A DNA stretch of 64,000 nt from Tritrichomonas foetus (taxonomy: Eukaryota; Parabasalia; Tritrichomonadida; Tritrichomonadidae). Position 1 is the first letter of the stretch; the number at the start of each line of letters is the position of its first letter. Shown piece after piece: positions 1 through 64,000 of the stretch. Under the pieces are notes generated by a model, which was given only the letters and a program-made list of their open reading frames with translations, made no database searches and was not told where the DNA came from. Both the position numbers and the translations under genes were made by a program. The stretch covers positions 41,154 to 105,153 of the forward strand of contig MLAK01000926.1 in NCBI GenBank assembly GCA_001839685.1, read 5' to 3'.

Positions 1-1
1 A

Positions 2-1504
2 AAAGCTAAAGTAGAATCAAATGTCAACGAAGATCATAAAGTTAATGAAGATCCAAAAGATAAAGAAGATCCCAAAGTTAAAGAAGAATCAAATTTTTGT
101 AAAGAGAAGTTTGATAACGAGGAATTAGATAAACAAGAGAAAGATGAAATTAAATTCAAAGATGAAACTAAAGCGAAAGATGATCTTAAAAATAAAAAGA
201 AAAAGAGAGAGCATAAAAAAGGTAAAGAATTTAAAGATACAATAAATAAAAATGATTTGGATCCGAAAATATCACCAAAAGAAAAAATCAAATCGCCAGA
301 TGAAGCTGATAATAAAGTCCAAAACAAAAATATCAGAGCCAGAAAGGTTGAAGGAAATGATGTCTCAATCAACGACTCTTCAACTAATGTTAAAGAGGAG
401 AATAAAAATGGTATGACCTTAGTATCCTATGAATACGTATCAAAAAATTCGACCAATGTAAATCAACAGAAGTACAATGAATTATCAGGTGAAGCTGATA
501 ATCAGCCATCAAGTGAGATTCAAAACTCGAATGAAGATGCAAGTAATGAAGATTCTGATCCCACTGAAATTAAAAAAGATGAAAGAGTCAAAGAAAGCAT
601 TAACAGCAATAAACAAGTTAAAAAACAAAATATAGTGATAAATGATGATGAAGATTCTACTGAGGTTTTCTTGGAAATTGGTTCACCACAAACTAATGCA
701 ATTCCAATTGATAGTAAAGTAACTCCTAAAAGACGACATAGATATTCATCCAACAAAGCTCCTTTAGAAATTTCTCCAATTGCTGACAATTTCTCTGAGA
801 AGGGGAGCATTTACCATAACTATCCAAATAATAGCAATAGTAATATGAATAATAGTAATGCTTCTTTTAATGAATCATCAAGTTTACCTCCACTTCGTCT
901 TAACACAAACTTTTTTTCTAATCATAATCCAAATTATTATAATAGCAATAATAGTAATAATTATAATCAATTTAGTAACCATAATAAGCGTGCCTCTTCA
1001 CGAACAATTTCTGTTAGCTCTAAAGCATCTTTACCAATGCACCATGCATACTTTGATACATTTGTTAATCAAATTTCTAATAACATCGATGATGATGATC
1101 CACGCAAGACACATTCACTTGTTCAAAAAGTTGATACAATGAGACAAAAGTTTTTAACATCACCTGCAGATGATGTTGGTGATATTCCACTCATGCCTGC
1201 TGATTTTAACCAGCAAGAAAGTGTTCTAATGATGCAATCTGAAGCAATGAATGATGAAGAACAAGCTCCATTATCTTTTTCGTCACTCATGTCGATGATT
1301 CATGTTAATAATTTAATTGGTAAACGTCCTGGAGAGTCTAGAGCCGTTTCAAGAGTTTCTGCGAGGTTGATTGCATCAAAAACAAATGCAACCAATAATG
1401 CTGATTCATCAGCCAATCTTTCATCTAAAAAAGACTCAAATCAAGGGAAATCTAAATCAAAACAATTTATAAAGCCAAGATCAACACAGGTACGATTCTT
1501 TTAA
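2..1504 (+). CDS. Charged low-complexity protein, 5' end outside window
   Basis: The frame is open from base 2 to a TAA at 1502-1504 (500 visible residues). No ATG starts it: the first candidate, at 257, is TTG, and coding-type sequence continues upstream, so the true start lies left of the window. The first ~90 visible residues are lysine/glutamate/aspartate-rich, like a KEKE-type disordered segment. The middle is Asn/Ser-rich, with NNSN runs around visible residues 280-330. The last ~150 residues are less biased and basic at the very end. I see no catalytic motif, signal peptide or membrane segment. It is probably a disordered scaffold or cytoskeletal protein, but I do not recognise the family. 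Confidence 0.65.
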   Translation, partial: KAKVESNVNEDHKVNEDPKDKEDPKVKEESNFCKEKFDNEELDKQEKDEIKFKDETKAKDDLKNKKKKREHKKGKEFKDTINKNDLDPKISPKEKIKSPDEADNKVQNKNIRARKVEGNDVSINDSSTNVKEENKNGMTLVSYEYVSKNSTNVNQQKYNELSGEADNQPSSEIQNSNEDASNEDSDPTEIKKDERVKESINSNKQVKKQNIVINDDEDSTEVFLEIGSPQTNAIPIDSKVTPKRRHRYSSNKAPLEISPIADNFSEKGSIYHNYPNNSNSNMNNSNASFNESSSLPPLRLNTNFFSNHNPNYYNSNNSNNYNQFSNHNKRASSRTISVSSKASLPMHHAYFDTFVNQISNNIDDDDPRKTHSLVQKVDTMRQKFLTSPADDVGDIPLMPADFNQQESVLMMQSEAMNDEEQAPLSFSSLMSMIHVNNLIGKRPGESRAVSRVSARLIASKTNATNNADSSANLSSKKDSNQGKSKSKQFIKPRSTQVRFF

Positions 1505-1933
1505 AGAAAATAGAATGTTTTTATTAAACCATGTTTGTTATTCATGACATTTTTCTTTCTCTTCTTTTATATTTTTATTTTCACTTTTTGTGATAAATAT
1601 ATGGATATTTCGGTTTTATTTCTTTATATTACTGTATTTTCCCAACCGAAAGACGAGAACTGTGAGAAATTAATATTTACTTTATCCAAATTTCCAATGA
1701 TCGAGTTTAACGTATTTTTATTTTTCAAAACTGTACGTTATAATGGTAAACTTTCTATTTTTTATCACATATTGAGGGAGAAAATTTTTACAAAAAGTTT
1801 TTAAATAACTAATTTTCTGAGTAGTGAAATGCTTACTCAGAATCTTCCACAAATAATTCTATAACTTTGCAATTAACACCATTCAAATTGAAAGCACGTT
1901 TGAAAATTTGTTCAATTCACCTTTGATTAAATC
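1505..1933. other. Intergenic, no gene seen
   Basis: AT-rich spacer. An 89-codon frame at 1535-1804 is Phe/Tyr-rich, as expected of translated T-rich DNA, and is not taken as a gene. An initiator-like TCACCTTTG lies at about 1917, just before the next ATG. Confidence 0.5.
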
Positions 1934-2713
1934 ATGAGTTTTAAACACTTCCCCAGCGCTAATCCATATCTAGACATGCAGGAAAGAAGATTGGCATACC
2001 TTCGTCATGTAAAAGCACTTCGAACACAAAAACATATCATTAACGACCGACAGCCAGAAACACCATCGAGATTAATTACGCGCAAAAATCGATATATGGA
2101 GATGCAATATTTAATTATGAAAACGGGAGAAGAAAATTTGAAGCTTCTTGCGTATTATAATCGATCACGTGATAAAAACTATTCTGAACGAGGAAATGGG
2201 ACATTTAGAAACGCTGGAAATTCGAATACAACTAATAACGATTGGTTGGGAAACGTTTCAAGTGTGAAACATTCCGATATTTCAAATGATCCTTTCACTT
2301 CACGTTCAAAGGCTACTTCTCAAATGTCGTCAAAGAGGAAATATAAAGGCGAACTTCCACCGCTTGATTCGAACCGGAGCCACGACAATAACAATTTCGG
2401 TAGATCAACCAGTCAGAAAAGTGCTCCTCCACCTGAAACCAAGCTTCCAGACTCAATAGCTAGTGTCACAAAAGAGGATAATCATGAAAATCAGAAAGAA
2501 ACTTCTGATAATAATCATATCAATTATTCGAATGGAGATGATGAAGCAGTTAAAGAAGAAAATCCTTCAAATTCTGGCATTAATGAAAATTCAACAGAAA
2601 AAGTTGATGATAGTTGTGAAAATAATGAAAACGGAGATACTACACTTGGAAAATCTGGTTTTCAAGGAAGACTTGAGGTGATGGTTGATGAATTGAATGG
2701 TTTTCCACAATAG
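1934..2713 (+). CDS. Small coiled-coil protein, possibly CFAP97/Hemingway-like
   Basis: 259 residues with an ATG start; a TCACCTT initiator-like motif lies about 15 bases upstream. Residues 15-85 are basic and helical. They contain the pattern P-E-T-P then RLITRKNRY...EENLKLLAYYNR, which resembles the KIAA1430/CFAP97 (Hemingway) pattern of a basic segment followed by I-x-x-E-N-x-x-L-L. That family is found in flagellated eukaryotes and linked to axoneme and actin functions. The resemblance is weak and made by eye. The remainder (100-259) is Ser/Asn/Glu-rich and likely disordered. There is no signal peptide or membrane segment. It could equally be a lineage-specific coiled-coil protein. Confidence 0.6.
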   Translation: MSFKHFPSANPYLDMQERRLAYLRHVKALRTQKHIINDRQPETPSRLITRKNRYMEMQYLIMKTGEENLKLLAYYNRSRDKNYSERGNGTFRNAGNSNTTNNDWLGNVSSVKHSDISNDPFTSRSKATSQMSSKRKYKGELPPLDSNRSHDNNNFGRSTSQKSAPPPETKLPDSIASVTKEDNHENQKETSDNNHINYSNGDDEAVKEENPSNSGINENSTEKVDDSCENNENGDTTLGKSGFQGRLEVMVDELNGFPQ

Positions 2714-3422
2714 AACATGATTTTTTGTGTATTTAATATCATAAACTATATAAAGATATATCTTTTTATTCTTTGTTGATTTCAAGTTATGCGCAAATCA
2801 TTTTTCTCTAGTTGTTTAATTAGAATTTGTATTTAGAACTATTTTATGTATGATTCTAATGAATGTTGTAAATAATGTATCATGTTATTATCTTTTGAGA
2901 GATTCGAAAGTGATGAAACTGGTTTCTTATTGATCAAAAACAGATGTATATGTATTGTATTCGATAAAAAAACAGGTGATCGGAATGATGATTTTCGTTG
3001 TAGCTTAGCATGACATAATTGAATACTCCAGCATACGATTCACTTGATCAGAAATATTTTCAAAGATACCTTTTTATTAAATATGAGTTAACAATAAGAT
3101 AAGTTTTCTTTCATTCACATCAATAATGCCACAAAAAATTGAAACAAATAACCCGAATTCTCTTCCGATTCTGGGACATGGTTTCGATGATCTATTGAAT
3201 ATTTTATTGACGTGCAAAAGAAAAATATTTGTGTGCTCGTCTATGAAAAGTGAAGTTACAATTCTTTTAAAATAAGAAATATCTGCGTATGGAGCATTCA
3301 ACTAAAAATAATGATGGTGAATTTATCTAAAAGTTTCTATCAATTTGAAAATTTGAAATAAAAATTGTGACGATAATTTTAGCGATACAAGCTGAAGGCA
3401 GAGTCATTTTGCAACATAGTAA
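2714..3422. other. Intergenic, no gene seen
   Basis: About 700 bases of AT-rich DNA. Short antisense frames (for example 3077-3301) have no family features. A TCATTTTG initiator-like motif at about 3405 lies 15-20 bases before the ATG of the long gene that follows. Confidence 0.45.
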
Positions 3423-6400
3423 ATGGACAAAGAAGTATCAATTTTTCAATCAGTTTTTACCAATCTCCTTAATTCTTTTAGCTCATCCTTCACTCAAATC
3501 ATCGCCGAATATGAAACAATTTCTTTACGCCGTGAAAAAATTTCAGACAACTTTGTTGATCTTTTCAGTCATTTCCCAAGAGAAATCCCAACCTATCGAA
3601 TGATAATTAATGATTTATCTGAAGTCGCAACATGCAATCCACCCAAAATACTTCGATTTCTGGGGAAAATGGTTAACAAGACAATAAAAGGAAAGTCAGT
3701 TGGAATTATTAGAATGTCAAATCCAATCTTTGATGCAGGAAATAATGAACACAGGTTAATTTATCATTATTTCTCGTTGATATTATTCAGTGACCTAATC
3801 TGCCAAATTGCTGCAACGATTAAAACTAGTCGTGCTAATATACATTTAGTTCAAACTGGTTTCAATATTGCAAATAAACTCAATCATATTCCAGAAATTG
3901 ACAATATTATCATCGATCAATGGGCAGTCATATTATCTATTGTGTCAGAATACTCTTGTATGGAAGTTACAAGTATATTTAAAGATTTTTCTAATTATGA
4001 AAGGGCCTTTCGCCTTTTAAAATATACTCGATTTGATTTTGATGATGAACATGCGATAAAATTCATGTTTAATGAAGTGATCCCAGAATTAAATAGGCTT
4101 GCAAAAAAGAAATTACTAATACCAGTAATATTTCATTCAGTTGGAACTATGCTTCTGTCGTGTCCATACAATGAAGATATTTACGGGAAATTATTTGATT
4201 TGGCATATCATAAGAGAGTAGAAAAAGAAGCCAATGATGGAGCAGTTCTTCTGTGTTTAATTCTTCTTCAAAGATACCCAAAGAAAAAAGGTTTATTAGA
4301 CCATTTTGCCGAAAAAAGGCTTTTTAGTCGTGCTTTCTTTCCAGATGAATTACTATTTTCCCTAAAAGGATTTCAATTATATATGTTTGGTCGAAATCTA
4401 GACCCATCCTGGTATTTTTGGGAGTGGGGTGATAATTCAAAAGTTGATAGATTAGCATACATCAAATGGAATAGTTACAATGAGTTAAATATTTCTGATC
4501 CAGATCATTTTATTAGCATTTTTATGAAATACTATTTTCCAATTGTTAATTATTGTATGAATAGTAAAGAAATGGATCAATTTTCCTCAATAATTACTCA
4601 TATTGCATCACTTGATTTTGAAACTTTTATAACCGATGTTGTTCCATCATTTTTAGAGCTTAATGAGCATGATACTCGTTTTATTGCTTTTGTTTCTTCC
4701 ATCCAATTAATCAACTCAGATTCCTTTATTCATTATGCATATAAAGATATTACTCATGTTCAAAGACAAAGCTTTAATATGGAAGTTCGCCCCAAATTAA
4801 TAAAAGTATTAGTGAAATATAAAAATAAAAATGTTGATGCAGTTCCATTTGAATCAAACGAAATGCTTGAAATGACTCACCTCGATGAATGTGATAGGAA
4901 AATTCAAGACATGCTCGATTGTTTAAAAATAAATGTGTTTTCACTGTTATCAATAACATTGACACCAACAGAATATGTAGGGAATGATAGTTCAATTAAT
5001 ACGAAACAAATTACGACATTAAACGATATTTTGACAGATGATGATTTGGCCTCACCTGAAATATTCAAAATTCTTGTTAAGATGAGCTATGATCATAATA
5101 GAAAGGTTTCATCATTAGCATTTAAGATATGCAAAGATATAATATCAAATCCAGAAACTAATTTAATGTCTATTGAGGTGCTTTTGGAATGCTTAAAAGA
5201 ATGCGAAACATGCGAAGCTACTTATGTGATAATGTCTTTAATATTTCACTCAATTACTTCCTCCGATTTGAGTCATGTAACACATGACATGATTTACCAT
5301 ATTGAGAGTAGCGCATTCTTTTGTATGTGTACTGCCTATCCATTACTTCGACATATATCCTCTCTTATTCTCAAAAAAATTAATCAAACTTTACATAATA
5401 GAGGAATATTATATTTTTTAGCAATGAATATAGCATCAATAGAAACCAATGTTAAAGCAAGAATGTTGGCTCATTTGGAACCGAAAGATGTCGAAAGAAT
5501 TAAAAGAATCAACTCTGTTCAAGAGATTCCTCATCCCAAATCATCGAAAAGTGAATCTGACCTTAAATATCCCAGTGATAATAATAGTTCAGTTAATCAT
5601 CATCATAGCAATAGTATGTTTGATGATGAAGTTCTTGGGACCAATTTAAATTTATATATAAGTTCTCTGACAAATAGATATAATTTAGCATCAGATAATA
5701 TAATTAAGTTTGAAGTATGCTTGACATCACATTTTTATGACATATGGTTAATATTTATTCAAGAAATATTAAACATGCTCATTGAAGTAAATTATACACC
5801 CTTATTAAATGAAATGTCGATTGATAGATATGATATTATCAAATCTCTTGGTGAAAAACCATCACCATCATCCATTGGGATCGGAGTTGCCTACACAACT
5901 ACTATTTACCATTTAACCTCACTTAAAAAGTATAAAACTCTTATACGAGAACAATATTCACCATTTACTTCAAATGCATTAAGTGAATCCCATTCTCATT
6001 TAAGAAAAATCATTAAGAAATGGATAACTACCAATGATGACTGGAAAAATGATTTAGCGATTGAAATCATTCAGCATTCCCATTTCACTGCTCTCCCAAG
6101 ACTTCTAGGTTTACTTGCTTCTGCTCCGGTTCATTTATTCGATAAAATTTTGAAAACTATATTAATTGTATTAAGGTCTCCTGACATCACACAACAATTT
6201 ATCCAGGCAAATATCAAAAAACTTATAATAATTATTTCTAATGCACAGTCATCTATTCAAAACCTATTGCTTAATGAAACCAGATACATTAACTGGGACG
6301 AAGACTCTGAGCAAAAGATTTTTAAAAATCGGTTTCTTGTTATCAATTTTTGCGATTTATGTAGCATTGTATTAGGAAACGGTCCATCCGAAATTCCAGA

Positions 6401-8969
6401 TATCCTTTTATCACATGATACACGCCATGTTATGGCAAGATTCTTTTTTAATTGGACACAAACGAAATCAGAACATCTTGAAAAAGTTAGACTAAGTTCC
6501 AAAAGGGCTCTAAGTTCGATTATAAAAATTGGACCAATATTTTCTGATCGAATATTATTCGATGAAAATTGCATTAACCTATTTGGACAAATGGAGTCTG
6601 AAGGGTATTCAATACTCACACTTCTACTATATTATCATTATGAAGAACTGCTAAATGACTTTATTAAAGCAGTACTTCTTCAACCCATTCCAATATCAGA
6701 ATATTATTTCAGAGCTATTATTGATAATTTAAATGAAAATCACTCACATTTTTCTTCATTATTAAGTGGTCCACTCTTATTCTTGGGATTAGTTTCATCA
6801 CAGTGTAATATGAATAAAAATTATGACTTTTTGTGTAAACTTCTTCGATCCATTGGCCCAGTAAATCAAATTGAACATACAGAAACAATAATAGAGACAA
6901 TGAGGCAAACATCACCCTCAGAAATTTTGCCAGTATATTTTAAATATGCAACAGAAGCTGTATTTTCAGCCTTTTTTAGTATCATAAAAAATCCAAAGCT
7001 CTGTTTTTCTGTCAAAGATATAGTTAATTCGATTCTTCCATGGGTACGTTATGTACGCCTGTTGCCATCACAGACGACATGCGCACAAGGTATCTCAACA
7101 ATGTTTGCTTTTTTCACACCTTATCAGTTTTTGGAAAATCTTATCAAGGCTACCGAATCAGTTGATGAATACAATTTTGTCTATTTAACAAAAATATGGT
7201 CAGAACTAATCAAAACCCCAGATCATACAGATCTGATTCCAATATTTATATCAGGATGGGAAAACCAATCAATAAAACAAAGTCTTTATAAAACCCTAAT
7301 CAAATTGCATCCAGTCGAAATGCTAAAAAGATTAATTAATAATCTTAAATTCTCATACTATTTTCATATTGTAGTATGCCAAAAAGAGTGTTTTGATTTG
7401 GAGCTTTGGATATGTCCATTAATAATAGATGCCATGAAAAATCATTGGGATCAATTTAATGAAAAAATTCCTGCACTAATTCATTTTTCCTTTTTATTTA
7501 GAACGCAAGTACCTAATTTATTTGAATTTATTTGTAAGAAAATGAATATTGAGTACCCAGATCCATCTTTTAATATTACCAATATTAATGGGACAATTCA
7601 TCAATTCATTAATAATTTGCATTTGCAAAATCAATATCTATTACAACAATGGTGTGATGAATCTCTCAAATGGACATTTGGATCACCAAATTTGGTTTAT
7701 TCTGCAAGCTCATTTTATATTCACAATAAAATTGTACGTGAGCACCCAAGTCTTTCTGCTGTTGATAAAAATTATTTATCATCATTAATTAAAATTATTT
7801 CATATCATATAAGTAATGATATTGATCAGTTTTATTTATCAATGATTGTTACAGAGGCCATAGAAACTTTTAGGCAAAATTATCATATTGCACCTAATTT
7901 AGCTTATTTATTCTGCTCCTGTTTTTTGGATTGCAGACAATTTGTGGTAGGTGATTCTCTTATTTCAGCATTACCTATATTTCGGGCATCAATGAGCGAT
8001 CCAGATTTATTGCCACAATTGACTAACTTGGTAATTTCAATCATTCGTCCAACAATTCCAAGACTCGAAAATTCACCTTTTTGCAGACATCAGTTGAGTG
8101 AATTGATCAAAATATTGAGAAATGATGAAATGGTGATGATAACAGTGCCTCTAAAGAATATGAATTCATCTTTCTTTAAAGATCTTATTTCAACCGATTT
8201 AATTCTAGAGAGATCATCAATATCTGCCTTATGTAAAGCACTTGATCATTATGCACTGATGACAACAACGGCATCAACAAATCTTTTAGATTGCATTTTT
8301 GATGTATCTTCATTCATAGTAACACAAGTAGTTGATGAGAATAATAGTGTTCCTTTGGCCAAAATATATTCTAAAGCTTTAACACATGTTGCCAAATGCG
8401 GAAACTCTATAAAATTCATCAAAACAATCGCTAAGAAACAACCAAATATTGTTGGAATGGATATTATTGATGTGTTTGAATGGGATAGAACTTTAGATTC
8501 GGTTGCCAGAAATCTTAATCAAATAAGCCAAAAATCAGAAGCATCGAAACCAACCATTACTGATGTGCCTAATTTCCGAGTTGTTGAAAACTTTTTATTC
8601 GTAGAAAGTCCACCAAAAATATTACCATTTGAAGCAGAGAGAGAACTATTAATTAATATGATTAATGCAACCAAACCTAGAACATCTAGAAGAGCCTTTA
8701 TTATGCCAAAAACCGGAAATATTCCTTTAATTCGAGCCGCAATAAAGCCTACTGATACACAATTAACATCAAGTTCCTCATCTGATGGATCTTGGGATCC
8801 TATTCATCATCCAATAGCTCTAATAAATGATTCATCAGTATTCCATTTACCAAATAAAGAAGTGACTGTCTCAAAAACAGAATATTTATTATCAGAGAAA
8901 ACAAGCCTTATTATGGTCACCCCTAAAATCAAGAAAGACAGCAGTTTCACAAGCATACCAATAATTTGA
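3423..8969 (+). CDS. Giant helical-repeat protein, possible Furry/Mor2/Tao3 family
   Basis: 1848 residues from an ATG at 3423 to TGA at 8967-8969. The protein is almost entirely alpha-helical with HEAT-like alternation of hydrophobic helices and no catalytic motif. Furry, Mor2 and Tao3 are very large helical-repeat scaffolds that work with NDR/LATS kinases in cell shape and polarity. Two things suggest that family: an N-terminal block around residues 30-300 in the style of the cell-morphogenesis N-terminal domain (short helices, then a W-A-V-I-L helix), and a central segment (~1190-1290) with the pattern 'LTKIWSELIKTP...LIPIFISGW'. A short disordered insert rich in Asn/His/Ser lies near 695-725, and the C-terminus (~1720-1848) is Ser/Thr/Pro-rich. 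The family call is tentative; a generic HEAT/armadillo scaffold is the alternative. Confidence 0.6.
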   Translation: MDKEVSIFQSVFTNLLNSFSSSFTQIIAEYETISLRREKISDNFVDLFSHFPREIPTYRMIINDLSEVATCNPPKILRFLGKMVNKTIKGKSVGIIRMSNPIFDAGNNEHRLIYHYFSLILFSDLICQIAATIKTSRANIHLVQTGFNIANKLNHIPEIDNIIIDQWAVILSIVSEYSCMEVTSIFKDFSNYERAFRLLKYTRFDFDDEHAIKFMFNEVIPELNRLAKKKLLIPVIFHSVGTMLLSCPYNEDIYGKLFDLAYHKRVEKEANDGAVLLCLILLQRYPKKKGLLDHFAEKRLFSRAFFPDELLFSLKGFQLYMFGRNLDPSWYFWEWGDNSKVDRLAYIKWNSYNELNISDPDHFISIFMKYYFPIVNYCMNSKEMDQFSSIITHIASLDFETFITDVVPSFLELNEHDTRFIAFVSSIQLINSDSFIHYAYKDITHVQRQSFNMEVRPKLIKVLVKYKNKNVDAVPFESNEMLEMTHLDECDRKIQDMLDCLKINVFSLLSITLTPTEYVGNDSSINTKQITTLNDILTDDDLASPEIFKILVKMSYDHNRKVSSLAFKICKDIISNPETNLMSIEVLLECLKECETCEATYVIMSLIFHSITSSDLSHVTHDMIYHIESSAFFCMCTAYPLLRHISSLILKKINQTLHNRGILYFLAMNIASIETNVKARMLAHLEPKDVERIKRINSVQEIPHPKSSKSESDLKYPSDNNSSVNHHHSNSMFDDEVLGTNLNLYISSLTNRYNLASDNIIKFEVCLTSHFYDIWLIFIQEILNMLIEVNYTPLLNEMSIDRYDIIKSLGEKPSPSSIGIGVAYTTTIYHLTSLKKYKTLIREQYSPFTSNALSESHSHLRKIIKKWITTNDDWKNDLAIEIIQHSHFTALPRLLGLLASAPVHLFDKILKTILIVLRSPDITQQFIQANIKKLIIIISNAQSSIQNLLLNETRYINWDEDSEQKIFKNRFLVINFCDLCSIVLGNGPSEIPDILLSHDTRHVMARFFFNWTQTKSEHLEKVRLSSKRALSSIIKIGPIFSDRILFDENCINLFGQMESEGYSILTLLLYYHYEELLNDFIKAVLLQPIPISEYYFRAIIDNLNENHSHFSSLLSGPLLFLGLVSSQCNMNKNYDFLCKLLRSIGPVNQIEHTETIIETMRQTSPSEILPVYFKYATEAVFSAFFSIIKNPKLCFSVKDIVNSILPWVRYVRLLPSQTTCAQGISTMFAFFTPYQFLENLIKATESVDEYNFVYLTKIWSELIKTPDHTDLIPIFISGWENQSIKQSLYKTLIKLHPVEMLKRLINNLKFSYYFHIVVCQKECFDLELWICPLIIDAMKNHWDQFNEKIPALIHFSFLFRTQVPNLFEFICKKMNIEYPDPSFNITNINGTIHQFINNLHLQNQYLLQQWCDESLKWTFGSPNLVYSASSFYIHNKIVREHPSLSAVDKNYLSSLIKIISYHISNDIDQFYLSMIVTEAIETFRQNYHIAPNLAYLFCSCFLDCRQFVVGDSLISALPIFRASMSDPDLLPQLTNLVISIIRPTIPRLENSPFCRHQLSELIKILRNDEMVMITVPLKNMNSSFFKDLISTDLILERSSISALCKALDHYALMTTTASTNLLDCIFDVSSFIVTQVVDENNSVPLAKIYSKALTHVAKCGNSIKFIKTIAKKQPNIVGMDIIDVFEWDRTLDSVARNLNQISQKSEASKPTITDVPNFRVVENFLFVESPPKILPFEAERELLINMINATKPRTSRRAFIMPKTGNIPLIRAAIKPTDTQLTSSSSSDGSWDPIHHPIALINDSSVFHLPNKEVTVSKTEYLLSEKTSLIMVTPKIKKDSSFTSIPII

Positions 8970-9408
8970 AGTATTACTATTCATTTAAATTTGAAATTCT
9001 GAAGACAATACATGTATTTAATTAATAAACATTAAATTAAAAACATAATAATCTTTTCCCCCATATTTTTATATCACAATAACTAAATACTTGACAAAAT
9101 AAGTAATAATAAAAAATAATATTCCTTTTCATTTTCACAAGATTTCATAAAAATGAACTTTCTCGTGAATTTTTATAGACATGTTCTTCTTCTTTCATCA
9201 TTGCATCTACATTTTTTACCTCACTTTTTCACAATATATTTTGTTCACGTATAATCAACTGCTTGAATTGATATTATTGACCAAGGTCTTTATTTTCATT
9301 AAATAACGAGTGATAATATTAACACATCAAAGAAAATGATCAATATTTGACATCTATTTTTAATAAATGATTAACAAAAAATGTGACTCTTAGACTAGTT
9401 ATTAATTT
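8970..9408. other. Intergenic between convergent genes
   Basis: AT-rich spacer between the 3' ends of the helical-repeat gene (+) and the first acetyltransferase (-). No gene, repeat or clear hairpin was recognised. Confidence 0.45.
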
Positions 9409-10080
9409 TTATTGTTTTGTTGGTGGAATTTGTTTGATAGGCTTTGCTGGAACACCTGCCGCAACAACATTTGAAGGAATGTCTTTTGCAACGACAGCAC
9501 CAGCAGCAATAACAACATTATCACCGATTGTAACACCTGGGCAAATTGTTGCATTAGCACCAATCCAACAATTCTTACCAATTTTGATTGGCTTGGCACT
9601 AAGTTCGGTTTCACGAGCCTTTGGATCAATTGGGTGGGTTGGTGTGACAATTGTAACTCCTGGTGAAAGTAATGTATTATCACCAAGTTCAACACTGTTC
9701 ACATCTAAAATAGTACATCCATAGTTCAAATAGCAGTTCTTGCCGAAGTGAATGTTAACACCATAATCAACAAAGAATGGTGGTTGAATGTAAAGATTTT
9801 CAGGATACTCACCACCGAGCAAATACTTGATGATTTCTTTTCGGCGCTCTGGCTCGTCTTCTGTTGTACGATAATTTAACTCTTCACACAATCTTCTTCC
9901 CTTAGCACGGAGTTGTTCCAAATGTGGGTCAAAATCGTCATAAGCACCACCAGCCATCATCACATCCCATGTCTTGCAGTTTTTTTCGAGGGCTTTGAGG
10001 CTCAAGTCAAGTTTTTCTTTAGCCAAAAATCGGGCAAAGAAACCTTGCGATTTTTGGTGACTGAGAACTTGGGAAAGCAT
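9409..10080 (-). CDS. Maltose/galactoside-type O-acetyltransferase, copy 1
   Basis: 223 residues. The longest frame starts at a GTG; I take the ATG at 10078-10080, which is preceded by a TCATTTTTT initiator-like motif. Residues ~40-100 match the Mac (maltose acetyltransferase) N-terminal domain: AGGAYDDFDP, then RR..E.LNYRT. They are followed by a left-handed beta-helix of hexapeptide repeats ending IGKNCWIGANATICPG and then IPSNVVAAGVPAKPI. The HP of PTHPID is where the catalytic His lies in LacA/Maa enzymes. These enzymes use acetyl-CoA to acetylate sugars, and the family is mostly bacterial, so gene transfer is likely. The ~35-residue N-terminal extension starts MLS and holds ARF, resembling hydrogenosomal presequences (inference). 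A diverged paralogue lies divergently at 11026. Confidence 0.88.
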   Translation of the reverse strand: MLSQVLSHQKSQGFFARFLAKEKLDLSLKALEKNCKTWDVMMAGGAYDDFDPHLEQLRAKGRRLCEELNYRTTEDEPERRKEIIKYLLGGEYPENLYIQPPFFVDYGVNIHFGKNCYLNYGCTILDVNSVELGDNTLLSPGVTIVTPTHPIDPKARETELSAKPIKIGKNCWIGANATICPGVTIGDNVVIAAGAVVAKDIPSNVVAAGVPAKPIKQIPPTKQ

Positions 10081-11025
10081 CACGAAAAAAAAATGAAGTT
10101 CGAGATTCTTTGGTGCTTCTATTCAATTTTCTCAAAAAGTTGAATGTGGTGGATGTGTGTTTTCAATATATAGTGAAATGAATGTAAATAATACAATTTT
10201 TTTCAGTTTTCTTTCAATTATAGGTAAAGGGTTTTTCAGAAAAGCGAATCGAGAACAACTCAATGAACTGGTGGTTAGTTTTGGATAAACATTGCATTAT
10301 TGAAGAATAATGCACACCTAAGTTGTAATCAATTTATTCACAGAAATATATCCAACTTATTCGGAATATTTGCCAAAAAAAATGTTTCATGAGTTTTAAA
10401 AGTAAATATCATTCTCGCTTGAACTTACTTAAGAATAACAACCTGTTTAAGAAACGTAATTAGCTTTCCTTTTAAATATTTCCATTTGAAGTTCCTATGC
10501 ACCAATTATTCATAATTAGAGACAAATTAACAATGATAATTATTATAGAAGCCATACACAGATGAATTTTCGTTGAGTCTTTTGGCATTCCTGGGATAAG
10601 AGCAGATATCAATTTTCACGAATTAATATGTACCCATCAAATTGAAAACTCATTTGTTGAAATCGGATTATCTTGTGATAGTCCCATTTTTTCTCATTAT
10701 AGATGTGAAAAAATATTATAATAACTATATTAATAATAATGAGCCATGAAAAATTATAATAAGATCTTTTTTTCTTGAGATGTAATGTGAGAATTTTTTC
10801 AGACATTTTTGAAAAAGTTATATTCATGTGGATTCAATGAAAAAATCACACAATTAATTTAACCTTGTTGTTTTGGTCGATTGGTTAATTTCGTCAATCA
10901 AGGTTATTTCACAAACAAAAAAATTCAAAGCAATTCAATGCTCTCACTCATATAAACCATATAAAAAGTTCCACGCATATTGGCATGGATATTGAAAAGT
11001 TCCTCAGTTCAATCGTTTCACAAAA
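10081..11025. other. Divergent intergenic region between the two acetyltransferases
   Basis: 945 bases shared as upstream sequence by two divergent acetyltransferase genes. AAAAAGTT occurs at 10134-10141 (about 55 bases before copy 1) and at 10963-10970 (about 55 bases before copy 2), with a related AAAAGTTCC near 10994. No gene is seen; small antisense frames here are noise. Confidence 0.5.
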
Positions 11026-11703
11026 ATGCTTTCAAGCTTCATCAAAACAGCAAAAGGTAATAATTCCCAAGCCAATTTAATGAGGTTTTTCACTTGGAAA
11101 AAGTGGGAGGCCAGCGACAAGCGCTCTGAATGGGAAAAAATGATCGCCGGTGATTTATACGATTCAACCGATCCATACCTTGTTAAGCTCCGCGAAAAAT
11201 GTCGTGCAACAATGGAAGAATACAATCTCAGAACAACAATTAAGGATTTGAACAGAAGAACAGAAGTTTTGAAAGAATTGATGAATGCAGAATACCCGGG
11301 ACTCTACATCGAACCGCCGATTTACTTTGACTATGGAATTAACACAACATTTGGTAAAGGATGCTACATGAACTATGGCTGCACAATTTTGGATGTCAAT
11401 AAAGTAACAATCGGTGACAACTGTCTCTTTGGTCCACAGGTTTGCCTTTACACAGCAACTCATCCAACCGACGTTCGTGAAAGACTTTTAGGGCCAGAAC
11501 TCGGCCTTCCGATTAAAATTGGAAATAATTGCTGGATCGGTGGAAGTGCAGTTATATGCCCAGGTGTAACTATCGGCGATAATGTTGTTGTAGCTGCCGG
11601 AGCAGTCGTCACAAAGGATATCCCATCAAACGTTATTGTTGGAGGAAATCCAGCCAAAATCCTCAAAAAGATGGAACCATACGAATATGTCAAAAAGGAT
11701 TAA
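11026..11703 (+). CDS. Maltose/galactoside-type O-acetyltransferase, copy 2
   Basis: 225 residues, ATG start. The architecture matches the paralogue at 9409-10080. A Mac-type N-terminal domain (AGDLYDSTDP near 41-50; RRTEVLKELMN) is followed by a left-handed beta-helix with FGKGCYMNYGC, IGNNCWIGG, PGVTIGDNVVVAAGAVVTKDIPSN and a closing GGNPAKIL. The likely catalytic His is in TATHPTD. It would transfer acetyl groups from acetyl-CoA to a sugar hydroxyl. The first ~35 residues are an extension absent from bacterial enzymes; it begins MLSSF and contains LMRFF, again like a trichomonad hydrogenosomal presequence. The two proteins are clearly related but well diverged, so the duplication is old. 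The exact sugar acceptor cannot be read from sequence. Confidence 0.88.
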   Translation: MLSSFIKTAKGNNSQANLMRFFTWKKWEASDKRSEWEKMIAGDLYDSTDPYLVKLREKCRATMEEYNLRTTIKDLNRRTEVLKELMNAEYPGLYIEPPIYFDYGINTTFGKGCYMNYGCTILDVNKVTIGDNCLFGPQVCLYTATHPTDVRERLLGPELGLPIKIGNNCWIGGSAVICPGVTIGDNVVVAAGAVVTKDIPSNVIVGGNPAKILKKMEPYEYVKKD

Positions 11704-12289
11704 AACAAGCACATAAAAATGAAAAAGAGGGTCAAAATAAAAAATGGATAAAATGGGTATCTTTTTTATTTTATTTTATTTGATTTTTATTTTTTTTCGG
11801 AAATCATCATCTCACTTGGAACTCATTGGTGGTGAAGATTTTCATTTGTCTATTTCCATATTTGGAATTTCCTGTTGGAAACGTTTTTGTCATTATGTTG
11901 AAGCAGGTTATTCGCCAAAATGTCGTGACACTTTGTGAACGAATCTAAAACTTGATCGAATACTTATAGAAGATTTCCAATAATTGAAAAAGAAATAAAT
12001 ATTAGTGATCAATTTAATTAAAAAAATCACTGTTAGAGACTTTTTCTTTATCGATGCAAGACTTTAAACCTAAAAATAAATAACTCGATAAATTATATCG
12101 AAATGACGAGAACCAATAGTAATATCTAAATGCTTATTAACATTTTTATTGTTGTTTTTCTTTGCTAATAAAAATTTGCTATATACAAATTTGTTATTAA
12201 AAACATATTATCAAATCATATTTCTTATTTCACACAATATTTTTCACCATGTTCAACAAAAATAAATATTTTGTTGATTATATCAAAAC
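11704..12289. other. Intergenic between convergent genes
   Basis: AT-rich spacer between the convergent 3' ends of acetyltransferase copy 2 and a kinase. A 64-codon frame at 11744 is Phe-rich and not supported. Nothing else was recognised. Confidence 0.45.
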
Positions 12290-13453
12290 TTATTCAAAAT
12301 TTGCGGCAAGTGGACTTCTTGATCCATAATCAAGATCAGATGGAACATCTTTTGCTCCAACAGAAGCAGATCTAAAACGCATATTTCTTACTTGACCGTA
12401 ATTTCCACCTCTTGCGGACGAAACATCATCACATAATCTTAGTAAGAGACTTTTTCCTGATGCAAAAACATTTCTTGATCCACTTCTTACTAAACCCATT
12501 CCACATCCATCTTTAAACGGTTTGGTAATAACAGGAACTCTCTTTAATGAAGATCTTTGCCGTTTTTTGGATACAATAATAAAAGAACTTGTGCTTAGAG
12601 AAAGTTGTCTTCCTTGCATACTTTTAGATGAACTAACAGTTCCACATAAAAATGGATGGCATAACACTTCTTGTGCTGTCAACCTGTTGTCAGGATCTGC
12701 AACCAGCATTTGTTTTATAAGTGAAGAACAGCGTGCACTAATGGATACTGGAACTGTGAATTCAGCTTCTTTGATACAATTAACCATTTGATGAACATTT
12801 TCTGTTGGCCATGGTAATTCTGCGGTAACTAAAGCATAAAGAATAACACCCAAAGACCATATATCTGCACAACATCCTTTATATGGATTTTGGAGAATTA
12901 TTTCTGGGGCAGCATAGTTCAAAGATCCACAATATGTCGTAAAAAGCTGCTGATTATCATTGTAATAGTTGCAAAAACCAAAATCCAATACTTTAACAGT
13001 TTTGTATTGATCTACCATTACATTTTCTAACTTCAAATCTCGATGAGCAATATTGTTAGAATGTAGATAGGCTATTGCGTTCATTAATTGTAAAAATACT
13101 CGAATAACAATTGGCTCAGGTAAAACGTTCGAATCATTGACATAGTCTAGTAAAGTGATGCCATTCACATATTCCATCTCCAAGTAATAATTATTAGAAT
13201 CTTCAATAAAGTCATAAAAATTGACAATATTGGGATGTTTAAGTTTTTGCATCACTGAAACTTCTCTCTGCAAGTGCTCGATATCAACTGTAGTTTTTAT
13301 AAGATTCTTGGAAATAACTTTGATGACAATCATTTCATCTTTAACTTTATGTTGAGCACTGTAGACTTTGGAGTATGCGCCACTTCCAATAGGTTCTTGA
13401 AGAATATAATCTCCTACTGTTTTAGGGATATCAAATAATGTTGTTGTCTCCAT
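12290..13453 (-). CDS. CAMK-like Ser/Thr protein kinase
   Basis: 387 residues, ATG at 13453. The kinase domain spans ~14-270. The glycine loop is GSGAYSKV (23-30), the ATP-binding lysine is K45 in IVIKVISK, the catalytic loop is HRDLKLEN (137-144), DFG is at 157-159, and the activation segment TYCGSLNYAAPE (173-184) has the CGS-x-x-YAAPE form of AMPK/SNF1-type (CAMKL) kinases. All catalytic residues are present, so it should be active. The last ~115 residues are Ser/Arg-rich with no UBA or KA1 domain visible. Such kinases are greatly expanded in trichomonads; the substrate is unknown. The gene converges with acetyltransferase copy 2. Confidence 0.92.
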   Translation of the reverse strand: METTTLFDIPKTVGDYILQEPIGSGAYSKVYSAQHKVKDEMIVIKVISKNLIKTTVDIEHLQREVSVMQKLKHPNIVNFYDFIEDSNNYYLEMEYVNGITLLDYVNDSNVLPEPIVIRVFLQLMNAIAYLHSNNIAHRDLKLENVMVDQYKTVKVLDFGFCNYYNDNQQLFTTYCGSLNYAAPEIILQNPYKGCCADIWSLGVILYALVTAELPWPTENVHQMVNCIKEAEFTVPVSISARCSSLIKQMLVADPDNRLTAQEVLCHPFLCGTVSSSKSMQGRQLSLSTSSFIIVSKKRQRSSLKRVPVITKPFKDGCGMGLVRSGSRNVFASGKSLLLRLCDDVSSARGGNYGQVRNMRFRSASVGAKDVPSDLDYGSRSPLAANFE

Positions 13454-14455
13454 CTAAATTTTAAAAAGTATAGATCAAGGTTAATTTTTATAAAAAAGTA
13501 ATTCAAAAGATTATTCAAAATTCAGATTATTTGAACTCTGAGATTTGTTTCAGAACTCTTCAGAAGACTTTTATATCTATGAAGCATGAGTTATCTAAAA
13601 TACATATGAAGCTTTTTTATTCCAGTGATTTTTAATTGAAATTATTGATGCAATTCACGACACTTTATATGAAGTAAATTTCTTTGAAATGTATAATGTA
13701 TGATACCTTTTGATAGTTTTATGATTCCCTGATGCGGTTAAGATATAGTAGACAATATAACTTCTCTATATATGATATAGAGTTTTAGCAATACTATTTA
13801 AGAGTTTATGAAGATAACAATGGATTAAAATTGAATAAGGGTGAAACTAAAATTTGACACTATGTCAAATCATCTTATTGTTCGCAATTTTGATTTTTCA
13901 ATTTATCTTCAACTCAATAACCAATTGAAATATAATTGTGTGTTTTTTATTTTTATTGAAAAGGACATTAACTGTTTTTTCAATAAATTTTACCTCTGAA
14001 AAGTCGAGTCAATAGGTCATGAGGTTCTTTTATTGCGATAATTTGTATTTAGATATAATGATGACACATTATTGGAAGTACAAATTGTATTCAGTGTTTA
14101 TCAATACATTAAGGTTTCGGATAAAATTTTTATATTTTATTGAAATGAAATACATTGAATGAAAATCATGAAATAATGATTCAATTGTTAATAAATTGTC
14201 AATAATAAATTTAAATCAACAAAGGGGATTCGACATTTTTCTCGTGAAGTGACTTTATTAATACAATCGAAAAGATCGTTTGTAACAAAAAATTTCCACG
14301 AATGCATGTCAGTGATAGCGATTATGATTTTTGGGTAATTATTCAATTTTTTTCGTTTGAGTTATTTTGCCAGAAAAGTTATGAATTCCCTATCAAAAAT
14401 TTTGGAATACATTTTTATCTTTACAATTTTGAATAAAGTTACTGGAATAATAAAT
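13454..14455. other. Intergenic, no gene seen
   Basis: About 1 kb of AT-rich DNA upstream of the kinase and downstream of the ankyrin fragment. No open frame with family features, no tandem repeat and no convincing structured RNA was seen. Confidence 0.4.
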
Positions 14456-15556
14456 TCAAATATTTATTAAAGCTATACTTTTTGCTTGCTCCACATATTT
14501 GTTATCTTCAGCATTAATTGTTATGTCATTCCTTGTCATAAAAAGATCAAGAATTTCTTTATTGGGATTTAGACAGGCAGCTTTAATTGGAACAACACCA
14601 TCATTATCTTCTTCATTTATCAAAATTCCCTTTATTTTCAGAAGCATTTTTACAATAGAAACATCAGAATTCATACAGGCGTAATGAAGAGCGGTTCTCC
14701 CTCCTTTATCTTTTACATTAATATCGAGTTGATTTGGCGCCTTTTTTAATAATATTTCTACTATTTCCGAATTCATTTCTTTTGTAGCAATATGCAAAGC
14801 AGTCATGCCATTTCTATTTTGTAAATTTAGATCTATTTTTGGATTTTCCAACAATGCATTCAAAATAGGAACTGTTTTAGCTTTATGAATTGGTGCTTCA
14901 TGCATCCATTTATTGGATGCATTAATATCAATATTTTCTTCATTTATTAATTGCAACACAACATTTTCATGCTCCTTTATACATGCAAAATGTAGTGGAG
15001 TCAATCCATCATTCGTCAAATCATTAATTTTTAGGATTTTTGTTGATAATAACGCTGTTGTTATTTCACCTAAACCATTTTTAGCAGCTAGATGTAGAGC
15101 ATTTCTTCCAAGGATATCTTTTTTTCCTAAATCAATATTCTGTTGCTTTATTAAAAATAAAGCGAGATCAGTGTTTTCTTGTTCAATTGCTAACATTAAA
15201 GGAGTGAATCCCATTTTTAAAGTTTGCATATTTATCATGTATTGATAATTTTTCATGATTTTTTGAGCAAGAAGGATCTCGACATTAGTTTGACATCCAG
15301 TTAAACACGCAATATGAATTGGCTTAATATTGTCTTCTGAGTTTTCATTAATATAATTTGTGAATTTTTCTGTTTCAATCAGGAATTGAAGAACACCTGA
15401 CGTCCAGTTTAAACATGAAAAATGAATTGCATTAAACTGTTGAGAATTTTTCGCAGAAATAATATCTTCTAGAATATCTTGGCTTTCTTCATTTGTAAGA
15501 ATTGCATTTACAATATTTGGATTTCCAGATAAACAAGCGCAATGTAAAGGTGTCAT
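14456..15556 (-). CDS. Ankyrin-repeat protein fragment, probably the 3' part of an interrupted gene
   Basis: 366 residues from the first ATG (15554-15556); the frame opens slightly earlier but only from a TTG. It consists almost wholly of ankyrin repeats. The first begins at residue 1 (MTPLHCACLSGN); later ones include TPLMLAIEQ, NALHLAAKNG, TPLHFACIKE, TALHIATKE and TALHYACMN. No N-terminal domain precedes the repeats. The gene directly upstream on the same strand (15669-17243) has the usual N-terminal domain but stops inside an ankyrin repeat with a similar signature (PLHNACLSGN). The simplest reading is one gene split by an interruption in about 110 bases of stop-rich sequence; a separate short ankyrin gene is the alternative. 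Ankyrin proteins bind other proteins; no enzyme is present. Confidence 0.6.
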   Translation of the reverse strand: MTPLHCACLSGNPNIVNAILTNEESQDILEDIISAKNSQQFNAIHFSCLNWTSGVLQFLIETEKFTNYINENSEDNIKPIHIACLTGCQTNVEILLAQKIMKNYQYMINMQTLKMGFTPLMLAIEQENTDLALFLIKQQNIDLGKKDILGRNALHLAAKNGLGEITTALLSTKILKINDLTNDGLTPLHFACIKEHENVVLQLINEENIDINASNKWMHEAPIHKAKTVPILNALLENPKIDLNLQNRNGMTALHIATKEMNSEIVEILLKKAPNQLDINVKDKGGRTALHYACMNSDVSIVKMLLKIKGILINEEDNDGVVPIKAACLNPNKEILDLFMTRNDITINAEDNKYVEQAKSIALINI

Positions 15557-15668
15557 TTCTGGATAAAATATTCGAAAACTCCATAAAAGCACTATCAAAC
15601 TGTTTTGTAAGTATTATATAGAAATATCAAAATGAAATTATCTAATAAAACTCTATTAATTATGAAAT

Positions 15669-17243
15669 TCAACAGTTTTTTGATAAAATCTTTAATGAAA
15701 CTGTTTTCTCACTTATGTTAAAAATTTTAGTTGATAATAAAGTCTTCACAGTTTCTTCATTACCTGATAAGCAAGCATTATGAAGTGGATTTTTATAATT
15801 AGAAATATTTTCATTAGCAAAAGTAAGTAAAAATTTTACAACATTCGTGTATCCATATAAAGATGCCATTTCCAAAAGGCAGGAATCACAAACACCTCTT
15901 TTCACAATATACATAAAGCATGTGATGTTTCCTGATTCAAAAATCGCCGTTGATATAGTTTTTATGGCGGCTTGAAGATCAATACTTCTATATTCAACAA
16001 GCCATTCAACAATATCTTGTTTATGATACATAATTGCTGTTTTAAGACATAAATCACAATCCCATTTCAAACTGTCATAGCATGTGCACATCTGCATCAT
16101 TTTCAGGATTTCGATATTTCCGCCAGCAGATGCAAATATTGCTGTTTCTTTTCGAAGTTTTGTTGCTCCATTATTTAATAACACTTTAAAGCATTCTATT
16201 GATCCATAAAATGCGCAGTACTCAATAATATAAACTTTATTATTAAGAAGAATTGAATTTTTCTCATAGTATGGGATTTGTACAAGTGCTTCAAAATTAA
16301 AGTGGTACTGAGTTAATGGTAGTAAACTTTTTGCATCATCTTCTCGAAGTATTTTCAAAAGTGTATCTTTTTCAGTTTCACCAATTAAAATATTATGTTT
16401 ATGTTCTTCCCAATTAACATTTAGTGAATGAAAAGGAACATCAAAATGCATTGTGTTTGGATTCATTAAATGGGCAAAAAACGGAGGTAATTTTGAATAA
16501 CACGGATAAATTTCATTGGGTTCAACTATCTTTTTTTCTATTAACCAAATTGTAAGGAAACTTAATTCTTGAAGATGTGTTCTATCATAAAAGAAATCTT
16601 TGTCAATTTTTAAGCGAAGATTTCTTAATACAATTTGTTTAAAAATCGGAAGAACTAATTTTGTTTTTCTTTCTATCGGCTTTTCGTTTAATGCAATTAA
16701 AAAGTCAATCAAAAATACAATATCTTGTGGTTTTGATAAGCATCGTCCTAAAAAAGTAATTAAATAAGGCTCCAAGTTGTTTTTGTTTAAAATCCTTGAT
16801 GTTTCAATAAAAATATTATCTTTGGTATCTTCATTGAGGGTAAAAACAATTCGCTCCAATGTTACTAATTCGCGGAGTTCAGGACTATTATCAACAGGTT
16901 TTGAGTATTTCTCATAGAACTCATTCAATTTGATTTCTAAATATTCAAATTTGATTTTGTCTAAAAATTTTTGAATAAAAGTTAAATTTGAGTATTTAAC
17001 TGTTATTTTTTTGTCGTTACTTAAAATATTCTTGATTAAAAGTTGATATGGTTCAATTGTTTTCATTTCAATTTGGATTTGAATTCTATCGGCTTTGGGA
17101 TTCGATTCACAGAATTCTTTGATTGTTCGGCTATATGAAGAAACTTTTCCTTTGTTTACTTTTGTACTAAATCCATTTACTATGATTTGAAAATCATACG
17201 GAAGATGATGAGAGTGATGTTTGTGTTCATGATGTTCACTCAT
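15669..17243 (-). CDS. Ankyrin protein with trichomonad-type N-terminal domain
   Basis: 524 residues, ATG at 17241-17243. A His-rich start (HEHKHHSHH) is followed by a ~330-residue helical region in the style of the N-terminal half of the large trichomonad and amoeba ankyrin families (often DUF3447-linked), with one-letter anchors such as SYSRTIKEFCESNP and RTHLQELSFLTIWLI. Ankyrin-like units follow from ~345 to the end (YIIEYCAFYGSIECFKVLL, ETAIFASAGGNIEILKMM, PLHNACLSGN). The frame ends abruptly inside a repeat, and ankyrin coding resumes ~110 bases downstream at 15556, suggesting truncation. Upstream are AACTTTTT at 17274-17281 and an inverted repeat GTCAC...GTGAC at 17250-17267 that may be regulatory. 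Confidence 0.7.
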   Translation of the reverse strand: MSEHHEHKHHSHHLPYDFQIIVNGFSTKVNKGKVSSYSRTIKEFCESNPKADRIQIQIEMKTIEPYQLLIKNILSNDKKITVKYSNLTFIQKFLDKIKFEYLEIKLNEFYEKYSKPVDNSPELRELVTLERIVFTLNEDTKDNIFIETSRILNKNNLEPYLITFLGRCLSKPQDIVFLIDFLIALNEKPIERKTKLVLPIFKQIVLRNLRLKIDKDFFYDRTHLQELSFLTIWLIEKKIVEPNEIYPCYSKLPPFFAHLMNPNTMHFDVPFHSLNVNWEEHKHNILIGETEKDTLLKILREDDAKSLLPLTQYHFNFEALVQIPYYEKNSILLNNKVYIIEYCAFYGSIECFKVLLNNGATKLRKETAIFASAGGNIEILKMMQMCTCYDSLKWDCDLCLKTAIMYHKQDIVEWLVEYRSIDLQAAIKTISTAIFESGNITCFMYIVKRGVCDSCLLEMASLYGYTNVVKFLLTFANENISNYKNPLHNACLSGNEETVKTLLSTKIFNISEKTVSLKILSKNC

Positions 17244-17249
17244 TCTAAT

Positions 17250-17281
17250 GTCACTTTTTAACGTGACAACATCAACTTTTT
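17250..17281 (-). promoter_or_regulatory. Candidate promoter elements of the ankyrin gene
   Basis: Immediately upstream of the ATG at 17243 is an imperfect hairpin with GTCAC and GTGAC arms (17250-17267) around TTTTTAAC, followed by AACTTTTT at 17274-17281. The 12-mer ACTTTTTAACGT seen here recurs at 29591-29602, before another gene. Function is inferred from position and recurrence only. Confidence 0.35.
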
Positions 17282-17598
17282 ATATGAATAAATGGCCTGA
17301 GAATAATTGTAAACGTATGATGAATAGTTGGCGAAAAGGAGACCCGAAGGAGTCATTTCATTTCTACAATAAGATTCTGTAATGATAATTGGGATAAATA
17401 ATCAGACAAAGAAAAGAAAGATAGAAGAAAAGAATTTTTTGATAACTAAATTTTATTGAATCTTTTTGTATGTCTATATTTATTGAGGTAATTTTTTTTC
17501 TTTGTTTTATTTTGTTTGTTTAATATTGTTTGCTGTATTTTGTTTGTTTTTGATCTTGATTTTGGTTTTGATTTTGATTTGGTTATAAAATAAAATTA

Positions 17599-20500
17599 TC
17601 AAATTCGATGACTACTTTTAGCCATTTCATAAAGTGAATTCGTAAATTCTTCATCTTGTGCAAGTGATTCCATTGTATAAGGGAAACGATAACGCCATTT
17701 ATGATTAGGATCAGAAGGAATATTAATTCTTTCTTCTTCTGGTGTTTGTAATGAAGCAAGATGTGGTGTAATACCTGTTAAATCTTGAAGAAGGAAGATT
17801 GCCCACATTGAATTTGACCAAAGATGTTTACGAATAATCATTTCACTAATTTCTGGTGTACATTCTTCTGGACATGGATCTTGACGCCAAAGAACATTCC
17901 TCCAATAATTACATGTCATTGGACGATTTTCTTCCCACCAACCTCGAAGTGATGATGAATCATGTGTTGATGGACAACAAACACTTAAATATTGAAATGT
18001 ATCTATTTCATCAAAATCATATTTAGGATCTTTAGACATTCGTTGAACTCTTAATGAAAGAAGTGCATGATCACGAAGACAATTTAAAATTCCTTCTGTA
18101 AGTTGTCCTAAATCTTCGGCACAAATTAACATATCGGTTGAATTCTTTAACATATCTAATTTAGCATTAGCTTTTTGAACCCAATTATATGTTTGACGAT
18201 TATATGTAAATTCAATATATAATTTTTCAAATTGTGATCGTTCATAATCTGATAATTCTTGCCATGATGATGAAAGATATTCAACTGGTCCATTTTTAGT
18301 TTCTTCAATATGATCTGTTTTAATTTCTGTTCGAACTTGATATGTTCCTTTTTGAACTGGATCTTCAATAAGAAGAACATTAGCAAGTAATTGAAATAGA
18401 CATGCACGATAATGTGAACGTTTTTCTTCTGGAAGTTCTTGAAGTGATAATTCAACTTTTGTTTCTGTATTATATTCTGATTTAAATTCATAATAATCAT
18501 CTTCTTGATTTTGATTTAATGAATTAAAATATTTTTCTGAAACAAATTTAGCTTCATTTCCAAATTTTTCTTGAAGAATATGCCATCGAACATAAGGTTT
18601 AAGATATCGTTCAAGATTTGAAAGTCCCCAATTTTGAAGTTCTTCAACTGTAAGTGGTGTACATGGGAAATAATGTCCTAACATACCTCGAATACATGGT
18701 TCTCGTGGAATTTCCCAAATACGGAAGAAACCAAGAACATGATCAACACGAAGAACTTGATATAATTCGGCCATTCGTTCAAGACGCATTCGCCACCAAC
18801 TATAATTATCTTTTTCCATATAATCCCAATCATATGTTGGAAATCCCCAATTTTGTCCATCTGATGAAAATGCATCTGGTGGTGCTCCTGCTGACATATT
18901 CATACGGAAATTATTTGGAAATGCCCAACATTCAACTGAATTTAAGAAAACTCCAATTGGAAGATCTCCTTTAAGAACAACTCCATTTCGAAGTGCATAA
19001 TCACGTGATTTCTTAAACTGAAGATCACAAACATATTGAAGCCAAAATGTAAATTTAAGATCTTCAAAATGATGTTGACTTAATTCTTCAACTTCTTCTG
19101 GTGTAATTTGTGAATGCTCTGGCCATTTTCGAAATTCGGATGTACCATATTGTTCTCGGAAATAACAATATAATGCATATGGGAATAACCATCGTTTATT
19201 CTTTTCAATAAATTCGTGAAATTCTTGTTGATATTTATTATTATTATTATTACTATTATTACTATCTTCACCTTCAAATTTAATAAGTTGAAAGATTTGT
19301 TGAAGAATATTCATTTTGAATGAATAAACTGATGGATAATCAATACTTGGTAATTTTTCAAACTCATTAATCTTATTTTCAATTAATTGTTTAATATCTT
19401 TTGGAAGATTTGGAATAATTGATAAAAGATCAATATAAATTGGATGAAGTGCGAAACATGAAGTTTGACGATATGGATAAGAATCTGCCCATCCACCATT
19501 ATCTGATGTATCATTAATTGGTAAAAGTTGAATTAATGATGCACCAACTTTATTACAAACATCAACAAGTTTTGGAATATCTGTATATTGACCAATTCCA
19601 CAACTTGTATTAGTTCTTAATGAGAAAATTGGTGCATAAATACCTAAGCCTTTAAATAATTCGGAATTTGGTAAAACAAACCATTCATTAATTTGAATGG
19701 ATGATGGAAAATCACAATCACATCCTGGTGTTGTAATTCCTACATTATAATGATTTTCACCTCCTTCCCACATAGTATTAATACCATCAACAATAACATA
19801 TTTATATGAAATTGGGAAATGTGAACGTTCAATAATTGTTAATGCACTCCACATTGGAAATTCTCCATCTTCCATAACAAGACCATTTCGATAATCCCAA
19901 TTTCCTAATTCTGGACAATTTCCAACAATTCGAACTGTTTGACCTGGTCGAACATGTGGACAATTCATTGTAAATCGTGTTTGAACTTTACCTGCAATAT
20001 TTCGTGATAAATCAAGAATTTGTGGATCAACATGTGTAAAACGACGATTAAATGCTTTAATAAATGGTGCACGTGTAAATACTTCAAGTGTTGAATCAAT
20101 CCATCGAAATGTATCTGCAATTTCTAAAACACTTGGATCACGAATGTTAGAAATATCAAGTTTATGTGATGCTTCTGGTTCCTATTCTGCATTGTTTTTA
20201 TCATATGCACGAATATATTTATATTCAATTTGTTGTGTTGATGTTGTTAATGGTAAACGAACAATACAACTCCAATAATCAAGATTATTTTCGAAATACA
20301 TTTGTTTGCTCTTATTAATATCCCAATTTCCAAGTTCTGGAATATTTCCACAAATATAAAGTTCTTGTCCATATTGTGTAAAACATCTGATTCTAAAGTG
20401 TAAAATTAATTCACCAATTGAGTTGTTAATATCGAATGTATCATATAAATCGAGTTCTGTTGATGAATCAGTAGTTGTAATAAATCTTTTTGAAACTTGT

Positions 20501-20736
20501 TCAAAAACTTCTGATCCAAGTTTTGGTTTGACGAAATAAGAATACCAAGAAAATTCTCCATTAGTTGGTTTTGTAATTTGAATGCTTGTTGCGAAGAAAT
20601 AAGGACCAGTAACTGATTGAAGTGGGATTGCTTTTGTGATGTCACCGCCTCCAAGTTCAGGTGCGCTGCCATAAACGTAAGGCTGGCATGAACCATTTCT
20701 GCTTGATTTAAGATGAAAGTTTAATGTTAAACTCAT
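17599..20736 (-). CDS. DPE2: DPE2-type 4-alpha-glucanotransferase, copy A, with in-frame TAG
   Basis: Translation from the ATG at 20736 (MSLTLNF) gives 184 residues, then a TAG at 20182-20184, then an uninterrupted same-frame continuation to TGA at 17599; 1045 sense-plus-TAG codons in all. The product is the same as copy B: three CBM20-like starch-binding modules, then a GH77 domain with catalytic Asp, Glu and Asp all present. DPE2 enzymes transfer a glucosyl unit from maltose to glycogen or a heteroglycan in the cytosol. Without readthrough, the short N-terminal product would hold only the first two modules. A downstream product could start at the ATG at codon 257 (MNCPH), giving 789 residues with the third module and GH77. 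An upstream in-frame ATG at 20790 is possible but less likely, because an initiator-like TCACTTTC lies between it and MSL. Confidence 0.85.
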
Positions 20737-20752
20737 TTTGTTTTCGAGAAAA

Positions 20753-20760
20753 GAAAGTGA
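20753..20760 (-). promoter_or_regulatory. Initiator-like TCACTTTC of DPE2 copy A
   Basis: TCACTTTC, 22 bases upstream of the MSL start codon, fits the trichomonad initiator pattern TCA-Y-W-T. It lies inside the inverted repeat, so both gene copies have it. Confidence 0.5.
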
Positions 20761-20788
20761 ACTAAAAAAATTAATACAATGATTTTTC

Positions 20789-21193
20789 ATCGTTTTTTTC
20801 TTTACTTCTCTGAAAAGTCTTCTCAAAAATTCAGAACCGGTGGAAGGGATACAAAAAGTTTCTCACATTGAATACATGCAATTTTTCTCAATTTAAATTG
20901 AAAATTTATTTGAACGTTGATCCATATGAATAGAACTTTTTCAAAATCAGGGATTCATATTCAATGATTGACATAACCTCAATAGATAATGTCTTTCGTT
21001 TCAACTCTATTACATCTCATAGCAATAGCACATATAAATAAGTATATAAATTAAAGACAGCCATTCGAGGGCAGATGATCTAGAGAAATTATTTAAGAAC
21101 TTTTTGAAAATACGGTTCAATTCAAAAAGTGATACCCATGTATTTTTTGAGGGGAAAAAACAGATTAGGATGAATTCATTCATACAATATGGA
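20789..21193. other. 405-bp unique spacer between inverted-repeat arms
   Basis: Single-copy centre of the palindrome, between the divergent 5' ends of the two DPE2 copies. It holds AAAAAGTT at 20853-20860, AACTTTTT at 20934-20941 and 21098-21105, AAAAAGTG near 21127, and a perfect 12-base palindrome CAATTTAAATTG near 20889. The two halves are not symmetric, so upstream regulation of the copies could differ although their core promoters are identical. Confidence 0.7.
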
Positions 21194-21221
21194 GAAAAAT
21201 CATTGTATTAATTTTTTTAGT

Positions 21222-21229
21222 TCACTTTC
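21222..21229 (+). promoter_or_regulatory. Initiator-like TCACTTTC of DPE2 copy B
   Basis: Mirror of the element at 20753-20760, with its A 22 bases before the ATG at 21246. This supports MSL rather than the upstream ATG at 21189 as the translation start. Confidence 0.5.
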
Positions 21230-21245
21230 TTTTCTCGAAAACAAA

Positions 21246-24200
21246 ATGAGTTTAACATTAAACTTTCATCTTAAATCAAGCAGAAATGGTTCATGCCAGC
21301 CTTACGTTTATGGCAGCGCACCTGAACTTGGAGGCGGTGACATCACAAAAGCAATCCCACTTCAATCAGTTACTGGTCCTTATTTCTTCGCAACAAGCAT
21401 TCAAATTACAAAACCAACTAATGGAGAATTTTCTTGGTATTCTTATTTCGTCAAACCAAAACTTGGATCAGAAGTTTTTGAACAAGTTTCAAAAAGATTT
21501 ATTACAACTACTGATTCATCAACAGAACTCGATTTATATGATACATTCGATATTAACAACTCAATTGGTGAATTAATTTTACACTTTAGAATCAGATGTT
21601 TTACACAATATGGACAAGAACTTTATATTTGTGGAAATATTCCAGAACTTGGAAATTGGGATATTAATAAGAGCAAACAAATGTATTTCGAAAATAATCT
21701 TGATTATTGGAGTTGTATTGTTCGTTTACCATTAACAACATCAACACAACAAATTGAATATAAATATATTCGTGCATATGATAAAAACAATGCAGAATAG
21801 GAACCAGAAGCATCACATAAACTTGATATTTCTAACATTCGTGATCCAAGTGTTTTAGAAATTGCAGATACATTTCGATGGATTGATTCAACACTTGAAG
21901 TATTTACACGTGCACCATTTATTAAAGCATTTAATCGTCGTTTTACACATGTTGATCCACAAATTCTTGATTTATCACGAAATATTGCAGGTAAAGTTCA
22001 AACACGATTTACAATGAATTGTCCACATGTTCGACCAGGTCAAACAGTTCGAATTGTTGGAAATTGTCCAGAATTAGGAAATTGGGATTATCGAAATGGT
22101 CTTGTTATGGAAGATGGAGAATTTCCAATGTGGAGTGCATTAACAATTATTGAACGTTCACATTTCCCAATTTCATATAAATATGTTATTGTTGATGGTA
22201 TTAATACTATGTGGGAAGGAGGTGAAAATCATTATAATGTAGGAATTACAACACCAGGATGTGATTGTGATTTTCCATCATCCATTCAAATTAATGAATG
22301 GTTTGTTTTACCAAATTCCGAATTATTTAAAGGCTTAGGTATTTATGCACCAATTTTCTCATTAAGAACTAATACAAGTTGTGGAATTGGTCAATATACA
22401 GATATTCCAAAACTTGTTGATGTTTGTAATAAAGTTGGTGCATCATTAATTCAACTTTTACCAATTAATGATACATCAGATAATGGTGGATGGGCAGATT
22501 CTTATCCATATCGTCAAACTTCATGTTTCGCACTTCATCCAATTTATATTGATCTTTTATCAATTATTCCAAATCTTCCAAAAGATATTAAACAATTAAT
22601 TGAAAATAAGATTAATGAGTTTGAAAAATTACCAAGTATTGATTATCCATCAGTTTATTCATTCAAAATGAATATTCTTCAACAAATCTTTCAACTTATT
22701 AAATTTGAAGGTGAAGATAGTAATAATAGTAATAATAATAATAATAAATATCAACAAGAATTTCACGAATTTATTGAAAAGAATAAACGATGGTTATTCC
22801 CATATGCATTATATTGTTATTTCCGAGAACAATATGGTACATCCGAATTTCGAAAATGGCCAGAGCATTCACAAATTACACCAGAAGAAGTTGAAGAATT
22901 AAGTCAACATCATTTTGAAGATCTTAAATTTACATTTTGGCTTCAATATGTTTGTGATCTTCAGTTTAAGAAATCACGTGATTATGCACTTCGAAATGGA
23001 GTTGTTCTTAAAGGAGATCTTCCAATTGGAGTTTTCTTAAATTCAGTTGAATGTTGGGCATTTCCAAATAATTTCCGTATGAATATGTCAGCAGGAGCAC
23101 CACCAGATGCATTTTCATCAGATGGACAAAATTGGGGATTTCCAACATATGATTGGGATTATATGGAAAAAGATAATTATAGTTGGTGGCGAATGCGTCT
23201 TGAACGAATGGCCGAATTATATCAAGTTCTTCGTGTTGATCATGTTCTTGGTTTCTTCCGTATTTGGGAAATTCCACGAGAACCATGTATTCGAGGTATG
23301 TTAGGACATTATTTCCCATGTACACCACTTACAGTTGAAGAACTTCAAAATTGGGGACTTTCAAATCTTGAACGATATCTTAAACCTTATGTTCGATGGC
23401 ATATTCTTCAAGAAAAATTTGGAAATGAAGCTAAATTTGTTTCAGAAAAATATTTTAATTCATTAAATCAAAATCAAGAAGATGATTATTATGAATTTAA
23501 ATCAGAATATAATACAGAAACAAAAGTTGAATTATCACTTCAAGAACTTCCAGAAGAAAAACGTTCACATTATCGTGCATGTCTATTTCAATTACTTGCT
23601 AATGTTCTTCTTATTGAAGATCCAGTTCAAAAAGGAACATATCAAGTTCGAACAGAAATTAAAACAGATCATATTGAAGAAACTAAAAATGGACCAGTTG
23701 AATATCTTTCATCATCATGGCAAGAATTATCAGATTATGAACGATCACAATTTGAAAAATTATATATTGAATTTACATATAATCGTCAAACATATAATTG
23801 GGTTCAAAAAGCTAATGCTAAATTAGATATGTTAAAGAATTCAACCGATATGTTAATTTGTGCCGAAGATTTAGGACAACTTACAGAAGGAATTTTAAAT
23901 TGTCTTCGTGATCATGCACTTCTTTCATTAAGAGTTCAACGAATGTCTAAAGATCCTAAATATGATTTTGATGAAATAGATACATTTCAATATTTAAGTG
24001 TTTGTTGTCCATCAACACATGATTCATCATCACTTCGAGGTTGGTGGGAAGAAAATCGTCCAATGACATGTAATTATTGGAGGAATGTTCTTTGGCGTCA
24101 AGATCCATGTCCAGAAGAATGTACACCAGAAATTAGTGAAATGATTATTCGTAAACATCTTTGGTCAAATTCAATGTGGGCAATCTTCCTTCTTCAAGAT

Positions 24201-24383
24201 TTAACAGGTATTACACCACATCTTGCTTCATTACAAACACCAGAAGAAGAAAGAATTAATATTCCTTCTGATCCTAATCATAAATGGCGTTATCGTTTCC
24301 CTTATACAATGGAATCACTTGCACAAGATGAAGAATTTACGAATTCACTTTATGAAATGGCTAAAAGTAGTCATCGAATTTGA
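21246..24383 (+). CDS. DPE2: DPE2-type 4-alpha-glucanotransferase, copy B, with in-frame TAG
   Basis: Start ATG 21246; in-frame TAG at 21798-21800 (codon 185); open again to TGA at 24381-24383. Domains by codon: CBM20-like 1 (~5-95), CBM20-like 2 (~114-185, PELGNWDINKS), CBM20-like 3 (~249-345, PELGNWDYRNG), GH77 (~361-1030). GH77 signatures are GIGQYTDIPKL, GAPPDAFSSDGQNWG, the nucleophile Asp in RVDHVLGF (codon at 23238), the acid/base Glu in CAEDLGQ (23865) and the third carboxylate in THDSS (24021). Plant DPE2 has two CBM20 modules; three here is unusual. The codons after the TAG (EPEASHKLD...) keep normal coding character up to the third module, so the stop interrupts what is otherwise one gene. 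Either readthrough gives a full protein or two pieces are made. Confidence 0.87.
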
Positions 24384-24580
24384 TAATTTTATTTTATAAC
24401 CAAATCAAAATCAAAACCAAAATCAAGATCAAAAACAAACAAAATACAGCAAACAATATTAAACAAACAAAATAAAACAAAGAAAAAAAATTACCTCAAT
24501 AAATATAGACATACAAAAAGATTCAATAAAATTTAGTTATCAAAAAATTCTTTTCTTCTATCTTTCTTTTCTTTATCTGA

Positions 24581-25254
24581 CTCTTTTGGAATTCACTTTG
24601 TTTGTATTTCTTTTTTTAGGTTAGGATTTATCTTTTTTTGATTTTTGAACTTCTTGTTTTTCTCATTTTTTTGTTTTAGGCTACACTTTCAGTGGATGGT
24701 GCTTTTGAATATAACCATCACAATGACTGACAATTCAATCAATATATTAAAAAAAAAAAAATATCAGAATATTATTGAATGATAGAATATATTTACTTTA
24801 CATAATAAAAAAATCGCATGATTAATTCCAATGATAGTGATTAGCGGAAAATCAGCATATATATTGATAGATAGATAGATCGATAGATAGATATAGATAG
24901 ATATATCGATATAGACAGATAGATATTTCCTTTGATGCTATTAGATTTTTTCAATCCTGTTAAATTTTTATTTATGCTTTGGTCTAATATTCAACATCAT
25001 TTTGATAGTCAAAGTTTGTCAGGTTCTCAAATCGAGAAGACTTTATATATTCACATGTGATGAAATATTTTGTCATCTTCCTCCTTGACGATTGGTATTG
25101 AGAACATTTTCAATGATTAAAAAAAATTATCATTCGAGTAAATGGTCGATCTCTTGAAAATATTCCGAAAATATATTGCAAGATGAAATTCTCTGAACCG
25201 ATTTCGCTTTTTTCAATATGAAATAAAATGCCACAGTTTTGAAGACAATTAATT
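24581..25254. other. Intergenic with GATA microsatellite
   Basis: Unique DNA outside the right arm. It contains a pyrimidine-rich stretch, a poly-A run near 24750 and a GATA/GATC-type microsatellite at 24865-24926. No gene is seen before the 3' end of the kinase at 25255. Confidence 0.5.
24865..24926. repeat. (GATA)n microsatellite, imperfect
   Basis: About 60 bases of GATA units with scattered C and TA changes, for example GATAGATAGATAGATCGATA. Confidence 0.8.
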
Positions 25255-26313
25255 TTATAGCTTGGAATAACATGATCGTTGTGGGCTAATTTTGAGTGAT
25301 GAGTAAAATGTTGGTAGTCCTGTCGATTTTCTGTGTTGGAAAGCTAGTGTTGGTCGACTTGGTACATTGGTGTAATTCAATTTATGGCTTAACGGAGAAC
25401 TAATTCCAAGAATATTTCTCACATTCATTCTTGCACTGCTGCTATTTTCAATTTTCTTTCTCGGCATGTCACTAATGCAGCATTTATTGAGGAAAGGATC
25501 AAATAATAAATCAGCTGCAGATGGTCTAAAAACGTGATTGTAGGAAAGCATTTTTGTGATCAAGTTTTCAAAATCCTTATCGATTTCAACATCTTTTGGA
25601 AAAACAAAGTTTTTACGATTAGAAATTTCCTCTTCAATTGTTTCTGCAAGCGGGAAAGGAAGTTTTCCTGTTGCCATTTCATAGAACGTCACGCCAAGTG
25701 CATAGACATCGGCTTTATAGAGGTCAACAATCATCATGCTCTTTTTTTGATCATCAGTAGCATAAAAAGCAAGCATTTCAGGTGATAAATATGGAACCGA
25801 ACCACACACATCATTAATTTTTTGACATTTCGTCCATTTCATTGAAAGTCCAAAATCACTGAATTTTGGTCTTCCGTAACTATCGTAAAGAATGTTTGGC
25901 GGTTTTATATCACGGTGTGTAATATTATTAGAATGCAAATATTGAAGGGCCGATACTAGGCTTTCTGCTAAGACACGTAGATTTGGAACAGCTAAAGTTA
26001 GCATAAAAGGAAATATTGTTTCTTTTTCCAGCAAAAGCTCTAAAATCAAGAACAGATAATTTTGATATACGAAATATTGGAAAAGTCGGATAACATTTGG
26101 GTGGTCAATCATCATCAAGGTGCAAAGCTCTGGTTCGTACAAGCATCCATCTTCTCCGATTAGCCCTTCTTCAAGTTTTTGAACTTTTGCGCAATAATAA
26201 ACATTATATTTGGTCGACCTCACCAAAAATACTTCAGCATATGATCCACGACCAATATGCTGAAGAAATTCGTAGTTCTCAAGTTCAAAGGGAAGCATTT
26301 CCACGAATTCCAT
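25255..26313 (-). CDS. Ser/Thr protein kinase, CAMK-like
   Basis: 352 residues, ATG at 26311-26313. The kinase domain spans ~14-275: GRGSYAEVF loop (21-29), K43 in YCAKVQK, HRDIKPPN (133-140), DFG in FSDFGLS (153-155), and activation segment CGSVPYLSPEM followed by a ~10-residue insert (FYATDDQKKS) before DVYALGVTFYEMATG. Catalytic residues are intact. The insert after the SPE motif and the PPN (rather than PEN) of the catalytic loop are atypical. The C-terminal ~75 residues are basic and Ser-rich. It is one of six kinases in the window, and its target is unknown. Confidence 0.9.
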   Translation of the reverse strand: MEFVEMLPFELENYEFLQHIGRGSYAEVFLVRSTKYNVYYCAKVQKLEEGLIGEDGCLYEPELCTLMMIDHPNVIRLFQYFVYQNYLFLILELLLEKETIFPFMLTLAVPNLRVLAESLVSALQYLHSNNITHRDIKPPNILYDSYGRPKFSDFGLSMKWTKCQKINDVCGSVPYLSPEMLAFYATDDQKKSMMIVDLYKADVYALGVTFYEMATGKLPFPLAETIEEEISNRKNFVFPKDVEIDKDFENLITKMLSYNHVFRPSAADLLFDPFLNKCCISDMPRKKIENSSSARMNVRNILGISSPLSHKLNYTNVPSRPTLAFQHRKSTGLPTFYSSLKISPQRSCYSKL

Positions 26314-27758
26314 GAGACTTGAAAAAATAGGATTCCGCTTTTGAAATAATTACCGATTTTCTATGAATTCAAATGTTGTGAGAATGGATAAAAACTAATC
26401 TGATTGTTGAACAATTCATTCAATTACATCATTTTTCATAACATTATTTTTCTGGATTGAATATATTCTGTAAAATTGATAAATGTTCTTTTCTGAAAAG
26501 GAATCATTCAAATTAGTAAACTCTTTCAGAAAATAATCCGACATCAGAATTTTTTTGAATACTTGAGATAATTAATCTGTTGGAATGAGGGATATATTTC
26601 GTCAAACAATAACAAATATTTCGATTACTTATAATCTATTTTGGATAATTTGAGGAAGTTCATGGTTCAAGAATTGAGAATGAAGGTTTTATAAACTCAC
26701 TTATATTGAAAAAGTTATTTTATCGGATTTTATTTAGCGAAAATTGCAGAAAAATAAATCTACATTGAAAATAATTCAAATATTCAGAAAGATCTGATGA
26801 AATACAAATATAAATTGAATAGTTGATAGAAAATTTTGAGTAATCCATAATTTATCAACAACCGGTCTTAAAATAGGTCAATAACGTTTTTTAAACTTCT
26901 TTTTTTTCACTTAAAAAAGGTGAAAATATATTTCTAAAGGTGAAAATGAACTTTTCAAAATTTAATGGTCAATGCGATTTAAGATTGAAGCTTAGGCATG
27001 TTCTGTTATGCCCAGGTGCTCCATAATATGTGCAAAAGTGTACTGATATCTTTTTCTGGACTTCTCCCAAAATCACATTCTTGGTAGGAGAGTAGTGAGT
27101 TTACATTTTGATGTTTAGAGTTGGTGGCATTGAATTACCGACATTATTTTGTAGATTTGAGAAATTGAGATTCGTAATGATATTATCCAGTAAAGCATTC
27201 TAATGATTTTGGAAAATGCACTATATTTGCAATAAATAAAAATACATCATTATTTTGGAAAAAAGAAAACAGAAATAATTTTAAATTGTTATTTGCCGAA
27301 AATGGAGCATAACAAAAAATATGCAACCATTTCAGAAAAATCATGGATTTGATTATCATCAAATAATAGAGAATATGAAATAATTTGAAACAAAAGGATA
27401 TAATATATAATGATGGTTGTATTATGTGCAGTTGTAAATCCTATATTTGCAAAAACAAAGATTTCAATATCGTTGTTGTCAAATTCTTTTCTTTATATGT
27501 ATCTGCACAATTATTTCAAAAAATGAGTCACTGAGAGAGCTAAAAGATAGAAATAGGGCCGATTTTTTTGATTTTCTATTTTTGTTCAAAAAAAAAATAA
27601 AAAAGGAAATAAACAATGGCTGGTTGATTTCCGTTGTGGTATTCGAGAAAGTAAATGGGTTTTCTCTTCTTATTACCAGATAAAAGAGATCGATGTATTG
27701 TATTCAAAATGCTATCGTTCAATTATAAATAAATAAACGTGCCGAATTTGTTTGAAAA
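26314..27758. other. Long divergent intergenic region
   Basis: About 1.4 kb between divergent kinase and polyQ-protein genes. AAAAAGTT lies near 26708. Around 26985-27110 a locally less AT-rich patch can form two small stems (GGCAT/ATGCC at 26995-27012, CTCC/GGAG near 27064-27090), a weak candidate for a structured RNA. A 78-codon frame at 27447-27683 shows no family feature. Confidence 0.4.
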
Positions 27759-29453
27759 ATGTGCGATCCAGCTGAAATGGTCGCAGGACTGAAGTCAGAT
27801 TTCCAACAAATCAAACAACAAAGAGAGAAGATTTTTGATGGCGCAAATGCTTTTTTCGACAAACTTTTTGCTGAACATTTTGATTTCCAATCCGAGGATG
27901 TTGTTCATCAACACGTAGATTTTTCAGATGACGATGAAGAGAGTGAAGATGAGCCAACAAGATATCGTTTAATGACTATGAGAACCATGCCCGTTTTCGA
28001 TCGCAAACCAAAAAAAAAGAAGCCAAAGCCTTTACCACAGGAATTGCCAGTAGAACTTCCTCCTCCAGTTATTATCAAGCCGATTACTATTGATAAACAC
28101 ACCCAATCCAAAAAAACTGAATTAAAAAGTCATGAAACGCAAACATCATTAAAATCAGCATATAAAGACACCGCTATTATTGCAACAACTTCTGCTGAAG
28201 TTCAGACACATTCAATTCGATTAAGAAATGAAGCATCAAATACTGATTCAGTTTTGCCGTCTTATGAAAATGTATGCATAGCATTTCTTGAAAGTTTACT
28301 GGAAGATGCACCTGTTTTCCTCAATTCTGGGCCAAAACCAGATCAAATTGAGGGCATTTTGATGGACTTTTTAAATCAAATTCTTTCAGACGCAAAGAAC
28401 TTCAATGATCCAAATGATTTTCATACAAGTGGATCTTCACATCAATCTTCTGGACTCATTAAACGTGCCAAATTAGTTGATGTTAACATTCAACAAGAAG
28501 CATCACTTCAAACAATTGCAACACAATCCCCAATTTCCCTTAAAACTTTAGAAACACCATCAGTAACATTTAATTATATTCCTCCACCTAAAGATAATTA
28601 TTTTGTTGGAACCTTTATGTCACCTGCTGCATGTTTTGATCGTCCACCCGATAATCGTTTCCGTATGATGCGCGTTGCCAGAGGTGATAATTTTGCTTAT
28701 CCGCCGTCACTTCGAACTGAACCTGAAAAGCCCCCATTTCGAATGACAACAGAATCAACATCTCCAATTTCCAATAAAAAGAGTGAAAAAGCCACCGCAA
28801 CTGTAGCTCAAAACAAAATATTACAAATGGATATTCTTGATAATATGAATGTTTCTGTTAGACCTGACGCAAATGCAGGAAATCAGTCAATACTTCCACC
28901 ATCATCATTCTTACCACCAACACAGCAGCCTCCACAAATGATTCCTCCTCCACTTCATTCCACTCAAACTACAATTCCTCAACAGCCGCCACAACAACAG
29001 CAACAACAGCAGTATCAAACACAACAACAGCAGCAGCAGCAGCAGTTTCAAACACAACAACAGCAACAACAACAACCTCCAAAGCAAGACATGGATGTAC
29101 CGAAATTAAATCCATTGATTATTAAACCGCTTGAAGATATTGAGGAATTATCCAATTTCAATTTAGATTCATTTATTCATGATTTGAATTCATCATCAAC
29201 GCCATCTGAAGGTGATGATGACTCTGACGTTGACTCAAGTGGAAGATATACGGGTTCAAATTCATCAGTAAATAGTTCAATGATATCCAGTGTTCTTGGA
29301 TCGAGTGGATATTCAAATGAAATCATATCATCTGAAGGCGTTCTCAGTTCTGGTGAAGTGAGAGACTTTAGCTATCTTGAATCAGATAGTGGTTTATCAG
29401 GAATTACAGGATCAAGTGAATCGAGTGCACCATGGGAATGGTATAAGAAGTAA
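27759..29453 (+). CDS. PolyQ-containing protein of unknown function
   Basis: 564 residues, ATG start. I do not recognise the family. The N-terminal ~45 residues are predicted helical (FQQIKQQREKIFDGANAFFDKLF); an acidic patch DDDEESEDEP near 60 and a KKKKPKPLP basic/proline stretch near 85 follow. Several TQT/TQS-like motifs (HTQSKK, ETQTS, VQTHS, ATQSP; ~120-265) resemble LC8 dynein-light-chain docking sites, though this is only pattern matching. Residues ~385-445 are Pro/Gln-rich with three polyQ runs coded by mixed CAA/CAG. The C-terminus is Ser/Gly/Asp-rich. It is likely a disordered scaffold, and the next gene (29633) is co-oriented 180 bases downstream. Confidence 0.75.
   Translation: MCDPAEMVAGLKSDFQQIKQQREKIFDGANAFFDKLFAEHFDFQSEDVVHQHVDFSDDDEESEDEPTRYRLMTMRTMPVFDRKPKKKKPKPLPQELPVELPPPVIIKPITIDKHTQSKKTELKSHETQTSLKSAYKDTAIIATTSAEVQTHSIRLRNEASNTDSVLPSYENVCIAFLESLLEDAPVFLNSGPKPDQIEGILMDFLNQILSDAKNFNDPNDFHTSGSSHQSSGLIKRAKLVDVNIQQEASLQTIATQSPISLKTLETPSVTFNYIPPPKDNYFVGTFMSPAACFDRPPDNRFRMMRVARGDNFAYPPSLRTEPEKPPFRMTTESTSPISNKKSEKATATVAQNKILQMDILDNMNVSVRPDANAGNQSILPPSSFLPPTQQPPQMIPPPLHSTQTTIPQQPPQQQQQQQYQTQQQQQQQQFQTQQQQQQQPPKQDMDVPKLNPLIIKPLEDIEELSNFNLDSFIHDLNSSSTPSEGDDDSDVDSSGRYTGSNSSVNSSMISSVLGSSGYSNEIISSEGVLSSGEVRDFSYLESDSGLSGITGSSESSAPWEWYKK
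28987..29079. repeat. CAA/CAG trinucleotide tract (polyQ)
   Basis: Three glutamine blocks separated by YQT and FQT, coded by interspersed CAA and CAG. The repeat of the TATCAAACA/TTTCAAACA spacers suggests slippage of a larger unit as well as single codons. Confidence 0.85.
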
Positions 29454-29581
29454 ATGTGTATTGTTATTAATCATTTTTTTTTTTTATAAATATTTGAAAT
29501 TGTGTTTTGATTAAAAATAGAAATTTCTTAATCATTCAAGTTTTTCATTACCATGAGAAATAACTAAAAACTGAGATGTGT

Positions 29582-29602
29582 ACGTTAAGAACTTTTTAAC
29601 GT
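29582..29602. promoter_or_regulatory. Palindromic element before the 29633 gene
   Basis: ACGTTAA ... TTAACGT arms flank GAACTTT, giving a 21-base near-perfect inverted repeat that also contains AACTTTTT. It ends 31 bases before the ATG. The right half, ACTTTTTAACGT, is shared with 17253-17264. TAACG is a typical Myb-type core; the role is inferred. Confidence 0.4.
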
Positions 29603-29632
29603 ATAAACAGAAATAAACGGTCCCTTTATATC

Positions 29633-30877
29633 ATGCAAGTGCAAAATTTTAATTTCTCTCAAACACATCAAACGCCTCTCCCGCAATTGGACATGTCTCG
29701 ATCGGCTCGATCGGAGAGATATTCATCGCGATCCCCTCGTCGAGATTTTTCCCAAACTTCACCTCCATCGCCATCGAAATCAGCCCGTTCTCCTCGTTTA
29801 GAAATGCAAAAAAAGCGAATAAATCCTGTCCTTTCCATGTCACAAAGAATTTGCCCTGAAATTCAACGCGTTTCTGTCAATTTTGCACAATTATCAGTTT
29901 TAATGAGGAACTTCCTCACTGAAAATTCAATTCCGACACTCAATCCAAATCTCCCGAATGTGTTCTCCACTTTGTCGCTTGCGTACGATACCTACTGTCA
30001 CCAATGTACGTTGATGTTTAGCAATGTGACTCGCTCACCTTCGCAGCGAAATTTCCACCAAGGATCGCCAATTTTTGTTCAGGGCAAGCTTTTAATGACA
30101 AAATGGGTTGATTTTATAGAAAAAATTAATGAGATTGTTGATGTTGATGTTGAGCCATACAGAAACAAAATTCACCAATACATTCAAGAATATAAATCTG
30201 TTATGAAGCGGGCTATCACTCATGCTAGAAAAACACAATACTATCCAAAACCTGTTGTCGCAACTCTGAAAAAGATGTGCCAGAGAGCCGATCGATGTGA
30301 AATGAAAACACTGGATATTTTTGATTCAAAAGACGCTGGAAATCTTAATGAAAATCAGGTCAATCCTGTTCACCACAATAGCGAAGAAAATTTAAATGCA
30401 AATAAAAATACAAATGAAAATGAAAACTCCAACGAAAATGAAAATACAAACGAAAATGAAAATACAAACGAAAATGAAAATGTTGATGAAAATACAAACG
30501 AAAATGAAAATGTTGATGAAAATGTAAATGGTAATGGATTCAATAGAGATGGATATGAAGCTTTTAGTGCATACGAACAACAAACTGCATTTTTCCATCT
30601 TCTTGATGCAACAACTAAATTGTTCGAGCAGACTTTGCCAAAAGATATGATGCCTATTCGAGAAATGATCCGATTGAAAACTCGCTCAATCAACGCGTGC
30701 GCGATGATTTTGGAAGTTTTGAATGCAATCGACGCTTTTCATATGTCTATTTCTAAAATTAAAGGACAAATAGTAAACGTTAACAGCGAATTAAATCACG
30801 TTCATCAACTGCTGAACTTGCCATTTTCTGTAACATTAACAATGAATGGAAAAAAGCTTGGAACTTCTGTTCAATAA
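29633..30877 (+). CDS. Helical protein with Asn-Glu repeat, unknown function
   Basis: 414 residues, ATG start. The N-terminus (1-65) is Ser/Arg/Pro-rich with SARSERYSSRSPRRD, like an SR-type disordered tail with many SP sites. Residues ~75-245 form a helical region (QRICPEIQRVSVNFAQLSVLMRNF). A low-complexity block follows (~250-300) of NENENTNENENVDEN units, after which helices resume (AFFHLLDATTKLFEQTLPKDMMPI) to the end. The Asn-Glu block looks like an expanded insert inside one helical domain. No motif identifies a function. The neighbour upstream is the polyQ protein on the same strand. Confidence 0.75.
   Translation: MQVQNFNFSQTHQTPLPQLDMSRSARSERYSSRSPRRDFSQTSPPSPSKSARSPRLEMQKKRINPVLSMSQRICPEIQRVSVNFAQLSVLMRNFLTENSIPTLNPNLPNVFSTLSLAYDTYCHQCTLMFSNVTRSPSQRNFHQGSPIFVQGKLLMTKWVDFIEKINEIVDVDVEPYRNKIHQYIQEYKSVMKRAITHARKTQYYPKPVVATLKKMCQRADRCEMKTLDIFDSKDAGNLNENQVNPVHHNSEENLNANKNTNENENSNENENTNENENTNENENVDENTNENENVDENVNGNGFNRDGYEAFSAYEQQTAFFHLLDATTKLFEQTLPKDMMPIREMIRLKTRSINACAMILEVLNAIDAFHMSISKIKGQIVNVNSELNHVHQLLNLPFSVTLTMNGKKLGTSVQ
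30398..30532. repeat. AATGAAAAT-type coding minisatellite
   Basis: Imperfect tandem units of AAYGAAAATGAAAATAC and a variant with GTTGATGAA, encoding the NENENTNE/NENVDE tract of the 29633 gene. Confidence 0.8.
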
Positions 30878-31027
30878 ATTTATCTTTTCTTTGTGTGTTC
30901 TTAAAAAAATTGATAATACTTAATATTAACATTTTATTTATTTTTTACTCAATCAAACTGGATTACTGTGTTTATGAAGGCATTGGATTTTTCTTTATCA
31001 TGTCTTTATTCCTTCAACTTAATTCTC

Positions 31028-31112
31028 AACATAATTTCTGCAGCATGATTTCTGCAGCATAACTTCTGCAACATAATTTCTGCAACATGATTTCTGCAAC
31101 ATAACTTCTGCA
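31028..31112. repeat. 14-bp minisatellite, left side of gap
   Basis: About six units of consensus AACATRAYTTCTGC, with R and Y positions alternating between units. It runs straight into a run of N and resumes at 31940 in the same phase style, so the unsequenced part is very probably more of the same repeat. Frames through it (VAEIMLQKLCC repeats) are artefacts. Confidence 0.9.
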
Positions 31113-31939
31113 NNNNNNNNNNNNNNNNNNNNNNNNNNNNNNNNNNNNNNNNNNNNNNNNNNNNNNNNNNNNNNNNNNNNNNNNNNNNNNNNNNNNNNNN
31201 NNNNNNNNNNNNNNNNNNNNNNNNNNNNNNNNNNNNNNNNNNNNNNNNNNNNNNNNNNNNNNNNNNNNNNNNNNNNNNNNNNNNNNNNNNNNNNNNNNNN
31301 NNNNNNNNNNNNNNNNNNNNNNNNNNNNNNNNNNNNNNNNNNNNNNNNNNNNNNNNNNNNNNNNNNNNNNNNNNNNNNNNNNNNNNNNNNNNNNNNNNNN
31401 NNNNNNNNNNNNNNNNNNNNNNNNNNNNNNNNNNNNNNNNNNNNNNNNNNNNNNNNNNNNNNNNNNNNNNNNNNNNNNNNNNNNNNNNNNNNNNNNNNNN
31501 NNNNNNNNNNNNNNNNNNNNNNNNNNNNNNNNNNNNNNNNNNNNNNNNNNNNNNNNNNNNNNNNNNNNNNNNNNNNNNNNNNNNNNNNNNNNNNNNNNNN
31601 NNNNNNNNNNNNNNNNNNNNNNNNNNNNNNNNNNNNNNNNNNNNNNNNNNNNNNNNNNNNNNNNNNNNNNNNNNNNNNNNNNNNNNNNNNNNNNNNNNNN
31701 NNNNNNNNNNNNNNNNNNNNNNNNNNNNNNNNNNNNNNNNNNNNNNNNNNNNNNNNNNNNNNNNNNNNNNNNNNNNNNNNNNNNNNNNNNNNNNNNNNNN
31801 NNNNNNNNNNNNNNNNNNNNNNNNNNNNNNNNNNNNNNNNNNNNNNNNNNNNNNNNNNNNNNNNNNNNNNNNNNNNNNNNNNNNNNNNNNNNNNNNNNNN
31901 NNNNNNNNNNNNNNNNNNNNNNNNNNNNNNNNNNNNNNN
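31113..31939. other. Assembly gap (827 N)
   Basis: Unresolved bases inside the 14-bp minisatellite; the true length of the array is unknown. Confidence 1.
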
Positions 31940-32016
31940 CATGATTTCTGCAGCATAACTTCTGCAACATGATTTCTGCAACATAACTTCTGCAGCATGA
32001 TTTCTGCAACATGATT
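31940..32016. repeat. 14-bp minisatellite, right side of gap
   Basis: Five or so further AACATRAYTTCTGC units before unique sequence resumes, 130 bases from the 3' end of the cyclin gene. Confidence 0.9.
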
Positions 32017-32147
32017 TTTAGAACCACTTTCTTTTTGAAAAAATTTCCAATTTGACAATTTTTATCGGAGCAATATAACCAACTTTGATCAAACCCAAAA
32101 TAAACATCGAAAATAAACTAATTATTTATTATACAATAGCTAAAAAT

Positions 32148-32678
32148 CTACGCATTTGCATTATTACAATGATAATTTGTGAAAGGTGATAATTTCGCCT
32201 TTTCCGATAACTCCTCGTTGTACAATGTGAATTCGTCTTTCGTCACATTTATTGAAAACTGAAGCAAGAAAAGAAATTCTAACTCAAGGATATTCATTTC
32301 TTCTGGGCGAATCCCGCCAACAGCTGCCCAAGCTGTGTTTGACATATTCAAATCGGTATTGAATTTGGATGCAGTCATTAAAGAACAAAGGAATAATTTA
32401 TGAACAGTATTTGGTGTCACTTGAATGTGCGACTGTAAGCGTAACAAGCGATCCAGAAGTATCATTGCTATTACGAAGCACGAACGAGCGCAATGCGTTT
32501 TTGTATGCAAAAATTGGATATAATTTATAATCGAAATTTTTGGCGGCGACAAAGTGTGAAAACGGGTTAATGTGACGTTAGGACCGGATAGAAGTTCATT
32601 TTGGGTGGCTGCCTCTTGTAAGGTAAAAGAAATAACTCGAAGAACGGCTTCAGTGTCGTCTTCTAAATTCTTTTCCAT
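32148..32678 (-). CDS. PHO80-like cyclin
   Basis: 176 residues, ATG at 32676-32678. A single cyclin box spans ~45-155: PPKISIINYIQFLHTKTHC, then CFVIAMILLDRLL, LFLCSLMTASKF, NTAWAAVGGI and EMNILELEFLFLLQFSINV, the order found in PHO80/CycP (P/U-type) cyclins. These small cyclins activate Pho85/CDK5-type kinases, and a kinase of that type is encoded at 54611-55507 in this window. They control nutrient responses and cell cycle in yeasts and protists; the role here is inferred. AAAAAGTT occurs three times upstream (32690, 32750, 32770). A short Asn-rich tail ends the protein. Confidence 0.88.
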   Translation of the reverse strand: MEKNLEDDTEAVLRVISFTLQEAATQNELLSGPNVTLTRFHTLSPPKISIINYIQFLHTKTHCARSCFVIAMILLDRLLRLQSHIQVTPNTVHKLFLCSLMTASKFNTDLNMSNTAWAAVGGIRPEEMNILELEFLFLLQFSINVTKDEFTLYNEELSEKAKLSPFTNYHCNNANA

Positions 32679-33259
32679 TTAAAAATTTTAAAAAGTTATC
32701 CAAAACTGATTATTTAACTTGATGTTAAAGCTTAAAATATAATTTATTGAAAAAGTTGAATTGTGTATGAAAAAGTTCTTAATATATTCTGAATTTCCAA
32801 ATGTCAAAAAAAATTTGAGTGCTGGTTGAAATTTGTTGAATTCATATAGAAATGTTTTCGGATTATTATCTCATCGTATTCGCAAACAAACTAGATAATC
32901 AACAAAAAACCAAACATTTATAAAAATTAGTGAATTTTTAGGATAAGAAAGAAAAAAGTTAATGCCTCAATTCACATACTACTAAAATCTGGCGATATAT
33001 TGTTCTATTCAAGAGATAAAATTTTATGGATGATTATAACAAAATGGATCATGATTTATTAGTAGTAGGCACGTCAATAGAAAATTTTTAATTATTTTTA
33101 CCTGCTTTCAATCTTTCATTACAAAACTCCAATAGTAACATTAACAAAAATATATTGAGATAACATTTATAAATAGATATTTAAAGAAAACTGGTGATTT
33201 ATTTTGTAATCTGGTTTTCAATATTGAGAGGATGAAATGTGATTAAGAATCAAGAATAT
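32679..33259. other. Intergenic, repeated AAAAAGTT
   Basis: Spacer between co-oriented cyclin and GH81 genes. AAAAAGTT occurs at 32690-32697, 32750-32757 and 32770-32777. No gene was recognised. Confidence 0.5.
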
Positions 33260-35683
33260 TCATTTTCCGTAGATCAATTGACCTCCTTCACAGTGATATT
33301 CACTTGGATTATAGCATGCTCCGTTGCAGTTTCTATAAGAAACACCATTTAAGATTGGGCATAATTGGCCGCCATCACATACATAATGGTCCTTATCATA
33401 TGTTCCGCATGAATCATCAGGTGAAATTGGAGGGACTGGTGTAGGTGAAGATGGTGTTGGTGCAACTGGTGTTGGGGTAGATGGAGCTGGGGTTGGGGTT
33501 GATGGGGCTGGTGTTGGATCTTCTCCATCATAATCTGGAGTTGTTGCTTCTCCTGTTGGGAATGAAACTGCATCTTTTCCATAAAGACCAGCTGCATATG
33601 TAAGGCACCATGTTAGTGTTTGTCCGTCATCTAACATATTTTTGTTAAAGTTAGATTTTCCAAAGAATTCATAACTCTTTTGTGGATCAATCAAAGCAAG
33701 ATTTGCCATTAAAATTCCACGCCATCCATCTTCAACTCCATCAACAATTGGTGCAAGAAGGTCATTCCATTCACGCTTTACAAACTCTGCTTTACGATAG
33801 AAGTTGGACATTGGTGTAAGTGGTATCATTTGAATGCCTTGTATACATTTAATTTCACCACTGAAATATGTGGCATGGTGTATCTTATTCATAAATGTGA
33901 TACCAGCAATGTAATTTCCTTGAACTTGTTGTGGTTGAACATTTCCTTCAGCATACAACATATATTTGTTGACTGAGTTTTGAAGAATTCCAAGAATGAT
34001 GTTAGCACGAGCTTCCATATCTTCATCACCAATTATTTTTGCCCAGAGTTTCATTCCATAATAGCTGTTATAATCTTCAGAGGTAGATTCTTCATCTTTT
34101 CCATCGGCAGCCATGAAAATTCCAGTTGCCCATGAATGTCCATGATAGAAATCGAATGCTCTATGGATTGGGAAATACTTATCTTTTGTTGATGGATTAG
34201 CATAGTCTCTAATTAACATGTTCACAAATACTTTATTATTTCCCTCATTAACCCAACTTGGTTCAATGTGAGCAATAATCGCTGCTGCATGAATGAAATA
34301 TCCATAATGGAAATGATGATCATTATAATAACTATTTCCAAAATCACTTAACCTATCACCTGTAATGCCAGCTTGACTGACAACACCTTTCCATGTCGTA
34401 TCATATGCTAATGGATACGTTTGTTTGTTTTCAACATAGCGATTGAATGCTTTCTTTAGTTTTTTCATGCAAATTCCAGTTCCTTTGGCATCACCTAAAA
34501 CATCGCTAATAGTGAGACAAACTTCAGCATATTTGGCAACATCTTTGCCACCAAAATACATTGAACCTGGGTTACTATTCTCATAAAAATCAGTTTGAAG
34601 CTCTTCAGTTGCGGCGGCAGCAATTTTTTGTAATGCCTCCTCTGAATATCCCAATGGAGTTCCATCAAGCTTTAATGGTAAAAAGCCATAATCTTTTGGT
34701 ACTGTTTCTTTGAATGTTACAGCACTATCAACGGCAACAGCTGTAGCCCATCCACATGTACAAGTTTCCAATTTAATAGATGTTTTTGTAGCGCCAGATT
34801 GAAGTGTATCAATTTGGTGTGGGAGAAGGAAAACCAAAGGAGATGAATCACCTGAACCAGCTGATTCGTAATTGAAAGAGTAAAATCCACTGTTTCCTTC
34901 TGTATATCCTGTCACAGATATTCCTGTAATATATTTTCCAGTATGAGCATCATATGCTTTAATTGCTTCATTAGAGTTTTCTTTGGGAACTTTAACAATT
35001 TGAATGTAACCATCAAAGTTTCCAGATCCTTTAATAACAGTATCACTGATCTTAGATAAAGAAATGTCTCCACCAAATAAATAAATAATCCATTTGTTGT
35101 TGTCACTCAATGTTACTTCATATTTTTTATTGGGGATAGTTGCTGTTAAAGTAGCAATTGTAAATGTATTTGTGAAAATTGATGGAACAGAATTATGATA
35201 TATCATTGTTGGAACGGCTTGTCCAGATATTAAAGTTGTTTGCATTGATTCTGCTGTAATTCTAATTGACATGTGATCTATATTGTCGAGCTTTGGTTTC
35301 GTAGATGTTTTGATATCTGAGGCACCAAAACCAAGAGAGCATAATCCAACAGGATTGAAATAAAATTGAGATACAGTGTTTTGAGTATCATACACACGTT
35401 GACTTTCATCTGTATGTCCAATACAAAGGCCGATATTTTCACTGTCAGAAGGTGTCCACCAAAATCTATATGGATCAGAAAAGATATATGAATCTTGTTC
35501 TTCTAAGAAAATATGATCATAAAATTTATTGGTTTGAATTGGTTTGTCTTCAGAAACACCTCTTGGTTGAAGTGGATGTGTTGTGCTTCCAATTAAGCTT
35601 TTCGGGTCAGTATCATCAATAATCGAGCTGAAAACATCTTTCGATGTTACAAGGTTCAATAATAAAGTAAGAAATCCTAACAT
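33260..35683 (-). CDS. Secreted GH81 endo-beta-1,3-glucanase with C-terminal Cys-rich module
   Basis: 807 residues, ATG at 35681-35683, with TCATTTC upstream. A short signal peptide (MLGFLTLLLNLVTS) leads into a GH81 domain (~25-710), recognised from HPLQPRGVSEDKPIQTNKFY, PYRFWW, a FHYGYFIHAAAIIA block and the catalytic-region motif DFYHGHSWATGI...DGKDEESTSEDYNSYYGMKLW. The acidic residues of the EESTSED block, which carry the catalytic function in GH81, are present. A PTPAPSTPTP linker (~725-755) joins a ~49-residue Cys-rich module with two similar halves (YVCDGGQLCP and YHCEGGQL), like the CBM52 glucan-binding module of fungal GH81 enzymes. It would cut beta-1,3-glucan outside the cell or in phagosomes, for example from fungal walls. 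Confidence 0.93.
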   Translation of the reverse strand: MLGFLTLLLNLVTSKDVFSSIIDDTDPKSLIGSTTHPLQPRGVSEDKPIQTNKFYDHIFLEEQDSYIFSDPYRFWWTPSDSENIGLCIGHTDESQRVYDTQNTVSQFYFNPVGLCSLGFGASDIKTSTKPKLDNIDHMSIRITAESMQTTLISGQAVPTMIYHNSVPSIFTNTFTIATLTATIPNKKYEVTLSDNNKWIIYLFGGDISLSKISDTVIKGSGNFDGYIQIVKVPKENSNEAIKAYDAHTGKYITGISVTGYTEGNSGFYSFNYESAGSGDSSPLVFLLPHQIDTLQSGATKTSIKLETCTCGWATAVAVDSAVTFKETVPKDYGFLPLKLDGTPLGYSEEALQKIAAAATEELQTDFYENSNPGSMYFGGKDVAKYAEVCLTISDVLGDAKGTGICMKKLKKAFNRYVENKQTYPLAYDTTWKGVVSQAGITGDRLSDFGNSYYNDHHFHYGYFIHAAAIIAHIEPSWVNEGNNKVFVNMLIRDYANPSTKDKYFPIHRAFDFYHGHSWATGIFMAADGKDEESTSEDYNSYYGMKLWAKIIGDEDMEARANIILGILQNSVNKYMLYAEGNVQPQQVQGNYIAGITFMNKIHHATYFSGEIKCIQGIQMIPLTPMSNFYRKAEFVKREWNDLLAPIVDGVEDGWRGILMANLALIDPQKSYEFFGKSNFNKNMLDDGQTLTWCLTYAAGLYGKDAVSFPTGEATTPDYDGEDPTPAPSTPTPAPSTPTPVAPTPSSPTPVPPISPDDSCGTYDKDHYVCDGGQLCPILNGVSYRNCNGACYNPSEYHCEGGQLIYGK

Positions 35684-38405
35684 TTATTTACTTGTTATTT
35701 AAATATGTGAAATGAATTAACAATTGTATATTTTGTCAACATGTATGACAATTCTGAAGGCAAATTGTCAATAGAACTGGCATTTGTCAGTAAATTCATA
35801 CATTTATTTTGTTTTTGAAATGGAAATCATTCAAAAATTTCTGTTTATACAAAATTGCATGATCACAAAAGAATGAATTTTTTTTCATGTTGTTTTCCCA
35901 AAGATGTTGTTATGATGAAAACCAACTAAATTATTATTTTTACAATCTTTGTTGATCTTATTAGTGCACATAAAATATTGATGAACGTACTTCCAACAAG
36001 ATTTCTTATAATACGCAAAGTCTACATGTCTGCAGGTCTAAATTAGCAATATACAAGTAAGATCATCATAACATGAAAACTTTTTCTTATAAAAGAAATG
36101 TGTATGATAATGGATTATCCACCTGTAACAAAACAAATAAAAAGTGGAAATAATAGGCATTGCTGTTATGACTAAGGGGTTGGTTTTTGGACAAAATCAT
36201 GGTCATAAGCCAAATAAAAAGCCAGATTAATGAAAAGTATCTCGTCTGAAGATGAAATCAACCAAATTTTATAATTTTCAAGTCTTATTAAAAATATGGC
36301 TATTATATTATATATCCATCTTGATGAAGAATTTCATCTTCTAAAAATGAAGATAATATACAATTCAATTTGGGAAAACACACTACAATTTTTTCTGTCT
36401 CAATTCAAAATACAATGGTTTATTTTCAATCATTTCGGAGAGAGTCGATTCACCACTTTTTTCAGAGCTGAGGTCTATCTATTGAAATGTGATTTGAAAA
36501 TGGTTTTTTCCCTTTGATTGTAATGATTTCTTCACAGGTTGTTGTTCCGGTGAGGCTTTGCCTATTCATTAAAAAAGATTCATGATTGTGAGTAATCGAA
36601 TAATAGTTCCAATATTTCTCGTTATCCATCATTATATGGTCAGAGATTGGAAATGATCCGCAAAATAAAGCATCATAAGATACGCATTTCTTTCAATATA
36701 TTATTGAATTGGACGAAACACTAACACAGATGGATGAAGTGAATTCAAAAGTTTTGAATGAGTAGTATTCAAAAAGTTACACAACAACATTCGTTCATAG
36801 TTTTTGGTCTGTGGCATGTCATAACAATAATGATTCGAGAATATATCAACAGTTTAATGATTCTAAAGCAATATGATACACTATTTCATAAAGGAAAACT
36901 TGATAAGTAGCATTTGTTTTGATGACTCTCATCAGTGTTTAGCGTTTTATGATGAACAAATTTATTATCTATGAAAATATAAATTTTTCTTAAGAATGTG
37001 TCTACGTTGGTGAACTTTTTCTAATATATTTTCAAAGATGTCTCAATTTATCTATCATTAATAATGATTCATTATACGGGAAACTCTTAATCTCACGGTG
37101 TTTAAGAGCCGTTGTATATAGATATTATAATTTTAAAAATATGCCACTATATTTTTGGATCTAAAAAGTGAGGAAATCCCATCAATCAGAAAAAAAATGT
37201 TAAAATTCGAAAATGAGTTCATTTTTTCACAAATCAGGGAATTAAAAAACTAGAGATGAAGCAGGAAGATTTCGAGTATTTTTGAGTTTCATGTATCAAC
37301 GATATAATTTTTTTCAAATTCAATTGAATCATTCATCGTTGTTCATTTGCTACAGTTTCAAAACCTTTTCATTCAAAAAATTTTATATCTCATCAGAATT
37401 TTGTGAAGATAATTTGCGGTATTTTACACCTGTGTGACTTCTCTCCAGCTGATGAATATGGATTCTTGTATACTATCTATTTTCAGATATAAAGGTAGAG
37501 AATTTTATTATTTACATTTTCACAAACAAAAATTGATTGATTCACGAATAAAGTTCGAACAAAAATTGAATGAATAAATAAACAATTTTTGTTAGAGCTA
37601 TTTCAATAAAAAATGTAATAGCTCTCAAACGAAAAATTGTGATAGAATTCCAAACATTGTTTTCAAATATATTCCCTATGAAAATACTTTGAATAAATTC
37701 AAAATATTTCATTGATGTATGAATTTGGTGGAACTTATTCAATAATTTACGAAAAAGAGATTGAAATGGAGTGTAAATAATGGCTTTTGAATCTGACCAA
37801 AACTTTTGAATCGGAGTATAAATAATTGCTTTGAATATGTGATTCACACAATTCAATTGATTCTTGTCAAACTAGATTATCTATATCAGCATTAGTAATA
37901 TGTGCAGGAGATAAAACATTGGAGATGCCACAAAATTGTATTTTATGACGTTCAGAACGTTTAGCCACAGGTACCCAATTTTTCAATTTATACTATTTTG
38001 TTTAAAAAAAAAATCACATTTTCTATTAATATAAATTTATATTATTTGAAAAAATTCTGCGATATTCAGAAATAGTAATTATATTATAAAAAATTGAATA
38101 ACAATTTGAATTCACCACCGCAATCTTGAGTTTCCTCTGAAACCTACTTGATCTTATTCATTTTATCATAAGTAAAATTAGCAAGACAACTAGTAATAAA
38201 TAAATCGACATTTTGGTTAATTAAGTTTCAATTGAAAAGTGAAAGAAATATCTAAAATGGCTCTTTCAAAATTCAATATATTTTTTTCTCAATGAATGGT
38301 TCAGAGAAAGATTGAACGTTCAATAGAATTATTCTCAATTTATGAATAAATTTAATATTCAAAAAGCATTATTATTTAGATCGAAATTAGGATTCATTAA
38401 ATTTA
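35684..38405. other. Longest gene-free stretch (2.7 kb)
   Basis: Divergent intergenic region between the GH81 and kinase genes. It contains a MITE-like element at 36942-37086 and AAAAAGTT near 36773. Frames at 36296-36517 and 37542-37856 are short, Ile/Phe/Asn-rich and not supported. The size exceeds the usual spacing in this window, so decayed mobile DNA or an unrecognised RNA gene is possible. Confidence 0.5.
36942..37086 (+). mobile_element. MITE-like dispersed hairpin element, copy 1 (diverged)
   Basis: This ~145-bp stretch aligns end to end with the reverse complement of 59717-59855. Shared blocks include TTTTTCTTAAGAA, GAACTTTTTCT, ATATTTTCAAAGATGTCTC and CAATTTATC. Terminal inverted repeats are clear in the other copy but eroded here (GCGTTTTATGATGA versus TCATTATACGGG), with a small duplication near 37060-37070. 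No coding capacity; likely a non-autonomous DNA element or similar repeat. Confidence 0.7.
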
Positions 38406-39896
38406 ATGCAGAAAAACATAAATAGTTCATCAATGATTGCCCAAAGTGTTCAAACAATACATCAGCAAAACTTTAAGATTCACAGAGTTATTTCTTCGAG
38501 CGAACAATGCGTCATCTATGGTGTCACTCATAATATTACTCAAGAAGAATTTTGTGTCAAGGTGATCAAGAAAGAAGATGTAAACGAAATCGACAATTCT
38601 AATTCAATTTCGTCAAAGGTGTCCCTTCTTAAACTTCTCAATCATCCAAATATCATTCATTATTATGATATAATTGAAGATGAACAATATTATTACGTTT
38701 ATCAAGAATTTTGCCATGGCATGACCTTGCTTGAGTATATAAACGAAAGAATTTTCGTCGGCGGAACCTTTGATGAAAAAGAAATAATTTCCATCATGCT
38801 GCAGATTCTTTCCGGTCTGATTTATATGCATCACAGCAATATTGCACATCGCGATTTAAAGCCAGAAAACATCATGGTTATTCGTCCTCAGAATGTTTAT
38901 CCATATCACGGAAATGGATCGATTTCTCAGTCAGCCTACAGTAAAAATGATAATGGCGTAGATGCAGAAACCTCAGAAGACTATGAAGAAGATTATGAAT
39001 CGCAACAAAATGACTCAATGAATGATTTCAAAAACGCAAGCACAAATTCGCTGAACGATAGCCAATTTGATATTGGCAATTTCCAATTTAGTGGATTTCA
39101 CGGCAAAAATTACGAAATTGATATGAATCATCCACAAAACTCCTTCCCCGCTCATGGAAAAAGCATTTCGCAGAATTCTTTTCACCAAATGTCATCTAGC
39201 GCGGGTATAACGAATCACTTCAGCACAGACAACTGTCGAGAAAAAGCAGCATCTAATGATGTTCAAATTAAAATTATTGACTTTGGACTTTCTTCACTGA
39301 ATGGAAATAATAACTTTTTGACTACTTTCTGTGGCTCTTTGGAGTATGCATCACCGGAAATTATCCAAAATGTCCCATATAATGGCTGTATAACTGATAT
39401 TTGGTCACTCGGTGTTATCTTTTACATCATGCTCACAAAATCGCTTCCTTTTAACTCTGGAAATATCACAGATCTGACCAACCACATCATTGCCGGCGAT
39501 TACGAACGTCCGACTGACGCTTCACCTGAAGCACTTGATTTGCTATCTAGAATGCTTGATCCCAACCCAGAATCACGAATTTCAGCAGGGGGTGCAATAA
39601 ACCATCCATTTTTCGTTAAAAATGGTCATAAAATTGGTGACATTTCCAAATCCTTACCAGCTTTTCCAACGCTATTGCTGTCGCCTTTTCCAAAAGCGTG
39701 CACAACAAGCAATTCCAGAATGGCAACAATCAAAGAACTGGTCCGTCAGCCTTTTGTACCTCGAAATTCTCCGATGAAGCATCAAACGAGTCTCGCTGCA
39801 AGAAAAAGATTTTCACATTCAACACCAAAACAACAGAGACTCCTTGACTTGAAACGAAATTGCCTTTCTAGTGTAATGAAAATGTCTGTGAAATGA
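38406..39896 (+). CDS. CAMK-like kinase with degenerate glycine loop and a large insert
   Basis: 496 residues, ATG start preceded by TCATTAAA. The kinase lobe begins ~22. The glycine loop is replaced by SSSEQCVIYG (30-39) with no GxGxxG. The ATP lysine is K52 in FCVKVIKK, the catalytic loop HRDLKPEN is at 148-155, and DFG is at 292-294. Between them sits a ~125-residue Asn/Ser/Gln/Asp-rich insert (~161-286) where the family normally has about 15 residues. The activation segment TFCGSLEYASPE and DIWSLGVIFYIMLT are normal. The C-terminus (~410-496) is basic. Catalytic residues remain, so it may be active despite the loop; regulation through the insert is a guess. Confidence 0.88.
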   Translation: MQKNINSSSMIAQSVQTIHQQNFKIHRVISSSEQCVIYGVTHNITQEEFCVKVIKKEDVNEIDNSNSISSKVSLLKLLNHPNIIHYYDIIEDEQYYYVYQEFCHGMTLLEYINERIFVGGTFDEKEIISIMLQILSGLIYMHHSNIAHRDLKPENIMVIRPQNVYPYHGNGSISQSAYSKNDNGVDAETSEDYEEDYESQQNDSMNDFKNASTNSLNDSQFDIGNFQFSGFHGKNYEIDMNHPQNSFPAHGKSISQNSFHQMSSSAGITNHFSTDNCREKAASNDVQIKIIDFGLSSLNGNNNFLTTFCGSLEYASPEIIQNVPYNGCITDIWSLGVIFYIMLTKSLPFNSGNITDLTNHIIAGDYERPTDASPEALDLLSRMLDPNPESRISAGGAINHPFFVKNGHKIGDISKSLPAFPTLLLSPFPKACTTSNSRMATIKELVRQPFVPRNSPMKHQTSLAARKRFSHSTPKQQRLLDLKRNCLSSVMKMSVK

Positions 39897-40242
39897 TTTT
39901 ATTTATTTTTGGACATTTTCTTCTCAGCTTGATTTAATAATTATTATTATTAAGTTAATCCAATGTTATTAATAGATATTAAATAGAATATTTGACTTCA
40001 TTTTCATTTTTTTCATTTTTTCCTATTATTTTATGTATTTCGCATTGGATCTCCAAAAGCGAGATGATATGAGTGAACGTTATTACCCAATACTGGTATA
40101 CTTTTGTGATCTTTCCTTGGTCCAATTTTTCTTCCTTAGGCATTTATTTCTTGGATAATTCGACGATTAGGTGATTAGATTCCATGAAGATACATCGGTG
40201 ATTTGTTTCATATCATATGTCAGGAAATACGTTATTTTCCAA
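39897..40242. other. Intergenic, no gene seen
   Basis: Spacer between two co-oriented genes; TCATATC-type motifs lie about 30 bases before the ATG at 40243. Nothing else was recognised. Confidence 0.4.
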
Positions 40243-41088
40243 ATGCCAGGAAAAAGGGGAAAAGTTACATCAAATCATAAGGATAGAACGACAAGAAATT
40301 CTAAGCTCTCCGCTTCCCAAGTGAAAGAAGTCGTTAAACCAAAACTTCAATTCGGAGCTGGCTGGTCTATCGATAATCTCGTTTATCTCCAAACGACGCC
40401 ACCTGAAAAACTCATCGACGAGCTCTACAAAATTTTTGGAATCCCTCTTCTTTATAAAGATCAAGAAAATCGTTTGATTGTTCATTTATATATCGAATTT
40501 CAAGCAGCCGCATTTCAGTTCGCACAGCAGTTAAACGACCCGGCAAAAGAATTGGTGGTCCTTGCAGTCTTTGGCGACTACCTAAGTAATGTTCCATCGT
40601 TTACAAATTCTGGCGAATCGTTTGATAAATGGGCAGATAAAGCAATTTCAATTATTTCAAAAAACGAATCTTTCAATCAACAAGAGATAGCAGCCATTAC
40701 TACCTACATAACACAAAATATCCATGCAAAGTCGCATATTTATTATTACATATTGACAGACGAAGCTATTCAAAACTTGGATTCAGAAGGAATGTCACTT
40801 TTCCATCAGCTCATTAAAGAAGATGCTGAAACATCTGAAACTGACCAGCAGCAGCAGCCAGCTAAGAACGACTTGGAGGAACAGCTTGCTGCGGCTGCCC
40901 AGGCTGAAAAGAATAAAGAAGAGGCACTCGAAAAAGAAAAATTGATTGCAAAGGAATTAGAAAACATCATCCAAGAAAATTTCGCCAATATTCAAGCTGC
41001 ACTGGATAAGCGAAATGAAAATATAATGATGTCCATAGGATCAACAGAAGACAAACTCGATGCAATTGCCAAAGGAAAGAAGGTATGA
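40243..41088 (+). CDS. Flagellar C1a-32/CLAMP-like protein (CFAP119 family candidate)
   Basis: 281 residues from the ATG at 40243; the longer frame to 40171 needs a GTG and is rejected. Residues ~45-195 match by eye the CLAMP family (C1a-32 of Chlamydomonas, CFAP119/CCDC189 in animals): a start like LVYLQTTPPEKLIDELYKIFGI, a hydrophobic helix block, then FNQQEIAAITTYI...HIYYYILT, where the family has E-x-x-x-I-x-x-Y followed by LYxYxxT. Those proteins sit on the C1a projection of the axonemal central pair. A Gln-rich linker (DQQQQP) and a C-terminal coiled coil (~215-275, EEQLAAAAQAEKNKEEALEKEK) follow. This fits a flagellate. The family call is moderate and the coiled coil is certain. Confidence 0.7.
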   Translation: MPGKRGKVTSNHKDRTTRNSKLSASQVKEVVKPKLQFGAGWSIDNLVYLQTTPPEKLIDELYKIFGIPLLYKDQENRLIVHLYIEFQAAAFQFAQQLNDPAKELVVLAVFGDYLSNVPSFTNSGESFDKWADKAISIISKNESFNQQEIAAITTYITQNIHAKSHIYYYILTDEAIQNLDSEGMSLFHQLIKEDAETSETDQQQQPAKNDLEEQLAAAAQAEKNKEEALEKEKLIAKELENIIQENFANIQAALDKRNENIMMSIGSTEDKLDAIAKGKKV

Positions 41089-41214
41089 ATTGGTCAATAG
41101 TCTGGGCTTTTTTATTTTTATTTTTATGTTTTAATAAACCAACTTTTACATTATCGCCCCAATATAGCATTCTATTGTTTTCATTTTCACAGAACTCTTT
41201 TTAAAAATCATACT

Positions 41215-41332
41215 GACAAGAAAACTAATACAACAAGAAAACCAACACAACAAGAAAACCAACACAACAAGAAAACCAACACAACAAGAAAACCAACACA
41301 ACAAGAAAACTAAATAACAAGAAAACTAACAC
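41215..41332. repeat. 17-bp minisatellite AACAAGAAAACCAACAC
   Basis: About seven tandem units. The four central ones (from 41232) are identical, while the outer ones carry CTAATAC, CTAAAT and CTAACAC variants. It lies between the 3' ends of the convergent CLAMP-like and kinase genes. Confidence 0.9.
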
Positions 41333-41423
41333 AACAAACAAGAGTTAATGCATATCAGATGAAAAGAAAGAACCTTCGAAATAAAAATGATAACAAATTT
41401 TAATCGCTTCAATATAGAAAGGA

Positions 41424-42752
41424 CTACTGTAAACACATAGATCTTCTTCTTGCAGAAGTATCTGAGGGGAGGGGAGGCCTTATTGGAACCCTCGCTAAAT
41501 TGTCAATTGATAGTCTGGATCTCCTCATCTCAATCACATCTGGCTGCGTCGGTCTTTTAATTATTTTTGGAACATTTGAGACAGGTTCATTTCCGTCATT
41601 TTTCTTTGGAACAGGTAGCTTCCTTGGTGATGGTTTTCGTAATCTTCCTGTTGGCATTTTAACTGCCACATTTTCAACACTAGCACTTGTACTAATTCTA
41701 AAAGTTTGTGATGGATGTGCGTTTAATGAAAGCATCATTTCTTTAATTTTTCCTGTGATTTTTTCTCGTCGTAGAATAGAATAAATGGCAGTATCCTCAT
41801 TTATCTCATCAAGTAATAGACTTTCACTCAGTCTGTTTGTATCTATTCCTTTTGTATTTAGTTCTTCAACAATTTCTCTATCAATTTTTCTGACTTTTAA
41901 GGAGTCATCTGTTGACAAATCCAATTTTAAATGTGAATATTCACTTTGTGAAAACCATGGATGTTCTCTAATTTTCTTAATTGTTGCTCTTTGATCTGGA
42001 TTTTTGACGAGGATCTTTTTTAGAAGGTCAATAAGCTGGAGTGAAAGATTTGATGGATATGATGGTTCAGTGTAAGCAATTTTTTGGAGCATCATTTGAA
42101 CATTATCATCATCAAATGGAAGTGTTCCAGTAACCATAGCATAAAGTAAAACTCCAGCACTCCAAATATCAGCCATCTTAGTGTAAGGCATTCCTCGGAC
42201 CATTTCTGGTGCTGCGTAGGCCGGGGATCCACACGCAGTTGATAATTCAGGTTGCTCATCACTGAAGGTGTTTGAGAGACCAAAATCAATCAATCTTGCA
42301 TTCAAATTTTTATCGAGAAGGACATTCTCGGCTTTCAAGTCACGGTGAGCAACTTTGACAACGTCATGCAAGTATTCCACAGCTGAAATGATTTGTGAGA
42401 AATATCGGCGTGCTTGCTTTTCAGAAAGGTTTCCATGAAGATTGACATAGTTTAAAATCGAGCCGTTTTCTACATATTCCTGTATAAGAAATGTGAGCTC
42501 GGGAGTTTCGATGACTTCAAAGAGACGTGCTATAAAAGGATGATCCATTCGTTTGATGAGATTTATTTCACGTACAAATTTCGTTCGTGATGATTCGTCT
42601 GTGACATTTGAATTTTCTATCACTTTAATTGCGACAAATTTCTTGGCGATGCGATGTTCTGCCCTCCAAACAGTAGCAAATGATCCTTTTCCAATTTGCC
42701 TCTTTAAAACATAGTTCCCGATTGTGTGAGGAATCTTGGGCATTCCCTCCAT
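41424..42752 (-). CDS. SNF1/MARK-like CAMKL protein kinase
   Basis: 442 residues, ATG at 42750-42752. The kinase domain spans ~14-268: GKGSFATV loop (21-28), K43 in VAIKVIE, HRDLKAEN (136-143), DFGLSN at 156-161, activation segment LSTACGSPAYAAPE with the Thr at 172 where LKB1-type kinases phosphorylate AMPK relatives, then DIWSAGVLLYAMVTGTLPFDDDN. This is a canonical CAMKL kinase. The ~170-residue tail is basic and Ser/Pro/Arg-rich with no KA1 or UBA domain I can see. A candidate upstream kinase is at 50566-51702. AACTTTTT lies at 42820-42827. Confidence 0.94.
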   Translation of the reverse strand: MEGMPKIPHTIGNYVLKRQIGKGSFATVWRAEHRIAKKFVAIKVIENSNVTDESSRTKFVREINLIKRMDHPFIARLFEVIETPELTFLIQEYVENGSILNYVNLHGNLSEKQARRYFSQIISAVEYLHDVVKVAHRDLKAENVLLDKNLNARLIDFGLSNTFSDEQPELSTACGSPAYAAPEMVRGMPYTKMADIWSAGVLLYAMVTGTLPFDDDNVQMMLQKIAYTEPSYPSNLSLQLIDLLKKILVKNPDQRATIKKIREHPWFSQSEYSHLKLDLSTDDSLKVRKIDREIVEELNTKGIDTNRLSESLLLDEINEDTAIYSILRREKITGKIKEMMLSLNAHPSQTFRISTSASVENVAVKMPTGRLRKPSPRKLPVPKKNDGNEPVSNVPKIIKRPTQPDVIEMRRSRLSIDNLARVPIRPPLPSDTSARRRSMCLQ

Positions 42753-43453
42753 TAGATAGATAATGTTATAATAAATTGCTCACAAAAGAGTATCTTTTTT
42801 CAATACTTGCCTTTTTCCGAACTTTTTCTATTTATCTGTTGTGTGTAATTGTTATTGATTATCTCTCTTGAAAAGAAATCTTTCTTTTTTATATTTTGAA
42901 TTTTTCCTTAAAGAGAAATTTGCAGTTGTAATATTTCCTTTGATAAATCAATAAAATTAATTTAAAAGAGTTATTGACGAAAAGATCCATTATTTATTAT
43001 GGTTATATTATTGAAAGAGTATTAAGAAAAATTGATAGGGATATTTAAAACCTTCTTTATTTACTAAATGAAGATATTGTCAAATATGGACTCTTATAAC
43101 TTTTTGTATAAATTATTTTTATATGACTTATTGAAAATCCCTTCACAATTTCTAATGTGAAGTGAGATCTACATTTAATTGACTGAAATTAAAATTTACT
43201 TGAAAAAGTGGATAAATTTGATAAATATTCAATAGTGATTTTCACAGAATCTGTCTCCACCCTTTTTACTCAAAGACTTTTAGTATTCTCAATAAGTAGC
43301 CATTTTCAAATGAAATAATTCCGGGAATATCCTTGATTATCCATGATCCAAACAACGAACAAAAAGAATTGACAAATTTCTTAAACTCAGTTCGTTTATG
43401 ATGACGATAGAAAGACATGTGATTTGGAAAAGAACGTTTACTTATTTAATCCG
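42753..43453. other. Divergent intergenic region with AACTTTTT motifs
   Basis: 700 bases between divergent kinase and TMEM231 genes. The 18-mer TATAACTTTTTGTATAAA at 43095-43112 is repeated exactly at 54015-54032, before another gene. AACTTTTT also lies at 42820-42827. No gene was seen. Confidence 0.5.
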
Positions 43454-44356
43454 ATGGTGGTGTTATATAAAACAGCCAATAAACCTATAGTATTCAAGGC
43501 CCGCCCCCTCAGTTTAGCAACCATATTTCGTGGGCTATGCATTTTACTCAAATACGGCGCACCAATATTAATTTGCTTTTTTTTTGTGAATTATTCTCCA
43601 GGATATACTTCAGACCCAGAATTTCCAGTCGTTATCCCAGGAAAAATTAACTCATTTATCATTAATACTAATAACGAAACGGTTTCTTTCGTTTATCCGC
43701 CAGATCCAAATCAAGAATCACGACCGATGTTAATGCGAACATATTTAGATAAAAATGGAGACGAACTTAAAGAATGGTCAATATCTTTAAAAATACCAAA
43801 TGTTAATGAAATATCCATAATATCAATTACTATTCTATTCAATTTTACAGTAATGCTTCGGAAATGGGCAAACAATACCATTGATGTTGTTGGATCATTT
43901 ACTCGATCTTTTCCATCACAAATTAATTATGTTTCATGCGTTGGCGATTTGGTTCTTGAACAGAGTGAAATAATCGATTTCAGAGGATCTTTCGAACATG
44001 CAACTTTAGAATATCCATCTTATGCCACATATTCACAGATTCTTGAAACAGAAGATAATTTGTCAACTCTGTTTTATGTAGATTGGGAAGAGCCAATTGT
44101 AAAATATGGAAACTGGCCAGAATTTGATCTCAACCTTCGGATAAGAGTTAGAGAACTTGAAATCTGGCATTCGATTCCACTTGTATCAAGTATTGAGTCT
44201 GTTCTTATTTTATATTTATCTACATTGATTTTCACATCATTAATTTTAGACACAGCTCAAGGTTTTATTTTCAGAAATGGTATCATTAAATCATGGGCAA
44301 TCCCGCTGTTTCAGAAAAAGAAGAAACAGCATGGAAATGTTCGTCACAGAAATTAA
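43454..44356 (+). CDS. TMEM231: TMEM231 homologue (ciliary transition-zone membrane protein)
   Basis: 300 residues from the ATG at 43454 (MVVLYKTANKP); the longer frame starts with TTG and has no ATG. The start lines up with animal TMEM231 (M-x-LYE...). A membrane segment (~25-45) is followed by a long exoplasmic region and a second membrane segment (~245-270). The body follows the family order: a FSWLK-like strand region, LKIPNVNEISIISITILFNF, a YVSCVGDLVLEQS motif (animals: YVNGDLRLQQ), then YPSYATYSQI and a second TM with a basic tail KKKKQ. TMEM231 belongs to the MKS/B9 complex that gates the ciliary base. The match is by eye but covers the whole length. Confidence 0.82.
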   Translation: MVVLYKTANKPIVFKARPLSLATIFRGLCILLKYGAPILICFFFVNYSPGYTSDPEFPVVIPGKINSFIINTNNETVSFVYPPDPNQESRPMLMRTYLDKNGDELKEWSISLKIPNVNEISIISITILFNFTVMLRKWANNTIDVVGSFTRSFPSQINYVSCVGDLVLEQSEIIDFRGSFEHATLEYPSYATYSQILETEDNLSTLFYVDWEEPIVKYGNWPEFDLNLRIRVRELEIWHSIPLVSSIESVLILYLSTLIFTSLILDTAQGFIFRNGIIKSWAIPLFQKKKKQHGNVRHRN

Positions 44357-44658
44357 TGAATTTATTCAATAGAAGAAATTTTTACGAATGTTTCAAATTG
44401 CTGAAGATTAAGTTATGTTATGTATATGAGAAGTGTTATAATGTGCAGTTAGAAGAAACTATTTGCTGCTATAAATTTTATGAGAATTTTTCATTAAAAT
44501 ATGTTTTGTTTTACAATTTCTATTTTTTTGGTTTTTTACATTTGGATTTTTATTTAATTTCATTGGGTAAATTTTCGAAAACCTGATGATGAAAGTATTT
44601 CTAACAACTATGTAGCAATATTTAAGTCATTCATGACGTTGAATGCATTCATTATTTG

Positions 44659-46548
44659 ATGAAATGTGAAGTGATAATGATTATTAAAAATGACTATAAA
44701 CGGTCTCCATTTGCGATGACAAATCCCCTTGTTGATGCGCAACTTCATAATTACGAGAGATGGGCCGAATCCTCGGCCTTACTGATGCAAAGCCAGGAAA
44801 ATTTTTGCCTTTCAGTTTACCGAAATAAAACTACGCTTTTTGATTCGATGCTTTGCATATCGAAACAACGAAACTCGCCAATTTTATGTTGTGTTCCAAT
44901 CAGCATCGAAATTGAATTCTTAATTGATTCCACTCACTTAGCCGTGACTCTTAAGCAATACGAGAATATCACACTAATTTTCGTAATGGAGAATTCTAAA
45001 CAATTCGAAGATATTTTAGGGCAAATTGTTCTCAATATAAACCATCAGCCAATCGTGAAAGACACCCTTCGAAAACTTAATCTCTCATTTTTATATTCCG
45101 TCCAAATTCCTGATAAGTATCTCGAGCTTCTCACAAATGGCTCATACGTCAAATTAAAGCCAAACTTTTCATTCGCCACACCAATCATCGACAGCGAGCC
45201 CCACAGAAAATCATGGGAAAAACGAATATATTCTTTAAACTCCGGATATGTGACAGAACCAACTACATTCAGGGTCACCTTCATGACATGGAACGTTGCC
45301 AGTGTGAAACCAAATCCAACAGTCATGGAAGACCTGATTAAAGCCTTCCACAATGGCACCGAAAAAAGTGACATCATTTTTATTGCTTTACAAGAAATTG
45401 ATATGGGTGTTGTTTCGGTAGTTTCTGGTACCTCAAAAGTGAAAGATATGTGGTCAACTGTCATCCATGCAGCTGTTAATTATAAGCGTGGTGAGTATCA
45501 GGTTGCAGCAGAATCTACACTCGGTGGAATTTATGCAGCTGTCATTTTCCGAAATGGTGCTACACCCACTCCAATTGCTGGTGGTGTAAAAACAATTCGA
45601 TTAGGAGCTGGTGGACTTGCTGCCAATAAAGGAACCATCATCTTTCCAGTAACCGTGGGTGTTGCACGTTTCATTTTTATGGGCTGCCACCTCACACCAC
45701 ACCAAGAAGCGTGGGAAGCTCGAAATCAACAGCTTCATCTTCTTATGAAACTGGTTGATGGAAATTACGACTACTTAGCAATTATTGGTGACTTAAACTA
45801 TCGTATTGAAAAAAGCTATGAAGATTGTATAACATTAATTAACCAAAATAACATAAAAGAATTGCGTGGAAATGATCAACTTTCACTATCAAGAGAAAAA
45901 GACCCAATTTTGAATCGATTAAAAGAACCATTCCAAACTTTCTTACCAACATATAAATTCGATATGGATTCCGATGTTTATGATACTTCTGAAAAGCATA
46001 GGGTTCCTTCGTATACTGATCGAGTATTACTTCGACGTGGAAGAAAAAGGGCCGCAATGGGAACTCTAGAAACCCCAGTATTTAATATTATTGAACAACC
46101 AGAGCTGAATTTTCCGGCAATGCCAAAATGCGCAGATTTCAATTGTGGAAAATGTAGATTCAGTGATCATCGTGCTGTTATTTGCGCATACAAGTTTTTG
46201 ATTCCACAAGTAAATGATGAAAAACTCGAAAAATTGGCGGACTCAATTTATGACAAAGAATGCGAGATTTCTGAATTTCTTGTACCGAAAATTGCATTTA
46301 TGCCAAAAATGTTAGCTGTCAAGGAAGGAGAAAAAATTGATCTCAAAATCAGAAATATTTCTCAATCATGGGTGAAGTGGAAGTATAATGGAACTGGAAC
46401 AACAGCATCACCTCAACAAGGATTAATCCTACCAAATTATGTTTCTAAGATTGAAATCACTCTTGATAAAGCTGAAAATGCAAAAGTGGAAATCATTGTT
46501 GAAGGTGGAAAAAGCGTAAATGTTCCAATTACGGCTACAACAGCATGA
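44659..46548 (+). CDS. Inositol polyphosphate 5-phosphatase with C-terminal ASH-like domain
   Basis: 629 residues from the ATG at 44659, which follows TCATTATTTG directly; a later ATG at 44716 (MTNPLVD) is possible. Residues ~30-180 may form an N-terminal PH-like domain. The 5-phosphatase domain spans ~205-515: TWNVAS, ALQEIDMG, GCHLTPH, GDLNYRI, PSYTDRVL and SDHRAV are all present, so the metal-binding and catalytic residues are intact. The last ~95 residues (FMPKMLAVKEGEKIDLKIRN...) look like the ASH domain of OCRL/INPP5B. Such enzymes remove the 5-phosphate of PI(4,5)P2 and related lipids at endosomes, phagosomes or cilia. A RhoGAP domain, present in OCRL, is absent. Confidence 0.92.
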   Translation: MKCEVIMIIKNDYKRSPFAMTNPLVDAQLHNYERWAESSALLMQSQENFCLSVYRNKTTLFDSMLCISKQRNSPILCCVPISIEIEFLIDSTHLAVTLKQYENITLIFVMENSKQFEDILGQIVLNINHQPIVKDTLRKLNLSFLYSVQIPDKYLELLTNGSYVKLKPNFSFATPIIDSEPHRKSWEKRIYSLNSGYVTEPTTFRVTFMTWNVASVKPNPTVMEDLIKAFHNGTEKSDIIFIALQEIDMGVVSVVSGTSKVKDMWSTVIHAAVNYKRGEYQVAAESTLGGIYAAVIFRNGATPTPIAGGVKTIRLGAGGLAANKGTIIFPVTVGVARFIFMGCHLTPHQEAWEARNQQLHLLMKLVDGNYDYLAIIGDLNYRIEKSYEDCITLINQNNIKELRGNDQLSLSREKDPILNRLKEPFQTFLPTYKFDMDSDVYDTSEKHRVPSYTDRVLLRRGRKRAAMGTLETPVFNIIEQPELNFPAMPKCADFNCGKCRFSDHRAVICAYKFLIPQVNDEKLEKLADSIYDKECEISEFLVPKIAFMPKMLAVKEGEKIDLKIRNISQSWVKWKYNGTGTTASPQQGLILPNYVSKIEITLDKAENAKVEIIVEGGKSVNVPITATTA

Positions 46549-46634
46549 TTTCATCTATCATATGAAAAATGAACTATTTATATTATTTCCCATATTTTTA
46601 TTTCTAAACTACTTTCAAAAATCGAGATTATTTT

Positions 46635-46637
<3 letters not shown>

Positions 46638-46666
<29 letters not shown>
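46638..46666. repeat. Poly-T tract, 29 bases
   Basis: Uninterrupted T run between the 5-phosphatase gene and the decayed surface-protein gene. Assembly length may be unreliable. Confidence 0.9.
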
Positions 46667-46680
46667 GATCATTAGGAATC

Positions 46681-49107
46681 ATGGTTTTGTTTCTTTTTGG
46701 ATTCCAATTCCTGAGTCAACAAAACATATCAGATCAAGAAAGCAATGGTAGAGCTTTGATGTTATGGACAACAAGTGGAATTACATTTAATATAATCAAA
46801 GATTGTAGAAATGGAAAGTTCATCTTTTCGGTTAATTCTTCAAAATATGTTGATAATTTCATTGTTAACGACTGAAAATTCCAGCATAACTTGTTCAACA
46901 ATTCAGCACAATTTGAAGATGGGGAAGGATGTGGAATGTGAATGGATAACAATAATGAAACACTTAGTCGTTATTCAGTTTTGATAATTAATAGTTGTAA
47001 GTTTATTGAAAACACAGCTAGAAATGTATGAGGAGCATTTGCATATGGAAAATCAGTGACTATCAATAATTACACTTTATCATTGATTGCCTGCCTATTC
47101 AATGATAATACAGCTTGTGGAAATAAAGCTGTTACTTAATGTATTTTTACAATTCAAACAATATTAATTTCTGATGTTCATTCAAGAGAAATATTACTGA
47201 AGGAACATGTTCTATTGTTATCAACTCTAATTCAACTTCAATTAATACTCATCGTAATTTCGATTCCAGTATGTATAAAGATGGCAATGCTATTTATGTT
47301 AAAAAGCATGTGAAGGACCTCAATTTCACAGAATCTTACGATTGAAACAAGAGCAATTACAGTTGATTCACATTAAAGAAATTCACCAAATCATTTTCAT
47401 CATGTAGTGGTTCTAGTTTTGCATCAATATGCATTGCAGCTATTAGAGATACCCACTTTATCAATTGTAAGACAGCAGGAGAAGGTGAAGCTATATTCTA
47501 GTAGAATCCATTAAATACTCAATTAAAAGAACTATTATTAATTGAAGGAGGCTTGTTTTATAATTGTCGAGTAAACAATAGAGTTGTTCTATTGGCATGA
47601 CTTAACATCAAACAAATGATAACTTTATTATTTCAGTCTTTTACAATTCAGATGTCAATGAAACAATTATTGAAGATTGCTACTTTGAATAAAATTCATA
47701 TACATCATCATCTACCAAAGATTGATATGGAAATGGTATCTGATTTCCCAATGTAAACTGAATTGCATCACAAGGAGCTCTAGAGAAATTGACTTATTAG
47801 ATGTACATGGAGAAATAATTCACCAAGCACTTTTGGAGGTGTACTTGCTTATGGTGATAGTCAAACACTGAAAAGAATGCAATTGGAATTCACTATAGCT
47901 AATTTCATTGTAAATCCTGCTAAGATAGAATTTAGTGGTGCTTTATATATCATTTCCAAAAATTCATTAACAGTACAAGATTATATCTTTGATGTAAATA
48001 TAGGAGCACAGAGAAATTGTGCCATTTACTTCACCAAAATCGGAAATGTTGAAGTTAAAGCTTCTCAATCCGCTAGAAGCACAACAGATTGTGGAATGGC
48101 AATATAAGTTGATGAAAGAAATAGAATATTATTTGATTCATTCATCATAAATGATTACTTTCCGAACACCAAATTGCCATCATTATATATTTATCACTTT
48201 GGATTAGAAGATGTTGAAATCAATAATTGTAAATTCTACTTCAATGGACAAACACAATTTGAAATTTCAGGCCAATCAAATAATAAAATTAGATTTATGA
48301 ATAACTGTTTTACTCAGACTGGTGATTCTATTGAAAATTCATTCACACATATGGTTTCTACAATGAATGGAACTATCTTAGTAACGGAAACTGTTTCGAT
48401 TAGCTTGAAGAAATATCATTCTCTGCCCAAAACACAACTGATTTATAAAAAGCCGTTGGGATTTTTAAATGTCATTCATGTAATGTTCCAGATATTACAA
48501 CAATGCTACCAACCAACTTACCAACTACTTTACAAGCTCCAAAAGCCAAATCAGCACCTTTACCAATAGGCCAACTGCCTGATCCAACATCCAAGCCATC
48601 ACTCACTATTGAAACTTCTTTTATTCGACCATCTCAAATTCCAAAAATCACACCACCATCTCAACCATCTTTATCACATGAAAATGAAACAATAATATCT
48701 TCAATTGGAAATGAAGATTCAGATTCTAATTCACAAAAGACAAAATCGAAAAAGATTGGATTAATTGCACCTTTTGTGATTATTTATGTTGCTGTATTTC
48801 TAATCTGGTTACTTGTAATCAAGAAAGCTGTTAGTTATGATTATGAAACGGAAAATAAGTTCACTGAAGGTGAAATCAACAACAAAATCTATTGAATCAT
48901 AAGAATTTAATCAAGAAAATGAAGATCATATTTGAGATCATAATGATAATTGCCAAATCACAAGAAACATTTTATTCTAAGGAGAGAATGAAGATGAATT
49001 TGAGAATGATGATATGTTTCAAGAGAAGGACTAATCACAGATATAATATGTCACTAAACGATGAGATTTTTGAAAAATTGCTCTCTTTGAAATATAAGCT
49101 TTTGTAA
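46681..49107 (+). pseudogene. Decayed surface protein gene, Pmp/beta-helix type with C-terminal TM
   Basis: Coding-like sequence can be followed through about 2.4 kb in shifting frames. It begins MVLFLFGFQF, then repeated units such as INSCKFIENTA, LIACLFNDNTA, IRDTHFINCKT, IIEDCYFE and INNCKFYFNG. These C-x-F-x-x-N units are typical of right-handed beta-helix, polymorphic-membrane-protein-like trichomonad surface proteins. A proline-rich stalk (48500-48680) leads into a TM segment (LIAPFVIIYVAVFLIWLLVI, ~48760-48820) and an acidic cytoplasmic tail. More than ten in-frame stops (TGA most often, also TAA and TAG; e.g. 46873, 46939, 47029, 47137) and at least three frameshifts (~47140, ~47600, ~48480) break it. 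Longest intact pieces are 47877-48107 and 48174-48569. Not expected to make a full protein. Confidence 0.8.
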
Positions 49108-49259
49108 AGAAAAGAAAAATTATTTCTCATCATTTTTAAGGCAAAATATCAATTGGAATCATCTAAACACGACAATATACATATATGATAACTTTTTGAT
49201 AGTTGTGATTCAGTGTTCTTTAGAAATAATTCTATACTTTATTTTTGCATTCATATTTC

Positions 49260-50216
49260 ATGTTTGCTCTCTTTTCATCATTAGCCTTCTCCGCTTTGGT
49301 TTTGCAACACGAAGAAAAATCTTTCCTTTCATGGATGAGATCCTCCAACCAGTTTTACACAGGTGACGAATATCAATTTCGCCTCGGTATATGGCTCGCC
49401 AACCAACGCCTTGTCCAAGAGCACAACTCAAAGGTCGACTCATTCAAACTTTCAATGAACCGTTTCGCAGCTTACACGCCTTCAGAATATCGCTCACTTC
49501 TCGGATTCAAACAATCGACCCAAAAAAGCGTCAAAAAGCCACCAGTGGTGACAAAGCCATCAAATTCTGACAGCCTCGACTGGCGCGAATTAGGCGCAGT
49601 CAGCCCAATTCAAGATCAAGGCTCATGCGGCTCATGCTGGGCCTTTTCAGCCGTTGTCTGCTTCGAAGGCGCCGAGTTCCTCAAACACAACGTTCTCTAC
49701 AAGTTTTCAGAGCAATTCTTGGTCGATTGCTCAACAGAAGATCATGGCTGCGATGGCGGAATGCCATATCACGCATACGAATACGTCATCCAGCAGTGCG
49801 GCGGAAAGGTCATGCTCAACTCGGACTATCCATACAAGGGCATCGATGATGATTGCAAATTTGATGAGAATAAGGCCGTCGGCCATTTCGCTAGATGGTA
49901 TGATGTCAAACAAGGAAGTGAATCAGAACTTGCTTCATATTTAGAACAATATGGCCCAACATCAGTCGGAATTGATGCATCCACAATCCAATTCCAACTA
50001 TACACATCAGGCATCTTCAATGATCCAAAATGCTCACAAATCTACCTTAACCACGGTATCGGTCTTGTTGGCTATGGCGTTGATGGTGATGTTGGCTATT
50101 GGATCGTCCGCAATTCCTGGGGTGCTGCTTGGGGTGAGCAAGGGTACGCTAGATTCCTCCGTGGACATAACATGTGCGGCCTCGCCACATCTGCAACAGT
50201 TGTTGAATCAGATTAA
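49260..50216 (+). CDS. Cathepsin L-like cysteine protease (peptidase C1A)
   Basis: 318 residues from the ATG at 49260; the longer frame starts at TTG. TCATATTT sits just before the ATG. A signal peptide (MFALFSSLAFSALVLQ) and an I29 inhibitor-type propeptide (~20-100, FRLGIWLANQRLVQEHN, FKLSMNRFAAYT) precede the mature enzyme from ~105 (LDWRELGAVSPIQDQG). The active site has Gln120, Cys126 in GSCGSCWAFS, His265 in LNHGIGLVGYG and Asn285 in VRNSWGAAWG. Disulfide cysteines are present. This is a secreted or lysosomal endopeptidase of the type trichomonads release. The gene uses many C- and G-ending codons, unlike its AT-rich neighbours, as highly expressed genes often do. AACTTTTT lies 70 bases upstream. 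Confidence 0.96.
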   Translation: MFALFSSLAFSALVLQHEEKSFLSWMRSSNQFYTGDEYQFRLGIWLANQRLVQEHNSKVDSFKLSMNRFAAYTPSEYRSLLGFKQSTQKSVKKPPVVTKPSNSDSLDWRELGAVSPIQDQGSCGSCWAFSAVVCFEGAEFLKHNVLYKFSEQFLVDCSTEDHGCDGGMPYHAYEYVIQQCGGKVMLNSDYPYKGIDDDCKFDENKAVGHFARWYDVKQGSESELASYLEQYGPTSVGIDASTIQFQLYTSGIFNDPKCSQIYLNHGIGLVGYGVDGDVGYWIVRNSWGAAWGEQGYARFLRGHNMCGLATSATVVESD

Positions 50217-50250
50217 TAATAAAAGCCTGATATAAGTTGCCCTAGCTTCC

Positions 50251-50349
50251 TTTTTATATTTGTCTTTTTCTTTCTTTCTTTTTTTCTTTCATTTTTTCAT
50301 TCATTCTTTTCTTTCTTTCTTTTCTTTTCTTTTCTTTCTTTCTTTTCGG
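50251..50349. repeat. TTTC-rich polypyrimidine tract
   Basis: About 100 bases of T/C with TTTC and TTTTC units directly downstream of the protease gene; a simple repeat, perhaps in the 3' untranslated region. Confidence 0.85.
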
Positions 50350-50565
50350 TTTCCTGTTTCTTGTTTTCTTGGATGGAAGTTGCATTTTATTTATTAAAAC
50401 AAATCAAGAAGTGAAAAATATGAATAAAAAAATCATAGGAATTCGCGCTTTACAAAGAAATAAAGTAATGCGAGGAAAAAAACGACACAATTCATGACAG
50501 CAAACAAAAATTGAATAAATTCCTCTAAATACACAAACAAAACATCATAAATACTCAATCGTTTT

Positions 50566-51702
50566 CTAGATGTAATTGTTACAGTTATCCAACAACATAG
50601 ATTTCTCGATAATTGGAGAGTCAAATTGATCAATAATTGGCGGGAAAGTGTCAGGACATGAATAAGATTTTAAATCTGCAACAAACGAGAAATTTTCTGG
50701 ACATACGACGGCTGGAACAATTACAACTTTTGAGTCAGGAAGTGGTGCCTTTGGCATCATTGTCTGAAATTCCCACTTAGGATTCTCCTCTGCCAATTTG
50801 AAAAATTCATGATTTTTTACTTCATCAAGAGTAGGTCTTTTTGATGAATCAACAGTTAGCATTAATTGAATGATAGAAATGAGTGCACTTGAGTATTCAT
50901 TCTCAGGAATGTCTAATTTTGTCATGTTGATGCTTCTCACAATTTCGTAGAGATTGGCGCCAACATAAGGAAGCTTTCCAAATGCAGCCTCATATAAAGA
51001 AACGCCGAGACTCCAAATATCGCCTTTGGTCGGATCGATGTCCTCTTCATAATCTTCTTCATCTTCAAATAGCTCAGGTGCTTGATAAGCAGGCGTTCCA
51101 ACAACAGCTTCAGCACTCTGAAATGAATGGCCAATTCCGAAATCCGAAAGCTTTGCCGAGCCGTCAGAAAAAATTAAAATATTGGATGGTTTTATATCTT
51201 TGTGGATGATGCCTTTTGAATGCAAATACGATAGTCCTTCAATTACTTGTTTGAAAATTGAAGCGAGATCGGCTTCGGAGAATCGATTTTGTTGATTATT
51301 TTGATTGCCTCCATATATTCTTTCGATTAGGTCCTGCATGGTCCCACAGTTGGCCCATTCGATGACCATATAAGCCGTATCGACAGTTGATGCATAAAGA
51401 ACGTCAACTAGCTTCACAATATTGTGATGATTGAGTTTTCTCATAATTCGAATTTCCCGTTCGAGTCCTGCCGCACCGGTACCGTTATGGCGATGTTCTA
51501 GAATATGAATCGCTTTGACTGCGTAGAATGCGCCGGTGGTCTCATCGCACGCAAGATAGACTTTTGAGGATGATCCACTTCCGAGTTTCGACCTAAGAGT
51601 GTATTGATTGACTTTCTTCATCTTTGGCTGGCGGTTCTCTTCAATGATGATTCGCTGCGATGGAATCATATGTGGTAAAAAAGTCCTCCTCATGTTAAAC
51701 AT
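50566..51702 (-). CDS. LKB1/CaMKK-like Ser/Thr kinase
   Basis: 378 residues from the ATG at 51700-51702; a GTG three bases upstream is ignored. The kinase domain spans ~34-300: GSGSSSKVY loop (41-49), K63 in YAVKAIH, catalytic loop HKDIKPSN (167-174), DFG at 187-189, activation segment AVVGTPAYQAPE and KGDIWSLGVSLYEAAFGKLPYVGANLYE. The IKPSN catalytic loop, GTPAxxAPE and SLGVSLY features are those of CaMKK and LKB1, the kinases that switch on AMPK relatives. The HRD arginine is replaced by lysine. An acidic insert EDEEDYEEDID follows APE. The tail (~300-378) has no known domain. That it acts on the CAMKL kinases nearby is only a suggestion. Confidence 0.88.
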   Translation of the reverse strand: MFNMRRTFLPHMIPSQRIIIEENRQPKMKKVNQYTLRSKLGSGSSSKVYLACDETTGAFYAVKAIHILEHRHNGTGAAGLEREIRIMRKLNHHNIVKLVDVLYASTVDTAYMVIEWANCGTMQDLIERIYGGNQNNQQNRFSEADLASIFKQVIEGLSYLHSKGIIHKDIKPSNILIFSDGSAKLSDFGIGHSFQSAEAVVGTPAYQAPELFEDEEDYEEDIDPTKGDIWSLGVSLYEAAFGKLPYVGANLYEIVRSINMTKLDIPENEYSSALISIIQLMLTVDSSKRPTLDEVKNHEFFKLAEENPKWEFQTMMPKAPLPDSKVVIVPAVVCPENFSFVADLKSYSCPDTFPPIIDQFDSPIIEKSMLLDNCNNYI

Positions 51703-52818
51703 CACCTAAAATAATTTTATTTGAGATTTCAAATTATTTCATTTTCCATTGAATTTGTTAAAACTGATTAAAAATCACTCAAAAATTATATATGTTTGAA
51801 TGGTTATTATATATTTGATTGGTTTTCAAATTCAAATTGTATGAAAATGATAGAAATTTTAATGAGGGAATCTAAACAATTTTTGGATGGATTTTCGTTT
51901 ATTTCAAAATTCAAAGGTGATTTAGAAATATTCTATGGGGATTATCTGATTCGTTGAAACGATCAATGTTATGGAGAAAGATCATACCATAAATCGATTT
52001 TATTTCCCCCTTAAATGTTCCAGTTGTTCTCCAGATATCTTTCTTTGAGAATCGGTGAACAAGTATTGAAAACAGAAGTTGTATTTGAAAAGACGATTAT
52101 TGAAAATGATTTAGCGTGTCAGAAAATAAAATATTTCATTTAATTATTGAATAACTTTATAGCAAGAAAATGGCTTTTTGAAAAGGATAAAAACATATAG
52201 AAAATATTATCCACTCAGAAAATTTAGTCATTTTGAAAGAGATGTCAGAAGTTTTCTCCACATTTGTGGGAAGTGACGAAATTGTAAATCGCATTATATC
52301 TGAATGAATTTTATATATTCTACAAAATTTACCAATTAAATATGGTTGATTTTCTTTAAACCATTTAGATTTATCTTTATTATATTAATTAAAATTGTAG
52401 AAACTTAAAAAATCGAATTTGCAATTAACATTATTCAATTTTCAATATATCTCACAAACGAAAAAAGTGACAAAACCATGTGTATAGAAATTTGATACAT
52501 ACGAAATAAATTATTGAAATATTTTACATTTTATTGAGAAATGTTTTCTTTTTATCTCATACAATATTTCACATCAACTCATTTAATAAAGAATATATGT
52601 TTACTATGTCAGAAGTGATTATGGAATAATGCTAAACACATTCAACAATGAAAAAATTAAGGCAAGAAAATAAATAATGGTTGCATAAGAAACTAAAACG
52701 AAAAGAAAAGAGAGGAATACCTTTGTGATTTCGAATTAATGTTAAATTTATTTAATTAGGCTTTCCAAACGATTTTAGGAAAAAAAACTTCGTCTTTCTA
52801 CTTCGGACATTCTAAATA
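51703..52818. other. Intergenic, no gene seen
   Basis: About 1.1 kb of AT-rich DNA between two minus-strand genes. I found no frame with family features, no tandem repeat and no convincing hairpin. Confidence 0.4.
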
Positions 52819-53919
52819 TCATCCTTGTATTGTTATTGCTCTTGTTGGGCATCTTGAGTAACATAGGCCGCATCTGAAGCACTTCATATTATCACATTTC
52901 ACATAACCTTCATCACAAAGTGTAAGTGCTCCATATAAGCATGATGTCACACATGTGCCACATCCAACACATTTATCGACATCAATTTTTGGTGACTTAT
53001 ATTGTTTCACTCCTTTATGGTGAATTGAAAGGCCAATTATTTCTTCAAAACTTTTATAATCATGCTTGTTGAGCCAGTCTGACATTTCTTTAGCAACAAG
53101 TCCAAAAATGTCTCTTCCTTTAACAATGGCAGATGTGCAAATTCCAAGCGCTGATGCACCACACATTAAATATTCAATTGCATCTGTTCCACAAGTGATG
53201 CCGCCTACTCCAATCACTGGAATATCAACTTCTCGTGCAACATCGAATACAACACGTTGTGCAAGAGGCTTCAATGCAGGACCTGAAACCCATCCATACT
53301 TCGTATCTGATCCCATGAAGGGTGCCCCACCTCTTTCGATGTCAACTGCAATACAAGGTCCAAACGAGTTTACACAGGTAATTGCAGCAGCACCTGCCTC
53401 TTTGGCAGCTTTGGCAGCTTTTCCTGCATCACGGAACGGTGAGAGTTTGACAATCACAGGCTTCCCACCCGTCCCCTCAATTGCGGCACGAATGGCATCT
53501 TGCATAGGCTTTGGATCATCACCGATGTAGTGTGTAGATAATTCGACTGCATCTGCAAAAGGTGCAACTTTGGGTGCCATCTCAGAAATCTCTTCGGCAG
53601 TGTATCCCATCGAACAAATCATTGGAATTTTCGCCTGGTCGCAAGCTTCGCGTATTTTTGGATATTCATATTTCAGCCACTTTTCTGGTGCTAATTCTGT
53701 CCAAAGTTCTGTGTTAAGAAAATATTTGTGTACTTTTGACTCATACATATTTGGCGTTGGAACTTTGGCTGCTTTGGTTGATATGGTTTTGGTGACCATT
53801 ACTCCGCAGCCACCTTTGATGCATTCTATGCAAGCTTTGGCATCACGTACAGGTGGTCCTGGTGCCGGCATAAGTGGATTTTTAACATCAAATCCCAAGA
53901 ATTTGGTACGAAGTGACAT
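52819..53919 (-). CDS. Dihydropyrimidine dehydrogenase-like flavoprotein with two 4Fe-4S motifs
   Basis: 366 residues from the ATG at 53917-53919 (MSLRTKFLGF). A longer ATG frame to 53973 exists, but TCATTTTTTATTC lies between the two ATGs, so the shorter start fits. Residues ~1-300 form a dihydroorotate-dehydrogenase-like TIM barrel (NPLMPAPGP, ITCVNSFGP, PVIGVGGI, GASALGICTS) that should bind FMN. Residues 317-327 (CxxCxxCxxxC, last Cys 327) and 347-357 (CFRCGLCYSRC) bind two 4Fe-4S clusters. This is the layout of PreA, the C-terminal part of DPD, and related anaerobe proteins. The catalytic Cys block of true DPD is not evident (ELSTHYIGDD there instead), so the substrate is uncertain. Closest relatives are expected in bacteria; gene transfer is likely. 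Confidence 0.88.
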   Translation of the reverse strand: MSLRTKFLGFDVKNPLMPAPGPPVRDAKACIECIKGGCGVMVTKTISTKAAKVPTPNMYESKVHKYFLNTELWTELAPEKWLKYEYPKIREACDQAKIPMICSMGYTAEEISEMAPKVAPFADAVELSTHYIGDDPKPMQDAIRAAIEGTGGKPVIVKLSPFRDAGKAAKAAKEAGAAAITCVNSFGPCIAVDIERGGAPFMGSDTKYGWVSGPALKPLAQRVVFDVAREVDIPVIGVGGITCGTDAIEYLMCGASALGICTSAIVKGRDIFGLVAKEMSDWLNKHDYKSFEEIIGLSIHHKGVKQYKSPKIDVDKCVGCGTCVTSCLYGALTLCDEGYVKCDNMKCFRCGLCYSRCPTRAITIQG

Positions 53920-54610
53920 GAATAAAAAATGATTGGAAATTGAATATGAATTGTTAAAAACCGTTTTTATCATTTGAACATTTTGTGTTGGAGGTTTAGA
54001 AAATAAATTGTCACTATAACTTTTTGTATAAACGTAAGAAAATTGAATTTATGAAAATCTTCGAATTTCAAAGAAAATTGATTCTCCACAATTTTGAATT
54101 GACTTTTAGATAAAATCGATTCTTGATCAGGATTTTGTTGTCCATTTTCTTTTCTTCTGATGAAATGAGTTGATTGGACCCTATATAATCTCTTCGATAT
54201 GTGTGAGTAAGCGCTTAATACCTATTATATTTTTTTTTCTTTCGTTTTTCACCATTCATTTGGCTTATTCTTGTTATATTAAACATTTATTTCTTTGAGT
54301 GTGGTACTCAACTTCAGATACTTCATACTTCTGAGGTCAAAATATAATTGCTTTTGTGAAGATCATATGATTTGGTGATATTTCATATTCCATATTATTC
54401 TCCAAATTCTGATAAGGATTCTCAAAATGAAAGACAACTTTTTATGTTCCTAATAATTCGTGAGTTGGGTGAATGTTTTTATCTAGAAGCAGTCTTTTTC
54501 AATTTATGAAATCGAATACATCACAATTTTTTTCTATAAATATGTGTTCATTTATATTCAATTTTTGGCCAATTATTATGTAAAAAAGTCGCAGAGGGGG
54601 TTTATGTCAC
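53920..54610. other. Divergent intergenic region with TATAACTTTTTGTATAAA
   Basis: Contains the 18-mer at 54015-54032, identical to 43095-43112, about 100 bases upstream of the flavoprotein start, and another AACTTTTT near 54434. TCACATG touches the CDK start codon. Confidence 0.5.
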
Positions 54611-55507
54611 ATGTCGTATGAAAAGCTCGAAAGGATAGGAGCTGGCACTTATGGTGTAGTTTATAAGGCTCAAAACACTCAAAACAAAGAAATTGTTGCA
54701 ATGAAACGAATTAAATTCGAAACTCGTGAAGAAGGATTTCCAACATTTGTTATTCGCGAAATTGCCCTCCTCAAAGAACTTAAACATCCTTGCATTATTC
54801 GGCTATATGACGTTGCTCATTCTCAACATCGACTAACTCTTATTTTCGAATTCTGCGACTACGATCTAACCAGATATATGCATACACTCAACGACGTTCT
54901 TCCAGTTAACCAAATTGTCCGCTTTTCACATCAACTACTTTCAGCGCTTTCTTATATTCACAGCAACGGAATCATCCATCGAGATGTAAAGCCTCAAAAT
55001 TTATTAATATATAGGAAAAAGTATTTAAAACTTGCTGATTTCGGTCTTGCTAGATCTACGTTTATTCCAATTGGCCAAATGTCGACGGAAGTTATCACGC
55101 AATGGTATCGTCCACCTGAGATATTATTGGATATTCATAACTATGGGTTTCCAGTCGATATTTGGTCAGCTGGATGTGTAATAGTTGAAATGCTTGTTGG
55201 ACAGCCACTTTTCCCATGTCATAGTAACGAAGAAATGATTAATGTTGTTTGCCAACTATTTGGCTACAAAGCGCTGGCTGAAGCATTTCCAAACCACCAT
55301 GCTCTTGACTCATCCAGTTCGGAGCCAGGAATTGGACTTGTGAATTATCTCCAAAGCTGTGATCCGCAGCTTGTTGATCTCGCCTCGAAGCTTCTTCACC
55401 CCGACCCGAAGAAGAGATTGACAGCCGATGAGGCACTCAAGCATCCAGTCTTCGAGGGGATGGAAATCGAAAGTGACCAAAATAATAATGGCGTGGATAT
55501 TTACTAA
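54611..55507 (+). CDS. Cyclin-dependent kinase, CDK5/Pho85-like
   Basis: 298 residues, ATG start; length and layout are those of a minimal CDK. The glycine loop is GAGTYGVV (10-17), the ATP lysine is K32, the PSTAIRE helix reads PTFVIRE (44-50), the catalytic loop HRDVKPQN is at 123-130, DFG at 143-145, and the T-loop is GQMSTEVITQWYRPPEILL. A Ser (158) takes the place of the activating Thr, as in CDK5 and Pho85, which do not need a CDK-activating kinase. WYRPPE also fits that subgroup. It ends with a short Asn-rich tail. A PHO80-like cyclin at 32148-32678 is a possible partner. Confidence 0.93.
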   Translation: MSYEKLERIGAGTYGVVYKAQNTQNKEIVAMKRIKFETREEGFPTFVIREIALLKELKHPCIIRLYDVAHSQHRLTLIFEFCDYDLTRYMHTLNDVLPVNQIVRFSHQLLSALSYIHSNGIIHRDVKPQNLLIYRKKYLKLADFGLARSTFIPIGQMSTEVITQWYRPPEILLDIHNYGFPVDIWSAGCVIVEMLVGQPLFPCHSNEEMINVVCQLFGYKALAEAFPNHHALDSSSSEPGIGLVNYLQSCDPQLVDLASKLLHPDPKKRLTADEALKHPVFEGMEIESDQNNNGVDIY

Positions 55508-56006
55508 TCGTGTTCTGTTTTATAGACTAAATTTTTTTCTTTTTACCTTTATAGTTTTTGATTTATTAATAATTACAATATAATGAAGGGAGTACAAAGT
55601 TATTTACTTATAACTAGGGTTCGCGCTTATGCCCAAAATGATTTTGAAAATCGAAAATCGAAAATCGTGGGCACAAGGATTTCTAGGTAAATTAGCATTT
55701 TATATCACATGTCTTTTTTAATCATTCAAGAAAATATATGAGATGAAATATCCTTTGTTTAATGCAAAAGAAATGGTTTGTGCATAAAAAGTGTGTTTGA
55801 TGCACTTTGAATACGTAATCATGGCCGTAAGATTTTTAAACATTAGTCGTAACATAAACTCTGTCATCATAAATTTGATCAGAAATATTCAAATTTTGGT
55901 GAAAAAAATGACAGAAGTTTCAAGAAACAGAAATGTATACTTTTTGTGATTGTCATTACATCGGTAATATAAATCGGTTTTTTTCGTGAAAATCGTTTTC
56001 CAATCA
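55508..56006. other. Intergenic with a G/C-tipped hairpin
   Basis: TGCCCA at 55630-55635 and TGGGCA at 55668-55673 can pair around three GAAAATC units (GATTTTGAAAATC is itself palindromic). It could be a terminator or a small structured element; nothing else was recognised. A TCATTACA motif lies about 50 bases before the next gene. Confidence 0.4.
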
Positions 56007-56624
56007 ATGATTTCTTTCAACGAAACCGCTTTTGCTTATGGTCAAAAAGTTATGAATATGGTGAATAATTCTAAAAACTATTTTAGCAGAAATCTAAGAA
56101 TGTCACAATCTTTCGAGCAGGTTGAAAAGACAGATGATGAAATCATAAGTATATTAAATCAATTTGATTGGAATTGGTATATTGCCGCAGATTATTTAGG
56201 CTGTGATTCACGCGAACTCAAAAGTAAATTCGAAATGAAGCAACCAAACGCCGACTTACCGCAAGTAGATCCAGCAACATTTAACGGAGCCCACATCAAT
56301 CCAGAGAATCTCGCAAAACTTCAAAATTTTGTTCGAGAACATTTACAGGAGCCACTTCCTCTTCTTTTTGATAGCGAAATAACAAATAAACAGAAATCGG
56401 AAATTGCTTCAGAAGTTCTTCTGGAATTTGGTCTTCCATATCGATTAACTCATATGAAAGAATATCAGGAAACATACCAGGTTCTCGAAAAAGAAGCCCT
56501 CTCACTTGCAAAATGGAGAGAACAGGTTTCCTATTTGTCTCTCGTTGAGGAAGCACTTTTTAAGATTTCTGCGAGACTCGCCCACCAAGAAGAGAATCCT
56601 GCGAATCAAGAAAATGAACAATAA
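56007..56624 (+). CDS. Small protein with Fis-like helix-turn-helix, unknown function
   Basis: 205 residues from the ATG at 56007; the frame itself starts at a GTG, and an ATG at 56100 (MSQSFEQVEK) is also plausible. I do not recognise the family. Residues ~38-68 (DEIISILNQFDWNWYIAADYLGCDSRELKSKF) follow the spacing of a Fis-type HTH, with aromatic W-N-W-Y in place of the usual turn before AADYLG. Residues ~105-195 form two or three helices with a coiled-coil tendency, and the tail is Asn/Glu/Gln-rich. In eukaryotes a UBA-like or simple helical bundle is as likely as a DNA-binding domain. Confidence 0.6.
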   Translation: MISFNETAFAYGQKVMNMVNNSKNYFSRNLRMSQSFEQVEKTDDEIISILNQFDWNWYIAADYLGCDSRELKSKFEMKQPNADLPQVDPATFNGAHINPENLAKLQNFVREHLQEPLPLLFDSEITNKQKSEIASEVLLEFGLPYRLTHMKEYQETYQVLEKEALSLAKWREQVSYLSLVEEALFKISARLAHQEENPANQENEQ

Positions 56625-56650
56625 ATATGTCTGAATATTTCAATTTTTCA

Positions 56651-56679
56651 TTTCTTCTATTTTTCATTCACTTCTATTT
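56651..56679. repeat. 17-bp minisatellite, left of second gap
   Basis: CTTCTATTTTTCATTCA units run into the N run and resume at 57164, so the gap is almost certainly filled by this repeat. It starts about 25 bases after the stop codon of the preceding gene. Confidence 0.8.
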
Positions 56680-57163
56680 NNNNNNNNNNNNNNNNNNNNN
56701 NNNNNNNNNNNNNNNNNNNNNNNNNNNNNNNNNNNNNNNNNNNNNNNNNNNNNNNNNNNNNNNNNNNNNNNNNNNNNNNNNNNNNNNNNNNNNNNNNNNN
56801 NNNNNNNNNNNNNNNNNNNNNNNNNNNNNNNNNNNNNNNNNNNNNNNNNNNNNNNNNNNNNNNNNNNNNNNNNNNNNNNNNNNNNNNNNNNNNNNNNNNN
56901 NNNNNNNNNNNNNNNNNNNNNNNNNNNNNNNNNNNNNNNNNNNNNNNNNNNNNNNNNNNNNNNNNNNNNNNNNNNNNNNNNNNNNNNNNNNNNNNNNNNN
57001 NNNNNNNNNNNNNNNNNNNNNNNNNNNNNNNNNNNNNNNNNNNNNNNNNNNNNNNNNNNNNNNNNNNNNNNNNNNNNNNNNNNNNNNNNNNNNNNNNNNN
57101 NNNNNNNNNNNNNNNNNNNNNNNNNNNNNNNNNNNNNNNNNNNNNNNNNNNNNNNNNNNNNNN
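56680..57163. other. Assembly gap (484 N)
   Basis: Unresolved bases flanked on both sides by the same 17-bp unit; array length unknown. Confidence 1.
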
Positions 57164-57192
57164 CTATTTTTCATTCACTTCTATTTTTCATC
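57164..57192. repeat. 17-bp minisatellite, right of second gap
   Basis: One and a half further CTATTTTTCATTCACTT units before unique sequence. Confidence 0.75.
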
Positions 57193-57541
57193 TCTTTTTT
57201 GATCGTAATATTAACAAATCAACCAATTCTATTATTCTGATCTATGAATTTGAAAATCATTTACTCACACTTGTAACATAATTATATAAAATATAAATAC
57301 GCTTCTCTTCCATTACTAATGAAATACTGGAGAGCATGAAATTTTATCGAATAGAATCTAATTTATTTCATTTACTGAAAGGTTGTTCATCCGATAATAT
57401 TTTTATGGTTCATTTTATGAAAACCATTGAAGAATTTGGAAATCCATCATAAATCAATATTTTAATAATTTAGATAAGAGAAAAGGCATATGGCGTATTA
57501 TATATATAGTTTATTCAAGAAATGAAACAAAATATATAACA

Positions 57542-58195
57542 TTAATGGAGTTTCTTAAATGTTGCGTTCCAATTGTCTTTTTCCCACTCTTCTGAAAGGA
57601 GTTCAAGTGAGTCAATATCTTTTACCAGTTGTGCGAATTCGCCTTTTTCAAAAAGGTGATAAAATCTTTCCAGTTTTTTACTTGAATCTCCAAATCTTTT
57701 ATCAATTGTCCATGGAATCATTTGATCTGCTTGGTCATACTGCTCCTTCGACTTCTGCTCAATCGCCCAGGCAGTCACGAAAGCTGTTCCTCCGACTTTC
57801 AATATTCGTGATATTTCTTTGAGGCATTGAATTCGTCTTTCCGCTGATGCAAAGTGATGGATAACCGCTATACAAATCACATGGTCAAATGTATTATCGC
57901 GAATTGGAATATTTACGCCGGTTGCACAGAAAACTGGTCGACCTCTTTTTGATGCGATCTGGCAAAGTGGCATTGACATGTCTGAAGCCATATCGATGAC
58001 TTTTGGATTGATGCAGAGATTTCTTCCATTTCCGCAGCCTAAATCGAGTAGAAGAGAATTTGGCTCTAACGATGAGACGAAGTTGCGAACACCGGGCCAT
58101 GGCTTATATCGAGTATGGTCGAAATGGCTTGCGATTTCGTCGTAGACTTTATTTACATGAACTTCTTCGATTTCTTCTGGTGGAAGTCTTTTCAT
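57542..58195 (-). CDS. TRM9: Trm9/ALKBH8-type tRNA (uracil-5) carboxymethyl methyltransferase
   Basis: 217 residues, ATG at 58193-58195. The N-terminal signature VNKVYDEIASHFDHTRYKPWPGV is the hallmark of Trm9 and the methyltransferase domain of ALKBH8. The SAM-binding motif LLDLGCGNGRN follows at ~49-59, then DMASDMS, DHVICIAVIHHFAS and RILKVGGTAFVTAWA. Trm9 with Trm112 methylates the wobble uridine side chain (cm5U to mcm5U) of tRNAs reading A/G-ending codons. A usual C-terminal extension is reduced: after ~150 only a short helical tail remains. No Trm112 or AlkB domain gene is in the window. Complete by length for a compact family member. Confidence 0.93.
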   Translation of the reverse strand: MKRLPPEEIEEVHVNKVYDEIASHFDHTRYKPWPGVRNFVSSLEPNSLLLDLGCGNGRNLCINPKVIDMASDMSMPLCQIASKRGRPVFCATGVNIPIRDNTFDHVICIAVIHHFASAERRIQCLKEISRILKVGGTAFVTAWAIEQKSKEQYDQADQMIPWTIDKRFGDSSKKLERFYHLFEKGEFAQLVKDIDSLELLSEEWEKDNWNATFKKLH

Positions 58196-58540
58196 TTTAT
58201 ATTTTTGAGAGGATATATGGTTTTACTATTTTTTCAGATATCACATACAATATTTTCAATGGATAATCTGACAAAACATTGGACCCGTTTCTCGAGTGCA
58301 GGCGTGAATACAAACGAACAGTCCTTAACATGTTATCTTCACAACTTTATAATTTTTAAGAATTCAAAATAGTCAAAAATTATTAATTTTATTATTAATT
58401 TTAAATTTCTAACTTTACTAATTCTAAGAATAAGAAAATATATATGTATGATGTAAACCGAGCCTCTCGAAATGTCTAGGATATATCTATAGATATATTA
58501 GCCGGATTCGAATAAAATACAATTTATTTCTATTCGGCAA
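58196..58540. other. Intergenic between co-oriented genes
   Basis: Contains a perfect 18-base palindrome ATATATCTATAGATATAT near 58481-58498, just beyond the 3' end of the minus-strand gene at 58541. No gene was seen. Confidence 0.45.
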
Positions 58541-59323
58541 TCACCACCCAGGGATTGGGTTCCACCCTGATTCATAGCTTCCGACATATATTTCTTCATT
58601 TCTGGAAAACATCAATGCAAGGTCACAATCATTCTCGTCAATTGAATTTTTTCCATTTTCCTCATCAAAACCAGGAAAGACATCAGATTCCTTATTGTCC
58701 ACTTCATTGAAGTGGTTCTGAGGAAGTTTTGAAATTTCTGTATTCATTTCATCAGAATTCTGAGGCACATCATTTTCATTTGAATATGGCTCATCAATTG
58801 ACATTCTATGTGAAAAATTGGGAAACTGGTGGGAACTTCGTATGGCGCTAATTTGTCTATTGATATTGACGGTTTGAAGGACTCCGGTTGAAAGTGCGCT
58901 AGAGATGGAGTCTGGGCGTTGGCTTGGAGACAATTTGGGCGATAAAAATATTTCTATTTCTTTTGGTATATATGTGCTTATTGATGCCATAATCGTTGGT
59001 GTTGATTGCCTTCTTCCGGATTTGACCTTTTGGGTTGTCTGATAGACAAGCGCAAAATGTGGAATCGATGTTAGAATAATTTCAAAATGGACTTGACAAT
59101 GGTCACAGTTCATCAAAATACGCGTCTTTGAATCTACTTGAACGAAAACGCTTCGAGGTCTTCGAATAGAAATCGCTTCAGGGCTTATCAAAAATAATTT
59201 TGGCTTCAGGTAATTCAAGTGCTCAAAATCAGCGTGCGTGACTTTCTTCAAGGCTGTTTGATTGGCAAGAGCACACTTCATGACAATATTCCGACAAGAG
59301 TGGCTCAGGCATGGGCCTCTCAT
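58541..59323 (-). CDS. Unknown protein with conserved-looking N-terminal domain
   Basis: 260 residues, ATG at 59321-59323. The start codon is immediately preceded on the coding strand by an unbroken run of A (the T run 59323-59342), so the 5' leader is unusual. The first ~110 residues look folded: MRGPCLSHSCRNIVMKC, LKPKLFLISPEAISIRRPRSVFVQV and ILMNCDHCQVHFEIILTSIPHFALVYQTTQ have alternating strands and four Cys that could form a metal site. Residues ~115-260 are Ser/Asn/Glu-rich and disordered. No match to a family I know. A later ATG at residue 15 (MKCALANQ) is an alternative start. Confidence 0.6.
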   Translation of the reverse strand: MRGPCLSHSCRNIVMKCALANQTALKKVTHADFEHLNYLKPKLFLISPEAISIRRPRSVFVQVDSKTRILMNCDHCQVHFEIILTSIPHFALVYQTTQKVKSGRRQSTPTIMASISTYIPKEIEIFLSPKLSPSQRPDSISSALSTGVLQTVNINRQISAIRSSHQFPNFSHRMSIDEPYSNENDVPQNSDEMNTEISKLPQNHFNEVDNKESDVFPGFDEENGKNSIDENDCDLALMFSRNEEIYVGSYESGWNPIPGW

Positions 59324-60200
59324 TTTTTTTTTTTTTTTTTTTCCACGAATTCAAATTGCTTTATTTCTTTATTTCAGTTCAATTTTTTGAATGCTTTAAA
59401 AGGAATTCTATGAGATATTTCCTCTCTGTTTGTTTACAATAAGTTTATTTTTACAAAATATAAAAAAATTGAGAGGAATTGATTCTTTTCATAGAATTGA
59501 ATTTTTCAATAGGAACTGAATCCAGCATTGAAAATAAAATGGTAGTGATTCACAATCAAATTTGACAACAGCACCGAACAATATAATCGACTAATCTTGT
59601 TGACAAAAAATTGAACAAAATTATATTTCCACGAAATTTAACACAAAATCATTTTTTGAATAAATAACGTAAATCATATCCCTCATCTTTTCGATTTTTT
59701 TTTGATGATTATATTAGATTTTCGCGTATAATGATTGATAAATTGAGACATCTTTGAAAATATATGAGAAAAAGTTCTTCAACATTGAAATATTTCTTAA
59801 GAAAAAATTATATTTTCAAAGAAAATAAATTTATTCATCATTATACGCGAAAATCTGATTATAATTTTTCTTTCTTCCAATTTGATACTTTGTTTGCTAC
59901 AATATTTCATTGCAATTTGCAATGAATTTATGCTTTTGTATTTGTTGGAAAAAAAAATAAAATTGAAATATTGATGGTTAAAATTTAGGATCTAATGCAT
60001 GATGAATATTGGATATGCGATATTTATATCATACCCAAAAATATAGATTGCTTTAAATATAGATATTTAATTGAGATATTCGTCTTATGGGATAGTTAAC
60101 TATTTGTTTATTAACATGTAAAATCTATCATATTTTTCATGTCACTTTTCAGAAAAAATATTGATGTTCAAATCATCTTGACGATAACTTCAAATTGAAA
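59324..60200. other. Divergent intergenic region with MITE-like element
   Basis: Poly-T 59323-59342, the hairpin element at 59717-59855 and AAAAAGTT near 59771 (inside it). No gene was recognised; TCACTTTTC near 60142 and TCAAATTG near 60190 lie upstream of the glycosyltransferase. Confidence 0.5.
59717..59855 (-). mobile_element. MITE-like dispersed hairpin element, copy 2 (well preserved)
   Basis: 139 bp with terminal inverted repeats of about 45-50 bases. The left end starts GATTTTCGCGTATAATGAT and the right end finishes ATCATTATACGCGAAAATC (exact complement for the outer 19). Pairing continues, imperfectly, to TTTGAAAATATA. The inner loop carries AAAAAGTTC and TTCTTAAGAA. Flanks extend the symmetry (ATTATATTA / TGATTATAA). 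Its reverse complement matches 36942-37086 along the full length. No coding capacity. Confidence 0.75.
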
Positions 60201-61343
60201 ATGAAAATCATTCAGCGCAAACCCAACAAGTTTCAAACCCGGCTTCTTGTTCTATTTTTTATATTACTATTAACATCATTCACTTTTACTATCTTTGCTC
60301 TCGATTTTGTTTCATCAAATTCATCAAATTCCATATCCGATAAAAAATCTCCTAACAACGAAATTCTTTCTCAGGCACATCCAAAATGCCCTATTTGTAA
60401 CTTTACTTCGCTTCACAAGCCAACGTCCACTCGCCGGGATGTCGTTTTGGCTGCCGCGCTAACAGAATTAAAACGAGTTGAATATTTCTTGCGAACGTTA
60501 AGAACGACAGGAACTCTTGCCAGAGTTATTCTCTTCCTTGACAGTAAAAAAACCGCCTCTACAAACTGGCTCAAGTTTTTCAGTGCATGCAATATCGAAC
60601 CAGTTTTCATATCGAAACAAGATCCTGTTGTTCGCTCAGCCCCGAAACTTTCCAGGTATTATTTCTATCAACAGTGGTTATCAAAACATATTACGGAAGT
60701 TGACAGAGTCCTTCACACGGATACATTTGATGTAATATTCCAAAGTGACCCATTCATTCCGATAATCACTCAGGACTCTCTCTTCTTCACTATTGAGCCT
60801 GTCTCTTTAGGCGGATCGCATTGGACCGACCAGTGGATCACACAATGCTATGGAAAAAATATTTCGAGGCAGTTTTCGTCAAAACCTGTTTCTTGTAGTG
60901 GTGTAACTGTTGGAGGTGCCGCTCAGTTTCTGACATATTTAGATGTTCTTCTTTCAACACCGAAATGGGTTTCATGTTTTGGACACTCACTCGATCAAGC
61001 GCATCACAACTTTTTGTGGTATACTGGGGAATTCGAAAAGGCTGGTGTGAACATAAAAACTTTCGATTGTAATTCTCCTTACTTGACTATGCATTTTTGC
61101 TGCAAACGTGCAAAATGCGAATGGAAATCAAACGGAGTGATGTTTGGAAACAGCTCAACCGTTGCGCCTGTCCTCGTTCATCAATACAATCGTTGGAAAA
61201 ACCTGACTGCGAGAAACCCAGTGTTTTGTCCGGCACCACCTGGAGGAGTCACAGAATTGACTGTGAAAGGAAAACCAGCCAAATTGGAGGAATTGCCGCC
61301 ACTTTCTACCGAATTGCCAAAAGTTACATTATGGCCACCATAA
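60201..61343 (+). CDS. Type II membrane glycosyltransferase, GT-A-like
   Basis: 380 residues from the ATG at 60201; the frame also has a TTG six bases upstream. A basic start (KIIQRKPNKFQTR) precedes one signal anchor (~16-36), then a Ser/Asn stem and a lumenal catalytic domain (~75-350). RRDVVLAAALTELKRVEYFLRTLR resembles the first Rossmann unit of GT-A enzymes, and DRVLHTDTFDVIFQSDPF contains a DxD-type motif (TDTFD) for metal and sugar-nucleotide binding. PVSCSGVTVGGAAQFLTYLD and SLDQAHHNFLWY are typical acceptor-side motifs of this trichomonad/plant DUF-type glycosyltransferase group. Cysteines (CPIC, FCCKRAKC) suggest disulfides. It likely acts in the Golgi on glycoproteins or lipoglycan; donor and acceptor unknown. 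Confidence 0.8.
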   Translation: MKIIQRKPNKFQTRLLVLFFILLLTSFTFTIFALDFVSSNSSNSISDKKSPNNEILSQAHPKCPICNFTSLHKPTSTRRDVVLAAALTELKRVEYFLRTLRTTGTLARVILFLDSKKTASTNWLKFFSACNIEPVFISKQDPVVRSAPKLSRYYFYQQWLSKHITEVDRVLHTDTFDVIFQSDPFIPIITQDSLFFTIEPVSLGGSHWTDQWITQCYGKNISRQFSSKPVSCSGVTVGGAAQFLTYLDVLLSTPKWVSCFGHSLDQAHHNFLWYTGEFEKAGVNIKTFDCNSPYLTMHFCCKRAKCEWKSNGVMFGNSSTVAPVLVHQYNRWKNLTARNPVFCPAPPGGVTELTVKGKPAKLEELPPLSTELPKVTLWPP

Positions 61344-61549
61344 AATATTTGATTTGTGATTGAATCAATTGATCTATAGATCAGTATTATAGAAATATAA
61401 ATAAAGTAGATTTTTCATGAATATACTTTCATTTTTTATTTTGGTGAATCAAGATTGGCCGCGCTGTTTAAATTACAAAAAATCTGTATAAAGAAATTAA
61501 AGAAAATAAAATATATATACAGTATATAAAAGAATAGAGATATATTCGT

Positions 61550-64000
61550 TTATTCACCAATTCCCAAAGTAACTTTTCTGGAGTTAATTAGCTGCTCAAA
61601 GACATATGAGTCTCTTGGGCTTTTTGCTACAATTTTTATCTCCTTCAATGTAATTTCCTTTATCTTAAATGAAACAGCATTTTGGTTGCTCTTTGCTTCA
61701 ATTATATTCCTTATCTTCCAGCTGCTTTTGACTTCACCTAATTCCGATGCTTGGAAGACGTAATTTTGTGTGACACCATACCATTTTCCTGATTCTGAGT
61801 CGACAAGATACATTTCGACTAATTCCATGAATTTCTTTTTATCACTTCTTTGGAACGAATATTGTGCCACATCTTTCATAGCAAACATTTCGTTTGTATA
61901 ATTTGGTAAAGCCATCATTGGAAGTGCGTGTGCCACTCGGATTGGTGGAATAACATCAGCATCTTCACCTGAAATAACTTTTCTCATTGCTGCGAATGAA
62001 GCAACTCCTGCATCCAAAATTCCAGCAACTGGTTTTGTTACCAGTCCAAGTAAACCTTTTCCAACACCAACAATTGCACCACCAACACCTTGTTCTTCAC
62101 ACATTTGCATTGGTGTTGTAATGATTCCAGTGATTCCTTCAATGAACCCTTCACCTGCAGCTTTGAGTCCACCTTGCATTGTCTCTTTCGCTGTTGTATT
62201 CACACGATTAACACCTGCTGAACCATCAAATGAAACAAAGTGAACAAGTTTAGATGCAACATTGACGACAGATTCACCACCTTGTAAAATTAATGATCCT
62301 GGAACTTGAACAAGGACTTGAAGTTCACCATTAACAAGTCTTTCACCTCTTTTTGCAAAACTTGCGCTTTTTGTTCCAGTGGATCTCATGAAAATGTCAG
62401 TATTGAATAGCATTTTCATTCCTTGCATTATCGCAGCATTAATAAGTGGTTTAATAATTTCTTTCTGGATATAAGCAGCATTCATTGTGCAATCTTCGAA
62501 ATGGAAAGAAGGAAGAACAATTTTTCCATTTGTGATTTCAGGAACTGCATTTAAGAACGATGAAAGCATTGGATAAAGAGTAGGACGCGTTGATTTAGAT
62601 CGAACGAATATAGTGAGTGCAATTTCATTGATGGTTAAGTTTTCAGCAGAAAGTGGAATCGAGCTAAGTTTACTTGGTTTCACTGGTTCAGGTTTAGAAA
62701 GTAAACTTGCTGAAGCTTCTTTAGAAATGAACATATTTTGCATTAAGAAAATCATATCAGAAATGAATGATAAATCTACAAAGAGAATCATTGGTTCAAT
62801 TGTGAATGTTATGTCTTTACATGCAGTAAACATTGGTGCATTCGGGAACATTGAAACTGAGAAATCAATAAGGTTCCTTGAGTCAGCAGGTTCACCTTCA
62901 GGTACATCTGGATAACCTGCACCAACAACACGAAGCATTGCAGTTGGATGTAAATCATCAAGTTGGAATGCATTCAATCTAAATGCAATGCTTGTAAGTT
63001 CACCAGTTGAAAATGAAAATTGAAGTTTCTGTAAAGTTAATAAAGCGAATTCCCTGTCTATTTTATCAATAAGAGTAACAGAAATAACAGGGATATTTGC
63101 AGAAAATTCAAGTTCCTTTGGTTTTTCATGCTCAATTGGTTTCCTTGAAACTGTCACTGATTTAGTATTGTTATTATTCACTACAACTTCGAAATATATG
63201 TCGCCATGTTGTTGTGGTGTATTTACACGGACTAGATCTACAGTAATTTCTTCACCTTTATATTTAAGAACAATATCAGTACCACCAAATGGAATTTCAT
63301 AAGCAACAATTGATGTAGCTTGTGGTGGAGCTATACATTCCAGATATTTGGCCCCTTTTTGAGCAATAATAACTTCTTCATCTTCAAGGTCATTCAGAAG
63401 CATAATTGGTTGTGGAATAATAGCTTTCTTCAAAGTAATAAGCATTTCAACACCGAGAGCCTGATTTTCAATTTCAATATAAACATTGTCGATACAAAAT
63501 GTTGTATGAATTGGTTCAGAAAAGTTCAAAATTACAAATTTTTCTGAATCTTTTGATAATCTAAATGCATATAAAAGATTAACAGTTGCAAGACGAACCA
63601 AATGAGTAATATTAGCTTCAATTTCAATTGGGTCACCAAATTTATCTTCATCAATGACAGGTTGTATAAAAACTGAACAAGACATTTCATTACAAACTCG
63701 GCATTGTGAAGTGATAGTTATGATTGTGGAATGAGAATATGGTTCATTTGATGAAACTGTGTAATGAAGAGGAACAAATAAATCAGGGTTCTTTGTTGGA
63801 ATCATTAATGGTCCATCAACGTGAGTTCCTGTGCACTCTATTACATCTTCACTAATCATTAAACCATCTTCATTACTTGACATGATATTAAGTGGAAGTT
63901 TTCGTTCACTTTCTTTCTTCTTAAAGAATTCTTGGGATGACCATAAAACATATCCATCTTCATTTGGATCGGCGCCTTTTTCACGAGGTGCAAATTTACC
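61550..64000 (-). CDS. VPS13: VPS13-family lipid-transfer protein, C-terminal part (cut by window edge)
   Basis: 816 residues are visible. The frame stays open through base 64000, and residues before the ATG at 63883 (DGYVLWSSQEFFKKKE) are coding, so that ATG is internal and the gene starts beyond the window. Visible order: part of the SHR-BD/adaptor-binding beta-rich region (to ~330), then the C-terminal conserved region with a glycine-rich amphipathic block (EGFIEGITGIITTPMQM, GVGKGLLGLVTKPVAGILD, ~580-650), a hallmark of VPS13 and ATG2, and a final PH-like domain (~690-816). VPS13 forms a long hydrophobic groove that moves phospholipids between membranes; the C-terminus binds target membranes. 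It is convergent with the glycosyltransferase. Confidence 0.9.
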   Translation of the reverse strand, partial: GKFAPREKGADPNEDGYVLWSSQEFFKKKESERKLPLNIMSSNEDGLMISEDVIECTGTHVDGPLMIPTKNPDLFVPLHYTVSSNEPYSHSTIITITSQCRVCNEMSCSVFIQPVIDEDKFGDPIEIEANITHLVRLATVNLLYAFRLSKDSEKFVILNFSEPIHTTFCIDNVYIEIENQALGVEMLITLKKAIIPQPIMLLNDLEDEEVIIAQKGAKYLECIAPPQATSIVAYEIPFGGTDIVLKYKGEEITVDLVRVNTPQQHGDIYFEVVVNNNNTKSVTVSRKPIEHEKPKELEFSANIPVISVTLIDKIDREFALLTLQKLQFSFSTGELTSIAFRLNAFQLDDLHPTAMLRVVGAGYPDVPEGEPADSRNLIDFSVSMFPNAPMFTACKDITFTIEPMILFVDLSFISDMIFLMQNMFISKEASASLLSKPEPVKPSKLSSIPLSAENLTINEIALTIFVRSKSTRPTLYPMLSSFLNAVPEITNGKIVLPSFHFEDCTMNAAYIQKEIIKPLINAAIMQGMKMLFNTDIFMRSTGTKSASFAKRGERLVNGELQVLVQVPGSLILQGGESVVNVASKLVHFVSFDGSAGVNRVNTTAKETMQGGLKAAGEGFIEGITGIITTPMQMCEEQGVGGAIVGVGKGLLGLVTKPVAGILDAGVASFAAMRKVISGEDADVIPPIRVAHALPMMALPNYTNEMFAMKDVAQYSFQRSDKKKFMELVEMYLVDSESGKWYGVTQNYVFQASELGEVKSSWKIRNIIEAKSNQNAVSFKIKEITLKEIKIVAKSPRDSYVFEQLINSRKVTLGIGE

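Follow-up and report, generated by a model that had tools for sequence, protein, structure and literature searches.

Within the 64-kb window (the whole stretch of DNA that was analysed), which most probably belongs to the draft genome of strain K of the cattle parasite Tritrichomonas foetus, two copies of a DPE2 reading frame lie on the arms of an inverted repeat and diverge from a short unique spacer. The features of the locus are as follows.

17396..17407, no strand: fuzzy left outer edge, bordering a purine-rich tract; 9/12 positions match the right edge
17408..20788, minus strand: left arm, 3381 bp, DPE2 inside; 0 mismatches against the reverse complement of 21194-24574
17599..20736, minus strand: DPE2 frame of the left arm, CBM20 domains and GH77, one in-frame stop (translation; Pfam run on the identical right-arm ORFs)
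20182..20184, minus strand: in-frame TAG of the left copy, mirror of 21798-21800
20789..21193, no strand: unique 405-bp spacer, the upstream region common to both divergent genes; one match in the assembly
21194..24574, plus strand: right arm, 3381 bp, DPE2 inside (repeat search and base comparison)
21222..21229, plus strand: initiator-like sequence inside the arm, 24 bp upstream of the ATG (read directly; mirrored at 20753-20760 in the left arm)
21246..24383, plus strand: DPE2 frame of the right arm, CBM20 domains and GH77, one in-frame stop (translation, Pfam, alignment)
21798..21800, plus strand: in-frame TAG of the right copy, codon 185 (translation, alignment of relatives)
22014..24383, plus strand: downstream open frame, 789 aa, one CBM20 and GH77 (Pfam GH77 E 2.2e-134, CBM20 5.8e-13)
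24575..24586, no strand: fuzzy right outer edge

An inverted-repeat search (seed 20, minimum 40) returned a single inverted pair in 14000-28000, and base-by-base comparison of x with 41982-x gave 0 mismatches over 17408-20788 (3381 bp). The near-perfect giant inverted repeat with a unique 405-bp spacer, described for this DNA in an earlier note, is thereby confirmed; the 3387-bp arms given there, counted from 17402, include one mismatch at 17407, and the exact arms are 3381 bp long. Chance is excluded because 3362 of the 3373 inverted 20-mer pairs common within the window sit on the palindrome diagonal. The palindrome spans 7.2 kb in total without a gap, the N runs of the scaffold lying elsewhere (31113-31939 and 56680-57163), and its arms contain no N. 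The palindrome lies between an ankyrin gene (15669-17243) and a kinase gene (25255-26313). Arm identity takes in 243 bp of non-coding flank; for independent arms, their divergence is at most 8.9e-4 (95% upper bound). Beyond the mismatch at 17407, positions 17402-17406 match again, as do 17400 and 17396-17398. Short imperfect homology was therefore observed at the outer edge (9/12 matches at 17396-17407; P = 0.0017 against random 12-mer pairs of the window, for a stretch picked post hoc and thus suggestive only) and none at the inner edge, where 5/12 positions match beyond the arm end. Alignment of 300 bp of outer flank per side found nothing above shuffles (score 22, shuffle mean 21.8), and comparison of the spacer ends found no residual homology (score 23, shuffle mean 20.4, maximum 30).

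The start of the relatives aligns with the ATG at 21246, and the ATG 52 bp inside each arm is likely to be the DPE2 start. It had been proposed that the arms end, on the inner side, precisely at an in-frame upstream ATG. Such ATGs do occur at the spacer edge, within it or straddling it, and are offset by one codon between the arms; as a start, the upstream ATG was rejected because the relatives begin at the inner one. The proposal that the copied unit is gene-sized held: it comprises the frame, 52 bp of 5′ flank with a predicted initiator-like sequence, which we take to be so by the trichomonad initiator consensus, and 191 bp of 3′ flank.

The suggestion that each arm has the DPE2 gene whole does not hold for the protein, as both copies carry the same TAG at codon 185. 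At this codon, 34 of the 35 aligned relatives carry a residue and 1/35 a gap. The alignment consists of 34 database proteins longer than 800 aa (two more were dropped for length) and the paralogue on contig C769; database proteins cannot show stops by construction, and the only independent sign of an open frame is this paralogue, read from DNA. Two stretches of CBM20 (PF00686) precede the stop, which shortens the later one, and one follows it. The GH77 catalytic domain (PF02446, 449 bits) covers residues 113-763 of the 789-aa frame, which aligns with the plant 4-alpha-glucanotransferase of solved structure 1x1n over the catalytic motifs RVDH, AEDLG and THD. The closest relatives of the 789-aa part are an unnamed ENA-sourced protein (82% identity) and the DPE2 of Tritrichomonas musculus (72%). 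In its GH77 domain, N-terminal CBM20 starch-binding modules and nearest relatives, the locus is like known DPE2 4-alpha-glucanotransferases, whereas the frame here is not uninterrupted but broken at codon 185 in both copies. General read-through of TAG is unlikely because TAG ends the kinase ORF at 41424-42752 of the window and is internal in 1/135 kinase rows; an alternative genetic code with TAG as a sense codon was judged unlikely on the same grounds.

DPE2 acts on maltose. Strain K was grown in Trypticase-yeast extract-maltose medium (PMC5399258), and a second copy handling maltose could have helped, so that the duplication was selected in culture. Such selection is very improbable given that both copies in the assembly have the in-frame stop and that GH77 matches were found on ten other contigs, some of them partial, with 0 stops inside the match.

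The assembly searched comprises 1064 contigs (63.7 Mb) and the published draft 1573 scaffolds (68.5 Mb); small contigs may be missing from the former. The DPE2 arm has two 100% matches, the next long match being the 71% paralogue on C769 (14/14 candidates scored), and no near-identical third copy was found in the searched 63.7 Mb. The low-complexity 3′ flank of the arm gave shorter matches, including pieces of 46-162 bp, with up to 91% identity. Palindromes had been put forward as possible seeds of gene amplification; the assembly has two copies only. The spacer matches itself alone, and the left and right outer flanks have only short matches elsewhere in the assembly. Accordingly, four different junctions, two outer and two inner, lead from the arms into sequence that has no further long match anywhere in the assembly. 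A single-copy gene is disfavoured because it would not yield four distinct unique junctions.

Other local paralogue pairs were surveyed by eye for equal scores, with 134 of 1798 kinase, 150 of 503 Ras and 19 of 130 ABC candidates scored. An equal-scoring Ras pair on C123 was rejected as a further palindrome, as its 5.5 kb contain no DNA self-match, and no other repeat of at least 300 bp was found inside any sampled contig (197,000 bases, 36,696 of them N). A bias of local paralogues to inverted order was unsupported overall, near pairs occurring in both orders (by eye, families partly scored); the cysteine peptidases of C488 lie mostly on one strand (by eye). A peptidase pair of equal score stands in direct tandem order at C359:111802-117129. 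The idea that palindromes like that of DPE2 are rare was abandoned once the ABC survey found two more.

These are palindromes of ABC half-transporter genes, at C536:233388-244202, on the DPE2 scaffold, and at C494:281-11326. They contain zero-difference tracts of 1722, 943, 1733 and 904 bp, adjoining homologous coding segments which are 12-48% diverged in DNA; the tracts were compared in inverted pairs alone and cannot be called special to inverted order. All four gene pairs are mosaics, the tracts being free of synonymous or other differences. With differences placed at random, 2000 draws for each of the two B pairs gave no such run (bounds 1e-68 and 2e-14). The DNA identity of dispersed ABC relatives is 76% at most over stretches >500 bp (C494 region, 40 of 61 candidates scored). 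As read from these alignments, the tracts bear the marks of recent gene conversion between arms, unless one arm was copied into the other during assembly.

The observations on the ABC genes favour an origin of the DPE2 palindrome as an old inverted pair, homogenised by arm-to-arm conversion wherever the arms still paired, with outer flanks drifted beyond recognition. The stop would have arisen in one arm and been spread to the other by conversion, of which a shared stop is the expected residue. Identity into non-coding DNA is no proof of youth because, in the B pair of C494, the tract without differences continues for 228 bp beyond the stop codon. Missing flank homology is likewise no proof of youth, being compatible with age, because the A-B intergenic stretch of C536, taken together with the opening codons of A, scores 24 in alignment, no higher than shuffled sequence does (mean 23.7). 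The DPE2 locus has the inverted arms of >99% identity and the unique spacer of a palindrome kept by conversion, but it shows no mosaic and no diverged segment anywhere in the arms, unlike all four ABC gene pairs of the same assembly. Moreover, the ABC tracts may share the faults of that assembly. An old pair is therefore rather unlikely in our estimate. The recent duplication, conversion and artefact considered in the earlier note all survive, conversion being newly backed by the two ABC palindromes.

Illumina and 454 reads, together with 3-kb and 8-kb mate pairs, went into the published K assembly, which was made with AllPaths-LG plus gap filling (PMC5399258), and the assembly at hand is most probably this draft. 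Of the T. foetus database proteins tested, 3/3 match loci of the assembly at hand at 100% identity. A missing-adapter long-read chimera was rejected, as the published assembly names no long-read platform and the outer flanks differ. Arm identity and the shared stop count as one observation, not independently proven, because short reads inside the arms cannot be assigned to one arm. It was thus considered whether one real DPE2 copy, or two differing copies, had been written twice by the short-read assembler or gap filler. A single consensus written twice would give the zero or near-zero differences seen in long tracts of all three palindromes, and AllPaths-LG on Illumina reads with gap filling, if this is the K draft, would suit it. 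In the C536 A arms, a single-base N stands at exactly mirrored positions (235021 and 242416), a sign that one pooled consensus may have supplied both arms there. False duplications are documented in genome assemblies in the available part of one report (PMC9516828). Nevertheless, an artefact is unlikely in view of the four distinct junctions with unique sequence and of the use of both mate-pair libraries, the 8-kb one spanning the 7.2-kb palindrome. The lack of N in the DPE2 arms means that no variant was flagged there, and none of the contig fragments among the matches scored looks like a diverged form of a tract that was left out, in an assembly from which small contigs may be missing; identity in the best other long DNA matches is 71% (DPE2 arm) and 76% (C494 region).

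Taken together, we tentatively read the palindrome, with a probability of about 0.43, as genuine: a gene-sized stretch would have been duplicated recently in inverted orientation, in a genome whose inverted copies seem to undergo conversion with one another. We infer the template switch, the order of events and the correctness of the assembly in what follows. In the recent past of this T. foetus line, the DPE2 frame, together with 52 bp of its 5′ and 191 bp of its 3′ flank, would have been copied a single time, the copy coming to lie in the opposite orientation at a distance of 405 bp. Template switching in replication or break repair is the likely mechanism: the nascent strand would jump to the opposite strand at the inner edge, copy the gene back and be rejoined at the outer edge, in the purine-rich tract where the flanks resemble each other. 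The stop was probably already in the frame, so that a broken gene was doubled, and gene conversion between the inverted copies could renew arm identity. In favour of the recent duplication, the arms contain no transposase, ORFs of at least 150 aa in them being pieces of DPE2. A transposon with terminal inverted repeats was rejected on this ground and because no target-site or direct repeat was seen by eye flanking 17396/24586. In the available part of the T. vaginalis TMAC study (PMC2914791), stops of pseudogenes are not common to copies, with one exception among 40 aligned that is possibly an assembly error; a doubled pseudogene is unusual by this standard.

The DPE2 palindrome and the two ABC half-transporter quartets may form a class of gene palindromes in T. 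foetus whose neighbouring inverted copies keep overwriting one another, with a steep fall in identity only at places where the arms have become too different to pair; we advance this with reserve, as a possibility somewhat short of even odds. T. foetus is usually held to be clonal. If the proposal is true, overwriting palindromes are a local route to double genes with little flank in a supposedly clonal protist, and the same route spreads or erases mutations between copies, for instance the DPE2 stop. In the available part of the TMAC study, large gene families were tied to duplication with few flanking copies, with no 'smoking gun' for the mechanism (PMC2914791). The DPE2 locus offers an apparently recent gene-sized inverted copy in which both junctions can be seen, and its sibling palindromes carry apparent conversion tracts. 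With the strains for which long reads exist, it thus becomes possible to ask whether new copies arise by local inverted duplication and whether conversion between arms is what preserves or ruins them. Proof of the overwriting needs long reads, given that short reads most probably underlie the assembly; should the tracts turn out to have been copied during assembly, paralogue comparisons that draw on this draft genome call for caution.

Among known systems, ODIRA is similar in producing inverted copies from replication error at short homologies, but it leads to inverted triplications, whereas DPE2 has two copies only in the assembly. The linear amplicons of Leishmania, as far as the available part of their description goes (PMC4256157), are also inverted duplications in a protist, but extrachromosomal, drug-selected and formed at pre-existing inverted repeats. 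The TMAC family, in the sections available, shows gene-only duplication, frequent pseudogenes and one clear gene conversion or crossover event (PMC2914791). It resembles the DPE2 case in genes copied with little flank, in-frame stops and conversion; its copies are mostly dispersed (several per contig in 12/90 instances) and their stops unshared bar one possible exception, while the DPE2 copies are adjacent, inverted and have a common stop. Unlike sex-chromosome palindromes, judged from the accessible parts of reports on the mammalian X (PMC8981503), human Y (PMC5591018) and willow (PMC7023750), the DPE2 palindrome lies on the scaffold of a protist that is not known to have a sex chromosome, its arms measure a few kb and show no mosaic, and it is seen in a short-read assembly only. 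The two are nevertheless alike in inverted gene-bearing arms, a unique spacer and near-perfect identity, and also in conversion-like tracts, which here are found in the sibling ABC palindromes.

Base-by-base comparison upheld the proposal of the earlier note that an inverted repeat surrounds a 405-bp spacer. Position x pairs with 41982-x from 17408 to 20788 with zero mismatches over 3381 bp, and the parts of this DPE2 palindrome are as follows (window positions).

17408-20788 (-), left arm
20789-21193, unique spacer
21194-24574 (+), right arm

The inner edge of the arms is abrupt, with 5 of 12 positions matching. At the outer edge, pairing is broken by a mismatch at 17407 and resumes at 17402-17406, 17400 and 17396-17398, which makes this edge fuzzy; 9 of 12 positions match there, for which random 12-mer pairs give P = 0.0017 (the stretch being picked post hoc). 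The two outer flanks, compared with each other over 300 bp, and the two spacer ends, over 200 bp, align no better than shuffled sequence. A search of the T. foetus assembly found the arm at 100% in two places only, both in the palindrome itself. The next long match, at 71% identity, lies on contig C769, which carries a DPE2 paralogue, and short matches of up to 91% are located in the low-complexity 3' flank. The spacer matched only itself, and the flanks of the palindrome gave only short matches elsewhere in the assembly. We favour, at a probability of about 0.43, the reading that the palindrome is a recent, gene-sized inverted duplication. It would probably have arisen by template switching, the return jump being made within the purine-rich outer edge.

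In each arm the DPE2 frame, with CBM20 modules and GH77, is flanked by 52 bp on its 5' side and 191 bp on its 3' side. The start had been placed at in-frame ATGs at the arm edges; the proteins of relatives begin instead at ATG 21246 (20736 in the left arm), which by this comparison is the likely start. Nor does either arm hold a whole gene, as had been thought, for an in-frame TAG at codon 185 interrupts the frame of each copy. At this codon 34 of 35 aligned relatives have a residue and one has a gap (database proteins cannot show stops), and the frame of the C769 paralogue, taken from DNA, is open. GH77 matches on ten further contigs, partial in some, contain no internal stop. Since TAG terminates another gene in the window and lies inside a match in 1 of 135 kinase rows among the matches listed, codon 185 would most simply be a nonsense codon. 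The frame after it, 789 aa long, retains one CBM20 and the GH77 motifs. Selection of the duplication in culture is weakened by the stop and is very improbable. Single in-frame TAGs within a match were also observed in a kinase (C405:40061-40819), two Ras genes (C977:6647-7156 and C566:9715-10140) and an ABC gene (C146:90505-92268) of the same assembly; these may be scattered nonsense codons like those reported in T. vaginalis families.

The published draft of T. foetus strain K combines Illumina paired-end, 454 and 3- and 8-kb mate-pair data, assembled by AllPaths-LG and then passed through a gap filler (PMC5399258). We infer that it is the assembly analysed here, in which all three T. foetus database proteins compared find loci at 100% identity. 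N runs in the window at 31113-31939 and 56680-57163 are consistent with a gapped scaffold, and the ORFs across them (31006-32058, 31019-31984, 31026-32027, 56627-57202 and 56674-57174) are probably artefacts of the Ns. Short reads from inside an arm cannot be assigned to one copy, and in such an assembly the 100% identity of the arms and their common stop would both derive from a single pooled consensus. That the palindrome is itself an assembly artefact is nevertheless unlikely in view of its four distinct junctions, its gap-free sequence and the 8-kb mate pairs that went into the assembly. The arms are without any N.

No other repeat of at least 300 bp was found within any sampled contig (197,000 bases of window and sampled stretches, 36,696 being N). 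Near pairs with equal scores were sought by eye in six gene families, among the matches listed for the large ones, and five were found there: DPE2, two of ABC half-transporters, a tandem peptidase pair on C359 and a Ras pair on C123. The Ras pair was ruled out as a palindrome by the absence of DNA homology. The C359 cysteine peptidases (111802-112434 and 116497-117129, both (+)) have equal profile scores. The assembly contains at least three palindromes, DPE2 included, and the gene order in both ABC quartets is A(-) B(+) B'(-) A'(+).

C536:233388-244202, palindrome of ABC half-transporters, lying on the scaffold that includes the window
C494:281-11326, ABC half-transporter palindrome with gene order as in C536

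The divergent A-B unit was seen as a singleton on at least nine other contigs (by eye, best 73 of 97 candidates). The window holds a further head-to-head pair, 9409-10083 (-) and 11026-11703 (+), encoding maltose-acetyltransferase-type hexapeptide proteins; these are clearly diverged in protein sequence, and the pair is therefore an old inverted one. At 33260-35683 (-) is a gene of glycoside hydrolase family 81 that also encodes a carbohydrate-binding module.

The result of greatest interest is the conversion signature of the sibling ABC palindromes. In C536, two tracts free of differences, 1722 and 943 bp long, lie beside strongly diverged homologous segments. A and A' are identical over the 1722-bp tract and differ at 54 nucleotides over the first 40 codons, and their C-termini are unlike and carry insertions. 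Between B and B', codons 1-150 hold 2 nucleotide differences and codons 151-300 hold 54, and from codon 301 onwards the two are identical. The B and B' genes of C494 show 91 nucleotide differences in codons 1-100 and none after them, and its A and A' share a 904-bp zero-difference tract, with ~33% DNA divergence in codons 41-320. Synonymous differences are likewise absent within the tracts, and random placement of differences gave a comparable run in 0 of 2000 draws for each of two B pairs. Alignment of the C536 A-B intergenic stretch was not above shuffles. Among the best 40 of 61 candidates, no dispersed relative exceeds 76% DNA identity to the C494 region in stretches >500 bp, and none resembles an orphan, diverged version of a tract. 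Such mosaics would be the pattern left by gene conversion between inverted arms, as judged from inverted pairs alone in a probably short-read assembly. Alternatively, the assembler may have put one consensus into both arms; a single-base N mirrored exactly in the C536 A arms (235021 and 242416) suggests that a pooled consensus was used there.

These siblings favour an older DPE2 palindrome whose arms were homogenised by conversion, which would also account well for the stop common to both arms. Identity that runs into non-coding flank is no argument against it, because the 1733-bp zero-difference B tract of C494 likewise extends 228 bp beyond the stop codon and ends 79 bp or less from its mirror. 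This older origin is possible, if somewhat doubtful. A recent duplication is favoured because the DPE2 arms are without a diverged segment, whereas such segments occur in all four ABC gene pairs.

In the parts covered of the trichomonad literature on palindromes, inverted duplications or repeats and gene conversion, no mention of such palindromes of genes was found for Tritrichomonas, and words starting with 'palindrom' or 'inverted' are absent from the main text of the genome paper of KV-1, another T. foetus strain with a long-read genome. A comparison comes from the TMAC genes of T. vaginalis. According to the portions of PMC2914791 covered, no two of the 40 aligned TMAC pseudogenes have a stop in common, save one exception, perhaps an assembly error, and the duplication mechanism was left open; the genes multiplied mostly without their flanks, and the family shows one clear conversion or crossover event.
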